A DNA stretch of 64,000 nucleotides from Bretschneidera sinensis (Eukaryota; Streptophyta; Magnoliopsida; Brassicales; Akaniaceae): the NCBI GenBank assembly GCA_023935145.1, contig CM043698.1:64440001-64504000 (forward strand). The letters run 5' to 3'. Under the pieces are notes generated by a model. The model was not told where the DNA came from. It worked only from the letters and a program-made list of their open reading frames with translations, and did not search any database. This document shows, piece by piece, positions 1 through 64,000 of the stretch. How positions within the stretch are numbered: the first letter of the stretch is position 1; every line of letters starts with the position of its first letter. The translations under genes and the position numbers were made by a program.

Positions 1-73
1 TCAAAATGGGTGGAAACAATTACTACAACAACAAACAATGCAAAAGTTGTGCTCAAATTTATGCATAAGAATA
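1..73 (+). pseudogene. Gypsy H integrase, 5' fragment before Copia A
   Basis: Read from base 1, this stretch encodes part of a Ty3/gypsy integrase core beginning SKWVE and ending MHKN, the segment just before the second catalytic Asp in plant Athila/Tat-like integrases. The frame is cut at base 73 by the start of a Copia LTR. It continues at 11674 with IFTRFGTP...ISDEGTHF. If Copia A and one copy of its 5-bp target duplication are removed, the codons join without a shift, so both pieces come from one element (Gypsy H) whose 5' part lies outside the window. It is a broken gene; the continuation also has nonsense codons. Confidence 0.85.
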
Positions 74-941
74 AATTGGTATTTGTCTAAGGTTTAAATA
101 GGGTTTGAAAAGGTTTAGCATCAGGTTTCTAGGCCGCAGATTAAGGTGTGCGCACCTCAACCTTCAAGAAGTCCAGAAGTTGGCAAAGGAGCTGTGAACT
201 GCGGCCTAAGGTGTGCGCGCCGCAGCACAGCCACCCCAGGCCACGGCCTCCAGCAAGACAGCAAAGCCTCCCCTCCTCCAGGCCCCGACATGCCCTGTTC
301 TAGGCCGTGGCTTGAAGGCACACCTGATGCTTTTGTTTCAGCATTTCACATGATGAGTGGGACTTGATCAAAACGCACAGGATCACTTAGAATTGATGAT
401 GGGCTATGATTGATTGGTTCTCAAGATCTAAGAGTGGAGATTGACTTCAAGATAGGTTCAAGAAGTGGTGTACTATATAAAGGGTCACCTAGCTTTAAAG
501 AGACATAACATGTGAATGTGAAAGTAAGATCAATTATAAGAGTGCAAATACATAAAACAAGAGAGATTCATTAGAGAGGTTGGTTGTTTAGAGAGAGAGT
601 AGTATAGATTGGGAATTCAAGGGCCTTGTAAGTGAAATTTTCTTGGGGAAAATTCCAGGGTAACTCAAGTCCTTATCACTTTCTTTTACTCTTCTTTCGT
701 TCTTCAAGAACAAGAGACTTCTTGAAGAGGAGTTGCTGTATTTGTAAAGAACTCATTGATTTAGTGCAGAGAGTTCAGAGGAACTCACGGGGATGTAGGC
801 TATTGCCGAACCTCGATAACAAATTGTTTGTGTTCTTTATTTTCTTTGATTTATGTTTCTGTTTTCGATTCATTACAAGTCATTCTAAACTTCGGTGTTT
901 GGAAGATCACCACCTGCGCATCTTGAGGTGATTTCCCAATA
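74..941 (+). repeat. Copia A 5' LTR
   Basis: 868 bp, same length as the copy at 10805-11672. It ends in atttcccaata, a mutated form of the usual copia end atttcccaaca seen in the 3' copy. Its left end aattggtatttg corresponds to tattggtatttg in the 3' copy, so both have lost the ideal TGTTGG start. It holds a TATA box at 473-482 and a GC-rich tract at 130-310. An open frame at 632-931 is conserved with 11363-11662, but this is LTR leader, not a gene. Confidence 0.92.
473..482 (+). promoter_or_regulatory. TATA box in Copia A 5' LTR
   Basis: ctatataaag lies about 470 bp upstream of the LTR end and is conserved at 11202-11211 in the 3' LTR. This is the expected place for the U3/R promoter. Confidence 0.7.
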
Positions 942-942
942 G

Positions 943-954
943 TGGTATCAGAAC
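943..954 (+). other. Copia A primer-binding site (tRNA-iMet type)
   Basis: tggtatcagaac starts two bases after the 5' LTR and matches the usual plant copia primer site tggtatcagagc except near its end. A second, perfect copy (tggtatcagagc) lies at 975-986, 32 bp further on. Confidence 0.8.
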
Positions 955-1225
955 TAGATGAGATACCACAACAGTGGTATCAGAGCTGTGGTCCAAGAAC
1001 AGCTAGGTATCGAAGCAAGAATAGAAGGTATCAAAGCAAGACTCTAAGAATCAACGATTAACTTCTTGGGTGATTCATGAACGGAGTAAAGATCAAGATC
1101 TGATCGTGTTCTTAAGGGTGATTCAAGAACGGTATTGAGATCAATCTCTGATCGTGTTATTGAGATTTAGAATAAGTTGGAAAGCAATTGTGGGTGCTGC
1201 ATAAATCTGAGATTTTCTCCGCAAG

Positions 1226-2115
1226 ATGGGTTCAAACTTTATTGTTGAGAAGTTTGATGGAAAGAGAGACTTCGCCCTTTGGAAGCGAAAGATCAAGGCT
1301 GTTCTTATGCAACAGAAGGTGGATTTGGCTATTGAAGAAGATGATGCTTTTCTAGCAAGTATCACGGAGGTCCAGCGGATTGAGATGAAGAAGATGGCAT
1401 ACAGCACCATTTTTTTCACATGTCAGATAGTGTGGCAAGGGAGTGCAAAGACTCAGAAGATCCAGCTGTCATATGGAAGAAACTAGATGAGTTGTTTCTT
1501 ACCAAAACTTTCCCTAATAAGATGTATCTTCTTAAAAGAATCTTTTCTTTTAAAATGAATCCTAATAAAGAGTTACAAGATAATCTTGATGTGTTTAATA
1601 AACTAGTTTAGGATTTGGCTAGTTGTAGTATAAAGTTCCCGGATGAACAATTGGCTGTTATTTTGTTAAATTCTCTTCCTAATTGTTTTGAAAGTTTAAT
1701 TAATGTAACTGAATATGGAAGAGATACACTAACCAAGGAAATTATGATCAATGCTATAAGGGCTCATGATTTCAAAGCCAAGATGAGGGAAGCATCAAGT
1801 GGAGAAGGGTTGTTCGTTAAAAGAAGGCCAGCAACTCGGAATGACAGTAGCATTCATGGCAACTACCGGGAGAAATCAAGGGGTAGAGGGCAGAGCCATG
1901 GGAGATCGCATTCTAAACCGAGGTTTGGAGGGAAGCGATGCCTCTACTGCAATAAGGAGGGTTACTTCAAGAAATATTGCAAGAAGAAGATGTGGAATGA
2001 GAGAGGAAGAAGCCATACCAACAATGGAGATGTTTCGGTTGCTAAGGGAGAACAACAAGATGATGTTCTTGTTATGTGCTCAAATGTGAGTAGGAGACAA
2101 GGCAGCGAGAAATAG
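1226..2115 (+). pseudogene. Copia A gag
   Basis: Copia Gag, the capsid/nucleocapsid protein that packages element RNA. It starts at an ATG (1226) with MGSNFIVEKFDGKRDF, a typical copia Gag N-terminus. The frame shifts near 1420, and an in-frame TAG at 1609-1611 splits it again. A basic Arg/Gly/Ser-rich stretch follows, then the zinc knuckle at 1939-1980 (C-x2-C-x4-Y-x4-C), where the His ligand is replaced by Tyr. The frame ends in TAG at 2113-2115, exactly where related elements run on into protease, so this stop probably replaces a Trp codon. Non-functional. Confidence 0.88.
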
Positions 2116-2545
2116 ATCTTGGATTCCGGGTGCACTTATCATATATGCCCTCACCAAAATTGGTTCAAGAATTTCTAGAAAACCAATGATGGAAAGGTTT
2201 TCTTGGGAAATGACACTTCTTGCCAAGTGAAGGGGATAGAGACATCCAGTTGAGGATGTTTGATAGAATCACAAGGCTACTGCAGAATGTGAGGTATCTT
2301 CCGGATTTGAAAATGAATTTGATCTCATTGGGGCAGCTAGATTCCATGGGGTATACATACAAGGCAGATGGAGGAAAGATCAAAGTAACCAAGGGATCTT
2401 TGATAGTGATCAAAGCAGCAATAAAGGATGGTTTCTATGAGATGATCGGAGAGATAGAAATCAAGGATCAAGCATCAAGCTTGATGGCTGAGATGGATAG
2501 GGCAGCCTTTTGGCACACTCGCTTAGGACATATGAGCGAAAAGGG
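2116..2545 (+). pseudogene. Copia A protease and start of gag-pre-integrase domain
   Basis: Right after the TAG at 2113-2115 the frame encodes ILDSGCTYH, with the aspartic-protease triad DSG at 2122-2130. After a stop and a frameshift near 2177-2225 it continues as the protease C-terminal half (YLPDLKMNLISLGQLD) and the zinc-binding gag-pre-integrase motif (WHTRLGHMSEKG, 2511-2545). TR-A begins at 2546. The coding sequence resumes at 8021 within the duplicated aaggg and continues as LQVLSNDGLL, so the two parts were continuous before TR-A inserted. Confidence 0.88.
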
Positions 2546-3804
2546 TGATAGGAGCTTAAATATTCATATTTAAGTCCCTTAATTTACATTTGTTAAGCCC
2601 TAGTTTATGTTATTTTAGTCTGTTTTACTTCATTTCTGTGTTTGACATGGTTTTTGTAGGTCTATGAAGAAAAAAAGCATTTTGGAAGCTTTTGGAGCTT
2701 AAAAGGAAGAAAACTGGAAAACTTGGAACAAATACTGTCTGGAGTGCGATTGAGCGCACCAGGAAGGGCGATCGAGCGCACTCTGCTCGCAATCGAGTGC
2801 ACACGTATGGCAGTGAACAGTAAAACGACAGCGCCTGTTTTGAAAATTAGGGTTAGGGCCCTATTTTGGAAATTAGGGTTTCCAAGTGTCCTTAGAACCC
2901 TATAAATAGACTTGTAAAACACAGAAAATATATCTCCCTTTTGAGGAGCTTATCTTCCTTTTAGTTTAGTTTTTGTTAAGGGAGATCGGAGAAGGAAACT
3001 GTGGAGGAGAATTGACGACTCTTCTCTCGGGTTTCTTCTTTCCTTTATTTTTATTAAGTACTTAAACTTTTAATAGGGGCTTGGTTGAAGCCCTAATTAT
3101 GTTTAACCAATAACTCAGTATTGGTGCCTTTGCAATATTTATGCTGTGATTCTTGATTTGATAAATGCCTGTTTTTATTTAAATTCCTCATATGTGTGTG
3201 TCTGATCAACGTATGCATGTGGTATGGATTAGTTAGTTGAATCAATTTGGATGACCAAGTCCTGGGTTCAACAATAGTAACAAAAGATATCTTATCCGGA
3301 TTCTTGGATTAATAAACATGGGAAACCGGGAATGGACCAAGCCCTAGGTCTCATGTGGTTATCGATTTCCACAGATCCTATGCTATCTTAAGGAACAACT
3401 CAGTATACACCATGCTGAATCCCTTAAGAGAGAAAAGAGTTAGAGTATACACCATGCCTAAATCGTTGCTTAGGGAAATCAATAGCCTAAGGAGTGGACC
3501 AAGCTCTTAGGTTGATAACCAGCAGGTATTCATAGCATGAGTAGAGTATTGGCATATTGTTTTGTTGGGGTAGCATGATTAGTGGTGGATACCAAGTCCC
3601 TACGCCTTTATCATTATTATTAATCTAGAGTCAACATTATTTCTATCTATTTTTACTTTGTGAAATTAATTCTAAATCGAAATTCACCAATCCCTATGGA
3701 AATGATCTCGCACTTGCGCACTATGCTACTGTAGACCTTGTGCACTTGCAAGTAAAACTAGAACGGTTATTCGCTTAATTATTTAGGTAGATAATCGTCC
3801 AACA
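2546..3804 (+). repeat. TR-A 5' LTR
   Basis: 1259 bp, TG...CA ends. It contains a GC-rich cluster of GCGATCGAGCGCA-like units (2745-2802, three units) and a TATA box (2901-2910, tataaataga). It ends just upstream of the primer site. The 3' copy is 1281 bp and has one more GC-rich unit. Confidence 0.93.
2901..2910 (+). promoter_or_regulatory. TATA box in TR-A 5' LTR
   Basis: tataaataga follows the GC-rich motif cluster by about 100 bp. The equivalent tataaata is present at 7113-7120 in the 3' LTR and about 57923-57930 in TR-B. Confidence 0.65.
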
Positions 3805-3810
3805 AGTTTT

Positions 3811-3828
3811 TGGCGCCGTTGCCGGGGA
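3811..3828 (+). other. TR-A primer-binding site (tRNA-Asp type)
   Basis: tggcgccgttgccgggga begins seven bases after the LTR end. This is the known Athila-type plant primer site complementary to tRNA-Asp. TR-B has the same site on the minus strand (41366-41383). Confidence 0.9.
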
Positions 3829-3988
3829 TTGTGCTAAATTTCTTTTTGGAATTATTTTCGTTAGTTTTTATTTTATTTTATTTTATTTTGTTCTGTTCCA
3901 TTTTATTTTTATCAAAACTCAGATTTATTCCTTCTTTTCATTTTCTGTTTTTTTTCGATTGTGCAGAGGAGGAGTTTCTGTTCTCCTT

Positions 3989-4064
3989 GCGATCGAGCGC
4001 ACTCCTTGGTGCGATCGAGCACAATCCCAGTGTGATCGAGCGCTGTTCTTGGTGCACTCGAGTG
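3989..4064 (+). repeat. GC-rich GCGATCGAGCGCA cluster in TR-A leader
   Basis: Four imperfect copies of a GCGATCGAGCGCA-like motif separated by about 10 bases, lying between the primer site and the gag-like ORF in AT-rich surroundings. The same motif clusters in the LTRs. Confidence 0.75.
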
Positions 4065-4131
4065 CAAAAGCTCCAGAGATTACCCGAGCAACAGTACTGA
4101 ACTTGTTGCACTGAAACAGTTCAACTGATTT

Positions 4132-5112
4132 ATGCAAGGGCTTCGATCCAAAAATCCAATCTTTTTCCCACTCAATATAGAGCAAGAAGTAAAGAGCAAG
4201 GGCATAAATAAAGTAAACTCAAATGGTGGATTTCCAAATTGGGTGGATACTATGGAAAGAAAGGTAGATATGCTTGTAGAAGTCATGATTGCTCAGATTA
4301 CCCCACCTAGGCCACAAGCTACACCACTCTAGGTATGTGCTATTTGTAGTCGTTTTGATCACACTACTGAAACCTGCCCTTTATATTCATCTGCAAATCG
4401 AGAGCAAGCAAACTATGTGGGACCAAACAACTACGATCCATATGCAAATACCTGCAATCCAGAATGGTGAAACCACCCCAACTTCTCATGGAGCAATGAT
4501 CAAAATGCATGGAACCTTCAAGGGTAACAAAGAAACTTCCAACAAGCAGCCCACACAGTTCCCGAATCAAAGAAAAGCGACCTAGAGAGTCTTATGATGC
4601 AGTTGGCCACTAAGCAACAACAATTGATGACCTCACAAGATCAGTTTGTGGCAGAAGAAAGGCAATTTCAGACTGGGATAAGACAAACCACTATACGGCA
4701 TGAACAAGCCATTCAAATATTAGAAGTACAAGTGGGGCAATTAGCTAAGGAGCTAAGTAAACAAAAGCAAAGTGTTGTTGAACTAGTTTTTCATGACCAT
4801 CATATTGATCCATTGGAGACCACCCTCACCCATTATTTCAAAGGATCAGATATTGAGCCAAAATCTGAAGATGTTACTGATGACATCATTGAAACTATGC
4901 ACCTCTTAGAGGCCTATCCAAAGCATCCAAGTAAGTACACCGATCCATTTGACACTCTTGTGCCTTCTAATACTACTTTTTTTCCTTTTATTGTCCAGGC
5001 ACCAAATTTGGAGTTAAAGCAATTTTCGAAGTACTTGACTTATGCTTATATGGGAGAGAATAAGACACTACCTATGCTAGTTGCTGCAAATCTTAGTTTT
5101 GGGGAAGAATAA
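4132..5112 (+). pseudogene. TR-A gag-like ORF lacking capsid domain
   Basis: Remnant of an Athila-type gag ORF. The ATG at 4132 gives MQGLRSKNP, matching the TR-B start MQQLRVRNP. The reading then jumps (about 4185-4210) to the post-capsid region (WVDTMERKVDML), so roughly 0.8 kb encoding the capsid domain is missing relative to TR-B. After a TAG at 4330-4332 and frameshifts there is a zinc-knuckle-like CAICSRFDHTTETC (C-x2-C-x4-H-x4-C), which TR-B lacks. The open 3' part (4594-5112) is coiled-coil-like and Gln/Glu-rich (MMQLATKQQQLM...). It ends with KYTDPFD and LTYAYMGENKTLP, resembling the linker that precedes RT in Athila/Tat pol, followed directly by a stop. So gag is fused to pre-RT sequence with the protease absent. 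Confidence 0.8.
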
Positions 5113-6739
5113 GGTTTGGTCCGGCTAAAGACGTTAAACTTAGAGCTCATGGGAGGCACCCCAAACTTATCCTTTTCATTTTAATATTTTTCTTTTGTTT
5201 ATATTTATATTTACATATCTAATATTTATATTTCTTATTTTTCGGAACAACATTTATTTTTCTTTGTCAGGTACTTAGTGCATGCATCCAGTTCAAGTTT
5301 GGGGGTGTGTTACAAGCAAAGCAAGCAACCTAGTTCTCCATCTCCCAGGTTAGATCTTTTCATGCCACACATATTGGGGACAATGTGTATTTTAAGTTTG
5401 GGGGTAGTGGGAGATACTAGATACTATCACACACGCACTTGAAACACATGCACACACTAAGTCCCAGTTTTTTTTTTAAGGAAGATAAATGCATGTTCTT
5501 TTGGTAAAAAATTTTTTTGGTTAATTTAAAAATTTAATAACACTTCATTAATAAGCTTAAAAGCTAGAACACATAGTCTTGTATTAGGAATTTTACAAAG
5601 TTTAGTTACTTATCTCAAGGCACCTAAGAATTCACAAGTTTGATCCAAATTTGTACAAGCACATTTAACACGCATTTGTGTGGGGTATGACATATAATTC
5701 TCTTGTATATGTTTCCATAATCTAACTATAATCGGATAACTTGTTGAAAAGAACCCTTTGACATAAGAAAAATAAAGAAAAATGTTCATCATAAAAAAAA
5801 AAAAAGTGATTAAAAAGCTTCTAAAATGATCATTAAAAAAAATTTTCCACTGAGTAACTGGGCCTCTTGCCTCAGTAAGCATTGAGTGTTCACGTCAAAA
5901 GGTGGGAAGTAAGCCTTTAACGATCAAAATAACAAATTTCCACTAAGTAACTAGGCCTCTTGCCTCAATAAGCATCGAGTGTTTATGTCAAAAGGTGGGA
6001 ATTTCATTTAGAAGCATTAAAACCTGTTAGTTCTGTCGCCTTTTTTATTCGAGTTAGTAAGTCCTTAGGGGTGTCTTTACACCTAATGCCCTAAAACCAT
6101 CTGGTTTGGGAGTCATTGGCTAAACACTCGTTACAAGGGTCAAATAGAAAGTTCGATGGAACTCAACATGGCAAAGATCACATAATAAAAAAAAGACCAG
6201 TTAGTTCCGCAGCCTTTTTTATTCGAGTTAGTAAGTCCTTAGGGGTATCTTTACACCTAATGCCCTAAAACCATCTGGTTTGGGAGTCATTGGCTAAACA
6301 CTCGTTACAAAGGTTAAATAGAAAGCTCAATGGAACTCAACATGACAAAGATCGCATGATAAAAAGAAAAAGAAAAAGAAGCAAGTATTATGCCATTTTT
6401 GTTCTCTTTAATAAGGAATTCGATAAAAGTTTGGGCATCAAAACCCTATACGCTAAAATTATATGGAAGCCCCATCTTATATGTGTTAACTCATCACACA
6501 CAAATCAAACTTGCGATGCCTTAGGCCAGCCTTAGGTGAGTAACATGAGCTTTTGGAAATCCTTTTATAATACAAAAATGTGTTTTTATTTTAAGCTTAC
6601 TCATGAATGGTTATCATAGTTTTATGCATAACCCAAATCTTCGAAGTATCATGGAAATGAATTTATCTTTAATTTTGTTCTTCATTTAGTTTTTAGTTTT
6701 GTATTGCTAAGGGACTAGCAATATGTAAGTTTAGGGGTG
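5113..6739 (+). other. TR-A non-coding spacer with internal duplications and PPT-like motifs
   Basis: No credible ORF. A segment at 5127-5163 (gacgttaaac...tgggaggcacccc) is shared with TR-B (56208-56243) and, more distantly, with Gypsy H (about 12258-12292). PPT-like aagtttgggggt occurs near 5295 and 5393, and the true PPT (aagtttaggggtg) ends at 6739. Imperfect direct repeats lie at about 5848-5905 / 5938-6000 and 6025-6195 / 6198-6370. TR-B has only one copy of the second. Confidence 0.75.
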
Positions 6740-8020
6740 TGATAGGAGCTTAAATATTCATATTTAAGCCCCTTAATTTACATTTGTTAAGCCATAGTTT
6801 ATGTTATTTTAGTCCATTTTACTTCATTTCTATGTTTTACATGGTTTTTATAGGTCTATGAAGAAAAATAAGCATTTTGGAAGCTTTTGGAGCTTAAAAG
6901 GAAGAAAACTGGAAAATTTGGAACAGATACTGTCTGGAATGCGATCAAGCGCACCAGCAAGGGTGATCGAGCGCAACCTTGCGATCAAGCACACTCTGCT
7001 CGCGATCGAGCGCACACGTACGACAGTGAACAGTAAAACGACAGTAACTGTTTTGAAAATTAGGGTTAGGGCCCTATTTTGGAAATTAGGGTTTCCAAGT
7101 GTCCTTAGAACCCTATAAATAAACTTGTAAAACACAGAAAACATATCTCCCTTTTGAGAAGCTTATCTTCCTTTTAGTTTAGTTTTTGTTCGGGGAGATC
7201 GGAGAAGGAAACTGTGGAGGAGAATTGACGACTCTTCTCTCGGGTTTCTTCTTTCCTTTATTTTTATTATGTGTACTTAAACTTTTAGTAAGGGCTTGGT
7301 TAAAGCCCTAATTATGTTTAACCAATAATTCAGTATTGGTATCTTTGCAATGTTTATGTTATGATTCTTGATTTGATTAATGTCTGTTTTTATTTAAATT
7401 CCTCATATGTGTGTGTCTGATCAACGTATGCATATGCTATGGATTAGTCAGTTGAATCAATTTGGATGACTGAGTCATGGGTTCAACAATAGTAACAAAA
7501 GATATCTTATCCGGATTCTTGGGTTAATCAACATGGAAAACCGGGAGTGGACCAAGCCCTAGGTCTCATGTGGTTGTCGATTTCCACAGATCCTATGCTC
7601 TCTTAAGGAACAACTCAGTATACACCATAATGAATCCCTTAAGAGAGAAAAGAGTTAGAGTATACACCATGCCTAACTCGTTGCTTTGGGAAATCAATAG
7701 CCTAAGGAGTGGACCAAGCCTTTAGGTTGACAACCAGCAGGTATTCATAGCATGAGTAGAGTATCGGTATATTGTTTTGTTGGGGTAGTATGATTAGTGG
7801 TGGATACCAAGTCCCTACACCTTTATCATTATTATTAATTTAGACTCAATATTTATTTCTATCTATTTTTACTTTGTGAAATTAATTCTAAATCGAAATT
7901 CACAAATCCCTGTGGAAATGATCTTGCACTTGCACACTATGCTACTGTAGACTTTGTGCACTTGCAAGTAAAACTAGAATGGTTATTTGCTTAATTATTT
8001 AGGTAGATAATCGTCCAACA
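6740..8020 (+). repeat. TR-A 3' LTR
   Basis: 1281 bp, starting TGATAGGAGC after a polypurine tract and ending CGTCCAACA before the aaggg target duplication. Four GC-rich motif units at 6940-7015 against three in the 5' copy; TATA box at 7113-7120. Confidence 0.93.
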
Positions 8021-9205
8021 AAGGGTCTGCAAGTTCTCAGCAATGATGGTCTACTTGGTGGTGACAAAGTAAAGAAACTTGATTTCTGCGAGTGTCGCGT
8101 TCTTAGGAAGCAACATCAGGTCAGCTTCACCACTAGAATGCACAAGTCTAAGGGCATTCTTGACTACATTCATTCGGACCTTCGGGGACCAGTAAAAACA
8201 CCAACACAGGGAGGTAATCTTTACTTTCTGTCTTTAATTGATGATTATTCAAGAAAGGTTTGGGTTTATTTGCTTATAAATAAATCAGATGCTTTGAATA
8301 AATTTGTGGCGTGGAAAAAATTGCTGGAGACTCAAACGGGTAGGGTAGTTAAGGCTTTATGAACCGATAATGGCTTAGAATTTTGTAATCAGGATTTTGA
8401 TAAATTATGTGAGTTAAATGGGATTCTTAGACATAGAACGGTTATAAAAACACCTCAGCAAAATGGAGTTGCTGAGAGGATGAATAGGACCCTTATGGAA
8501 AAGGTTAGGTGCATGTTAATTGGGTCCGGTTTATCAAAATATTTTTGGGGGGAAGTTGTGTCTACTGCTGCATATTTGGTTAATACATCACCCTCTAGAG
8601 TTTTAGAGCTCAAGACTCCCGAAGAGATGTGGAGTGGGAAACCCCCTGAGTTGAACAACCTTAGAACTTTTGGATGTGCTGCATTTGCACATCAAAATGA
8701 TGATAAACTTAGCCCAAGGTCTAGAAAATGTGTGTTTCTAGGGTATGGTGATGGGGTTAAGGGGTATAGGTTGTGGTCCTTAGATTCAAAAGGAATAAAA
8801 CTCATAATAAGTAGGGATGTTATTTTTAATGAATTATTATTTCCTTATTTGGAGAAAACTAACCCTGCAAGGGCTAGTGAGCAAACCAGTCCAGAATTTA
8901 TGGAGCATAGGATCAAGGAAAATTCAGTTCAGGTAAAGCAAGGAAGGCAAGAGGGTTCGGACCAGGTAGAGCCCATTAATGAAGGCTAAGCTCAGGACAC
9001 TCTTGATGAGGCTGAATTGGAAGGGGATGTTGCAGCAAATCAGAATGACTATCAGCTCATAAGGGACCGGGGAAGGAGGGTGGTCAGACCACCTTTGAGA
9101 TATGGGTTTATGGATGCTAATGTAGCAGCTTCTTGTTTAGAAGGAGGGATAGTTGAACCAGAAACTTACATGGATGCCATGGAATGTAAGGATTCGTTAA
9201 GGTAA
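8021..9205 (+). pseudogene. Copia A integrase and linker
   Basis: Continues the reading frame broken by TR-A. The integrase core has its first Asp in IHSDLRG, its second in TDNGLEF (just after a nonsense TGA at 8360-8362) and its Glu in NGVAERMNRT (about 8463-8492). The usual copia C-terminal motifs follow: FGCAAFAH, SRKCVFLGY and SRDVIFNE. A TAA near 8987 and another stop near 9203 break the integrase-RT linker. Integrase would insert the element cDNA; this copy is inactive because of the stops. The neighbouring gag-protease and RT-RNase H parts belong to the same polyprotein. Confidence 0.9.
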
Positions 9206-10723
9206 CAACTAGCTATGGAGGAAGAAATGGATTCTTTGAGGAAGAACAACTCTTAGGAATTGATGCCCAAACCAGAAAAATAGAGAGTTGTGGATTGTAG
9301 GTGGATCTACAAGATCAAAGAAGGGAATCCTCCAGGGGATGAAGTCCAGTATAAAGCTAGGCTGGTGGTGAAGGAGTTCACACAAAAAGAAGGTATAGAT
9401 TTCTCCAAAATATTCTCACCGGTTGTGAAATACAAGACGATACGGATAGTATTGGCAATGGTGGTCCAATTTGATTGGGAGATCGAGCAAATGGATGTGA
9501 AGACAACATTCTTGCATGGAGAGCCTGATAAGACCAGCTACATGAGGCAACCCAAAGGCTATGAGGAAGGAAGGCAGGGAGAGTTAGTGTGCCAGTTGAA
9601 GAAATCTCTCTATGGCCTGAAGCAATTACTTCGTGAATGGAATAAGAGGTTTGATTCCTTTATAACTAGCTTGGGTTTCATGAGGAGCTACTATGATTCG
9701 TGCTTGTACTATAAGGGGCATAAGGTGGAGAAAGTGGTGATTATCCTCATTTATGTCGATGACATGTTGTTGGTTGGGAACAGCAGGGAGATGATAGAAA
9801 GGTTGACATCTCAACTCAGTGAGGAGTTTGAGAGGAAGAATATTGGCCTTACACAAAAGATCCTTGGGATGAGAAGAATTCGGGAAAGGAAGAGAAACGA
9901 GTTGAAGGTTCCTCGGTCTTCTGACATAGAAAATGTGTTGTACAAGTTTTCTATGGAAGATGGTAAACCAGTGAAGGTTCCCCTTACTGGTCATTTCAGG
10001 TTCTCCAGTGAACAATGTCCTAGAACGGATAAGGAGAAAAAAGATATGGAAAAGGTCCCTTACTCTAGTGTGGTTGGATCAGTCATGTTCATGATGATAA
10101 GCACTAGACCTGATATTTCTCAGGTAATTAGTGTTCTCAGCAGATTTGTGAGTAATCTTGGAAATGAGCTTTGGCTTGGGATGAAGTGGTTGTTGAGGTA
10201 CTTTAAAGGAAGCCCATATTTGGGGCTGGTTTATGAGAAGAGAGGTAAGTCCATCTATCTTGAAGGTTATGCTGATTCAGACTATGGAGCAGACCAGGAT
10301 AAAAGAAGATCGATTACCTCCTACTTCTTCAACTTAAACAGATGTTGTATAAGTTGGAAGGCTTAGTTGCAACCAGTGGTAGCACTTTCAACAACCGAGG
10401 CTGAGTACATAGCGGTTACGGAAGCCATAAAAGAGGCTATGTGGTGCAAAGGGTTATTGGAAAAGTTGAAGGTCCTGAAAGAGTAGGTGGTGGTGTATTC
10501 GGATAGCCAAAGTGCATTGCACTTGTGTAAGAATCCGGTGTTCCATGAGAGGACAAAACATATGGATGTTCGGTACCATTTCATTCGAGAAAATGTTACA
10601 GAATGATGCATTCATGTGGATAAGGTGGCCACATAGGAAAATCTTGCAGATTTAGGCACCAAAGTTCTACCTCTAAGTAAGTTCAATCATTGCCTTGCAC
10701 TTCTTAGGATTGGAGTTGGTTGA
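9206..10723 (+). pseudogene. Copia A reverse transcriptase and RNase H
   Basis: RT starts in a linker with a stop (about 9281-9283) and is open from 9290 to a TAG at 10364-10366. Motifs seen in order are KARLVVKEFTQ, DVKTTFLHG, SLYGLKQ and the catalytic YVDDM (9752-9763), then RPDISQ. RNase H follows with YADSDYGADQ, a stop, STTEAEYIA and SDSQSALHL, and ends ENLADLGTKVLP near 10670. In related copia proteins these form one polyprotein with gag and integrase; here at least three nonsense codons interrupt it. The order integrase before RT confirms copia. Confidence 0.9.
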
Positions 10724-10804
10724 TATAATGACTCAAGTTAAGTTTGGATCCTAAGTTCTCTGCATAATGGGTTCAGGTTTAATCGCTTAGACAAAGGTAG
10801 AGAT

Positions 10805-11672
10805 TATTGGTATTTGTCTAAGGTTTAAACAGGGTTTGAAAAGGTTCAGTATCAGGTCCCCAGGCCACGGCTCAAGGTGTGCACGCCTCAGCCTCCAAAA
10901 ATTCCAGAAGTTGGGAGATAAGTTGTGCACTGCGGCCCAAGGTGTGCGCACCATGGCACGGCCTTGTGTGCTGCGGCACAGCCACCCCAGGCCACGACCT
11001 CCAGCAAGACAGCAAAACCTCCCCTCCTCCAGGCCGGGGCTTGAAGGTACACCTGATGCTTTTGTTTCAGCATTTCAAATGATGCATGGGACTTGATCAA
11101 AACGCATAGAATCACTTAGAATTGATGAAAGGCTATGATTGATTGGTCCTCAAGATCTAAGGGTGGAGATTGACTTCAAGATAGGTTCAAGAAGTGGTGC
11201 ACTATATAAAGGGTCACCTAGCTTTAAAGAGACATAACATATGAATGTGAATGTGAGATCAATTGTAAGAGTGCAAAGACACAAAAAAAGAGAGACTTAT
11301 TAGAAAGGCTGGTTGTTTAGAGAGAGAGAGTAGTATAGATTGGGGATTCAAGGGCCTTGTAAGTGGAATTTTCTTGGGGAAAATTCTGGGGTAACTCAAG
11401 TCCTTATCACTTTCTTTTGCTCTTCTTTCATTCTTCAAGAACAAGAGACTTCTTGAAAAGGAGTTTCTGTATTTGTAAAGAACTCATTGATTTAGTGCAG
11501 AGAGTTCAGAGGAACTCACGGAGACGTAAGCTATTGCCGAACCTCGAGAACAAATTGCTTATGTTCTTTCTTTTCTTTGGTTTCTGTTTCTGTTTCCGAT
11601 TCATTACAAGTCATTCTAGACTTGGGTGTTTGGAAGATCACCACCTGGACATCTTGAGGTGATTTCCCAACA
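10805..11672 (+). repeat. Copia A 3' LTR
   Basis: 868 bp, preceded by the purine-rich gacaaaggtagagat and ending atttcccaaca. TATA box at 11202-11211; GC-rich tract 10860-11045. Followed by caata, the right target duplication, inside Gypsy H integrase. Confidence 0.92.
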
Positions 11673-12240
11673 CAATATATTCACAAGATTTGGCACTCCA
11701 TGAGCTATTATTAGTGACGAAGGGACCCACTTTTGCAACAAGTTGTTTCCTAAGCTTCTTTCTAAATATGGTGTGAAGCACAAGTAGCATTTGGCTACCA
11801 TCCTCAAACTAATGACTAAGTTGAAATTTCAAATCGAGAAATCAAGAACATCCTCGATAAGACGGTTAACACCAATAGGAAGGATTGGGCAAAGAAGCTT
11901 GATGATGCTTTGTGGGCATACTGTACAGCTTTCAAAACACCTATCAAGATGTCTCCTTACTAATTAGTGTTTGGAAAAGCGTGTCATCTTCCTATTAAGT
12001 TAAGGCTTAGAGCTTATTGGGCTGTAAAGAAGTTTAATTTTGATTTAAAAGCAGCAGGTGAAAAGCAACTCTTATAATTAAATGAGATGGACGAGTTCAA
12101 GAATGATGCTTATGAAAATGCGAAGATCTACAAAGAACTGATGAAAAATTGGCATGACAAACAAATTCTTAAGCGTGAGTTTGCCCCAGGATAGCAAGTT
12201 TTACTCTTCAATTCATGACTCAAACTCTTCAATTGAAAAG
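11673..12240 (+). pseudogene. Gypsy H integrase, 3' part
   Basis: Continuation of the integrase begun at 1-73. It reads IFTRFGTP, a stop, then ISDEGTHFCN with the second catalytic Asp. After a frameshift near 11790 it reads [11 protein letters not shown] with the catalytic Glu, [14 protein letters not shown], and the C-terminal YENAKIYKELM...WHDKQILKREF. Several stops and shifts are visible (such as those at SPY* and PG*QVLLFNS*). The C-terminal wording is that of plant Athila/Tat-lineage integrases. The gene is dead. Confidence 0.88.
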
Positions 12241-13861
12241 TCTGGTTGTAGACTTAAAAACAAGCGCTTCTGGGAGGCTGTCCATAGAACTTTCTTTTAC
12301 TATTTTATTTTTATTTTTATTTTGAATAATTTTGATTTTAATGCAGGTTTATTAGCTAAAGAGCTGGAAACTGCAAACTACGGCGGATTCACAATGAAAC
12401 CAAGGAAGTTCCTTTCATTTCTTCAATCTTTCTCTCATTTGAATCACAATGAGGACATTTTTAAGTTTAAGTGTGGGGGTGTAAACTCCTATAGTCATTT
12501 TTATCCTCTTGATTGCTAGTTATTTTACTTTATTTGTGATTTTATAAGTCTTCAGTTTTTAAATATTCTTACCAAGCATGCATTTGAGTATGATTGAATT
12601 CTTTATGAATCTGAAATTTGTGATTGAGGATAGAACTGAGAAAATTTTTGAAAATTTCCTTTATGTCAGGCTGAGTTTTGTGGATACATTGATTTAAATC
12701 TTTGTCCTTGAACATAATTGAGCACATAGTCATTTTTTTCTTCTTTATTTCCATTTTGCTGACAAAGAGAATGGGTAGAATCAACTGGGTCGGGGGAGTT
12801 CAATCTTGGTTTACTCTAGAATCCGTTGATGGATCCTTGAGGCAAAATCCTAGTTGATACCAAATATTTGAGAAATGGTCTAGGCATTTTTTGTCATAAC
12901 CAAAAATCTTTCCCAGCTGTCCTAGTTATCATACCATCACTGCATGGTATACTTCCATAGTCAACCCCCCTTGAGCCTTACTTTATTTAAGCTTTTATTT
13001 ATTATTTTAACTACATTAACCATTCTTGTTCTAAGCCTGAAAAACCATGAATTTACCTTTTATAGTTTGAGAAAATACTTTGGTGGGAATCTATATTTAA
13101 AGAGAAAGTTAGTTCAAAGGAAATTATGCTCTGTTTGATCCAAGTGTATCTTAAAAAAAAGAGTATTTTTGCTGGGTTTGTTTTTTTGCCCATAGGTGAT
13201 TTATCCATCATGGAAGGAAGCAAAAATAGAGAAAACTCAATGAATTGAGTGCAAATCACTTCACATTTTGTTAAAAGTGTACTTGGTATTGCTTCATTAA
13301 GCACAACAATAATAATGTCACCAGTATGAGTATGTAGTCGAGAAAGAGTTATGGTTTGAAACCTGTGGATATCTCTTTTATTGTTCTTTCCACCAAGTAT
13401 TTTCCCAATTTGCTTTAATTTTCCTTATCCATTTCTTTCTTAGCCCTCACCTCGTGGCCTGTCATTACACCCTGATTAAAGACCTTTTGATCTCTGATTT
13501 TGGTGTTGACTACATTAGTGGAGAGGGTTTCTGAAAATTGGACTTATTGAGTTAAGTTTTGAGAGAATTCCTCTGGTTTCAGTTGTTCTACTTTTATCTA
13601 ACTTTACAGATGGTTTGGAGTTAAATTGACTATATCACACACACACTCAAGGACTTAGCTTTAGGTTGAAGTAGTCTCTTAACTCTTGCTTGACAAATTG
13701 CTAAATTTTTTATTGATTTTCCTACTATCCTTGATATTAAAAGAGTAAGATGCTAGTAATGAGATCTAAATTCAGATCATGGCTTGGTGAGTGAAAATAT
13801 TTTTCTATGGGTTCATTTTTTTTTATTTGAGGACAAATAAAGTTTTAAGTTTGGGGGTGTT
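12241..13861 (+). other. Gypsy H spacer between integrase and 3' LTR
   Basis: No convincing coding sequence. About 12258-12292 holds a conserved post-integrase segment (tgggaggct region) related to the TR elements. PPT-like aagtgtgggggtg occurs near 12470, and the true PPT aagtttgggggtgtt directly precedes the LTR at 13862. Confidence 0.7.
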
Positions 13862-15094
13862 TGATGCCGTGCATAATTTCCTATTTTTATCACATCTTAA
13901 CTTTTAACTTTAATATAATTTTATTAATTTTTGTTAGTTTTAGGCTTCGTTGTTATCATTTAATTTATTTCAGGTTTAGAAGAAGGGAAAGATCCAAATT
14001 TTAGTGTCTTATCGTCAAGGAACTCTTTCTCTTGTTTAAAAAATGAAATTTTAATTGATGACTTTGGAGCCTATATAAAGGAAAGAGAGAAACTCTAATT
14101 AAAGAAGACAGCCCGAAGCCCTAGAGAGATAGCCTGCAGCCCTCTTTTCCTCATCCGGCAGTAGCCCGCAACCACAAGTCCTCCTCATCCAGCAACAGCA
14201 GCTGTCCTAATCTGGCACCAGCAGCTGCTGCCTCCAACAACAACTACCTCACAACCGGCACCTACCTCACCCCATGCTCGATCTCCAGTGTTGATCGCAC
14301 AGCAACCCTCCACAGCAGCAGCTGAACGCACACTGGTTTACGGAATTATGGTGAATTTGTTGCTGTTAAATTTAATTTTCAGCATAAACTACACTTTCTT
14401 TATTCTAGGAAAACGATGTAATTTAATTTCAAACTATGCTTGCTTTTCTATACTGATTTGCAGTAATTATCTTCTATGTTTGGCTGATTTATTTTGAATG
14501 TATTGCTTCTAATTGACTGGCCATTAATTAGATGATCTCGATCTTGTGATTTGCTGGATATTTCGGCATAGGTAAACATAGGAATCGAAAGACTTATTTC
14601 GGCATAGGTAAACATAGGAATCGAAAGACTTATATGAACTTGTATAGTAAAAAAAAAATCGTTGATCTTAATGTTTTCTTGTTTTATTAATTTGTATACT
14701 CTTGTGTAGAATGATGAATAAGAATATTTCTAATTGACTATCGAAAGAGGCTTTTTAATAAGTTGGAGATTTCGTTAACAAACAGAGAGGATTAATTTTA
14801 ATTAGTTAGATGAGTTAAGCATAATGATGAATTAAGTGAAATCGGTTTCATAGAAGTTCTTTCTCTTATTAATTTGATATTCGAAAAACCTTTTCCTTCG
14901 ATTATTTTCTTCAAATTGATTTTATTTCATATTGCAATTACAAACAACAAAAAGAGATTTTTCTAAATAAAATCAAGATTAGTATAATTTCGGTACTTGT
15001 CAGAAGTAAAGTTACCAATCCCTGAGGACAATACTCTTCTTATCACTTTACTATAAAACTATGATACTGTGCACTTGCAGTTTTGCACCGATCA
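13862..15094 (+). repeat. Gypsy H 3' LTR
   Basis: 1233 bp, starting TGATGCCGTG after the PPT and ending GCACCGATCA. It has a TATA box (14071-14080) and a GC-richer leader at 14100-14340. The 5' LTR and left target duplication lie outside the window, so the right boundary rests on TG...CA ends and the PPT. Confidence 0.8.
14560..14631 (+). repeat. 36-bp perfect tandem duplication in Gypsy H LTR
   Basis: Two identical adjacent 36-bp units (14560-14595, 14596-14631), each starting atttcggcataggtaaac. Identity suggests a recent local duplication. Confidence 0.9.
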
Positions 15095-16569
15095 ATATTG
15101 TTAAATAATTTAATCACAATTGTAGATGCTTTTTTATTGTATTATTAATTAATAATTGATTTTATTAGTATAAAATTGTTGATTATTATTAACTAATGAA
15201 TGATTTTATTTTTGTTGTTAATAAAATGATTTATTGAAATTGTATACCTTTGAACCATGTCTATTTGGGTAATTTACAGTTTCATAGCACTATTAAGGTT
15301 ACAATTATCAAATATTATTATTGATCACAACACACTTTCACAATGCGTTTGTAAGACAGTTTACCAAACGCTACACTGAGCTTTTAACAACAACACTTTT
15401 CACAGCTCTTTTGGTGTCAGTACTCTCACAATACTTTTGACACCAGCACGGCACTCCCAAATACATCCTTAGACTTCTTATCTCATTTTAGTCATAATAT
15501 AGCAATTTTATGAACCAAACATATGATTAAAATATTACTTCTTTAATATCTTTTTTATTTTATTTCATGTTAATCTTAGTCTTATATCACTATAAGTCCA
15601 TAGAATCATGGTTATCCACTTTTGGCTGAACTCTCTGTGTCAGTTGTTTAGTTCCTAAGGTTACGGGTAAAAATAATCCAATTGCAACTGCAGTAAGTCC
15701 AAGTTTATAGTGACAAAATTGCAAGCTCTCGACTGTATGGTCAATCCCTAGTGATGAATTTGGATCACTAATAAGCCCATGGAATTACTAATTGATTGTC
15801 ATGGACATTTAAAGCCTTCAAAGTTCAATAAGAAAACTAAAAATAGTGGCCTTTTATAAATTGGCTATAAGCCTTGATTTGATTATATCTTTTAGCCCTT
15901 CTTTGAAGGAAGGGAGAGAGAAAAAAAAAGTTCATATATATTCCGCTTGATTTAAATGAATTCTATAATTTTTTTTTATGGAATCCAATTGAATTCTATA
16001 AGTTATTATGTTTGGTTTGCTAATTAGATAAAGATTTCATTTACAAATAAACTAACTTCATATTTTGTTTAACAAATGAATTATAATGGAATTGAATAAA
16101 TTTTATACAAATACTATAAAATTGATAGGATTTGCAAATGAATACTACAGACGACTCTTTATAAACTTAAAAGGATAAAATTATCCTTCTCATTTTTCTT
16201 TTTTCTCTCTCCTCGTATCTCCTTGTCTCTCCTTGTCTCTTCTTCTTGCAAAATCTACTAGAAGGGATTTCTTTCCATAAGTTTTTCGGGTCTAGTCCAT
16301 TTTTATTAACAAAGGTATCTTTAAAGTTGTTTGGTTCCTCCGTCATCAAAATCATCGAGTGCCGCCGGAAGTCACGGACATAGAGTATTGAGATCTGGAA
16401 GAAATTACAACCTTAGCTGCGACATCATCATTGTTAAAACATTACTATTGACTCCTCTATAATGTCGTTGCCTTCGTGAGCACAATTGTTTTGCCTCATC
16501 CCAAATTATCAAGGAATCTTTGCAAAGTGCTATCTCATCACAATTGAAGAGATTGAATTATGACTGTGC
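15095..16569. other. AT-rich non-coding segment left of Copia C
   Basis: No gene seen. About 15330-15480 resembles the end of a small DNA transposon (cactcccaaatacatccttag). About 15945-16140 carries repeated gaattctat / aaatgaatt words similar to 21500-21720 on the other side of Copia C, so Copia C may have landed inside a repeat-rich MITE-like element. Confidence 0.45.
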
Positions 16570-16813
16570 TGAAAGAATAGAAATACGGTTGAAACTTAGG
16601 TTTTTGTATTCATGATAGTGCCATATATATAGGCAAAGAAATATACAGTTTGATATACAAGGAAAAAATAACAGTAAAGGATAAATACAAGAGCTGATAT
16701 ATTGGAAGTAAAGGATAAATACAAGAGCTGATATATTGGAATATATAAACTAAATCCTATAATCATGCTATCTGTTAGCGAGAAGGGAGAGACTCTGCAA
16801 GACTCGTTCAACA
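16570..16813 (-). repeat. Copia C 3' LTR
   Basis: 244 bp. On the minus strand it starts TGTTGAACGAG after a G-rich PPT (plus-strand ccccccgtc at 16814-16822). Confidence 0.93.
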
Positions 16814-16820
16814 CCCCCCG

Positions 16821-18178
16821 TCAAGTTGGAGCAGGGAGAGAAATATCGAGCACGCCCAACTTGCTAAGTAGTCGTTGAAAAGTGTCGGCACTGAGTGGTT
16901 TGGTAAAGATATCAGCGAGTTGGTCACATGAACGGAGATAGGAAGGAGAGATAAGTCTAGAGAGAATCTTTTCCCGAACGAAGTGGCAATCTATTTCAAT
17001 GTGCTTAGTACGTTCATGGAAGACAGGATTGTCGGCAATGTGAAGGGCAGCCTGGTTATCGAAATGTATCGGTATTGGTGTGAACGGTGGGAAATCAAGT
17101 TTAGATAAGAGGGAATGAAGCCATTGTATTTCAAAGGTAAGCGCAGCAAGAGAACGATATTCGGCCTCAGTAGAGGATCGAGAAACAGTAGGTTGTTTCT
17201 TCGATTTCCAAGAGATTGGACTAGAACCAAGCATTGTAAAATAACCAGTAGTAGAGCGGTGAGTGACGGGACAACCAGCCCAGTCAGAGTCATCAAAGCC
17301 AATGAGAGAAAGAGAACTAGAGGCAGAGAGAAAAAGACCATTACCAACAGAGCCTTTAAGATAACGAAGAACTCGGTGTGCAGCATCGAGATGAGAAGAA
17401 TGAGGATTTTGTAAAAATTGACTGAGATTGTTGACAGCATACTGAATATCAGGACGAGTGACAGTACGGTATAAGAGGCGACCGATGAGGCATCGATAAA
17501 ATGACGGATCAGGCAAGGGGTTTCTATCGTCTGGAAGGAGGCGAAGGTGTTGTTCCATGGGAAATGGGGATGGACGAGATCCGAGCATACCCGAATCACT
17601 CAAAATGTCAATAGTGTACTTGCGTTGACATAAAAATAAACCCTTCTTAGAACGAGAGACTTCTATCCCAAGAAAATAACGTAGAGGCCCGAGATCCTTA
17701 ATAGAAAAGGATTTGGCAAGAAATTGTTTTGTACTTGAAATAAAAGCATCATTGTTACCGGTGATAATAATGTCATCCACATAAACAAGAACAAATACAG
17801 AGATTTCATTACGAATATATGTAAAAGACTATAATCAGAAATGGATTGACGAAAACCACGGTGGATTACAGTGGAAGAGAATTTAGAAAACCACTGACGA
17901 GAAACTTGTTTAAGGCCATAAAGAGATTTATGCAACTTGCAAACACGATTATCATTGTGGTGAGAAAGACCTTAGGGAAGTTTCATGAAAACTTCTTCAT
18001 AAAGATCACCTTGTAGAAATGCATTATTGATATCTAGTTGGTGAAGAGACCAATTTTTAATGGTAGCAATAGAAAGAAGAAGACGAACAGTAACTAATTT
18101 GGCTATCAAAGCAAAAGTATCATGGTAATCAACTCCTTCGATTTGTGTGTAACCCTTAGCGACTAAGCGCGCTTTATG
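16821..18178 (-). pseudogene. Copia C reverse transcriptase and RNase H
   Basis: RT follows the integrase-linker ORF after a stop near 18176-18178. Its first half has frameshifts (17663-17935 is in another frame, with [15 protein letters not shown]). The catalytic YVDD is at 17772-17783. From there to the end the frame is open: [28 protein letters not shown], then RNase H with FDDSDWAGCP, SSTEAEYRSLA and HFDNQAALHIA, and the C-terminal LADIFTKPLSADTF. RNase H looks complete; RT is broken only upstream. Confidence 0.92.
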
Positions 18179-19677
18179 TCATTCTATAGATCCATCAAAA
18201 CGATATTTGATCTTATAGACCCATTTACAACCAATGGGTGTCTTACCTGGTGGTAAGGAACAAATAGACCACGTGTTGTTGGATTCGAGAGCACGAAGCT
18301 CAGCGGATATGGCATCACACCAAACGGAAGAGCGAACAGCCTGAGAATAAGTCCAAGGCTCATTATGATCAACAACATTAGACAGAAATGAGCGATGAGA
18401 AGAACTCAAGTTGTGCCAAGAGAAATAATTGGCTAAAGGAAAAGAAGTAGATGAATGAGCAACCGTGCAGACATAATCACTCAGATAAGATGGTGGTTGC
18501 CGAATTCTCTTAGAGCGATCAGAATCTACGGTTGCTGCGAGAATTGGACAAGAAGAAGACTCGTTCGGTAAACAAACATTATCATCAGTGGGAAGAGCGG
18601 AAGGAATATCAATTGGTTCTGATGAATTATGCTGAAATAAGACAGAAGATGGTGGTGATGGAGAGATAAGGCATTCATTATCCAGAGGTGTAATGGAAAG
18701 TTCACGAGGACGAGAGTCCATAATATCCCGATACGGAAATATGGATTCATGGAAAATAACATCACGCAAGACTGTTATGCGATTCGTAGAAGGGTCGTAA
18801 ATGCGATACCCTTTCTGGCCATAAGGATAACCAACAAAGATGTGAGGTTTGCCCCGAGCATCGAATTTATGTTTAATACACATGTTTTTGAAAAAAAATA
18901 AACAACCAAAGACACGTAAAGAAGAATAGGAAGGAGGTTTTCCAAATAATATTTCATGTGGAGATTTGAAATTGAGGATGGGCGCTGATAGTTTATTTAT
19001 GAGAAATGCAGCAGCGAGAATACATTCTCCCCAAAATGAGAGGGGAAGGTTAGCTTGGAACCGTAATGAGCGAGCAACGTCGAGTAAGTGACGGTGCTTG
19101 CGTTCCAAAATCCCATTTTGTTGTGGAGTGGAGACACAACTTCGTTGATGGATTATTCCATGACGATGAAACCAATTTTGAAAGGTTGATGAAAGAAACT
19201 CGGTGTTGTTGTCGAATCTAAGGACTTGAAGTTGTGGAATAAAAATACCACCATTGCCGGAATGTATAGCAGAGATTGATAATTTGAATTGCCGATTAAT
19301 TTGATTACAAAAATGTGTGATCATATGAAAAGTTTGAGACTTGTTATTCATTAGATAATTCCAAGTGCATCTTGAATAATCATCCACAATAGTTAAGAAG
19401 AAACGTGAGCCATTCTTGGAGGGAACAGAAAACAGTCCCCAAATATCAACATGAATTAATTCAAAACACATAGAAGAACAAGATACACCTTGCGGGAAAA
19501 AATCATGAGATTGCTTAGCTTGTGGACAAACATCACACATAAAATTGTTATTAGCGGAAATGTCCGGAAAATTCTTAACAAGAAATTGAAAACGAGAATT
19601 ATACGTGAATGCCAGAGGTCAATTTTATTTGGAAGCTGAAATGGAAAAACATAATTTAAATGAGGAACATCATCCAA
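18179..19677 (-). pseudogene. Copia C gag-pre-integrase and integrase
   Basis: The pre-integrase part reads NKIDLWHSR and then loses frame. A small deletion near 19605-19615 seems to have removed the LGHP zinc-ligand segment normally following. From 19540 the frame is open for 453 codons: CDVCPQAKQ (zinc Cys pair), HVDIWG (first Asp), RFDNNTEF (second Asp), QQNGILERKH (Glu), FGCLFFF, HIFVGYPYGQKGYR and RDVIFHESIFP, then a Ser/Pro-rich linker leading to RT (CKWVYKIKYRFDG). All three catalytic acids are present. Confidence 0.92.
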
Positions 19678-19746
19678 GTAGAAGAGGCCATGTTAAAGAC
19701 TACCTCGACCAATCATCTTTTTCGTTACACGGTCCTGAAAAAGACA

Positions 19747-20997
19747 TTAAGATGCAGAGAAAATTACTTCACAATTAAGTTGCTTTGTTAATTGTGAGAT
19801 AGACAATAAGTTGAATTTGAAGGATGGAATATAAAAGACATCCTCAAAAATAAGTGAATAAGAGTATTTAACAACTCCAATGTGAGTCACCGATGCATAT
19901 GAGCCATCGGGTAGTTGAACAGAGACATGTTTTTGTAACGAAATATAAGAAGAAAAAAATGACAGCGACATACATATGTGGTTAGATGCACCAGATTCAA
20001 TGATCCAACAAGAAGAAATACAAGAAAGAACTGTACTTGCTAAGTTGGCCGAAGGCCTACCGGTCTCGTCTTTTGCTATAAGAGCAAGCAACTTGTTGTA
20101 CTGATCGGACGTCAGTTGAGTGGTCGGTGCAGCACGATAAGATGACCCTGGTTCGGTCTGTTTGCCTTGCTTGTTTGGAAAGCCATGCAGTTGATAACAC
20201 TTCTCTCGTATATGGTCGTGCCGATTGCAGTGATCACAAAAAGGACGTTGCCTCTTCGATGGGCCACGATATGGTGGCTTTGAAACTTGAAAAGCAGCAG
20301 ACTCGACAGCGGGAGCCGATTGAACATTTAATTCTTGTTGTTTTTCTTCTTGACGCACGAGGTTGTAGATGCATTGAATGGTTGGGAAAGGCTCCATTAG
20401 GAGGATCTGACTCCGTACTACAGAGAAGCTAGCATGGAGCCCTTGAAGGAACTCTATGGCACGATCCTGATTTTGCTGCTCAATAATGCATTTTCCATTG
20501 TTGCATGTGCATGGAATAATCGAAATAATGCTGCTTAATTCATCCCAGAGGGACTTGAGCTGAGTGATATACAAGGAAACAGTCATACCTTCCTGTTTCA
20601 GAGCAGAAATAGAGTGTTTCAGCTGATATATCTTGGGTGCAGTGGACTGAGAGAAGCACTCTTTGAGATCTGTCCATATTTGAGCAGCAGTGTTGGCATA
20701 GAGAATGCTTGCCCTAATTTTTGGGGAGACAGAATTAAGTATCCAGCTGCCGATGAGATCGTTGCAGCGTTCCTAGTTGGCGATGTCACTTTCTTCATTC
20801 AGCATCGGTAACGACCCGTCGACGAAGCCATATTTACTCTTAGCCCGTAATGCCATTGTAATGGCACGATTCCAGGAGCCATAATTATCACCCGTTAGAA
20901 GAGGTGTAACGAGGACAGTGGAGGGGTTATCAGAGTGATGGATAGCGTAAGGATCAGATCTGACCGGAGCGACAACGAGATTATTTTCGCCGGACAT
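19747..20997 (-). pseudogene. Copia C gag and protease
   Basis: Begins with ATG at 20997 (MSGENNLVVAPVRSDPYAI) just inside the 5' LTR. One nonsense TAG (20770-20772) follows IAN, probably a mutated Trp codon. The frame then continues through Gag to the zinc knuckle CDHCNRHDHIREKC and protease WIIESGASNH, where the usual catalytic DSG is ESG (Asp to Glu). It ends at a TAA near 19745. This is an almost intact gag with a protease active-site substitution. Confidence 0.9.
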
Positions 20998-21049
20998 GAT
21001 GAGAGATAAAGAGAAAGATGAAGCAGTGAAAGGATCGAGATATTTTCAC

Positions 21050-21062
21050 TCCTCTAATACCA
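21050..21062 (-). other. Copia C primer-binding site
   Basis: On the minus strand tggtattagagga directly follows the 5' LTR, one base different in its first ten from the tRNA-iMet site tggtatcaga. Confidence 0.75.
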
Positions 21063-21306
21063 TGAAAGAATAGAAATACGGTTGAAACTTGGGTTTTTGT
21101 CTTCATAATAGTGCCATATATATAGGCAAAGAAATATACAGTTCGATATACAAGGAAATAATAACAGTAAAGGATAAATACAAGAGCTGATATATTGGAA
21201 GTAAAGGATAAATACAAGAGCTGATATATTGGAATATATAAACTAAATCCTATAATCATGCTATCTGTTAGCAAGAAGGGAGAGACTCCGCAAGACTCGT
21301 TCTACA
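21063..21306 (-). repeat. Copia C 5' LTR
   Basis: 244 bp, same length as the 3' copy; its plus-strand right end is ttctaca, followed by the tgtgc target duplication. Confidence 0.93.
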
Positions 21307-22910
21307 TGTGCAATTGACAAATTTGTGAAATGCTTACAGTAAAAGTATACTAAAAACATTGGATGATGCAGTTAAACTTGATATTCCATAAATTTAGACG
21401 ATTACTTTACCTTTTTAAAAACAAACAAAAAATATGAATAAAAAAATGTGACAAAACCATATAATAATATTAAAGATATTTAAGTAAAGTTTATGAAATG
21501 AATAGAATTTTTGTTGACTCCAAACGCAAAATTCAATTCAATTCTATCGTTTAAATAACAGTATACCAAACATGAAAATTCATTTAAGTTTATTTGTAAA
21601 TGAATTATAATTTCAATTCATTTGAAAATGAAGTGTGAATTCATTTGTAAATGAATTTTAATTTCAGTTCATTTGAAAATGAATTGAATTCTATACTTCA
21701 AGTTATATTAAATGGAATAAATTATTTCTATATAATTAAGAATTTGGAATAATATTCCATAGTAAATAAGATGAAATGAGAATGTATTCTTATCATATTC
21801 CTTTGTCTCATTTTCGTCTATCCCCAAATTGTGATTCATTTTTATTTTATTTAAGCAATGTAGAAAGAATAATGAACTTTATATTCAACACTCAATTTAG
21901 ATACTTTTAACTTGAACGAAATCCTAATTTTTTTTAAGTCACTGTTTGTGTCTCTCGCCCTCTTTCTCTCATAATGCTTTAATGCCCAAGAACAAGAGGA
22001 TTCAATTTGGGAGTGACTAGAAAATATGTGCTCGTTTTCGGTGAGAGCAAATCTTCAAGTTTATTTATTAGATGAGAAAATGAAAATGAATAGCATGTGA
22101 CCAAAATAATACGTCCCAATAGAAACCAGAAATGTGATTCGTTAATAACTCTCAAGTGGCGAAATGATTCACAGTGACTGCGGAGACATACACGTGACCA
22201 TACCTCCTAACACTATGATGGGACAACTTAGAGGAAAGTCATTCCTCCAAGTACGAAGAGTCATCCGTTGTGAGGCTCAAGGCACGAGTGTCTCACCTAA
22301 ACAGTCCCACGCTCCGAAAGATCATCCAAGATACACGCTAATACCTATATAAAGAGAGCATGAGCAAAAGAAAAAGAAAAGAGAAAAAAAGGAAGGAGAT
22401 AGACATTCATGCACAAATGTGAACAAACCATTAAGAAATGGTAAAATCAAAACACGATCATATACACTCTAAAAGAGGTAAAATCCAGAGAGAACCATAG
22501 ATACAAGGAGAAAATACTCGAGGAACATAGAGAACTATCCAACTCTCTCATCTTTCTAAATATTCCTTCACCTCCACGTCTTTTCTTTATTTACCTCAAA
22601 TAGTGTTTGTTGATTTGATCATTGAAGGGTTCTCCCAAGAGTACAAAACTTTAGAAGATTTCTTTTGCAAGAGTACAAATGCTTTAAACACAAATAAGCC
22701 TCCTAATTCGGGACTTTCTCGTCCATGTCGATATTCATCAATCCCTTTGAAGCCCATCGAAGACCAAATGTCATCGTCCACTTTTTTCACATCAACAAAC
22801 GGTATAAATTTTTTGTCTTTCTGTTTTATACTACGATTTGGTTTAGGCTTCTCACATCCCAAATAAATTTTACTGGCAAAATTGATGTTAGTTTTGTACA
22901 AATCACTTTA
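21307..22910. other. AT-rich segment right of Copia C
   Basis: No confirmed gene. At about 21590-21695 two ~52-bp imperfect tandem units contain the palindrome ttcatttgtaaatgaa. 22160-22570 looks promoter- or LTR-like, with a TATA box (ctatataaag, 22345-22354) and then purine-rich leader. A minus-strand open frame at 22596-22901 has no family I recognise. It could be an unclassified LTR remnant. Confidence 0.4.
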
Positions 22911-23490
22911 GTGCAACAAATTTAACAAGAAAAATAGTATATTCCACTACATTTTGACAACTCCACAAAAGGACAAATTTATAAATATACGTATTACTTC
23001 GTTTCAGTTTATACTAGTATATCAACACACGCGTCTATTTTTTTATGTGATAAAACAATATGTTAACAATTATTTTCTTACCTATAAACATATTAATTGA
23101 GTTACATATATAACTTTATTTAAATATTTTATTTATATGTTTAAGTAGGGGTTTATGAGACATTTTGAGGGGTAGATACAAAATGAAGGTTATGGCTTTA
23201 TTAATAGTATAAAAGTGTAGATGTTATTTTGCACCATTCATTCAATTAAAAGATTAATTATTTTTTAATTATATATTAAAAAATAATTAAAATTTTATAA
23301 ATATAATTTTATAAAATTTATACATATTCAAATAGTATTTTCAAAATTTTAAATTAAAAAAATTAAAATCAAAATTACTGAAAAAATCAACCACAACATA
23401 TAAAGTAAAACTGAGGAGTACATCTTTATCATGAGACCTTTTATTCTCATGTGAGAAGAAACCAAAAGAAAATAAAAAATGTAAGACTAA
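22911..23490 (+). repeat. MULE left inverted repeat, outer part
   Basis: Matches the reverse complement of ~28940-29314. A ~210-bp insertion (about 23013-23225, starting ctagtatatcaacac) is absent from the right arm. The arm resumes at 27359 after the Harbinger-like element. Confidence 0.85.
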
Positions 23491-23894
23491 GGGCATGTTT
23501 GGTAACAGTTTTCAGTTTTCAATGTTCTAAAAGAGTTTTCAGTTTTCAGTGTTCGAAAAGAGTTTCTGAAAACAGTTTTCTGATGAAAACAGTTTTCTGA
23601 TGAAAACATATTTGGATAACTGCAACTCGAAAACTATTTCCAAAATAGTTTTCAGTGAAATGTTGTTTGGATAATTAGTGTTCGAAAACTGTTTTGAAAA
23701 TAGAAAACTGTTTGGATTACACTTTCTTGTAATTGTTTTCAGTTTTCAATGTTCAATTTAAATTTTAATATCTAAAATTAATTTTATTTCTCATATTTAC
23801 TAAATATAGTTTTTTAAGCACACGCCAAATACTTGGAAATAATTAATATTATTTTATTTTTAAAATGTTAGTACTTTTTATATATCATCGATCA

Positions 23895-24970
23895 AGAAGC
23901 AGCATAAGCTTAGAAAAACATATTGATTTAGGCAGCAGCATAAGCTTGGGTTATAGATTATAGAAAAACAAATTGATTTAGGCAACAGCAGCATCAAGTA
24001 CTTTCTGTTTTAGATTATAGTAGGAAAAAAACTGGGAAAAAAAATTCTTTTCGTTTTAGTTTTATCACCAACCATTTTACCTGAGGAATATAAAAAAATT
24101 AAAGAAAAACAAACAAATTTGATACCATTGTTACTTTTCTCATGATTAACATATAAGGTCCATTAATAGAATCCACATTTATAACATCCAATGGAAAATG
24201 AAAAACAATCTCGTTGGCAGGGCTAGCAAGCAGAGTAGCAAAACTCATCTCTCGATTCCACCTATTGCTATCAGTAATGAATTCTGAAAGATCATTTAAC
24301 CAAAATTGACAACATGGTGTATCTTTAATGGCATAGACAGTTCCGTCCTGAAGATAGCTACAAAGATGAATTTTGGAAAAATGAAAACCACATAGCATTT
24401 CAAGTGAAAGTGATAAAGTGATGCATTACATGAGAAAAAATGTCACTTGGCTGGACTTGAATGTCACAATGAAATTAAACAGAGAATAATAAATCATCAA
24501 GCATATCAAACAAATGGCGTACAATCATGAATATTTATGCAACTACTACAATTGTCTAAAATTTATCCCTGCGTTCCTCCCCTTCTCACTTTCCTTTTCT
24601 GGCTTTCCTCGGACAATCCATCACCCACTCATTTGACTCTTTGCCCATTTGCAACAGGAAGATGCTTCATGTATAATTTTGAACTTCAATGTAGTAGTAT
24701 AAATGGGGGAATAGCCCTTTAAAACTGCATCCTTTGCGCCAGTGTCATTACCATAAGCAAGTCCAGGATTTGACTAAGATTTCAATGAATTGGATTTATC
24801 TATCACTGGAGGCCACATTGAGAAAATCAATCTGTTGCTCTTCTCGCTGTAGTAGTAGCCAACCCAAGCTCCTTACATTGCTCTTACCTATACCTATGAA
24901 AAGACAAGCAAGAAGCAGCATAAGCTTAGAAAAAAAATCAATTGCAATTCTTATGATCTAGGCAGCAGAG
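23895..24970. repeat. Dispersed aagcagcataagctta repeats inside Harbinger-like element
   Basis: The word agcagcataagctt followed by an A-rich stretch and ..aggcagcag recurs near 23898, 23940 and 24916. Between them, a minus-strand open frame (24099-24398) begins MLCGFHFSKIHLC; I do not recognise it. Confidence 0.5.
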
Positions 24971-25297
24971 ATGGGCAATTCTTAGATAAAGTCAAAAGCA
25001 GCCATATAGAACAAACAACAAGCACAAATAAATGTTAATAAGTTTGGTTATTGGCAGGAAGAGATGCATTGGGCTATTTCTAATCTCAATAGCAGCTATG
25101 GTAAATGTTAATATGTAACTTGAAATAAGGGAGTCATAATTGACACACTTCTACGTTAGATACAAACTCAAAGTACAAAGGAAAAAAATAAAAATTTCTA
25201 TTAGAAAAGATAATAGGCTTATGCTTTGCTATATTCAGACTAACCAAATGTAAAAGAGTAAAATAGACCACTTAAAACCAAATAAAAATTCACATAC

Positions 25298-25932
<635 letters not shown>

Positions 25933-27358
25933 TTCCCCCCCTTATTAACACTACTTTTTCTCTAGCCTCTTCATATATCTAGATGTACTACTCAGCAGGG
26001 AAAAAATTACCGATCCTCAATTCTGGATCGACTCAGTCCATAGACGACCTAAACTTCAATTAAAAAAAAACAACTCCACAATGCAAAATTATGGGGAAAG
26101 AAATAAGAAAATTGCATATATGAATTAACATTTTCACAAAAAGGAAAATAATAAAACAAATATCATCTAAACACCTAATTGACAGTTGAAGCTACTCAAA
26201 ATAAAAGTGACTCAAAATTTTCCCTATGAAGATCAAACAAGGAAGCCAATGCTTAACTAGTCCACATTTCAAATTAAAATGAGATTAATTAAAACTAATC
26301 TATATGCACATAATTATGTATATGCTTAATAGCTAAAACGTACCGGTTTTATACACAAATGCTAACAGAGATAGTTTAATCTCAATCCAAAAAAAAAACC
26401 CACTTTCAAATACACATACTCGAGAAAAGCAAATTGCACCTCATACTAAACTCTTGTACCAAAATAGAAACCCACCCTTCACATATATGATTCAGATAAT
26501 CCCCAGATCTGATTCGTCCATCCAACTCAATAGGCTAAACAAAACCAATCCCATTTTCACATAGACCCACAAAACCCAAATTCAAGCGCCAAACCTAGCA
26601 AACCCATTTTCACTGACATACACATATCTATATACACATATCTATATATACAGCGATATGCAAACAAATTGCACGTGAAATATTTAGAGAATGCTAAAAA
26701 ATATAAGAAATGTCAGTCGGATCATTGAAATCGAAGCGTACCTGAGAAAAGAAACCAGTGAAATCTTTTTTTGTCTCCGATGAATCGGACTATTTCGATT
26801 CGAGTTCAAATGTGTACCAGCATTTTGCCCTGCGCATCCCCACCAAAAACCCCAAACCCAACATCACCACCACCGACAGTCTCCTTCTCCCCACTGGCCC
26901 CACCGTCACTCTCTCTAGGAAATCCGCGCCTTGCTCACATCGGACAACCAGTTGGCGTCTTCGCCATTGCCAAACAGCTCCCCGCCCGAGTCCGTCGCCA
27001 TGGCGACAGAGAAATCCGAGCACGTGCCGTACGCCGCGGATGCCCCCACAGAACAGTACCTCAGGGAGACAGACTTATTGCTACTGGTGTTGTTGTTGTT
27101 GATGCCGTCGTTGACGAGAGAGAGAAGAGAGCAGAGAGCAGAGAGAAGAGAAAAGAGAGTCATGATTTTTAAGCTGAAGAGTGTAAATGAAAACGGAATT
27201 TTCGGAAATCAGTGTTTGAAAATAGTTATTTTGAAAACAGTGTTTAACAACTGCTTTCCAAAACTGCTTTACCAAACATGTTAGCAGTGTTTGAAAACAG
27301 TTTTCAGTGTTTAAACATTGAAAAAAGTTTTTAAAAACCCTTCACAAACAAGCCCTAA

Positions 27359-27592
27359 GCATCTTTCTAATCCTTACACACATCCTCGTCATGTCATCAT
27401 CACCATCTAACTTTATACAGTATACGCCACCACCACGTAAAAATAACATTAATATTTTTTTATAAGTAACATTAATATATTAAAATATCAAAAAATTTAC
27501 AATAGATTAATTAAATCATAAAAACAAACAAAAAGCATCCAAAAGCATCTCCACGTTAAAGTCCATACCCCACCTCTTTCGCCCACCATCAT
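27359..27592 (+). repeat. MULE left inverted repeat, inner part
   Basis: Continues the left arm after the Harbinger-like insertion (gcatctttctaatcc...) and matches the reverse complement of ~28718-28940. Confidence 0.8.
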
Positions 27593-28201
27593 CAACACAA
27601 ATATTCGAGTTTCAGTTCTCTCAATCTCAATTTTGAGAGAAAGTTTATATTTAAGTTAAATTTATTTTAATCCTTTAATTATTTTTGAATAAATAAAATT
27701 TTACAATCAAATAAAAACAATGTGATATATTTTTTAAGAATATAATAAAATATATTGTTGACATAGCATTATTTTTATTTAGTGATAAAATCATATTTAT
27801 ACAAAAACAATTGAAGAGTTAAAATGAGTTTAATTTGATTATAAAGTTCTCTCTCAAAAGTAAGAAAACCTAAATCCCATATCTATGTATTAGTTAAGAA
27901 ATTGACATTGTGTTAGATCGATTTTCAAAACACAAATCCGTTTTTAGCTTAACTGTTGCTTTATAAAAATATGTTTTACCAAAAATTGTTTTAATTATTT
28001 TGATGATCATAAACCAAAGTTACATCTACGCCACAGAATACCTTACTCTTTTAAGTTGTATTAGTTAAAGTTTTCGTTACAGCCTTTCATTTCTCAACAC
28101 TTGTATAATACACCATAACATCTCTCGACACAGAGAGTGACGGTTTACAGAGTGAGTAAACAAGCTACAAGTGAAAAGATATAGAAATTGAAGACCCCAA
28201 C

Positions 28202-28678
28202 ATGGCCGACACAGACCTAGACCTGAAAGGAGCATCCAATTCTTTGTTGAGAAACACGCAGTGCTGCTTCTGTTTTCCTTCCTTCAGTTCTAAGGGATCG
28301 TCCACTATTAGATTAGCCTGGTGGGAGTAGATACGGACAACCCAACCTCAAGACGAGGATCAATGGTGGGTCTGGGGATTAGAGCTCTCAAGTGGATCCG
28401 AGATCACCGCCGGACCCAAGTGGAAGACATTTATTCGAAGAATCAATAGGAACAGAAGCGGTGGGGCCAATAGGCATAAGAAATACCAATACAACCCCTT
28501 GAATTTCGATGAGGGGTCGGGGCAGAATGGTAATCTCGACGAGTCCGATGATTTCAGTGCGTACCACAACTTCCCGACCTGGTACGCATGCGTATCGAGA
28601 TCGGGTAAGGCCGCGGGGGCTACAATGACGTCGTCTTCTTTGGATGTCCGTGGCAACGACATGGCGGTTTTCGCGTAA
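28202..28678 (+). pseudogene. Captured plant gene in MULE, single exon
   Basis: ATG at 28202, stop TAA at 28676-28678, 158 codons, interrupted only by a TAG at codon 43 (28328-28330) after LAWWE. The N-terminus is Cys-rich (TQCCFCFPSF). The middle reads WWVWGLELSSGSEITAGPKW and then KTFIRRINRNRSGG; the latter resembles a conserved segment of a family of small plant proteins of unknown function. It is GC-richer than the AT-rich MULE arms around it, as expected for captured exonic DNA. The start was chosen because it is the first ATG and the frame shows the conserved wording throughout. I assign no name or function. Confidence 0.72.
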
Positions 28679-28717
28679 AATGCACGTGCATCGTCTACTG
28701 GTGCCCTGATCTTGCAG

Positions 28718-29314
28718 TGGTAGGCGAATGAGTTGGAGTGATGACTTTAACGTGGCGGCGCTTTGGATGCTTTTCTTTGTTTTTTTATTTAATTAATTTA
28801 TTGATTTTTTTATATTTTAATATATTAATGTTGTTTTTACGTGGTTGTAACGGTGGTGGTGATGTATTATACAATATAAGTAGATGGTGATGGTGACATG
28901 ATGAGGATGCATATAAGGATTAGAAGGATGGTTTGTTTTGCATTTTATATTTCCTTTGGGTTTCTTGTTATATGAAAATAAAAGGTGTTAGAATAAAGAT
29001 CCATTACTCAGTTTCACTTTATATGTCACTGTTGATTTTTTAAAGTAATTTTTATTTTTATTTTTAAAATATTTTATTAATTTAAAGTTAAAAAAATAGT
29101 GTTTGAATGTGTAAATTTTATGAAATTATATTTATAAAATTTTAATTTTTTTAATTTATAGTTAAAGAAAATAATTAATCTTTTAATTGAATGAATAGTG
29201 TATAATAACATATAAACTGAAACAGAGGTATATGTATATTTGTAAAAGTTGCCCTTTTGTGAAGTAGTCAAAATGTATTGGAATATACCATTTTTCTTGT
29301 TAAATTTGTTGCAC
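28718..29314 (-). repeat. MULE right inverted repeat
   Basis: About 597 bp, reverse complement of the interrupted left arm; outer end ...aaatttgttgcac. Confidence 0.85.
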
Positions 29315-29317
29315 CAA

Positions 29318-29730
29318 GGTCTCCAACTGGTGAGACTCCACTCTTCTTGGTTTTCGGGTATGAGGTTGTGGTTTCGGTTGAGGTGGGAGAATCTTCCCTC
29401 TAAGTGTAGTTGTTCGATGTCAAGGAAAATGAATAAGAATTGAAGATGAATCTGGATTTGATAGAAAGAGTTCAGGATGAAGCCTTGTTAAAGTTTGCAG
29501 CCTACGAGCAGTGGACCACAAAGAATTACGACACTCGGATCAAGCAAAGGACATTCAGACTTGGAGACTTGGCCCTCTGCAATAAAGAAGTCTTGAATCC
29601 TCGAAATACTAGAAAGCTCGCACCCAATTGTAAACATCTATACTGAGTCAAGAAAGTAATCAAGCAAGGAACATTCAAGTTCGAAAGAATGGACGAAACT
29701 ACAGTGTCGCTTAAATGGAATTTGTAAAAT
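29318..29730 (+). pseudogene. Tat-like Gypsy integrase C-terminus fragment
   Basis: Starts at the MULE edge with SPTGETPLFLVFGYEVVV, matching the ..TGETPFSLVFG.. segment of Tat/Retand-lineage integrases. After a stop near 29401 and a frameshift it continues RVQDEALLKFAAYEQWTTKNYDTRIK...FRLGDLALCN, then LAPNCKHLY and a stop at 29644-29646, and KVIKQGTFK. These are the usual C-terminal integrase segments. The N-terminal part is not seen on the other side of the MULE, so the fragment may have been truncated before or during the MULE insertion. Confidence 0.75.
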
Positions 29731-30187
29731 TCAAATTTTATCAATAAGGTATTATTTATCATACCATGCTTAAAGAATTGAATGCAACGTGATTGCTTTT
29801 GTCATAGGTTTGCTTTCTCTTTTCACATTGTACATACCGAGTGGCAGAACCAAGACAGCGCGAGGATGCCCTAGTACTTAGCAAGCATTATTTGAAAAAA
29901 TCGAAGTCAAGGCTCCGAAGTGAGCATCAATCCTAATCCAAAGTCAAAGCACCAAAGAGATGCCTTGACAGGAAAAAAAGAGCTCTAGCCTAATGTGAAG
30001 GACTGTGGTCCAACACTTAAAAAATTTGGGAGAAGAATTTAAACTTCATCCCTAATCGAAGCGAATGACTGAAGCCCAAAACTTAGAAAATTCAAGAACA
30101 GACAATTCAACTCATGCAATAGAAGAATTGGACAACAAAAGTGAAACCAACTTCTACCATAATAAAAATATTATAAGGGAAGGCTTT
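29731..30187 (+). other. Downstream region of the Tat-like fragment
   Basis: Non-coding; contains words such as accgagtggcagaaccaagac. Probably the spacer after integrase, ending where LTR D begins at 30188. I see no LTR of its own. Confidence 0.4.
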
Positions 30188-30343
30188 TGTAACGACCCAT
30201 CCTGGGTTGGCTACCCCCGAGACGGTGTCATCACGTTTTGAAATTCCAACACGATATATATATGCAACAATATAAAAATAAATCAATTAAAATTAAAATT
30301 TTCATCCAATCATCATCTCTTTTCAGAGGAGATACATCATCAT

Positions 30344-30393
<50 letters not shown>

Positions 30394-30885
30394 AAATGCA
30401 TGAAAAGATTTTATTACAAATTTTCTTCTTTCTTACAATATCTGAGGACTTGACCATGAAACTTACTTAAGGTAATTACTCTGATACCAGCTCTAAACTT
30501 TATTTGCTCTGCTCGCTGCCTGAAAATTTTCAACAATAAAGAGTGAGCTTCACAAGCTCAGTGAATTAAATTTACTGGAAGTACTCGATTATATACTTTC
30601 AGTCACATCTTATAATTCAATCGTTTCTAATTCACCAATATTAATGATCTATTTCTTCACATATAATAATTCAATCTTTCAAATTATCTTCCAATATTCA
30701 TTCATCTTTTATCTCATATAATTCAATAATAACATTCTATGATCACTACTCATATCATAATTCCAACCATTTATCAATTTCTTCTTAAATTAATCATCAA
30801 ACATATCAATTTTTTTCTCATATATTTAATCATCTTGAGATTATCAATTCAACATCATTATTTACCTTGTTATGAGGTTCACAAC

Positions 30886-31374
30886 TGTAACGACCCATCC
30901 CGAGTTGGCCACCCCCGAGACAGTGTCATCACATTTTGAAAATCTCAGCACAACACATATATGCAACAATGAAAATAAATAAAACCAAAAGAAATTTTTG
31001 CATCAATCCTCAACCCTCAACAAGGGAGTTACATCAATCTGATCTTTAAACATTATATACAACGTAAAATGCATGAATATTTACAAATAAATTTTTACTT
31101 TATTTTCTCATTAGTCTGAGGATGTTGACACGTACGTGGCTTACAAAAAATGATTTTTTCTAACTCTCAACTCATCAGACTATTTGTCCTGTCTACTACC
31201 TGAAATCATTGTACAATGAGTGGTGAGCTTCACAAGCTCAGTGAATTAAATTTACTATAAATACTCAATTCGTATAAATGGTTTTTCACTATTTAATCAA
31301 TTATATCTCACATAACTTGATAATAGCATTCCACTATTAATACACATATCATAAGTCTCATTCTCTATCAATCT

Positions 31375-31444
<70 letters not shown>

Positions 31445-33047
31445 TTCATCTCAAGACCATCAATTTTCTCATAATTACCTCGTAATGAGGTTCACAGCAA
31501 AAAGTCTACAATTTAGATGGTTCATATCATATTATACTTCTATGTTACTTTCTCACTATAATTGTCTCTTTGTGAGACTCATTCATTTATAAACAAATTC
31601 ACAATAACACACAACACATCAGCATTTCAATAATGCAAATCAATATTTAAAACATATGCAATGCATGAATTATTATTAGGGAACGTCTTCCCACATGTCG
31701 ACATGTTTTTATCTTAGACCAACTGCCTTCCCGGTTATTTTCTTTCTCATTTATACCGGTTGCCTTCTCTGTTCTTTTATTCTCATTTAGACTGGTTGCC
31801 TTTCCGGTTCTTTCATTTTCATTAGATCGGCTGCCTTCTCGGTTCTTTTCTTTTATTTAATGCATATGTATATGAACAATGATATGAAATATACATCTGA
31901 ACAATAACATAAAAAAAAAAAACAAACAAACAAACAAACACGAATTCAAATATTTAAATTTAGCTATTATGTCTTTCCTCAAATTATTAAAAAAATACCA
32001 CTAAATTCCTATCATCATAAATCACATCAAATCATCCATCTTAGCTTGTCAAGATCCACTAATTTTTATCTCCTCATAATTCGTATCAAAACATCAACCA
32101 TAGCTAATCAAAAATTTCACTTATCGCTTTTATTATTAAAACAACTTATTATTCCAAAACAAATATTATTTATCCCATAATAATTTTCTACATGACCAAA
32201 ATTCATATCATACCTATCAATCAAATTTTTATCTATCACCAAAGCATAAGCTAATAATTTATTTAATATTATCACTAGATAATTTCATTTTTTTATTTAG
32301 ATTACTTAAAGTAAATCTAACTCACCACGTACACTTAGAACTACCCGTGGATCACCTCCTTGTCTTTCCCATTCCTCTCCGAAATTTTTCCCTGTTGCTG
32401 ACCGTCAACACCTGATATCAATTTCAAATTTTTTCTTCAATTCTTCATAAACCACACCGTTTGAAAATTTTCACTTTGACTTCCGGGAAATTTCATGTAT
32501 GATAAAAATTCAAAAATAAACATTACATTATTGCCTTCTCTTTTTCTGATAGCTTTTCGTGACTCTATAAAATTTTGCCGTAAACTCCTTCAAAATTTTG
32601 CTCTTTCAATCTTTCTTTGGGTCCCCAAGTGTTTAGAGAAAACGAGTAATTGAAGAAAAACTTTAAAGAAATTTAGTAAGTATCAGTATGTATATATATA
32701 CAATTTCAAAGCAATACTCAACAGTTAACAAGCCTCCACATTTTAAAAATGTGGAGAACATGCAACTTCATTTGAAGATGCACTTGGCAGCAGCTGCCAC
32801 GATTTTCCCTTTTTTCTGAAATTTTTTTTCTTTTTCCTTTTCTTCTTATTGCCAAAAATCTGGACACGTCCAAATTTTTTTTTTTAATTTTTCATTTTCT
32901 TTGTAATTACGCCTCTACACGTCCATTTTTTTTCAAAAGAATTATTTTATTCAATACTAAATCATTTGCATAAATATATTATTTTAATTTCATGTCATAT
33001 TTATTAAATTACTTCTTTACCCTTACTTTACGATTACAGGTATTACA
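30886..33047 (-). repeat. Gypsy C 3' LTR
   Basis: 2162 bp, plus strand TGTAACGACC...GGTATTACA. It holds a (TA)n tract of about 65 bp at 31377-31441 and an (AAAC)n run near 31918-31940, both nearly absent from the other LTR. Internal cggttcttt/gactggctgcc-like units repeat near 31710-31850. Confidence 0.92.
31377..31441. repeat. (TA)n microsatellite
   Basis: About 32 uninterrupted TA units. The matching place in the partner LTR (about 37868-37880) has only four or five. Confidence 0.95.
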
Positions 33048-33283
33048 AATCTATCCACCTTACAAAAATTTCATCCCCTAAATTTCCTTACCTAACTCTA
33101 GAAACAAATGTGAATAATATTTCTTCATAATTGTCCACGCTTTCACGTGATCTTTTCAACATCCTTATTCCGCCACAGAACTTGAACTAGTGAAATTATT
33201 TTATTATACAAGACTTGTTCTTTTCTATCTAAAATTCTTACTGGTACTTGTATATAAGCTCAATCTTTCTGAATTTCTATAAC

Positions 33284-33773
33284 TTAGCTCGAAATATTAT
33301 AATATTCATCATATAAATACTTTCTTAAAAGTGAAACATGAAATACATTACACCACTGCTTCAACTCTGGAGGCAAATCCAGGCTATTCACAACTAGCTC
33401 AACTTTATCAACAACCTCATAGGGTCCCACATACCTCGGATCCAACTTTACTTTCCTATTTAAATCACAATACACCTTTTCATTGAGATATTTGTCAATA
33501 TACCCAATCACCTACTTGAAACTCAAGAGGTCTTCTTTTATTATTAGCATAGCTATTCGGTCTGCTCTGTGCTGCTTTACGGTTCTCTCTAACCAATTTG
33601 GTCTTCTTAGTTTTTAACTCAATAATTGATGGACCAGATATATTTCTCTCTCCTATTTCTTCCCAACATATAGGAGTTCTACATCTCCTACCATAATGTC
33701 TCAATCGGTGCCATCCCAATACTAGTTTGATACTGATTATTATAAGCAATTTCAATCGATGGCATGTAAGCAT
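33284..33773 (-). pseudogene. Gypsy C integrase C-terminal part
   Basis: Two overlapping open pieces. The first reads GRRCRTPICWEEIGER and then a helix ending FQVGDWVY. The second reads KLDPRYVGPYEVVDKVE and ELKQWCNVFHVSLLRKY, the standard end of chromovirus-type integrase (...HNVFHVSMLRKY). The catalytic core upstream is not readable. A stop or shift lies near 33500. Confidence 0.82.
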
Positions 33774-34277
33774 CCTAACTTACTGAAAAACTCATCATAT
33801 TTGCCCTTAACGTATCTTCTAGTACTCTAATAATCATTTATGTTTAAGCATGAAGAATTATATTAAATTACAACTGTGTACCCATGGCTTTCTGAAAGCC
33901 TCTCCAAAACCAATATGTAAATCTAGCATCTTTATTTGACACTATGCTCAATGGTACTCCATACAACCTTAACTATATCCCTCTTTAGTCCTAACCATCA
34001 GAATTTTTGTCTCAATCCTCTATACATCTTATTGTTACTTGGTTGCATCGAATATACATCATCATATACCTCTCTCAATATCTTCTTTCTCAATTCTGCA
34101 TTATTGGGAACACAAATCATATGTTCCAATACCAAAATACCTTTACTTTAAATTTTGAACTCATATTGCTTTCTAATAAGCACTCAATGTTTAATCTTTT
34201 CAATCTTTTCATCTCTACCTTCCATCTCTAAAGCATTTTACTATGGATGACTATACAACCATATTCGTTAACCATGA

Positions 34278-34523
34278 TCATCTATTACAGATATTCAACT
34301 TCATTCTTATCTCTTTTGAATCTATCATCAGTTTCACATCAGGACTCCCAATAGCAGCTAACCTTCTTGTAGACTTTCTACTCAATGCATCAGTTATCAC
34401 CTTCGCATTTTCTAGATGATATTGAATTGTACAATCATAGTTATTAATCAACTCCATCCACCATCTTTGCCTGAAATTCAACTCTCTTTGAGCAGGTAAG
34501 TATGTCAAACTCTTATAACCCAT
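34278..34523 (-). pseudogene. Gypsy C RNase H 3' part
   Basis: Reads [38 protein letters not shown] and ITDALSRKSTRRLA. These match the end of Ty3/gypsy RNase H (..NMRQRRWLELIKDYDC..VADALSRKS). Upstream and downstream frames are broken. Confidence 0.82.
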
Positions 34524-34865
34524 GAATATCTCCCAAGTGGCTCCATACAGATGATGTCTCCAATCTTTAAAGTAAATACTATAGCAACCAACTCTAAGTT
34601 ATGAGTAGGGTAATTTCTATCATGAATTTTTAATTGCCTAAAAGTATATGCCACAGCTTTCTTATGTTACACATATCCCAACCATTGATGCGACGCATCC
34701 CTATATACCACAAATCCTTCATCACCAGAAGGAAACACCAATACTAGAGCTGTAGTCAGTTTCTCTTTTAGAAATTGGAAAATTTTTCTCACACTTCCCT
34801 TACCATACAAATCTCAGCTCTTTCCTGGTCAGTCTATTCAACAGTATTATAATAATAGAAAATTT

Positions 34866-35359
34866 CTAAAAAAATCTTCTATAATAACCAGCTAACCACA
34901 AGAAGATTCTAATTTCAGTCACATTAGTTGGTCTCTCCCAACTTAACATTGCTTCTACCTTTTGTGGGTCAGTTGTTATGCTATTTCTCGATATTATATG
35001 TTCTAAGAAAGTTATTTCATTTAGCCAACACTCACACTTAGAGAACTTTGCATATAATTTCTCTCTTCTCAGAATCTCCAGCATACTCTCTAATGTTTCA
35101 TATGTTGTTCTTCCTTTTTAGATTATATCAGAAAGTCAAATACAACCATAAACTTGTTAAGATACAGTTTAAACACTCTATTCATCAAGTCTATGAATGT
35201 TTCTGGAACATTAATCAATCCAAATGACATCATAAGAAACTTATAACCATAACTTGTCTTAAAAGCAGCCTTAGGCACGTCTCCCTTCTCTATCCTCAAT
35301 TGGTGAAAACCTGATCTCAGGTTTATCTTAAAAACACTCTCACTTCTTGCACTGCTCAA
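34866..35359 (-). pseudogene. Gypsy C reverse transcriptase, active site deleted
   Basis: The upstream piece gives [20 protein letters not shown] and [21 protein letters not shown], then [10 protein letters not shown] and a stop. Gypsy E keeps [11 protein letters not shown] at this position, so a short deletion has removed the Asp pair. The second piece (35084-34866) reads RREKLYAKFSKCECWL and GYYRRFF, the RT thumb. The enzyme cannot be active. Confidence 0.85.
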
Positions 35360-36658
35360 ACAATTTATTTATCCTGGAAAAAATACTTGTTCTTAGTCAA
35401 CTATTTGTAGTCTATACACACTCTTATCGTTCTATCTTCATTTTTCGTGAACAACACAGGGGCTCCCCAAATGCATTAGGTCCGATAAATTGTTTATCCA
35501 AAAATTCTTAAAATAGTACGTTCAACTCTCTTAATTCAGCTGGCATCATTCTGTAGGGTGCTATTAAATATATGTGATGATCGTGGTATCACATCAATAG
35601 AGAATTTAATCTCTCTACTTAGAGGAAAACTAGACAACTCATCAAGAATTACATCAGAATAATCTTTCACCGCTAAGATTTATTCTAACTTCCTATTTTC
35701 CTTTTTAGAATCCATTATGTATGCCAAATACTTCTCACGATCCTTCTTCAACCATCTCCCAGTGGTCAGAGCAAAATAAGATAGTTCGAGAGTATTTTAT
35801 GTTCTCTCTGAAAGTTACACTCTTCATGTTCATATCTAGAACACTACATTCTTTCTAAAACAATCAATCATATTCAAAGATAATAAATCAGCTTCAGATT
35901 CTCTATCACATATACGAATCACACAACCCTTGTAAACATTTATAATTATTACTTTATTTCAAGTGGAAATTTCAGCAATACTATTATGCATTAAAGGACT
36001 GATTCATGCATCAATAAACTTCATAAATACATTGGATGCAAAAGAATGGATTACACCAATATCAACCAACATTGATATGTCCACATTTTCTACAAACAAA
36101 GCACTTCAATTTTTACAATTCTGGGATAAATATCTAATCTGAATATATCTATAACAAACTTTTGTCTCTCAATCATACATCATATTACCACTTCCCCTTG
36201 GTTGCATACTTACTTCCTCTGCCATGACCTTCAGTTCCCATAGCTTATCTCTCAAATCTAGGGGTCCTACTGATATTACTCTGAGCTACAGAAACAATAG
36301 ATCATGCTTGCCTCTGACTCCATACTACAGTTCTCTGTGACAAGGGACCCCTCCTTTGGATGGTTTTCCACATTGCACACTCATACTGGTACCACCTCTA
36401 GGTTCCTCAAATCTAGAACTCTTCTGCCAATTCTTCCGCCCTCAATTTTCCATCACATCCTTCTCAATCTGAAGTGTTATATCCACTAATCTGACATAAT
36501 TCATATGCCTCATGTAAGATAGTTTTGATCAAATCTTAAAACATAATTCATTTATGAACCTCTTACACTTCTTCTCCTCTAGGTCTACCATTTCCGGTAC
36601 AAACCTCGACAAAGCCACAAATCTCTCATCATACTGAGCCACAGTCAACATATTTGCC

Positions 36659-36847
36659 TCAAATAAATAAAATCTCTATCTTGTTGGGCTCTAAAGGTCT
36701 AAGGAAAGTATTTATCAAGGAAACCTCCTTAAACCTATTCCAGGTTAAGGATCTATCAACATCTGAACTTACCCTGGGAAGAATATCCTCCCACCATTCC
36801 AAAACTTCTCCTTCTAACTCAAACGAAGCAAAGGCAACCACTTGCAT
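36659..36847 (-). pseudogene. Gypsy C gag fragment
   Basis: Reads AFASFELEGEVLEWWEDILP and LTWNRFKEVSLINTFLRP, the capsid-region Trp motif of plant gypsy Gag (..A..WW......TW..F...F). The same region is seen in Gypsy E at about 62040-62200 with stops in place of the Trp pair. The rest of gag and protease (35360-36650, 36850-37370) is too decayed to call. Confidence 0.75.
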
Positions 36848-37374
36848 GTCAGTTACGGGTAAAATACCAAATAATCTTTCTATCTAGTTCTCCCAAAACT
36901 CAGGCTTAAAAGGATTCATAGATACTTTAAACAATAAAGCATTCAACTTAACAATCTCCCTGGATCTCATGCTTAAACTCACTTTTCCACTTTTGAACAT
37001 TTATCATTACTGGATTAACAACCTCAGGCACTGCTCTAGCCTATTCATCAAGTCTATGCTATAAGCTATCAACTCTATCATCTGTTACATTCATTTTCTC
37101 ATCTCTTTCAACTTCAGATTCTCTCACACCTTTGCTACTATTAATTATACTGTCAACAAGTTCCCTTCTAGGAACCACAAATTCAGACTCAACCTCGACT
37201 TGTCAAAATATTGGGGCTAACCACTCCCTCTCAAATCAACAACTCTAACTCTAGTTCTAGCACATCCACGTGTCATCCTCAGACTATTTAAAATGTAATT
37301 TATTTTAATTTTTCACTTTCTTACTTTTTATGTAGTCTACAGAATCATAAAACCTAATGCTTTAATATCAAAAT

Positions 37375-39424
37375 TGTAACGACACATCCCGGGTTAGCCA
37401 CCCCCGAGACGGTGTCATCACATTTTGAAAATCCCAGCACGACACATATATGCAACAATGAAAATAAATAACACCAAAAGAAATTTTTACATCAATCCTC
37501 AACCCTCAACAGGGGAGTTACATCAATCTAATCTTTAAACATTATATACAACGTAAAATGCATGAATATTTACAAATAATTTTTCATTTTAATTTCTCAT
37601 TAGTCTGAGGATGTTGACACGTATATGGCTTACTGAAAATGATTTTGTCTGACTTTCAACCCACCAGACTATTTGTCCTGTCTGCTACCTGAAATCATTG
37701 TACAATGAGAGGTGAGTTTCACAAGCTCAGTGAATTAAATTCACTATAAGTACTCAATTTATATAAATGATCTTTCACTATTTAATCAATTATATCTCAC
37801 ATAACTTGATAATAGCATTCCACTATTACTACACATATCATAAGTCTCATTCTCTATCAATCTCTTCTTTTTATATATATTGGTTCACCTCAAGACCATC
37901 AATTTTCTCATAATTAGTGCGTAATGAGGTTCACAGCAAAAAGTCTACCATTTAGATAGTTCATACCATATCATACTTCTATGTTACTTTCTCACCATAA
38001 TTATCTCTCTGTGAGACTCATTCATTTATAAACAAATTCACAATAACACACAACACATCAGCATTTCAGTAATGCAAATCAATATTTAAAACATATGCAA
38101 TGCATGAATTATTATTAGGGAACGTCTTCCCACATATCGACATGTTTTAATCTTAGACTGGCTACCTTCCAGGTTATTTTTTTTCTCATTTAGACCAGCT
38201 GCCTTCCCGGTTCTTTTATTCTTATTTAGGCTGGCTACATTCCCGGTTCTTTCATTTTCATTAGATCGGCTGCCTTCCCGGTTCTTTTCTTTTATTTAAT
38301 GCATATGCATATGAACAATGATATGAAATATGCATCTGAACAATAACATAAAAAAAACAAACCTGAATTCAAATATTTAAATTTAGCTATCTGTCTTTCC
38401 TCAAATTATTAAAAAAAATTCACCAAATTCCTCTCATCATAAATCACATCAAATCATCCATTTTAGCTTGTCAAGATCCACTAATTTTCATCTCCTCATA
38501 ATTCGTATCAAAACATCAACCATAGCTCATCAAAAATTTCACTTATCACTTTTATTATTAAATCAATTTATTATTCCAAAAAAAATACTATTTTTCCCCT
38601 AATAATTTTCTACATGACAAAAATTCGTATCATACCTAACAATCAAATTTTTATCTATTACCAAATCATAAGCTAATAATTTATTTAATATTGTCACTAG
38701 ATAATTTCATTTTTTTATTTATATTACTTAAAGTAAATCTAACTCACCACGTAGCACTTAGAGCTACCCGTGGATCACCTCCTTGCCTTTCCTATTCCTC
38801 TCCAAAATTTCCCCCGGTTGCATACCTTCAACACTTGATATCATATTTATATTAAATTTCTAATTTATTCTTCAATTCTTCATAAACCACACCCTTTGAA
38901 AATTTCCACTTTGACTTCCGAGAAATTTCATGTGTGCTAAAAATTCAAAAATAAACATTACATTATTACCTTCTCTTTTTTTGATAGTTTTTCGTGACTC
39001 TCTATAAAATTCTGCCATAAACACCTTCAAAATTTTGCTCTTTCAATCTTTCTTTAGAACCCCAAGTGTTTAGAGAAAACAAGTAATTGAAGGAAAACTT
39101 AAACGAAATTTAGTAAGTATCATTTACGATTTCAATCAGTATGTATATATATACAATTTCAAAGCAATACTCAACAGTTAGCAAGCCTCCACGTTTTAAA
39201 AACGTGGAGGACATGCAACTTCATTTGAAGATGCACTTGGCAACAGCTGCCATGATTTGCCCTTTTTTTCATTTTCTTTGTAATTACGCCTCCATGCGTC
39301 CATTTTTTTTCAAAAGAATTATTTTATTTAATACTAAATCCTTTGCGTAAATATGTTATTTTAATTTCATGTCATATTTATTAAATTACTTCTATACCTT
39401 TACTTTACGATTACGGGTATTACA
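37375..39424 (-). repeat. Gypsy C 5' LTR
   Basis: 2050 bp, TGTAACGACA...GGTATTACA on the plus strand. The adjoining primer site reads tgatattaaagca on the minus strand (about 37358-37370), three transitions from tggtatcagagca, which Gypsy E keeps intact at 61568-61580. Confidence 0.92.
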
Positions 39425-39971
39425 ACAACATATAATCAATCAATGAAATAATTTATATCATATCATACTTTCATATTTCTTTCTCATCATATCTGTCTCT
39501 CTGTGAGACTCATTTGTTTATCAATAATTCCACAATCAAGACTGATACTTTAACATCTCAGTCAATAATAATAAAATAACCAAATAAATAAATGCATGTG
39601 TTTAAATCATCTTTCTTTCTTTCTTTTTCATCACATCATCTCATTATTTTATATTATCATCTGGGAACGTCTTCCCACATGTCGACATGTTTTAGTCAAA
39701 CCAGCTGCCTTCCTAGTCTTCTCAACTAGACCAGCTGCCTTCCTGGTCTTCTCAGCTAGACCATTTGTCTTCCCGGTCTTCTCAGCCATACCAACTACTT
39801 TCCTGGTCTTTTTTTATGCATATGAGCAATAATATACAAGCAAACATACATCCAAGCATTCAATTCAACTATCTAGCTCTTTTTCAAAATTATTATTTTT
39901 TATCATTTTATTAAATTGTCTCCTCATATATCATATCAATTTTTTAATCATATTTTTCATAAATTTCATAT

Positions 39972-41039
39972 CAGTTGCCTCATAAGATTCTCTAGGTCAC
40001 TATTTTCTGATTCCGGCACTGGTTGGAAGTGTCGTTGCTGTCCTTGAAGATTCAAAGCATTTTGAGTGTTGCTCCATGAGAGGTTGGGGTGGTTCTGGCG
40101 TTGTGTAGCCTGTGGACTAGGTGAGTTGTTCTGATCAGCCATGGTTTTTATGAGCATGTCTAGCTTTCTTTCCATAGCAGCCATCTGATTCGAAGATCCA
40201 TCATTGAAGCTCACCTCATACATATCCTTGCTTTTAAATCCTTATCTACCTCTCGAGGAGAATTGCTGGGTGTGCTCACTTAATGTCTCAAACAACTCCA
40301 TGGCTTCTTGACTAGTCTTCTCCATCAGCATACCTCCACAACTGGAATCCACTATACCTTGATTTATACCACTCAAACCTTCATAAAAAGCTAGGACCAG
40401 CTCATCTTGAGGTAAGTTGTGATGTGGACATTTGAGTAGCATCTCATTAAAGTGTCCCCATGCCTCGAAGAAAATGTCTCCGTCCCTCTGTTGGAAGGAT
40501 TGAATCTCCTTTCTCATCTGCCTTGTCTTTTGGGCTGGAAAAAATTTCCTTAGAAATCTACTGGATAGCTCTTCCCAAGTATGGATGGAATCTGCAGGCA
40601 ATGAATGATACCACATTTTAGCATTATCTTTTAATGAAAAAGGGAAAAGTATTAACCTGATTCCCTCTTGATCTAGGCCCCGAATATGCTGGAACTTGCA
40701 GAGATCACAGAATTCTCAAAGGTGCAAGTGTGGATCCTCAGCAGGTGTACCCCTAAAATGAGTCAAGACACTGAGTATCTACGGAGATATGTAATAATTG
40801 TCTTCCGCCTTAGGTTGATATACAATGCATGAAGGATGGTTGAGGTTCTGTGGAATGAAAGATTGCTTCATAGGTCTCCGTTCTGGTGGTGGTTGGTTGT
40901 AAAGCTGTTCCATTGGTGCTTCACCCTCAAATTCTTCTTCTTTCTCCTCGAAGTTGTTTCTAGGCCTCTTTCGAATGATTTGCTCACTCTCTATATCAAG
41001 TGGAAGGATGGTTGGATTCCTCACTCGAAGCTGTTGCAT
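39972..41039 (-). pseudogene. TR-B gag-like ORF, 5' part with capsid domain
   Basis: Starts MQQLRVRNPTILPLDIESE (41039). After an acidic stretch and two nonsense codons (region 40620-40790) comes the retrotransposon Gag capsid domain: MWYHSLPADSIHTWEELSSR, FFPAQKTRQMRKEI and CPHHNLPQDELVLAFYEGL (40616-40242), wording close to Athila Gag. It then reads MAAMERKLDMLIKTM. The zinc-knuckle segment present in TR-A is missing here (the reading jumps at about 40100-40110 from PQATQ to NHPNLSW). It is cut at 39972 by the inversion junction; the expected next residues are encoded from ~55627 on the plus strand. Confidence 0.85.
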
Positions 41040-41104
41040 GAATCAACAGGAATACCTTGGTGCAGCAGCTTCAGTACTGCTGCTCGGGTAGTCTCTGGAC
41101 TATT

Positions 41105-41161
41105 TGCGCTCGAGCGCTCCAAGTACTGCACTCGATCGCACTTTGCTTTGCGCTCGATCGC
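41105..41161 (-). repeat. GC-rich GCGATCGAGCGCA cluster in TR-B leader
   Basis: Three units (gcgctcgagcgc, gcactcgatcgca, gcgctcgatcgca on the plus strand) between primer site and ORF, as in TR-A. Confidence 0.75.
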
Positions 41162-41389
41162 AGTGCCAGAATTAGCACTGATGCACACCTGAAACAAAAA
41201 GCAAGAAAATAACAAAAACGAAGAATTAAGTTAGATAGTTGATGAAAATAAAATAAAATAAAACAAAACAAATTAAGAAAAATATTTAATGAAAAATAAG
41301 AAAATAAAATTGAACAAAATAAGAAAAATAAACGGGAAATAATTCTAAACATTAATTTAGCACAATCCCCGGCAACGGCGCCAAAAACT

Positions 41390-42688
41390 TGTTGGACGAT
41401 TATCTACCTAAATTAATGACTAAATAATCATACTCGTTTTACTTGCAAGTGCACAAGGTCAACTTAGTAGTATAGTGTGCGAAAGCAAGACCATCTCCAC
41501 AGGGATTGGTGAATTTCTTTTTAGAATTATATTCGCAATGTAAAAAAGATAGAAATAATAAAAGAGTTGATTATGATAAAGATAAAATAATAAAGATAAA
41601 GGCGTAGGGACTTGATATCCACCACTAATTATGCTACCACAACAAAACAGTATGCCAATGCTTTACTCATGTCATGAATACCTAATGTTTGTCAACCTAA
41701 GGGCATGGTATCTACTCCTTAAGCTATTGATCTCCCTAAGCAACGAGTTAGGCATGGTATCTACTCTAACTCTTTTCTCTCTCAAGGGATTCAACATGGT
41801 GTATGCTGAGTTGTTCCTTAAGAGAGCATAGGATCTGTGGAAATTGACAACCACACGGGACCTAGGGCATGGTATCTACTCCCGGTTTCCCATGTTGATT
41901 AACCCAAGAATCTGGTGTGTATATCTTTTGTTACTAATGTCAGACCCAGGACTCGGTCATCAAAATTGATCTAACTAACAAGTCCGTACCACATGCACAT
42001 ATTGATCAAACATATACATATGAGGAATTTAAATAAAAGCAGGTATTAATCAAGTTAAGTAACACAACATAAATATCGCAACGGCGCCAATACTAAATTT
42101 ATTGAGTAAACATAATTAGGGCTTCAACCAAGCCCTTACTAAAAGTTAAGTATACATAATAAAAATAAAGGAAAGAAGAAACCCGAGAGAAGAGTCATCA
42201 ATTCTCCTCCACAGTTTCCTTCTCCAAGCTAAAAGCAAAAGATAAAAGAAGGGATCTAAGAAGTGATTATTTGTGTGTGCTTTACAGGTGTATTTATAGG
42301 GCTTGAGTAGTCCTAGAAGGCTCATGAGTTCCTAAACTTTCCTAAAACACAAAACTCCTTTATTTCCAAAATAGGGTTATTTCCAAAATAAGGTTTTGTA
42401 GTTTACTGTTCATGCCCGTACATGTGCGCTCGATCGCATATGTGGTGTGCTCGATCGCAATTCTGCACTCGATCGCACAGAGGAGTGCGCTCGATCGCAA
42501 TCTAGCCAGTAGCTGCTCCATGATTTCCAGATTTCTTCTTTTAAGTGCCAAAAATGCTTCTTTTTCTCCAAGACCCCATAAAAACGTGTAAAACACAAAA
42601 GTGAAGTAAAATAGACTAAAACATATAGATAAAGAACTTAACAAATGTAAATTTTGGGGCTTAAATATGAATATTTAAGCTCCTATCA
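41390..42688 (-). repeat. TR-B 5' LTR
   Basis: 1299 bp; plus strand TGTTGGACGAT...GCTCCTATCA. GC-rich cluster with four units at 42424-42500. Nearly identical over long stretches to 57517-58832: a 66-codon open frame at 41631-41831 recurs at 58391-58591 with no amino-acid change. Confidence 0.93.
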
Positions 42689-44568
42689 TAGTGGCTCGTG
42701 GAACAAAAACGGGTACTCTGTACATGACCTCAAGTGTGAGAGATACTATTGCAGTGGTTGACGCAATAGTTGATACAATCCTATGGCACCTCAGGCTTGG
42801 TCACATGAGCGAAAAAGGGATGAAAGTGATGTTGTCTAAAGAGAAACTGCCAGAGTTGAAATCACTTGACTTTGATTTGTGTGAGAGCTGCATTCTTGGG
42901 AAACAAAGAAATGCCAGTTTCTTAAAAGGCGGCAGAACTCCAAAGCCCAAAAAATTAGAGTTGGTACACACAGATTTGTGGGGAGCTTTCCCGGTTGCAT
43001 CTCTTGGAGGTTTGCGGTATTATATCACATTTATTGATGACTCAAGCAAGAAGGTATGGGTTTATTTTCTGAAAAATAAATCTGAGGTATTTGAGACCTT
43101 TAAGAAATGGAAGACCATGGTTGAGACTGAAACTGGTTTATAGGTAAAATGCTTAAGGTTTGATAATGGTGGAGAGTACATAGATGGGGGGTTTAGAGAA
43201 TTTTATGCTGCTAATGGAATTAGGATGGAGAAGACTATTCCCCGGACACTACAGTAGAATGACATGGCTGAGCACATGAACAGGACCCTCAATAAGCGTG
43301 GTAGAAGTATGAGGTTGCATGCTGGGTTGCCAGAAACTTTTTGGGCCGATATAGTTAGCACAGCAGCTCACTTGATAAATCGAGGACCGTTAGTTCCTTT
43401 GGATTGCAGAATACCTGAAGAGGTATGGAGTGGAAAGGAGGTAAACCTTTCTTACTTAAAAGTTTTTGGCTGTTTATCTTATGTTCATATTGACTCTGAT
43501 GCTCACAGTGAACTAGATGCTAAGTCCAGAAAATGTTTCTTTATTGGCTATGATGATGAAGCTTTTGGTTATTGGTTTTGGGATAATCAAAATTGAAAAA
43601 TCATCAGGAGTATAAATGTGATTTTGAATGAACAGGTTATGTACAAAGACAGGTCAAGTGCAGAATTTGTTGTTACAGGGCCAGAACCAAAGAAGTCTGA
43701 GTTTGTTGACTTGGATGAATTTTCTGAGAGCACAGTGCAGAGGAGTCAACAAAATGATGAGAATACAGACCGACAGGTAAAACAGTGTATGCCCATAAGT
43801 GCTGTCTGAAGGTCTTCTAGGAACATTAGACCTCCACAACTGTTCTCACCATCCTTGTTCTATATTTTGTTGAGTGACAGTGGTAAGCCAGAATGTTATG
43901 ATGAAGCTTTGCAGGTTAAAAATTCTAGCAAGTGAGAGTTGGCCATTAAGGATGAGATGGACTCACTGATGACGAATCAGACATGGGAACTAACTGAATT
44001 GATAGAAGGGAAGAAAGCTTTACATAAAAAAATGGGTGTACAGAGTAAAAGAAGAGCATGATGGTAGCAAGCGCTACAAGGCCAGATTGGTTGTGAAAGG
44101 GTTTCAACAGAAAGAGGGTGTTGATTACACAGATATTTTCTCTCCAGTTGTGAAGCTAACAACAATCAGGCTGGTATTGGGAATTGTGGCTGCAGAGAAC
44201 CTACATCTTGAGCAGTTAGATGTGAAGACAGCATTCCTTCATGCTGATTTAGATGAGGATATTTATATGCATCAGCCACAAGGATTTGCAGTGCAGGGAA
44301 AGGAAAATTAGGTTTGCAAACTGAGAAAAAGTTTGTATGGGTTGAAACAAGCTCCAAGACAATGGTACAAGAAGTTTGACAGCTTCATGTGTAGCACTGG
44401 GTTCACAAGGTGCTAGGCAGACCATTGTTGCTATGTTAAGAGTTTTGACAACTTTTGTATCCTATTATTGTTGTATATGGATGATATGCTCGTTGCAAGG
44501 TCCAACATTGAGGAGATTAAAAATCTCAAGAGGCAGTTGTCAAAACAGTTTGCAATGAAGAATTTGGG
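42689..44568 (+). pseudogene. Copia B, 3' half: pre-integrase, integrase, RT
   Basis: Begins in the TSD and reads ARGTKTGTLYMTSS, WHLRLGHMSEKG (zinc-binding pre-integrase), CESCILGKQ and HTDLWG (first Asp). After a TAG at 43141-43143 it reads RFDNGGEY (second Asp). The expected Glu segment reads NDMAEHMNRT, where the usual QQNGVAER is damaged. It then gives SRKCFFIGYDDEAFGY, stops, RT with KARLVVKGFQQ, DVKTAFLHADL and [13 protein letters not shown], and the catalytic YMDD at 44474-44485. It is cut after FAMKNLG at 44568 by Gypsy F. The missing 5' half is 58833-60015 on the minus strand. Confidence 0.9.
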
Positions 44569-46137
44569 TGCTGATTACGCCCAAAGAGTAACGCGGTTAT
44601 TGTAGCACAGCTTTGGGGTGTCGATTCCACAGAGAAACAAGTTAACTACAAAGGAAGGTGTAAACTTTAATCTAAAACGATAAATCCAAATGAGTAAGAG
44701 AATCTGAAATTGATAGTGAAACAATTATGTAAAGTAGATTGTGAAGTATAATAGGAGAATAACAAGTATCTGGGAATCTTCCCGAGGTTCGTTGCCCTAA
44801 TCCTAACTTGATTCAGCTATTTTTATCTCGATTGCAAGTTTCACATCCCAAACAGGAAATAAGCAAATATTCAATTAAAGCGCATGTATAAACCCTAATT
44901 TGATTGTTATGAAATTCTTTTTATTTTCAATTCATGCACACATGATCTATCCTATAAGTTTATCAAGAAACGACAATATACTTTGATGACAATATTGCAG
45001 TAATGGACAAACCTAAAGACTAGATCTACCGGACTCAATTATACCCAAATAATCTTGATATAAAGAAAGCATGACTAAATCTATATCAAGGAAAAAGATA
45101 CAATCACCGGATTAGATGAAATCTTTATAATTAGATTAAAAAGTAAATCATAATAATGTTTGAACGTTAAAGCTCTTTTACAACTGAATCAAGTAAGGGA
45201 AATAGAAACAACTACACCTAGGGATTCATTTCTTCGCTTCGCTTAGAGATTAGTTAGCCATGGGGCTCATGGTTGCACAATTTTGATGGAGGAAAAGTTG
45301 TTGCTTCCTTAAGTTTTCCAGGTTTTTTTGAATGTCTAATTACAAACCCTAAGTGGTCTATTTGTAGTGTACAAGGCCTAAGGGTGTTTTAGGTTTGACC
45401 AAATCATTAAAGACCTAATTAGGGTCTAACTCGGAGAGCAAATCCTGTTCGTGCGCTGCACCTTGACTTGGGCGCGTTGCACCTTAGCCTTTGTCAAGTT
45501 TCTTGTGTGTGCGGTGAGGTTCGCCTCAGCTTCTCCAGGGTGTGCCTCAACCCTTCAAGGTGCACCTCAACTGATCCAAGGTGTGCCTCAGCCTAATGGC
45601 TTTTTAAGCTTCTTTTGGTCTTCTTTCTAAAGGGTGCGCCTCAGCTAATCTAAGGTGCACCTTAGCCTGATGCTTGTTCAGGAGATATGACCTTTTTCTA
45701 CTGAAACCACCATAACTTTCTCTAGGAAAATCATTTTTATGAACCGTAAAATCCTCCAGAAAATAGACTTCTAGATCTTTCTAAAAATATATGGATCATC
45801 TCTTGGTTCTTCCTACATCAATACAGTTTAATTTGCAAAGATGATTGATTTGTATGGCAATTCTGGCAACTTAGTGAAAACTCCTTTCTTAGTTTCTCTT
45901 CATCTTGGCTCTTCCGCGACCATTCTCTCACTCGAGTATTCATTGAAGCTTCATTTTTAAAATGATGATAGCTTTTCTATCTCTTTTAACTTAAGATACC
46001 TGAAAATGCACCGATATAAGTTAATGCTCCAAGAATACCACTTTAGAGTTGTTAACGATTAAAAATGCAATTAAAACCTAAATCAATCCTAAAGTGCTAA
46101 CAAATAAGTATGATCAAGATGCATTTTATGGCTCTCA
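44569..46137 (-). repeat. Gypsy F 3' LTR
   Basis: 1569 bp; plus strand TGCTGATTACGCCC...GGCTCTCA. The minus strand starts TGAGAGCC after the PPT-like gttggggattgtaa. A GC-rich tract at 45440-45670 repeats AAGGTGCACCTCAGCC-like words about eight times. 5' partner absent. Confidence 0.88.
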
Positions 46138-47809
46138 TTACAATCCCCAACTAGCTTATTGCTAGTTCCTAGCAATTCAAGCGAAAACAAGAGATGAATT
46201 CTATGGTGGGAATTAAAGTCAATGAAAGCAATATTAGTGTTAACCAAGAGTAATTCATATTTTGTCTAAAAAATTGCACATAACACATGGCACATAGAAT
46301 CATTAAATTTCACCTAAGTCCAAAAGTAATCCAAACATCAATCTTAAAATCGTTATTGACTTTTAACATCCATCTTACCACAATCCATTAGTCCAAACAC
46401 CCGGATGATTTTATGCATAAAATTCATGAATACAAGTCTTGGCCTCTAAGAACATAATAAATTGTGTGATATCAATCACAAGTCAAGCTCCATAGGCTTA
46501 CTTTTCAAATCACTCTCCACTATTGTAGAAAAATCACACTACATTGGATTAAAAGGTCTTTAATAAGCTTGTAACGTTAGGCTAAGGTAAAGGTTAAGGA
46601 AGAACGGGAAAGATTCGCAAGTAAAAGAACCAAATCTCTTAGTTTTAAACACAATCACTTTAAGCACTTGGTAACCTTTACTTCAACACCCAACTCTTTC
46701 AACCATTTTTCGAGCATTTCTTTCAACGAATCACCATTTTTTCTTTTCTTTCTTTCTTCTTTCTTTGCCATAATTCATTTTTTTTTTATGGCACATAACC
46801 ATTCACCTCCTCTTTCATTCTTTTTCTTTTCTTTTCCATAACCCCCAACTTATCTTCTTTAATATACTTGGGTTGTGGTTTTTCATATTTCCATCCTTAC
46901 TCCTCTTGAGTGCTTCTCAACAATGTGTACAACTAAGTTCTTTTAAAAGAAAGGTAAGGATAAAATATTTTTAGGCTCATGATGGTAAGTAAATAGGTTT
47001 TTGAAAGAAACAAGGCTCAAATTTTTTTTCAAGAAAAAGGCTCAAATAGGTGACTAGTGGTATATATTGCAAGGGTAGGTTTGAAAGGCTCAAACGGTTC
47101 AAAAATGGCCTATATCATATCCTAAGTAGTGTGCATTTTAGGAATTCGCCTCAAGTGATTATCAAATAAGTTCTAGAGCTTGTTTAGACCACAAAAGTAT
47201 TCACAAACAATCGCACATAAAACTTTTCTAGATGTTTTAAACTAATCATACTATCTTACCACAAACTAGAGTCTCTAACCAAATTAAGATTGACACTTAA
47301 ATTATTCTCAAACCGAAGCAAGATTTAACTTATTCTACATGCTATCTGCTATCTCAATTAAGCTCATATCATTGACATGTGAATTAACTCTAAGGCTAAC
47401 ACAAAGCATGTTTAAAACAAAAGATACGGACAATGACACCAAGCAGTTTAATGAAAGGCAAATCATATGTTTCCTCCACCCCCAACTAAGAATTACATTG
47501 ACCTCAATGTGAAAGAGAAAGTAAAGGAAACTCCCCTTTTGTAATCACAAGTGCATAACAGCTGAAAGCAGCGCATCTCCATTTAAACTGCACGCTCTAC
47601 TTTTTGTTAAAAGGTTGATCTGCAAAATAGAACAAACAAAAAGAAAGCAACGATGGTGTACTATGAAGACACCCACCATATGTTAGTACATGAACTAAAA
47701 AGAAACAACTGAGTACAAAAAATAATGAAAAGGAAAACATATTGAAAGATAGAGTAGTGAGGCGATAAAAAAATAAAAGAGAAAGAAACAAACAAGATAG
47801 AACCCAAAA
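46138..47809 (-). other. Gypsy F spacer between extra ORF and 3' LTR
   Basis: No ORF. Pyrimidine-rich runs (ttcttttctttctttcttc near 46740) and many short A/T words. The end next to the LTR contains the likely PPT (minus strand gttggggattg). Confidence 0.6.
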
Positions 47810-48950
47810 TTAATCATCAATATCTTCAAGCTCTACCTCATTCTCTTCTTCATTCTCTTCACTTTCCCCTTGAGGTGGATCGAAAGATGAACTCAGATAG
47901 GGTGGCATAGTGGGAAAGTGATCCATATGACATCCAGTAGCGGAGGCAATGTGATGGTACGTTTGACCAAAAGAATTGAATACCTCCGCTTGATAATTAG
48001 CTTGCCTAGATAAGAACTGTTCTTGACGATCTAGCCTATTAAACAATAGTTTATGGTGTTCTTCAAAACAATGCTCTAAGTGGTCAAGACGCTCTACAAT
48101 GGTGAAATTTCTAGAGGGAGGCGGGGGAGCAGAAATTATGGCTCCCTCTTCCGGATTTGGTAGCTTTGAGGTTTTAATTAGATTGAACATGTAATCATCG
48201 ATGGGTTTCTTGGGTGGTTGGTGCTCTTCGAGACTACTGTAAGGGACATTAGCTTGGATGCATAGTTGGGTAAGCAAAGAAGGAAAGTATAATCCAAGCT
48301 TATGTCGCACAGTGTGTAAGATAGAATCGAATATTATTTCACCCACATTTATAGTCATACCCATCAAAATGGCATATATCAAAACAGCTCTACAGTCAGG
48401 TCACTATAATGTAAAGCAAGCATCATCCTTTGACACATAAAATATTGCCAAGCTCGAGCATTGACATTCAAAGATGCGCTGGGTAAGGTTTTAGGGGTAT
48501 CACCCGTCATTTTCTAGGTTGTGCCCAAAATATAGAGAGTGTTGCAAATCTCATCATAATCAATATTAGATGCATATGCAAGATACTCACTATGTTCTAT
48601 GTCGGGTAACCCATAAAACTTATTAATGGAAGAGCAACTAAAAGAGACTATTTTACCTCTAACTAAGACTTTACCATTCCTATGTTCGTCGGCATTGGCA
48701 TAGAATTCGCAAACTATGTTTGGTAGAGAATTAGATGGTTGTCTTGAAAAATTGCCCCAATTTCTATCAAGAACCATTCTAAATAAGGATGGGTTTCCCT
48801 TCTCAGTGATATTGAATCCTCGCTCGGGAATGATTTTTCCTAGCACTTAACAAGCTATTATATCTCTCACTAGCCTCAAAGCTCACAAATTTTGACTCAT
48901 CATACTCTTGTTTTTGTTTCCCCCTAGACCTCTTGAATTTTGGTGCCATG
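47810..48950 (-). pseudogene. Gypsy F third ORF (plant transposon protein, Transposase_32-like)
   Basis: ATG at 48950 gives MAPKFKRSRGKQKQEYDESK, then SERYNSLLSAR. A one-base shift in an A-run (near 48835) leads to IIPERGFNI, LPNIVCEFYANA and SINKFYGLPDIEH. After a stop (48514-48516) it reads NARAWQYFMCQRM, and after a second shift RAVLIYAILMGMTINVGEII and FPSLLTQLCIQANV. This matches the putative plant transposon protein domain found downstream of pol in Athila-type elements. The C-terminus is very acidic (ENEEENEVELEDIDD). The protein's role is unknown; some call this position env-like. I see no membrane segment. Confidence 0.75.
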
Positions 48951-49890
48951 AAAGTCAAATATATAGAACAATAGATGTAGAGGAAAATTTAACCACCAAA
49001 GAACACAAGTGAACCATCAAGGGAAGAAATCAGACTTACTTGAGGTCCAAAATGGGAGAAAGGAAAGACTAACCACCACCTTGAAGTTTTGCTTGATGAA
49101 CACCAAAAGCTTTCTTAGAACCCAGTTGAGTGGAGGAATTTCCAATAGAAATTGCAAGATTAGAGCAAATTTCTATAAGAAATGAAGGTGAAATGAAGAA
49201 ATTTAGAGTAAAAGTGAGGAGGGAGGCTAGGGTATGGAGAGGGAAAGGGAGAAAATAGAGAAAAGCTGCTAAAATTGTGAGTGTGAACTGAAGAGAGGAA
49301 GTGCAGAAAGTAGGGTTTTTGATTAAAAAGGGTTTAGGCTTGGGCTTTAAGGTGCGACGTAGGCTGGGTGAGGCGTGCCGTGGGCTGGGCCAGTGTGCGT
49401 GCGCACATTGTGCGGCACGGCGTGGGCTTGGCGAGGTGCACCTTGACCTGGGCCTTGTTGGGCTAGTGTGCATGCGCACACTGTGTGGCGCGGCGTGGGC
49501 CTGACGAGGCGCACCTTGACTTAGGCCTTGCTGGGCAAAAAAAAATGCTGTTTGCTTGCCAAAAATAAAAATAAAAATGGAATTAGCCAAATAAAAAAAT
49601 AAAATAAAATAATCTTAAATTAATTGAAACTAAAAAAATAAAATTTAAGATAAACTCACAAAATAAAAAAATAAAAAAAATAAAAGGAAAAAAAACGTAC
49701 CTTGGTTGTGTGATCAAGTTTAAGGTAAATAGACCGGATCCATAAGTGGAATGTCTTCCACCTCCGGATCTTGCCTATTGATTAAGATCTTAAGGCACTG
49801 ACTGTTCACTTTAAAAATCTGACCGTCCCTAGTGTCCTCAATTTCCACTGCTCCATTTTCGAAAACATTTTTTACTATGAAAGGACTAGT
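48951..49890 (-). other. Gypsy F spacer between pol and third ORF
   Basis: Non-coding A-rich DNA with a GC-rich tract at 49340-49525 of repeated ggcgaggtgcaccttgacc / gtgcgcacattgtg words, like those in the LTR. A 173-codon open frame over it (49069-49590) is His/Pro/Arg-rich low-complexity and probably not a gene. Confidence 0.6.
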
Positions 49891-50820
49891 CTACCTTGAC
49901 CGAAGTTTTCCAGGATGCTTATGGAGCCTAGAGTCGTATAAGAACACCCGATCATTGGGTTTAAATGTTTTTCTCAAAATATTTTTATCATGGAATACTT
50001 TCATCTTAGCCTTATAGATTCTAGAATTCTCATAAGCATCGTTTCTTAATTCCTCTAACTCGGTCAACTGGTATTTCCTAAGCTTACCTGCTTCTCCTAG
50101 GTCAAGATTAAAAGACTTGATGGCCCAATAAGCTTGGTGGTCGAGCTCTATAGGTAAGTGACAGGGCTTTCCAAAAACAAGCCGGTAAGGTGACATACCT
50201 AAGGGGGTTTTAAAGGCTGTACGGTAGGCCCAAAGCGCATCAACTAGTCTCAAAGACCAATCCTTGCGATCCGGGTTAACCATTTTTTCTAAAATTTGTT
50301 TAATTTCCCTATTGGCAAGCTCTACTTATCCACTAGTCTGAGAGTGATAGGCAATAGAAATTTTATGCAATACCCCATATTTTTTCATCAAAGCTTCAAA
50401 AGAACGGTTGTAAAAGTGTGTACCTCGATCACTAATTATAGCACGTGGTGTACCAAATTGAGATAACACATTTTCTTTAAGAAATTTAATTACCGTTCGA
50501 TTATCATTGCTTCGGCAAGCTGCTGCCTCTACCCACTTAGATACATAATCTATTGCCACGATGATATATTGGTATCCGAAGGAAGGAGGAAAGGGTCCCA
50601 TAAAATCGATGCCCAACCAATCAAAGATTTCAATCACTAAAATAGGGTTTAAGGGCATCATATTTTGTCTAGACATAGCTCTTAAATTTTGATACCTTTC
50701 ACATGAATGACAATAGATGTTTGCATCTTTAAACAAGGTAGGCCAATAAAATCTACACTGTAAAATTTTTGCAGTGGTTTTTTTCATTGAAAGTGGCCTA
50801 CACAAGCTTGGGTATGACAA
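49891..50820 (-). pseudogene. Gypsy F integrase
   Basis: After a frameshift near 50800 it gives KKTTAKILQCRFYWPTLFKD and CHSCERYQ (zinc Cys pair), GIDFMGPFP (first Asp), SKWVEA, GTPRAIISDRGTHF (second Asp) and SIAYHSQTSG, with a TAA at 50323-50325 where Gln is expected. It then reads [12 protein letters not shown] (Glu), [19 protein letters not shown] and GKPCHLPIE, and ends WHDK-like [11 protein letters not shown] and [17 protein letters not shown]. All catalytic acids are present. Two lesions separate it from function. Confidence 0.92.
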
Positions 50821-51794
50821 AATTCTAAGACGCTAGCAATCTCTTCATTAGGGATGCAACACCTTAAAATTTGGTCAGGGCAGTACTTGAAAAGATAGGG
50901 GTCATCCCAATAAAAATTATGTACCTCATATAAAAATTTCCTTTTGTCTTGAGCACTCCAATCCATAAGTATCTCACCTATAGCCAAATAATTCACTATG
51001 TGAGCGAACCATGGTAGAGAAATGATGGACAGTAATTGCTCATCGGGAAAGTCATCCTTGATTGGTATGTCATCACAAGTGTCCTCAAAAGTGAGTCGTG
51101 ATAGATGGTCAGCTACTACATTTTTCACTCCTTTCTTGTCCTTGATGGTGATGTCAAATTCTTGCAAGAGAAGGATCCATCGGATTAGTTGTGCCTTAGC
51201 ATCCTTATTTGTAAGAAGATACTTGAGGGCTGCATGATCTGTGAAAATAAGGATAAGAGAACCAATCAAATAAGCATGAAATTTATCTAAAGCAAATACT
51301 ACGGCTAGTAATTCTTTTTCAGTTGTAGAGTAATTCATTTGAGCACTATTTAGAGTTTTACTAGCATAGTAAATGACAAAAGGTTTTTCTTCCCTTCGCT
51401 GTCCAAGAATAGCACCTACAGCGTAGTCACTAGCATCACACATAATTTCAAAAGGTAAAGTCCAATCCGGTGACTGCATTATAGGTGCCGAAGTAAGCTT
51501 GCTAATTAGCATTTGGAAGGCCTCTTGACAAGCTTGTGTCCATTCAAAGGGAATGTCTTTTACGAGGAGGGAACATAGAGGTCTAGATATGTTTGAGAAA
51601 TTTTGTATGAATCTCCTATAAAAACCAGCATGACCAAGGAAAGATCTCACATCCTTTATTGTCTTAGGGGTAGGTAATTTAGAGATTAATTCAATTTTTG
51701 ATTGATCAACCTTTATTCCTTTAGAAGAGACAATATGCCTTAGGATAATACTGGATGGTACTATGAAATGGCATTTTTCCCAATTTAAAACCAA
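50784..51794 (-). pseudogene. Gypsy F RT thumb and RNase H
   Basis: Open frame continuing after a TAG near 51816 in the RT palm. It begins LVLNWEKCHFIV, KLPTPKTIKDVRSFLGHAGF and YRRFIQNFS. RNase H follows with FEIMCDASDYAVGAILGQR, YSTTEKELLAVVFALDKF and FTDHAALKYL, then LLLQEFDITIKDKKG and VADHLSRL. This is complete for the domain. Without the single stop it would be part of one polyprotein with 51816-53474. Confidence 0.92.
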
Positions 51795-51815
51795 TTCTTT
51801 CTCCTCACAGCGAAT

Positions 51816-53474
51816 CTATACTCTCTCTAAATTTATTAAGCATGCATCGAATGAAGATCCAAAAACAGTTAGGTCATCCATAAAAACTTCCATGAAATTT
51901 TCAACCATGTCACTAAAGATACTCATCATACAACGTTCAAAAGTAGCAGGAGCATTATACAATCCAAACAGCATTCTACAAAAAGCATAGGTGCCAAAAG
52001 GACAAGTGAAAGTGGTCTTTTCTTGGTCTTCTAATGCAATTGCGATTTGATAATAACCGGAATAACCACATAAAAAACAGTAGAAGGGATGACCAGCAAC
52101 ACGCTCAAGAATTTGATCAATGAAGGGGAGTGGGAAGTGGTCTTTCCGGGTGGTACCATTTAATTTTCTATAATCAATGCACATACGCCACCTGGTCACA
52201 AGTTTGGTAGGGACTAGTTCTCCTAGGTCATTCTTCACCACCGTGACTTCGGACTTTTTAGGGACTACTTGTGTAGGGCTGACCCACTTACTATTAGCTA
52301 TGGGATATATAATACCAGCATCTAATAGTTTCAGCACTTCATTTTTCACTACTTCTTTCATAGTGGGGTTTAGCCTACGTTGAGGGTCTTTACGAGGACT
52401 AGCTTCTTCATCTAAATTTATTTTATGAGAGCAGATTAGGGGACTAATTCCCTTCAAATCAGCCATGCTCCATCCTAAAGCTGATTTATGTGCATTTAAA
52501 TTTTGAATTAATTTCTTACCTTGGGTCTCAGATAAGTTAGGAGAAATTATAACAGGAAAAGTATCACCTGGACCGAGAAAAGCATGCTTTAATCCCTTTG
52601 GTAGTGGGTTTAATTCGACCTTAGGTCCTTCCACATTTGAGGGGACTAGTGTCTGGCTTCTTTCGGGCAACTCCTTAAACCTTGGTTGCCATGCCCGCTT
52701 GCTATAATCCTGAAGATTGTCAAAAACAGCACAAACATCAATTATATTCGTTTTATCATTAGATAAATCTATTTCAGAACTAACAAGAAATTTTTTAAGA
52801 GGATCATAATCATGAGTTAAAGAGACTCCCTCATTGATGAGTGACTCAATCATGTAAAGCTGGTGGTTTTCGTCCTCATCTTCGGGCTGCTTTGCAACAT
52901 CAAAAATATTTACTTCAAGGGTCATTTTGCCAAAGGACAGTTTCATGAGTCCATTCCTACAATTTATTAGAGTATTCGCAGTAGCAAGGAAAGGTCTACC
53001 CAAAATTAAAGGGATTTTTGAATTAGTGTTAACAGCAGAAGTGGTATCAAGAATTAAGAAATCAACATGATAGTAAAATTTATCAATTTGAATCAAAACA
53101 TCATCTACCACACCCCGGGGTACTTTGATTGAATGATCAGCTAATTGTAACACCATGCCAGTTGGTTTGATTTCTCCTAAACCTAACTGTAAATAAATGG
53201 AAAATGACATCAGGTTGACACTAGCTCCTAAATCTAGTAAGGCTTGTCCAACCTCATGATTTCCAATGCTACAAGCAATGGTTGGACAGCCCAGGTCTTT
53301 ATATTTTGGGGGAATTCTTTCCTCAATTAAAGCATTAACTTGCTCAGTTAGGAATGTTGTTTTCTTGACATGGTGCTTCCTCTTGATTGTGCATAAATCC
53401 TTGAGAACTTTTGCATAGGTGGGAACTTGTTTAATCACATGCAAGAGTGGAAGATTTAGTTTCACTTGCCTCAA
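51816..53474 (-). pseudogene. Gypsy F protease and reverse transcriptase
   Basis: 552-codon open frame. The Gag/protease linker KQVPTYAKVLKDLC is followed by the protease active site ALLDLGASVNLM (DLGA at about 53222-53236, the Athila form of DSGA) and the flap-like ILGRPFLATANTLI. The pre-RT linker VELNPLPKGLKHAFLGPGD then leads to RT with SKWVSPTQVVPKK, WRMCIDYRKLN, FPLPFIDQILERV and GYYQIAI, and the catalytic FMDDLTVF at 51873-51884. Ends at a TAG after NLERV. The pre-RT linker is the region that the TR elements have fused to gag. Confidence 0.93.
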
Positions 53475-53780
53475 ATTCTCTAGGATTTCATTATTTATTT
53501 TCAGATTTTTCTTGTTTGATTTTAAGGCTTGAGGGAATGGTGCCTTAATAGGACTTTTGGTTACTTTAGGGTCCTTAGGCTGTTCGGTTTCACTACTAGC
53601 TTGCCTCTTTTTCTCATCCTAGGATTTATTCATTGGTGGGATGTGTAGTGACTTACCACTTCGAGTCACAATGACATTTACATCTTTCAAATTTTCTTGT
53701 GCCATATGTTGATGGTGAGGATTGGACTGAGCTTGGGAAAGGAACTTACCTCGCTCAATTTGTGTTCTACCACTTAAACT
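53475..53780 (-). pseudogene. Gypsy F gag C-terminus, truncated
   Basis: Reads IERGKFLSQAQSNPHHQHMA, QENLKDVNVIVTRSGKSL and HIPPMNKS, then a stop and QPKDPKVTK, leading to the protease ORF. This is the usual Gag-protease junction of Athila-type elements. It loses similarity at about 53780, so capsid, leader and 5' LTR are absent. Confidence 0.78.
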
Positions 53781-55620
53781 TTAATTTGTTGGTGCATAAT
53801 TTTTCTTGTTGGAGTTACTGTGATTTGTCAAGATTGTACCATTCCTATGTTACTTGTAAAAAAAAGGATTTTTGCTATATTACAAATGACAGGACTTATG
53901 GTTTCCTGAATTGTTATTTAATAAATACAGTGTTGGCCCTGATGCTCTTACTTTCAGAAATTTTGTCAGTGAGCTTCACTATTTAACATCTAGGAATTTC
54001 TTTGCCTGCTATAGTTTCAGCGACAGGATTCTTGGAGGATTTGTCTCTCAGACTATTTGCACAGACCAGTTTGTCCCATACCACATAGAAGTAATGCTTT
54101 TAGGTGCCATTCTTTTACAGTGGCAGGCAAAGCATTTGACCTTCCGGGTGTGAAAGCTGCTTCCATGGCATTGACAAGGTTAATTTTCTTATGTCCATTA
54201 ACTCACTGCTTAACTGTAAAATTGTGTTAGTTTTGACCATTTTTTCCTTTATTATTTGTTGCAACCTTTTTAGTTATTCGTTTTTGTGAAAACAAAATTC
54301 AATGCTTAGATTCAATCAGAATGGGATAATGTGATAGGGTCTATCATCGTATCATCTGTGTGCTACCATGTTTGTTTATATGGTGAAGAATGTCTATGAT
54401 GGAATTTTAACTACTGGAATTAGCTTCCTTGAAGACAAAATAGGTCAACTGGCTGGCCCAAAATAATTAGGTCAAAGGATTTGCTATGTTGGGTTGAACA
54501 TGATCATGCATGCACTAATTCTCTCATGATTTTCCATGGCTGTAGGTATATTATTGTATTGATGTTGCTAGTGTGTTTATAGCTAATGATGGTTGGTGCT
54601 AATGCTAGTTAGGGTTAAGATTGTTTCCGAAGTAGATAACTTTCATAGTGAGTTCATGCATGCCTCCAAGAGAATATTATGAAGTGAATCTTTTAAAGGA
54701 GTTTCGGGTGTAACTGGAAGAATCAGTCCACGTAGTATCTCTTGGTTTAAAACATCTTCTGTGTACTCACTGGAATGAGGCTTTTGGTAGAAAGATAGCT
54801 TTGGAGGAAGGAATGATCATAGCTCGTAGGATTTCAAATCTCACATGTTAGAGAAATGATAATTATTGAATCATTTAAGTCTCTAAAAGGATCCACAGTT
54901 ATTGTGTAAAGACTATCGAAGTTTCTCCAAGAAAGAATGAACAAAGTTTGATAGGTTTGATTAGACTATTAAGCAAAGTGGATATTACTTATTGGTTTAT
55001 GTAACGAAGATTATGATTTGAAAGGATTAATTAATTTCCTCAAAGACAAATTGATTAGAGGCAGGTAAGTGTCATATTTTTTTTTTTTTCATTTTTTGAA
55101 ACAAATTCAAAGTAAACCTATTGAGCCTATGGGCTACAGAATGGGAGGTAGTCATCTTGCCTTCCTTATCCCTTCCATCCCTAATGTGAGTGGGGTTTTG
55201 ATCCTCAGTTTCTTGTGCGATAACAAGTGACTCCACCAACTAAGCTAGTTGACTCCCACATATAAGTGTTATCTAATGCAAGAATTCTGTGTTGTGGAAA
55301 AATATGTTCAAGTGTATACTGATGCTTAGAGTTTAGGAGGAACAGTCATGTTTCCTGAGAAAATTGGCGGCAGAATAAAATGGTCCTGCTGGAAATTGGG
55401 TATTATTTCATGAATGACCGAAATGTAGATTGATATTGAAGTGCCACAAAAAACGTTATAAAATGTTAATCGATTAAAGCATATGATAATCTGTAGTATT
55501 AGGACATTTTTGTAAAACATCAAAAGCCTTGGGGGAATGGTAAAGGGGGATCTTAATTGAACTTTACATGGGCAGTAAACTAGGGGCTCATTTGGTTCGC
55601 GGATAGGATTATCATGGGAT
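53781..55620. other. Unassigned segment between Gypsy F and TR-B 3' part
   Basis: Unrelated to either neighbour. Two short stretches look exon-like: about 53930-53985 (GPDALTFRNFV, between an ..acag and a ..gtcag/tgag) and 54121-54176 (GKAFDLPGVKAASMALT, after ttttacag and before gttaat). I do not recognise the gene. A SINE lies at 55076-55262. 55580-55620 (ggggctcatttggttcgcgg...) resembles one end of a PIF/Harbinger MITE, truncated at the junction. Confidence 0.45.
55076..55262 (-). mobile_element. tRNA-derived SINE
   Basis: On the minus strand it begins gtgggagtcaactagcttag, with a pol III box A (tagcttagttgg, 55236-55247) and a box B-like gaggatcaaaacccc (55192-55206) about 30 bases on, and ends in a poly(A) tail (plus-strand T-run 55076-55090). 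It is flanked by a 10-bp duplication, taagtgtcat (55066-55075) and taagtgttat (55263-55272), with one mismatch. Spacing, tail and duplication together identify a SINE. Confidence 0.85.
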
Positions 55621-55626
55621 AGGTTC

Positions 55627-56193
55627 ATGATTGAGCAACGACAAACCACTACAAAACATGAGCAAGCCATTCAAAGACTCGAGGAACAAATGGGGCAATT
55701 GGCTAAGGAGCTAAGTGAAAGAAAGTTGGGTGAACTTCCAGTCCAACCACTACCTACTCCAAGAGGACATCAGCAACTAAATGCCGTGACAACTCTAACA
55801 AATGGTAAGATCATCGAAACTGATGAGCCTACACAAGCATCCACATCCAAAGTAAGTGAGATGGAGAAGGTTGAAATCAAAAGATATAATGTATTAAAAT
55901 TACCCCCAGATAATATAAAATGTTTTAATATATGCATGATGCAAAGTGTTATTGAGGAAGCTTTTCAGGTCCATCACGTTGATCCAGTAGAGCCTTTTCC
56001 AAAGCCTCCAAGTAAGTACACCGATCCATTTGAAATTCTTGGGCCTACTAATACTATTCTTCCCCCTTTTATTGTACAGGCACCTAACTTGGAATTCAAG
56101 CAGTTGCCCGAGCACTTATCTTATGCTTATATGGGAGAGAATAAGACACTTCCTATGCTAGCTGCTGCCACTCTTAGTTTTGGGGAAAAATAA
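55627..56193 (+). pseudogene. TR-B gag-like ORF, 3' part
   Basis: Open for 188 codons: TTTKHEQAIQRLEEQMGQLA (coiled-coil-like), a Thr/Pro/Gln linker, KYTDPFEILGPTNT, and NLEFKQLPEHLSYAYMGENK ending in FGEK and a stop. The end resembles the linker before RT in Athila/Tat pol, directly followed by a stop where RT would start. The apparent ATG at 55627 is created by the junction; the true ORF start is at 41039 on the other strand. Confidence 0.82.
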
Positions 56194-57516
56194 AGTTTGG
56201 TCCGGCTGAAGACGTTAAACTTAGCTCTCATGGGAGGCACCCCATAGCTTATCCTTTTATTTTTATTATTTTACATATTTATTGTTATTTATTTATTTTT
56301 ATTACTTCTTGTTTTCCCGTATTACGTTAGTTTTTCTTTTTTAGGGACAATGTGTGCATCTGTTCAAGTTTGGGGGTACACTATGAGCCATGCCGACCTA
56401 GCTAGTTCTCCATCTCCTAGGTCAGCTCTTTCCTTGTTATTCACACATTGGGAACAATGTGTAATTTAAGTTTGGGGGTATGGAAGACACATTCACACAC
56501 ACCTTGTCCCAGTTTTTTTTTTTGTTTTGTTGTTTTTCATAGATAAATACATGTTCATTCCGTTCCAAAATTTTTGGGTGTTCTAAACAAACAATATGAT
56601 TTGACTTCATAAGTGAGCTTAACACCTTGAACATATGGGCCAATAATTAAGTTTTGAACCATAATCACTTTCTTTTAGGCATTTAAGGATTCACAAGTTC
56701 GACTTAAACTAAACATGAGCACATTAGCACATAGTTGTGTGGGGTATGACATGTAATTTTGATTTGTATGTTTCTTTTGCTTGACTGTGAACTAGATGAC
56801 CTATTAGATTACCGCGGTGGCATAAGAAAGTAGAAAAAGTTCGTTATTGCTCAAAAAGAAAAAAAATGCTCCTAAAGATCATTAAAAAGAACTTTCCATT
56901 GAGTAACTGGCCCTCTTGCCTCAGTAAGCAGTGAGTGTCACGTCAAAAGGTAGAATATTCTTATCAGTAGCATTAAGACCAGTTAGTTTCGTAGCCTTTT
57001 TTACTCGAGTTAGTAAGCCCTTAGGGGTGTTTCTACACCTAATGCCCTAAAACCATCTGGTTTGGAAGTCATTGGCTAAACACTCGTTACACGAGTCAAA
57101 TAGAAAGCTTAAGGGAACTAACTTGGCAAAAATCTCACAAATAAAATAAAAGAAGAAAATCTATGCCATCTTTTTTGATTCTAATAGGAAATTTGGTGAA
57201 TCTTGAGTCATCGAAACACTACACATTAGAATTATTTGGAAACCCAATCTTTTATGTGCTAGTCCACCACACACTCAGTCAAACTTGCGATGTCTTAACC
57301 TGCCTCATAAAACTGATTTGCGTTCAAAACTCATATTCATTGCAAAGATGTGTTTATACTTGTTAAGCTTGCTCATGAATGCGCATCATAGTTTTGTGTG
57401 AAACTTAAACTTTTGTTGGACACCATGAGCATTGAATTTATCTTTGTGTCTTTGTTTTTCATTTAGTTTTTGGTTTTGTATTTCTAAGGGACTAGCAATA
57501 TGTAAGTTTGGGGGTG
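56194..57516 (+). other. TR-B spacer with PPT-like motifs
   Basis: Holds the tgggaggcacccc segment (56208-56243), PPT-like aagtttgggggt near 56367 and 56469, one copy of the block that is duplicated in TR-A (56975-57150), and the true PPT aagtttgggggtg ending at 57516. No ORF. Confidence 0.75.
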
Positions 57517-58832
57517 TGATAAGAGCTTAAATATTCATATTTAAGCCCCTTAATTTACATTTGTTAAGTTCTTTATCTATATGTTTTAGTCTATTTTACT
57601 TCACTTTTGTGTTTTACACGTTTTTATAGGGTCTTGGAGAAAAAGAAGCATTTTTGGCACTTAAAGGAAGAAATCTGGAAATCCTGGAGCAGCTGCTAGC
57701 TAGATTGCGATCGACCGCACTCCTCTATGCGATCGAGCGCAAAATTGCGATCGTGCGCACCACATATACGATTGAGCGCACATGTATGGGCATGAACAGT
57801 AAGCTGCAGAACCTTATTTTGGAAATAACACTATTTTGGAAATAACTTTATTTTGGAAATAAAGAAGTTTTGTGTTTTAGGAAAGTTTAAGAACTCATGA
57901 GCCTTCTAGGACTACTCAAGCCCTATAAATACACCTATAAAGCACACACAAATAATCACTTCTTAGATCCCTTCTTTTATCTTTTGCTTTTAGCTTGGAG
58001 AAAGAAACTATGGAGGAGAATTGACGACTCTTCTCTCGGGTTTCTTCTTTCCTTTATTTTTATTATGTATACTTAACTTTTAGTAAAGGCTTGGTTGAAG
58101 CCCTAATTATGTTTACTCAATAAATTTAGTATTGGCGCCTTTGCGATATTTATGTTGTGTTGCTTAACTTGATTAATACCTGTTTTTATTTAAATTCCTC
58201 ATATGTATATGTTTGATCAATATGTGCATGTGGTATGGACTTGTTAGTTAGATCAATTTAGATGACCAAGTCCTGGGTCTGACATTAGTAACAAAAGATA
58301 TCCACACCGGATTCTTGGGTTAATCAACATGGAAAACCGGGAGTAGATACCATGCCCTAGGTCCCGTGTGGTTGTCAATTTCTACAGATCCTATGCTCTC
58401 TTAAGGAACAACTCAGCATACACCATGTTGAATCCCTTGAGAGAGAAAAGAGTTAGAGTAGATACCATGCCTAACTCGTTGCTAAGGGAGATCAATAGCT
58501 TAAGGAGTAGATACCATGCCCTTAGGTTAACAAACATTAGGTATTCATGACATGAGTAAAGCATTGGCATACTGTTTTGTTGTGGTAGCATAATTAGTGG
58601 TGGATAGCAAGTCCCTACGCCTTTATCTTTATTATTTTATCTTTATCATAATCAACTCTTTTATTATTTCTATCTTTTTTACATTGCGAATATAATTCTA
58701 AAAAGAAATTCACCAATCCCTGTGGAGATGATTTTGCTTTCGCACACTATACTACTAAGTTGACCTTGTGCACTTGCAAGTAAAACAAGTGCGATTATTT
58801 ACTCATTAATTTAGGTAGATAATCGTCCAACA
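57517..58832 (+). repeat. TR-B 3' LTR
   Basis: 1316 bp, TGATAAGAGC...CGTCCAACA. GC-rich cluster of four units at 57706-57780; TATA box about 57923-57930. Several differences from the 5' LTR in the GC-rich cluster are changes at CpG. Confidence 0.93.
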
Positions 58833-60015
58833 CACTACCATGGCTCTCTTTGTAATCTTCCAAGTACCAGCCCCAAATGTCATCGTGTGACCTTCAACAT
58901 CAAGCTGTCCTACAGAGATCAAGTTCTTCATCAATTTTGGAACATGTTGCACTTTCTGTATCAACCACATAGACCCATTCGGCAATTTAATGCGAACGTT
59001 TCCCATACCCATAATATCCAAGGCTTCTCCATCAGCCAAATATACCTTCCCAAAATCACTTGTCACATAGTACTCCATGATTTCTCGGTGTACGGTGGTA
59101 TGGAAAGAAGATCCTGAGTCCAAAACCCAAGAGTCAATGGGATTGTCAACAAAAAGTAATAGGGTGTCCTGTAATTCTTCTGTCACAGCATTTGCAGCAT
59201 CGTTCTAATTCCTTTTCTTCTGCGGTTATCTACAATTTTTCTTAAAGTGGCCAGTCTTGCCACAATTCTAGCATTTCAGTTGTCATCCAGATCTGGATTT
59301 ACTCCTACCTCCTCTTCTGGATTTTGATCTACTTCGATTGGAATTTCTATCCTATACTCTACCTCTTGTCTCAAGATTTAAAGTGGAACCAGAACCTGAG
59401 GTTTCACCCGCATCTCTCCTACGAACCTCTTCGCTTAAAATCAAATCCCGAATATCTTCATATTTGAGTTTATTCTTCCCTGCAGAATTACTCACCGCCA
59501 TTCTTATGGCTTCCCAACTGTTTGGCAAAGAAGGCAAAACAATTAAAGCACAGATCTCATCATCAAAATCAATCTCAACAGAGGACAATTGATTATCAAT
59601 TGTATTGAACTCATTCAGATACTGCGCAACAGGGGTACTTTCCGCCATATTTAAATTGAACAACTTTTTCATCAGATGCACTTTGTTGTTAGCCGACGGT
59701 TTTTCATACATACTGGACAAAGCCGCCATCATATCCTTGGTGGTCTTCTCCTTCATAACATTGTGCGCAACTTATCTTGATAAAGTTAATCGAATAACTC
59801 CAGTACCTGTCTATCAAGAAGATTAAATTCGTCTTCTTTCATACTGTCTGGCTTTGCCCCTAACAGAGGCAAATGTAATTTCTTCCCATAGAGATAATCC
59901 TCAATTTGCATCCTCCAATACCCAAAATCTGTGCCATCGAATTTCTCGATTCCTATCACATTTCCTTCTTCTCCGGCTATCGCTCCCACTCAAAAAACCA
60001 ATAGCTCTGATACCA
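58833..60015 (-). pseudogene. Copia B, 5' half: gag and protease
   Basis: On the minus strand, after the primer site (60015-60003, tggtatcagagct), Gag starts MGAIAGEEGNVIGIEKFDG (59989). It shifts frame near 59760 and continues DMMAALSSMYEKPSANNKVH and LKYEDIRDLILSEEVRRRDA, an Arg/Ser-rich tail with stops, and a zinc knuckle C*NCGKTGHFKKNC whose first spacing carries a stop (about 59240-59280). Protease is open with SWVLDSGSSFH and HVPKLMKNLISVGQLDVEG, and ends WKITKRAMVV at the TSD. The next residues are encoded from 42694 on the plus strand. Confidence 0.9.
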
Positions 60016-60017
60016 GT

Positions 60018-60700
60018 TGTTAGGGTTAAACTACCCTATCCCTACGGATCTTGAGATACGAATATAGAGAAGAAAATAGAAATAAATCAAAGACAAACTC
60101 ACAGCACACAAATTTACGTGGTTTACCCAAACTCGGGTTACATCCATGGAGTTGCAGCAATTTCACTATGTCTTGAAGAACAATACAAGGAGGTCTCACC
60201 CCTAGACACCCCTCACAGTATTCACAAAAATAGCTCACGCACTTACACAAAAGAATAAGATGAAACCCTTATATTTCCAGGTTAAAATAAAACATATACC
60301 AAACAGTGCTGAAAAGATCAGATTAGACAAAATAAAAAAATTAAAAAAACCATCAGGCTCCACATATAGCCTAATAAGGGGAAAGTAGCTCGAATGAGAG
60401 AAAGAGGATTTTCTCTTCATTTGCGGCTGCAAAGGGAAAGGTTAGGGATTAAATGGGTAGAGATAGTCTTTTATACCTAGGGTTAGATTGGGGTAAGGAC
60501 TGGGTTGTGGGTTGGATCCGAGTTTAGTCAAACACTGGTTCAAATAGGTTCTGGGTTTAGGTATTAGCTTTAAGTATGATGGCCCAATTTGGTTTAAAAT
60601 GAGGGCATCTAGTTAAATCCGAAATAAGATGGGGTTTTGGGGTATTGGGTTTGGATTTTTTAACTTATTTTGGGGTCTTTTTATTTATATTCTTAACCAA
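60018..60700 (-). repeat. Copia B 5' LTR (outer boundary uncertain)
   Basis: On the minus strand the LTR ends ...aaccctaaca two bases before the primer site, so its inner edge is 60018. The outer edge cannot be fixed because the 3' LTR is missing; gtcaaaca at 60526-60533 is one candidate start. 60700-60940 is AT-rich and unassigned. Confidence 0.6.
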
Positions 60701-60939
60701 ATTAGATTATACATTTTTTCCCACTAATTATTTATTTTTTTTATTAAACTGATGTTAACGTGTGTTTGTGAAATATTTTGATAAATATTCATTCATATGT
60801 CTTAAGTTAGTGAAGTTTATTGATAATTAATTTATTTATATTATTTAAATTTTTTACTATTTTTATAATTTAATTAATATTATTTTATTTAAAACCTCTC
60901 AACATCTCAGGGCTTACAACTCGCCCAACGCTTTCGCCA

Positions 60940-61563
60940 CACTGACAGAGAGACAGTTATGGTGATAAGAACCATCTAAATTGTAGACTTTATGATGTGA
61001 ACCTCATTGCGAGGTAATTATGAGATAATTGATGGTCTTGAGGTGAACCAATAAATAAGAAGAAGAGATTGATAGAGAATAGGACTTATGATATATGTAG
61101 TGATAGTTAAATGCTAGTATCAAGTGGTATGAGATATAAATGATTAAATATTGAAAGACTATTTATACAAACTGAATACTTGTAGTAAATTTAATTCACC
61201 GAGCTTGTGAAGCCCACCCTTCATTGTACAATGATTTCAGGTAGCAGACAGGACAGTAGTTTGGTGGGTTAAGAGTCAAAAGAAATCATTTTCTGTAAGC
61301 CACGTGCATGTCAACATCCTCAAACAAATGAGAAAAATGAAACAAATAAATTTTTATTTGTAAATATTCATGCATTTTACTTTGTGTATTATGTTTAAAT
61401 CAATATCAAATTGATATATCTCCCCTGTTGAGGGTAGAGGATTGAAGTAAAAGAATTTTTGTTAGTATTATTATTTTTATTGTTGCATATATGTGTCATG
61501 CTGGGATTTTCAAAATGTGATGACATCGTCTCGGGGGTGACCAACTCGTGATGGGTCGTTACA
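60940..61563 (+). repeat. Gypsy E 5' LTR, 3' part
   Basis: Reverse complement of the first part of the Gypsy C LTRs as written on the plus strand, including cacaagctcagtg-equivalent words, and ending tcgttaca. A ~25-bp gap near 60965 compared with Gypsy C. Confidence 0.85.
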
Positions 61564-61567
61564 ATTT

Positions 61568-61580
61568 TGGTATCAGAGCA
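61568..61580 (+). other. Gypsy E primer-binding site (tRNA-iMet)
   Basis: tggtatcagagca, perfect, four bases after the LTR. Confidence 0.9.
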
Positions 61581-61599
61581 TTAGGTTTTTTGATTATGT

Positions 61600-62900
61600 A
61601 GATTGCATAAAAAGTAAGAAAGTGGAAGATTAAAATAAATTATATTTTAAATAGTTTGAGGATGATACGGGGATGTGCTAGAGCTTAAGTTAGAGTTGTT
61701 GATTTTAAAGGGCGTGGAAGGCCCCCAATATTTTTGACAAGTCGAGGTTAAGTCTGAATCTGTGGTTCCTAGAAGGGAACGTGATGACAGTATAATTGAT
61801 ATTGGTAAAGGTGTGAGAGAATCTGAAGTTGAAAGAGATGAGCTAAGATAAGCTCTTACACATACTCTTGAGAAAATGAATATAACAGATAATAGAGTTG
61901 GTAGCCTATAGCATAGACTTGATAAACAGGCTAGAGCAGTGCCTGAGGTTATTGTAAATCCAGTAATGATAAATATTCAAAAGTGAAAAAGTGAGTTTAT
62001 GCACAAGATACAGAGAGATTATTTTGTTAGATATATTAGTTGAATGCCTTTGCTTCTTTTGAGTTAGAAGGAGAAGTTTTGGAATGATGGGAGGATATTC
62101 TTCCCAGGGTAAGTGCAGATATAGATAAACTCTTAACCTGGAATAGGTTTAAGGACGTTTTTCCTTGATAAATACTTTCCTTATACCTCTAAAGCCCAAC
62201 AAAATAGAGATTTTATTCATTTAGGGTAAATGTATGGACTATGACTCAGTATGATAGGAGATTTGTGGCTCTGTCAAGGTTTGTACCAGAAATTGTATAC
62301 CTAGAGGAGAAAAAATGTAAGAGGTTCATAGATGAACTATATTTTAAGATTTGATCAAAACTATCGTACATAAGGCATATAAATTAATTTCATATTGGTG
62401 GATATAGCACTTCAGTTTAAGAAGGATGTGATGGAATTTAGAGGAAAGAGGAATTGACGGAAGAAGTCTAGATTTGAGAAACCTAGGGGTGGTATCAGTA
62501 CAAGTGTGCAGGGTGGGAGACCACCCAGATGAAGCGTTCCTTGTCACAAAGAACTTTAGTATAGAGTTAGAGGCAAGCAAAATATGTTACTTCTGTAGCT
62601 TAGAATACTATCAGTAGGACCCTTAGATTTAGGAGACAGGTTATGGGAACGAGGAGTAATGGCAGAGGAAGTAAGTATGCCACTAAGGGGAAGTGGTAAT
62701 CTAATGAATGATTGGGAGACAAAAGTTTGTTATAGATGTACTCAGATAAGATATTTATCCCAAAATTGTCAAAAAAAAATTGAAGTGCTTTGTGTGTAGA
62801 AAAGATGGACATATCAATGATGGTTGATCTTGGTGCAACCCATTCTTTTGCATCCAGTATTCATATGAAATCTATTGAAGTATGTATTAGTCCTTTGATG
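61600..62900 (+). pseudogene. Gypsy E gag and protease remnants
   Basis: AFASFELEGEVLE followed by stops, EDILPRVSADIDK and LTWNRFKDV (about 62045-62165) match Gypsy C Gag. A zinc knuckle at 62728-62769 has the pattern C-x2-C-x4-Y-x4-C, with Tyr in place of His. A protease-like VDLGATHSFA (about 62820-62850) has Leu where DSGA has Ser. Many stops and shifts. Confidence 0.75.
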
Positions 62901-63213
62901 CAAAATATTTTTATTGAAGTTCCCACTAGAGATGGAGTGATAATCATAGATATTACAAGTGTGGTGTGATTTGTTTCAATGATAGAGAATTTGAAGCTGA
63001 TTTATTATCTTTGAATATGGTTGATTATTCCAAAAAGAAGATAGTGTTCTAGATATGGACATGATGAGTTTAATTTCAAAGTGAACATAAAATACTCTCG
63101 AACTATCTCATTTTGCTCTAACCACTAGGAGATGGTTGAAGAAGGATTATGAGGAGTATTTGGCATACATAATGGATTCTAGAAAGGAAAATAGGAAGTT
63201 AGAATAAATCTTA

Positions 63214-64000
63214 GTGGTGAAAGATTATTTTAATGTAATTCTTGATGAGTTGTCTAGGTTGCCTCCAAGTAAGGAGATAAAATTTTCTCTTGATGTGATA
63301 CCAGGATCATCACATATATCTATAACACTTTACAAAATGACACTCACTGAGTTGAGAGAATTGAAAGTACGGCTTCAAGAGTTGTTAGATAAACAACTTA
63401 TTCGATTTAGTGTATCATCATAAGGAGCCCATGTAATGTTTGTAAAAAAGAAAGATGGAACGATGAGATTGTGTATAGACTACAAATAGTTGAATAAGAA
63501 CAAATATCTTTTACCCAGGATAAATAAATTATTTGAGTAGTTACAAGGATTGAGAGTGTTTTCTAAGATAAACCTAAGATCAGGTTATCACTAGTTAAGG
63601 ATAAAGGAGGGAGACGTGCCTAAAACTGCTTTTAGGACACTTTATGGTCATAAGTTTCTTGTGATGTCATTTGGATTGACTAATGTTCCAGAAATATTCA
63701 TGGACTTGAAGTATAAAATGTTTAAACTATTTCTTAATAGTTTTGTGGTTGTGTTCATTGATGACCTCTTGGTGTATTCTAAGACTAAGGAAGGGCATGT
63801 AAAATAATTAGAAATTGTGTTGGAGATTCTGAGGAGAGAGAAATTATATACAAAATTCTCTAAGTGTGATTGTTGGCTGAATGAAATAACTTTCCTGGAA
63901 CTTGTAATATCGGGAAATGGTATAACAGTTAATCCACAAAAGGTAGAGGCAATGTTAAGTTAGAAGATACCAACTAATGTAACTAAGATTAGAATCTTCT
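63214..64000 (+). pseudogene. Gypsy E reverse transcriptase
   Basis: Reads FSLDVIPGSSHISITLYKMT, ELKVRLQELLDKQLIR, a stop, MRLCIDYK, stops, [31 protein letters not shown] and [15 protein letters not shown], with the catalytic FIDD at 63754-63765 intact. It continues EILRREKLYTKFSKC to the edge. At least four nonsense codons make it inactive, but unlike Gypsy C it keeps the active site. Confidence 0.88.

What the first reader, a model, noticed from the sequence alone, without database searches (positions are those of the whole stretch)
39972..58837. One retrotransposon (TR-B) split by a ~15.6-kb inversion, shown by reverse-complementary target duplications
The TR-B 5' LTR (41390-42688, minus) and 3' LTR (57517-58832, plus) face opposite ways. 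Their flanks are tagtg (42689-42693) and cacta (58833-58837), exact reverse complements. Copia B protease stops at AMVV at 58833 on the minus strand and resumes as ARGTKTG at 42694 on the plus strand in the same codon phase. TR-B's gag-like ORF is also split, at 39972 and ~55621. A single inversion of 39972-55620 restores all of these at once; independent insertions would not.
Basis: seen in the sequence. Interest (0 to 1): 0.88.

Follow-up and report, generated by a model that had tools for sequence, protein, structure and literature searches.

The report
Inversion patched with copied DNA
In a plant chromosome, a break inside one jumping element and a second break nearby appear to have been rejoined with the 14-kb piece between them flipped and one seam filled by a 1.9-kb copy of DNA from about 12 million bases away; it is an unusually clear example of a known kind of break repair.

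Summary
One LTR retrotransposon (TR-B) sits inside a Copia element, and its two halves now face opposite ways. In 14 of 14 relatives examined the halves are neighbours, 15 bases apart. In 6 of 6 Copia B relatives fetched, the two Copia pieces are adjacent and share one 5-base target. Independent insertions do not explain this.

Window 53755-55623 is a 99.7% copy of a low-copy locus about 12.5 Mb away on the same chromosome, which is still in place. It joins a gypsy element, broken near 53757, to the TR-B break. So the flipped piece is about 39972-53754 (13.8 kb). The outer side is not restored by the flip: the LTR ending at 39971 and the gypsy element are both truncated, and the continuations I probed are not in the window or 30 kb of flanks. 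The three junctions share 2, 3 and 1 bases.

Best reading: one recent double-strand-break repair event (about 0.01-0.34 My by filler divergence) gave an inversion, a deletion and a 1.87-kb templated filler. The kind is known; the instance is well resolved. No reads or relatives' genomes were available.

The parts
39972..53754 (.). Flipped piece (about 13.8 kb): TR-B 5' half, Copia B integrase/RT part, truncated gypsy element
   Evidence: Breakpoint edges; ends ambiguous by 2 and 3 bases because of junction overlaps.
39970..42688 (-). TR-B 5' half with 5' LTR 41390-42688 and gag domain
   Evidence: gag PF03732 at 40242-40715; PBS-like stretch after the LTR.
42689..42693 (.). Target duplication, copy 1 (reverse complement of 58833-58837)
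42694..44571 (+). Copia B, integrase and reverse transcriptase part; truncated at 44571 by a gypsy LTR
   Evidence: gag_pre-integrs domain; 39 of 39 listed Copia relatives leave the window at 44572-44573.
44572..53757 (-). Gypsy element (Athila-like, lineage name recalled), 3' LTR end at 44572, pol 49891-53618, broken near 53757 before its gag
   Evidence: Pfam RVT_1, RNaseH, rve; edges.
53755..55623 (+). Templated filler: copy of C2:52038743-52040613
   Evidence: 99.73% over 1871 columns; 3 substitutions and 2 single-base gaps; donor intact on both sides.
55623..58832 (+). TR-B 3' half with 3' LTR 57517-58832
58833..58837 (.). Target duplication, copy 2
58838..60377 (-). Copia B, 5' LTR, gag and Pol_BBD part
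   Evidence: Retrotran_gag_2 and Pol_BBD; outer edge at 60372-60377 in 5 of 6 relatives, 60042 in the sixth.
39425..39971 (+). Left flank: LTR_Y (first part 30187-30885), truncated at the junction
   Evidence: 10 of 10 fetched relatives continue past 39971 with other sequence.
30886..39424 (+). LTR element X nested in LTR_Y, 5-bp duplication ACAAC
60947..61569 (-). Start of the 3' LTR of element Z on the right flank
   Evidence: Self-match; partner LTR in L062 at 93.7%.

Best explanation
A recent double-strand-break repair event. One break fell inside the gag region of TR-B, which was already inserted in Copia B. A second break or gap fell to the left, between LTR_Y and a gypsy element that was itself inserted in Copia B. 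The 13.8-kb piece between the breaks was rejoined the wrong way round. One seam (LTR_Y to TR-B 5' half) was closed directly on 2 shared bases. The other (gypsy to TR-B 3' half) was closed by copying about 1.87 kb from a locus 12.5 Mb away on the same chromosome, entering on 3 shared bases and leaving on 1. Fifteen bases of TR-B and at least several kb between LTR_Y and the gypsy element were lost. Shown by sequence: the split element, the copied filler, the truncations and the junction overlaps. Inferred: the break-repair pathway (end joining combined with template copying, SDSA or polymerase-theta-like), that it was one event, and that the missing sequence was deleted rather than moved.
For: TR-B halves 15 bases apart in 14 of 14 relatives examined. 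Copia B pieces adjacent with a single target in 6 of 6. The two window LTRs are each other's closest match, 96.3% against at most 94.3% for the other LTRs compared. Filler 53755-55623 matches C2:52038743-52040613 at 99.73% and the donor runs on past both ends. Only the window and the donor match the full 1761-base filler query. Junction overlaps: AT at 39970-39971, TCA at 53755-53757, G at 55623. 10 of 10 LTR_Y relatives and 39 of 39 listed gypsy relatives diverge from the window at the junctions. Probes for the Copia B 3' end, gypsy gag and rest of LTR_Y found no continuation in the window or 30 kb of flanks. Filler divergence is 3 substitutions in about 1.87 kb against 48 in 1299 between the TR-B LTRs.
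Against: Only one assembly was seen, with no reads and no related accession. The junction overlaps are only slightly more than chance (summed probability 0.034 to 0.049). Tree support for the two LTRs as sisters fell from 0.997 to 0.670 when closer copies were added. The missing sequence could lie beyond the flanks examined. A 1.87-kb filler from 12.5 Mb away is longer and farther than the fillers described in the passages I saw.
Confidence: 0.74

Rival explanations
1. Two steps: an older repair placed the filler beside the broken gypsy element, and a later inversion happened to break at the outer end of the filler and in TR-B.
For: The present sequence does not show the order of events; the filler reads continuously from gypsy to TR-B.
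Against: It needs an extra junction and an inversion breakpoint falling exactly where the copied stretch ends; the single-event reading needs three junctions.
Confidence: 0.15
2. Assembly or chimeric-read artefact.
For: No reads could be checked.
Against: The junctions join non-homologous sequence, not long repeats where assemblers usually err. The two TR-B halves fit to 15 bases. The filler differs from its donor at 3 substitutions and 2 single-base gaps, though a second haplotype could also give such differences.
Confidence: 0.06
3. The first reader's simple inversion of 39972-55620 with no filler and no deletion.
For: It does restore the TR-B and Copia B order.
Against: 53755-55623 is a copy of a distant locus; the left flank and the gypsy element do not continue each other.
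Confidence: 0.04
4. Independent TR-B insertions or homologous recombination between inverted repeats.
For: The TR-B family is repetitive, and related LTR elements lie in inverted order on both sides (34901-37968 against 60963-64000).
Against: One target duplication shared by both halves and single empty sites in 6 of 6 Copia relatives; breakpoints lie in non-homologous sequence with 1-3 shared bases.
Confidence: 0.01

Closest known systems
Filler DNA at end-joined double-strand breaks in plants (maize p1 locus, PMC2686159, passages seen; wheat rearrangements, PMC7156093, passages seen)
   Same: Previously unlinked sequences joined, with deletion and inserted DNA copied from elsewhere; templates said to lie more often in cis.
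   Different: Fillers in the maize passages are 1-131 bases, 50 in p2/p1; here about 1.87 kb from 12.5 Mb away, placed at an inversion junction.
Template-copied fillers in gene movement (Wicker et al. 2010, 'Patching gaps in plant genomes'; only the reference-list entry was seen; content recalled) and filler by synthesis-dependent strand annealing in rice (PMC4423477, passages seen)
   Same: A foreign genomic segment copied into a break, with the donor kept.
   Different: Rice excision fillers in the passage range from 1 to 123 bases; here the filler bridges two different elements at one end of an inversion.
TR-GAG non-autonomous LTR elements (search listing only; definition recalled)
   Same: TR-B has LTRs of about 1.3 kb, a PBS-like stretch and a gag domain, and no pol domain was found in its two ORFs of at least 120 aa.
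   Different: This copy is split; the family was not compared with published TR-GAG sequences.

Membership tests
Chromosomal inversion | Two formerly adjacent points now lie apart in opposite orientation | tested here: met
   TR-B halves (14 of 14 relatives) and Copia B halves (6 of 6).
Chromosomal inversion | The outer flanks become contiguous when the piece is flipped back | tested here: not met
   LTR_Y and the gypsy element are both truncated and do not continue each other; an added deletion is required.
Templated filler at a break | Inserted segment is a copy of a locus that is still in place | tested here: met
   99.73% copy; the donor continues on both sides.
Templated filler at a break | Short shared bases at the junctions | tested here: inconclusive
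   2, 3 and 1 bases; summed probability by chance 0.034-0.049.
Templated filler at a break | Dependence on a particular repair pathway | not testable with these tools
   Needs genetics.
Homologous recombination between inverted repeats | Breakpoints inside long homologous repeats | tested here: not met
   Junctions join different elements with 1-3 shared bases.
LTR retrotransposon insertion (TR-B) | TG...CA LTR pair with a 5-base target duplication and an empty site in relatives | tested here: met
TR-GAG | Gag only, no pol | tested here: met
   Only PF03732 in the two ORFs of at least 120 aa inside this TR-B copy; membership in the published group not tested.

The most novel reading that the evidence does not exclude
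A single repair event both inverted a 14-kb segment and copied a 1.87-kb, apparently intron-bearing gene-like fragment from 12.5 Mb away into one inversion junction, so that small inversions and movement of gene fragments in plants can be two results of the same repair, with long-range template copying at inversion junctions.
Probability: 0.6. Interest if true: 0.5.

Novelty: new member of a known kind. Interest (0 to 1): 0.4.

Why it matters
Nested elements with target duplications act as a ruler: they show to the base what was joined, lost and copied, without an outgroup genome. The filler also dates the event separately from the insertion it broke. If reads confirm it, the case links a small inversion with long-range copying of a gene-like fragment, and the same test (one target duplication, opposite LTRs) could be run genome-wide to count such events.

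Tried and rejected
Simple inversion of 39972-55620: rejected because 53755-55623 is a filler. Independent insertions and homologous recombination between inverted repeats: rejected. The filler as a retroposed copy or DNA transposon was considered: it reads as genomic DNA with splice-like borders (my reading) and lies between two different elements, so it has no target duplication of its own; I did not run a transposon-specific test. The donor gene was not identified. A search for the missing outer pieces in the window and 30 kb of flanks found only the known 5' LTR of Copia B, simple repeats, and 71-81% matches to LTRs of related elements. Rfam gave one hit, which I think is unrelated. Literature searches listed nothing whose title or start of abstract describes this same combination; only passages of five papers were opened, so I make no claim that it is not in print.

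Full report
What was checked. The window is C2:64440001-64504000 of an unnamed plant-like assembly of 1.21 Gb. Self-comparison finds the TR-B LTR pair at 41390-42688 (-) and 57517-58832 (+), and the related intact element TR-A at 2545-8020. Globally aligned, the TR-B LTRs differ at 48 of 1299 sites, K2P 0.038. With recalled rates of 1.3e-8 and 7e-9 per site per year this is about 1.5 to 2.7 My. The flanks are CACTA on both sides in TR-B orientation.

One insertion. In 6 of 6 Copia B relatives fetched (of 39 listed), the Copia sequence on either side of the TR-B site is adjacent, and the two matches overlap by exactly five bases, the unduplicated target. Of the 41 matches listed, only the window itself spans the TR-B/Copia B junction, so no second or uninverted copy of this insertion was seen in that capped list. 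The two window LTRs are closest to each other (96.3%; next 94.3%). In a tree with eight other loci they were sisters with support 0.997; after three more loci were added support was 0.670. Similarity and target duplication therefore carry the argument more than the tree.

Where TR-B broke. Against the genome, no listed place other than the window spans 39971 or 55623. In 14 of 14 relatives examined (L019-L026, L029-L034; L029 by coordinates only) the two TR-B points are 15 bases apart. The break thus cost TR-B 15 bases.

The filler. Window 55321-55623 has a match at C2:52040311-52040613 given as 100%. The full match is 53755-55623 to C2:52038743-52040613, 99.73% over 1871 columns, with three substitutions and two single-base gaps in homopolymers. 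The donor continues with its own sequence beyond both ends, so it was copied, not moved. In a search with 1761 bases of the filler only the window and the donor match in full; one other place matches about 0.75 kb at 81%, and 38 further matches are short, about 100-180 bases, mostly one dispersed repeat. The donor looks like part of an intron-bearing gene (my reading); it was not identified. On the left the filler abuts a gypsy element. In the 40-match list, the 39 places other than the window end at 53755-53760, and 7 of 9 fetched copies show the same three bases TCA before diverging (two lacked the exact anchor word, but their matches end at 53757 too).

The outer side. The left flank is an LTR (LTR_Y) that holds an inserted element X at 30886-39424 with duplication ACAAC. 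10 of 10 fetched LTR_Y relatives run on past 39971 with sequence unlike the filler or TR-B. The gypsy element ends its 3' LTR at 44572 inside Copia B's reverse transcriptase, where 39 of 39 listed Copia relatives part from the window at 44572-44573. So between LTR_Y and the gypsy break there should be the gypsy gag and 5' LTR, the Copia B 3' end (about 1.26 kb in L051), and the rest of LTR_Y. Probes for Copia B 3' (3 copies), gypsy gag (2 copies) and the rest of LTR_Y (2 copies) found no continuation in the window or in 30 kb of flanks: only Copia B's own 5' LTR, simple repeats, and 71-81% matches to LTRs of related elements. Loss of at least several kb is the simplest reading; transfer elsewhere is not excluded.

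Junctions. LTR_Y/TR-B shares AT (39970-39971), gypsy/filler shares TCA (53755-53757), filler/TR-B shares G (55623). By chance three junctions would share six or more bases in total with probability 0.034, or 0.049 at this base composition, so microhomology is suggested, not shown.

Date. Three substitutions in about 1.87 kb give 12.7-181 thousand years at 1.3e-8 or 24-335 thousand at 7e-9 (95% Poisson limits; rates recalled). This dates the copying and, if it was one event, the inversion, well after the TR-B insertion.

Mechanism. Two breaks, wrong-way rejoining, one seam closed directly and one by template copying, best fits end joining with a synthesis-dependent filler. The passages I saw describe filler copied from templates, more often in cis, with deletions (PMC7156093; PMC2686159), and strand-annealing fillers in rice of 1 to 123 bases (PMC4423477). 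A 1.87-kb filler at an inversion junction is larger than those. A replication-based route would tend to duplicate rather than to leave reciprocal halves (recalled), so I rank it lower. Steps shown: the anatomy and the copy. Steps inferred: the pathway, simultaneity and deletion.

Verdict. Observation confirmed; interpretation partly supported. It is a new member of a known kind, with good resolution.

Noticed in passing
window 2545-8020: TR-A, an intact relative of TR-B with AAGGG duplications, lies inside a Copia element whose 865-bp LTRs are at 75-939 and 10806-11670.
   Followed up: partly
window 40414-40519 (+): Rfam snoR71 (RF00097) scores 41.8 against a cut-off of 40 inside TR-B, antisense to its gag domain; perhaps a chance hit or a transposon-derived family.
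   Followed up: no
window 55106-55263: A dispersed repeat of about 150 bases inside the filler, with many copies at 75-84% in the genome.
   Followed up: no
window 55579-56193 (+): An open frame runs from the filler into the TR-B gag tail; probably meaningless.
   Followed up: no
window 60378-60946: About 570 bases between the Copia B 5' LTR edge and the element Z LTR match neither; origin unknown.
   Followed up: no
window 6022-6365: 174-bp tandem duplication in TR-A.
   Followed up: no
window 16570-21306: Copia element (-) with 244-bp direct repeats 96.7% alike at its two ends.
   Followed up: no
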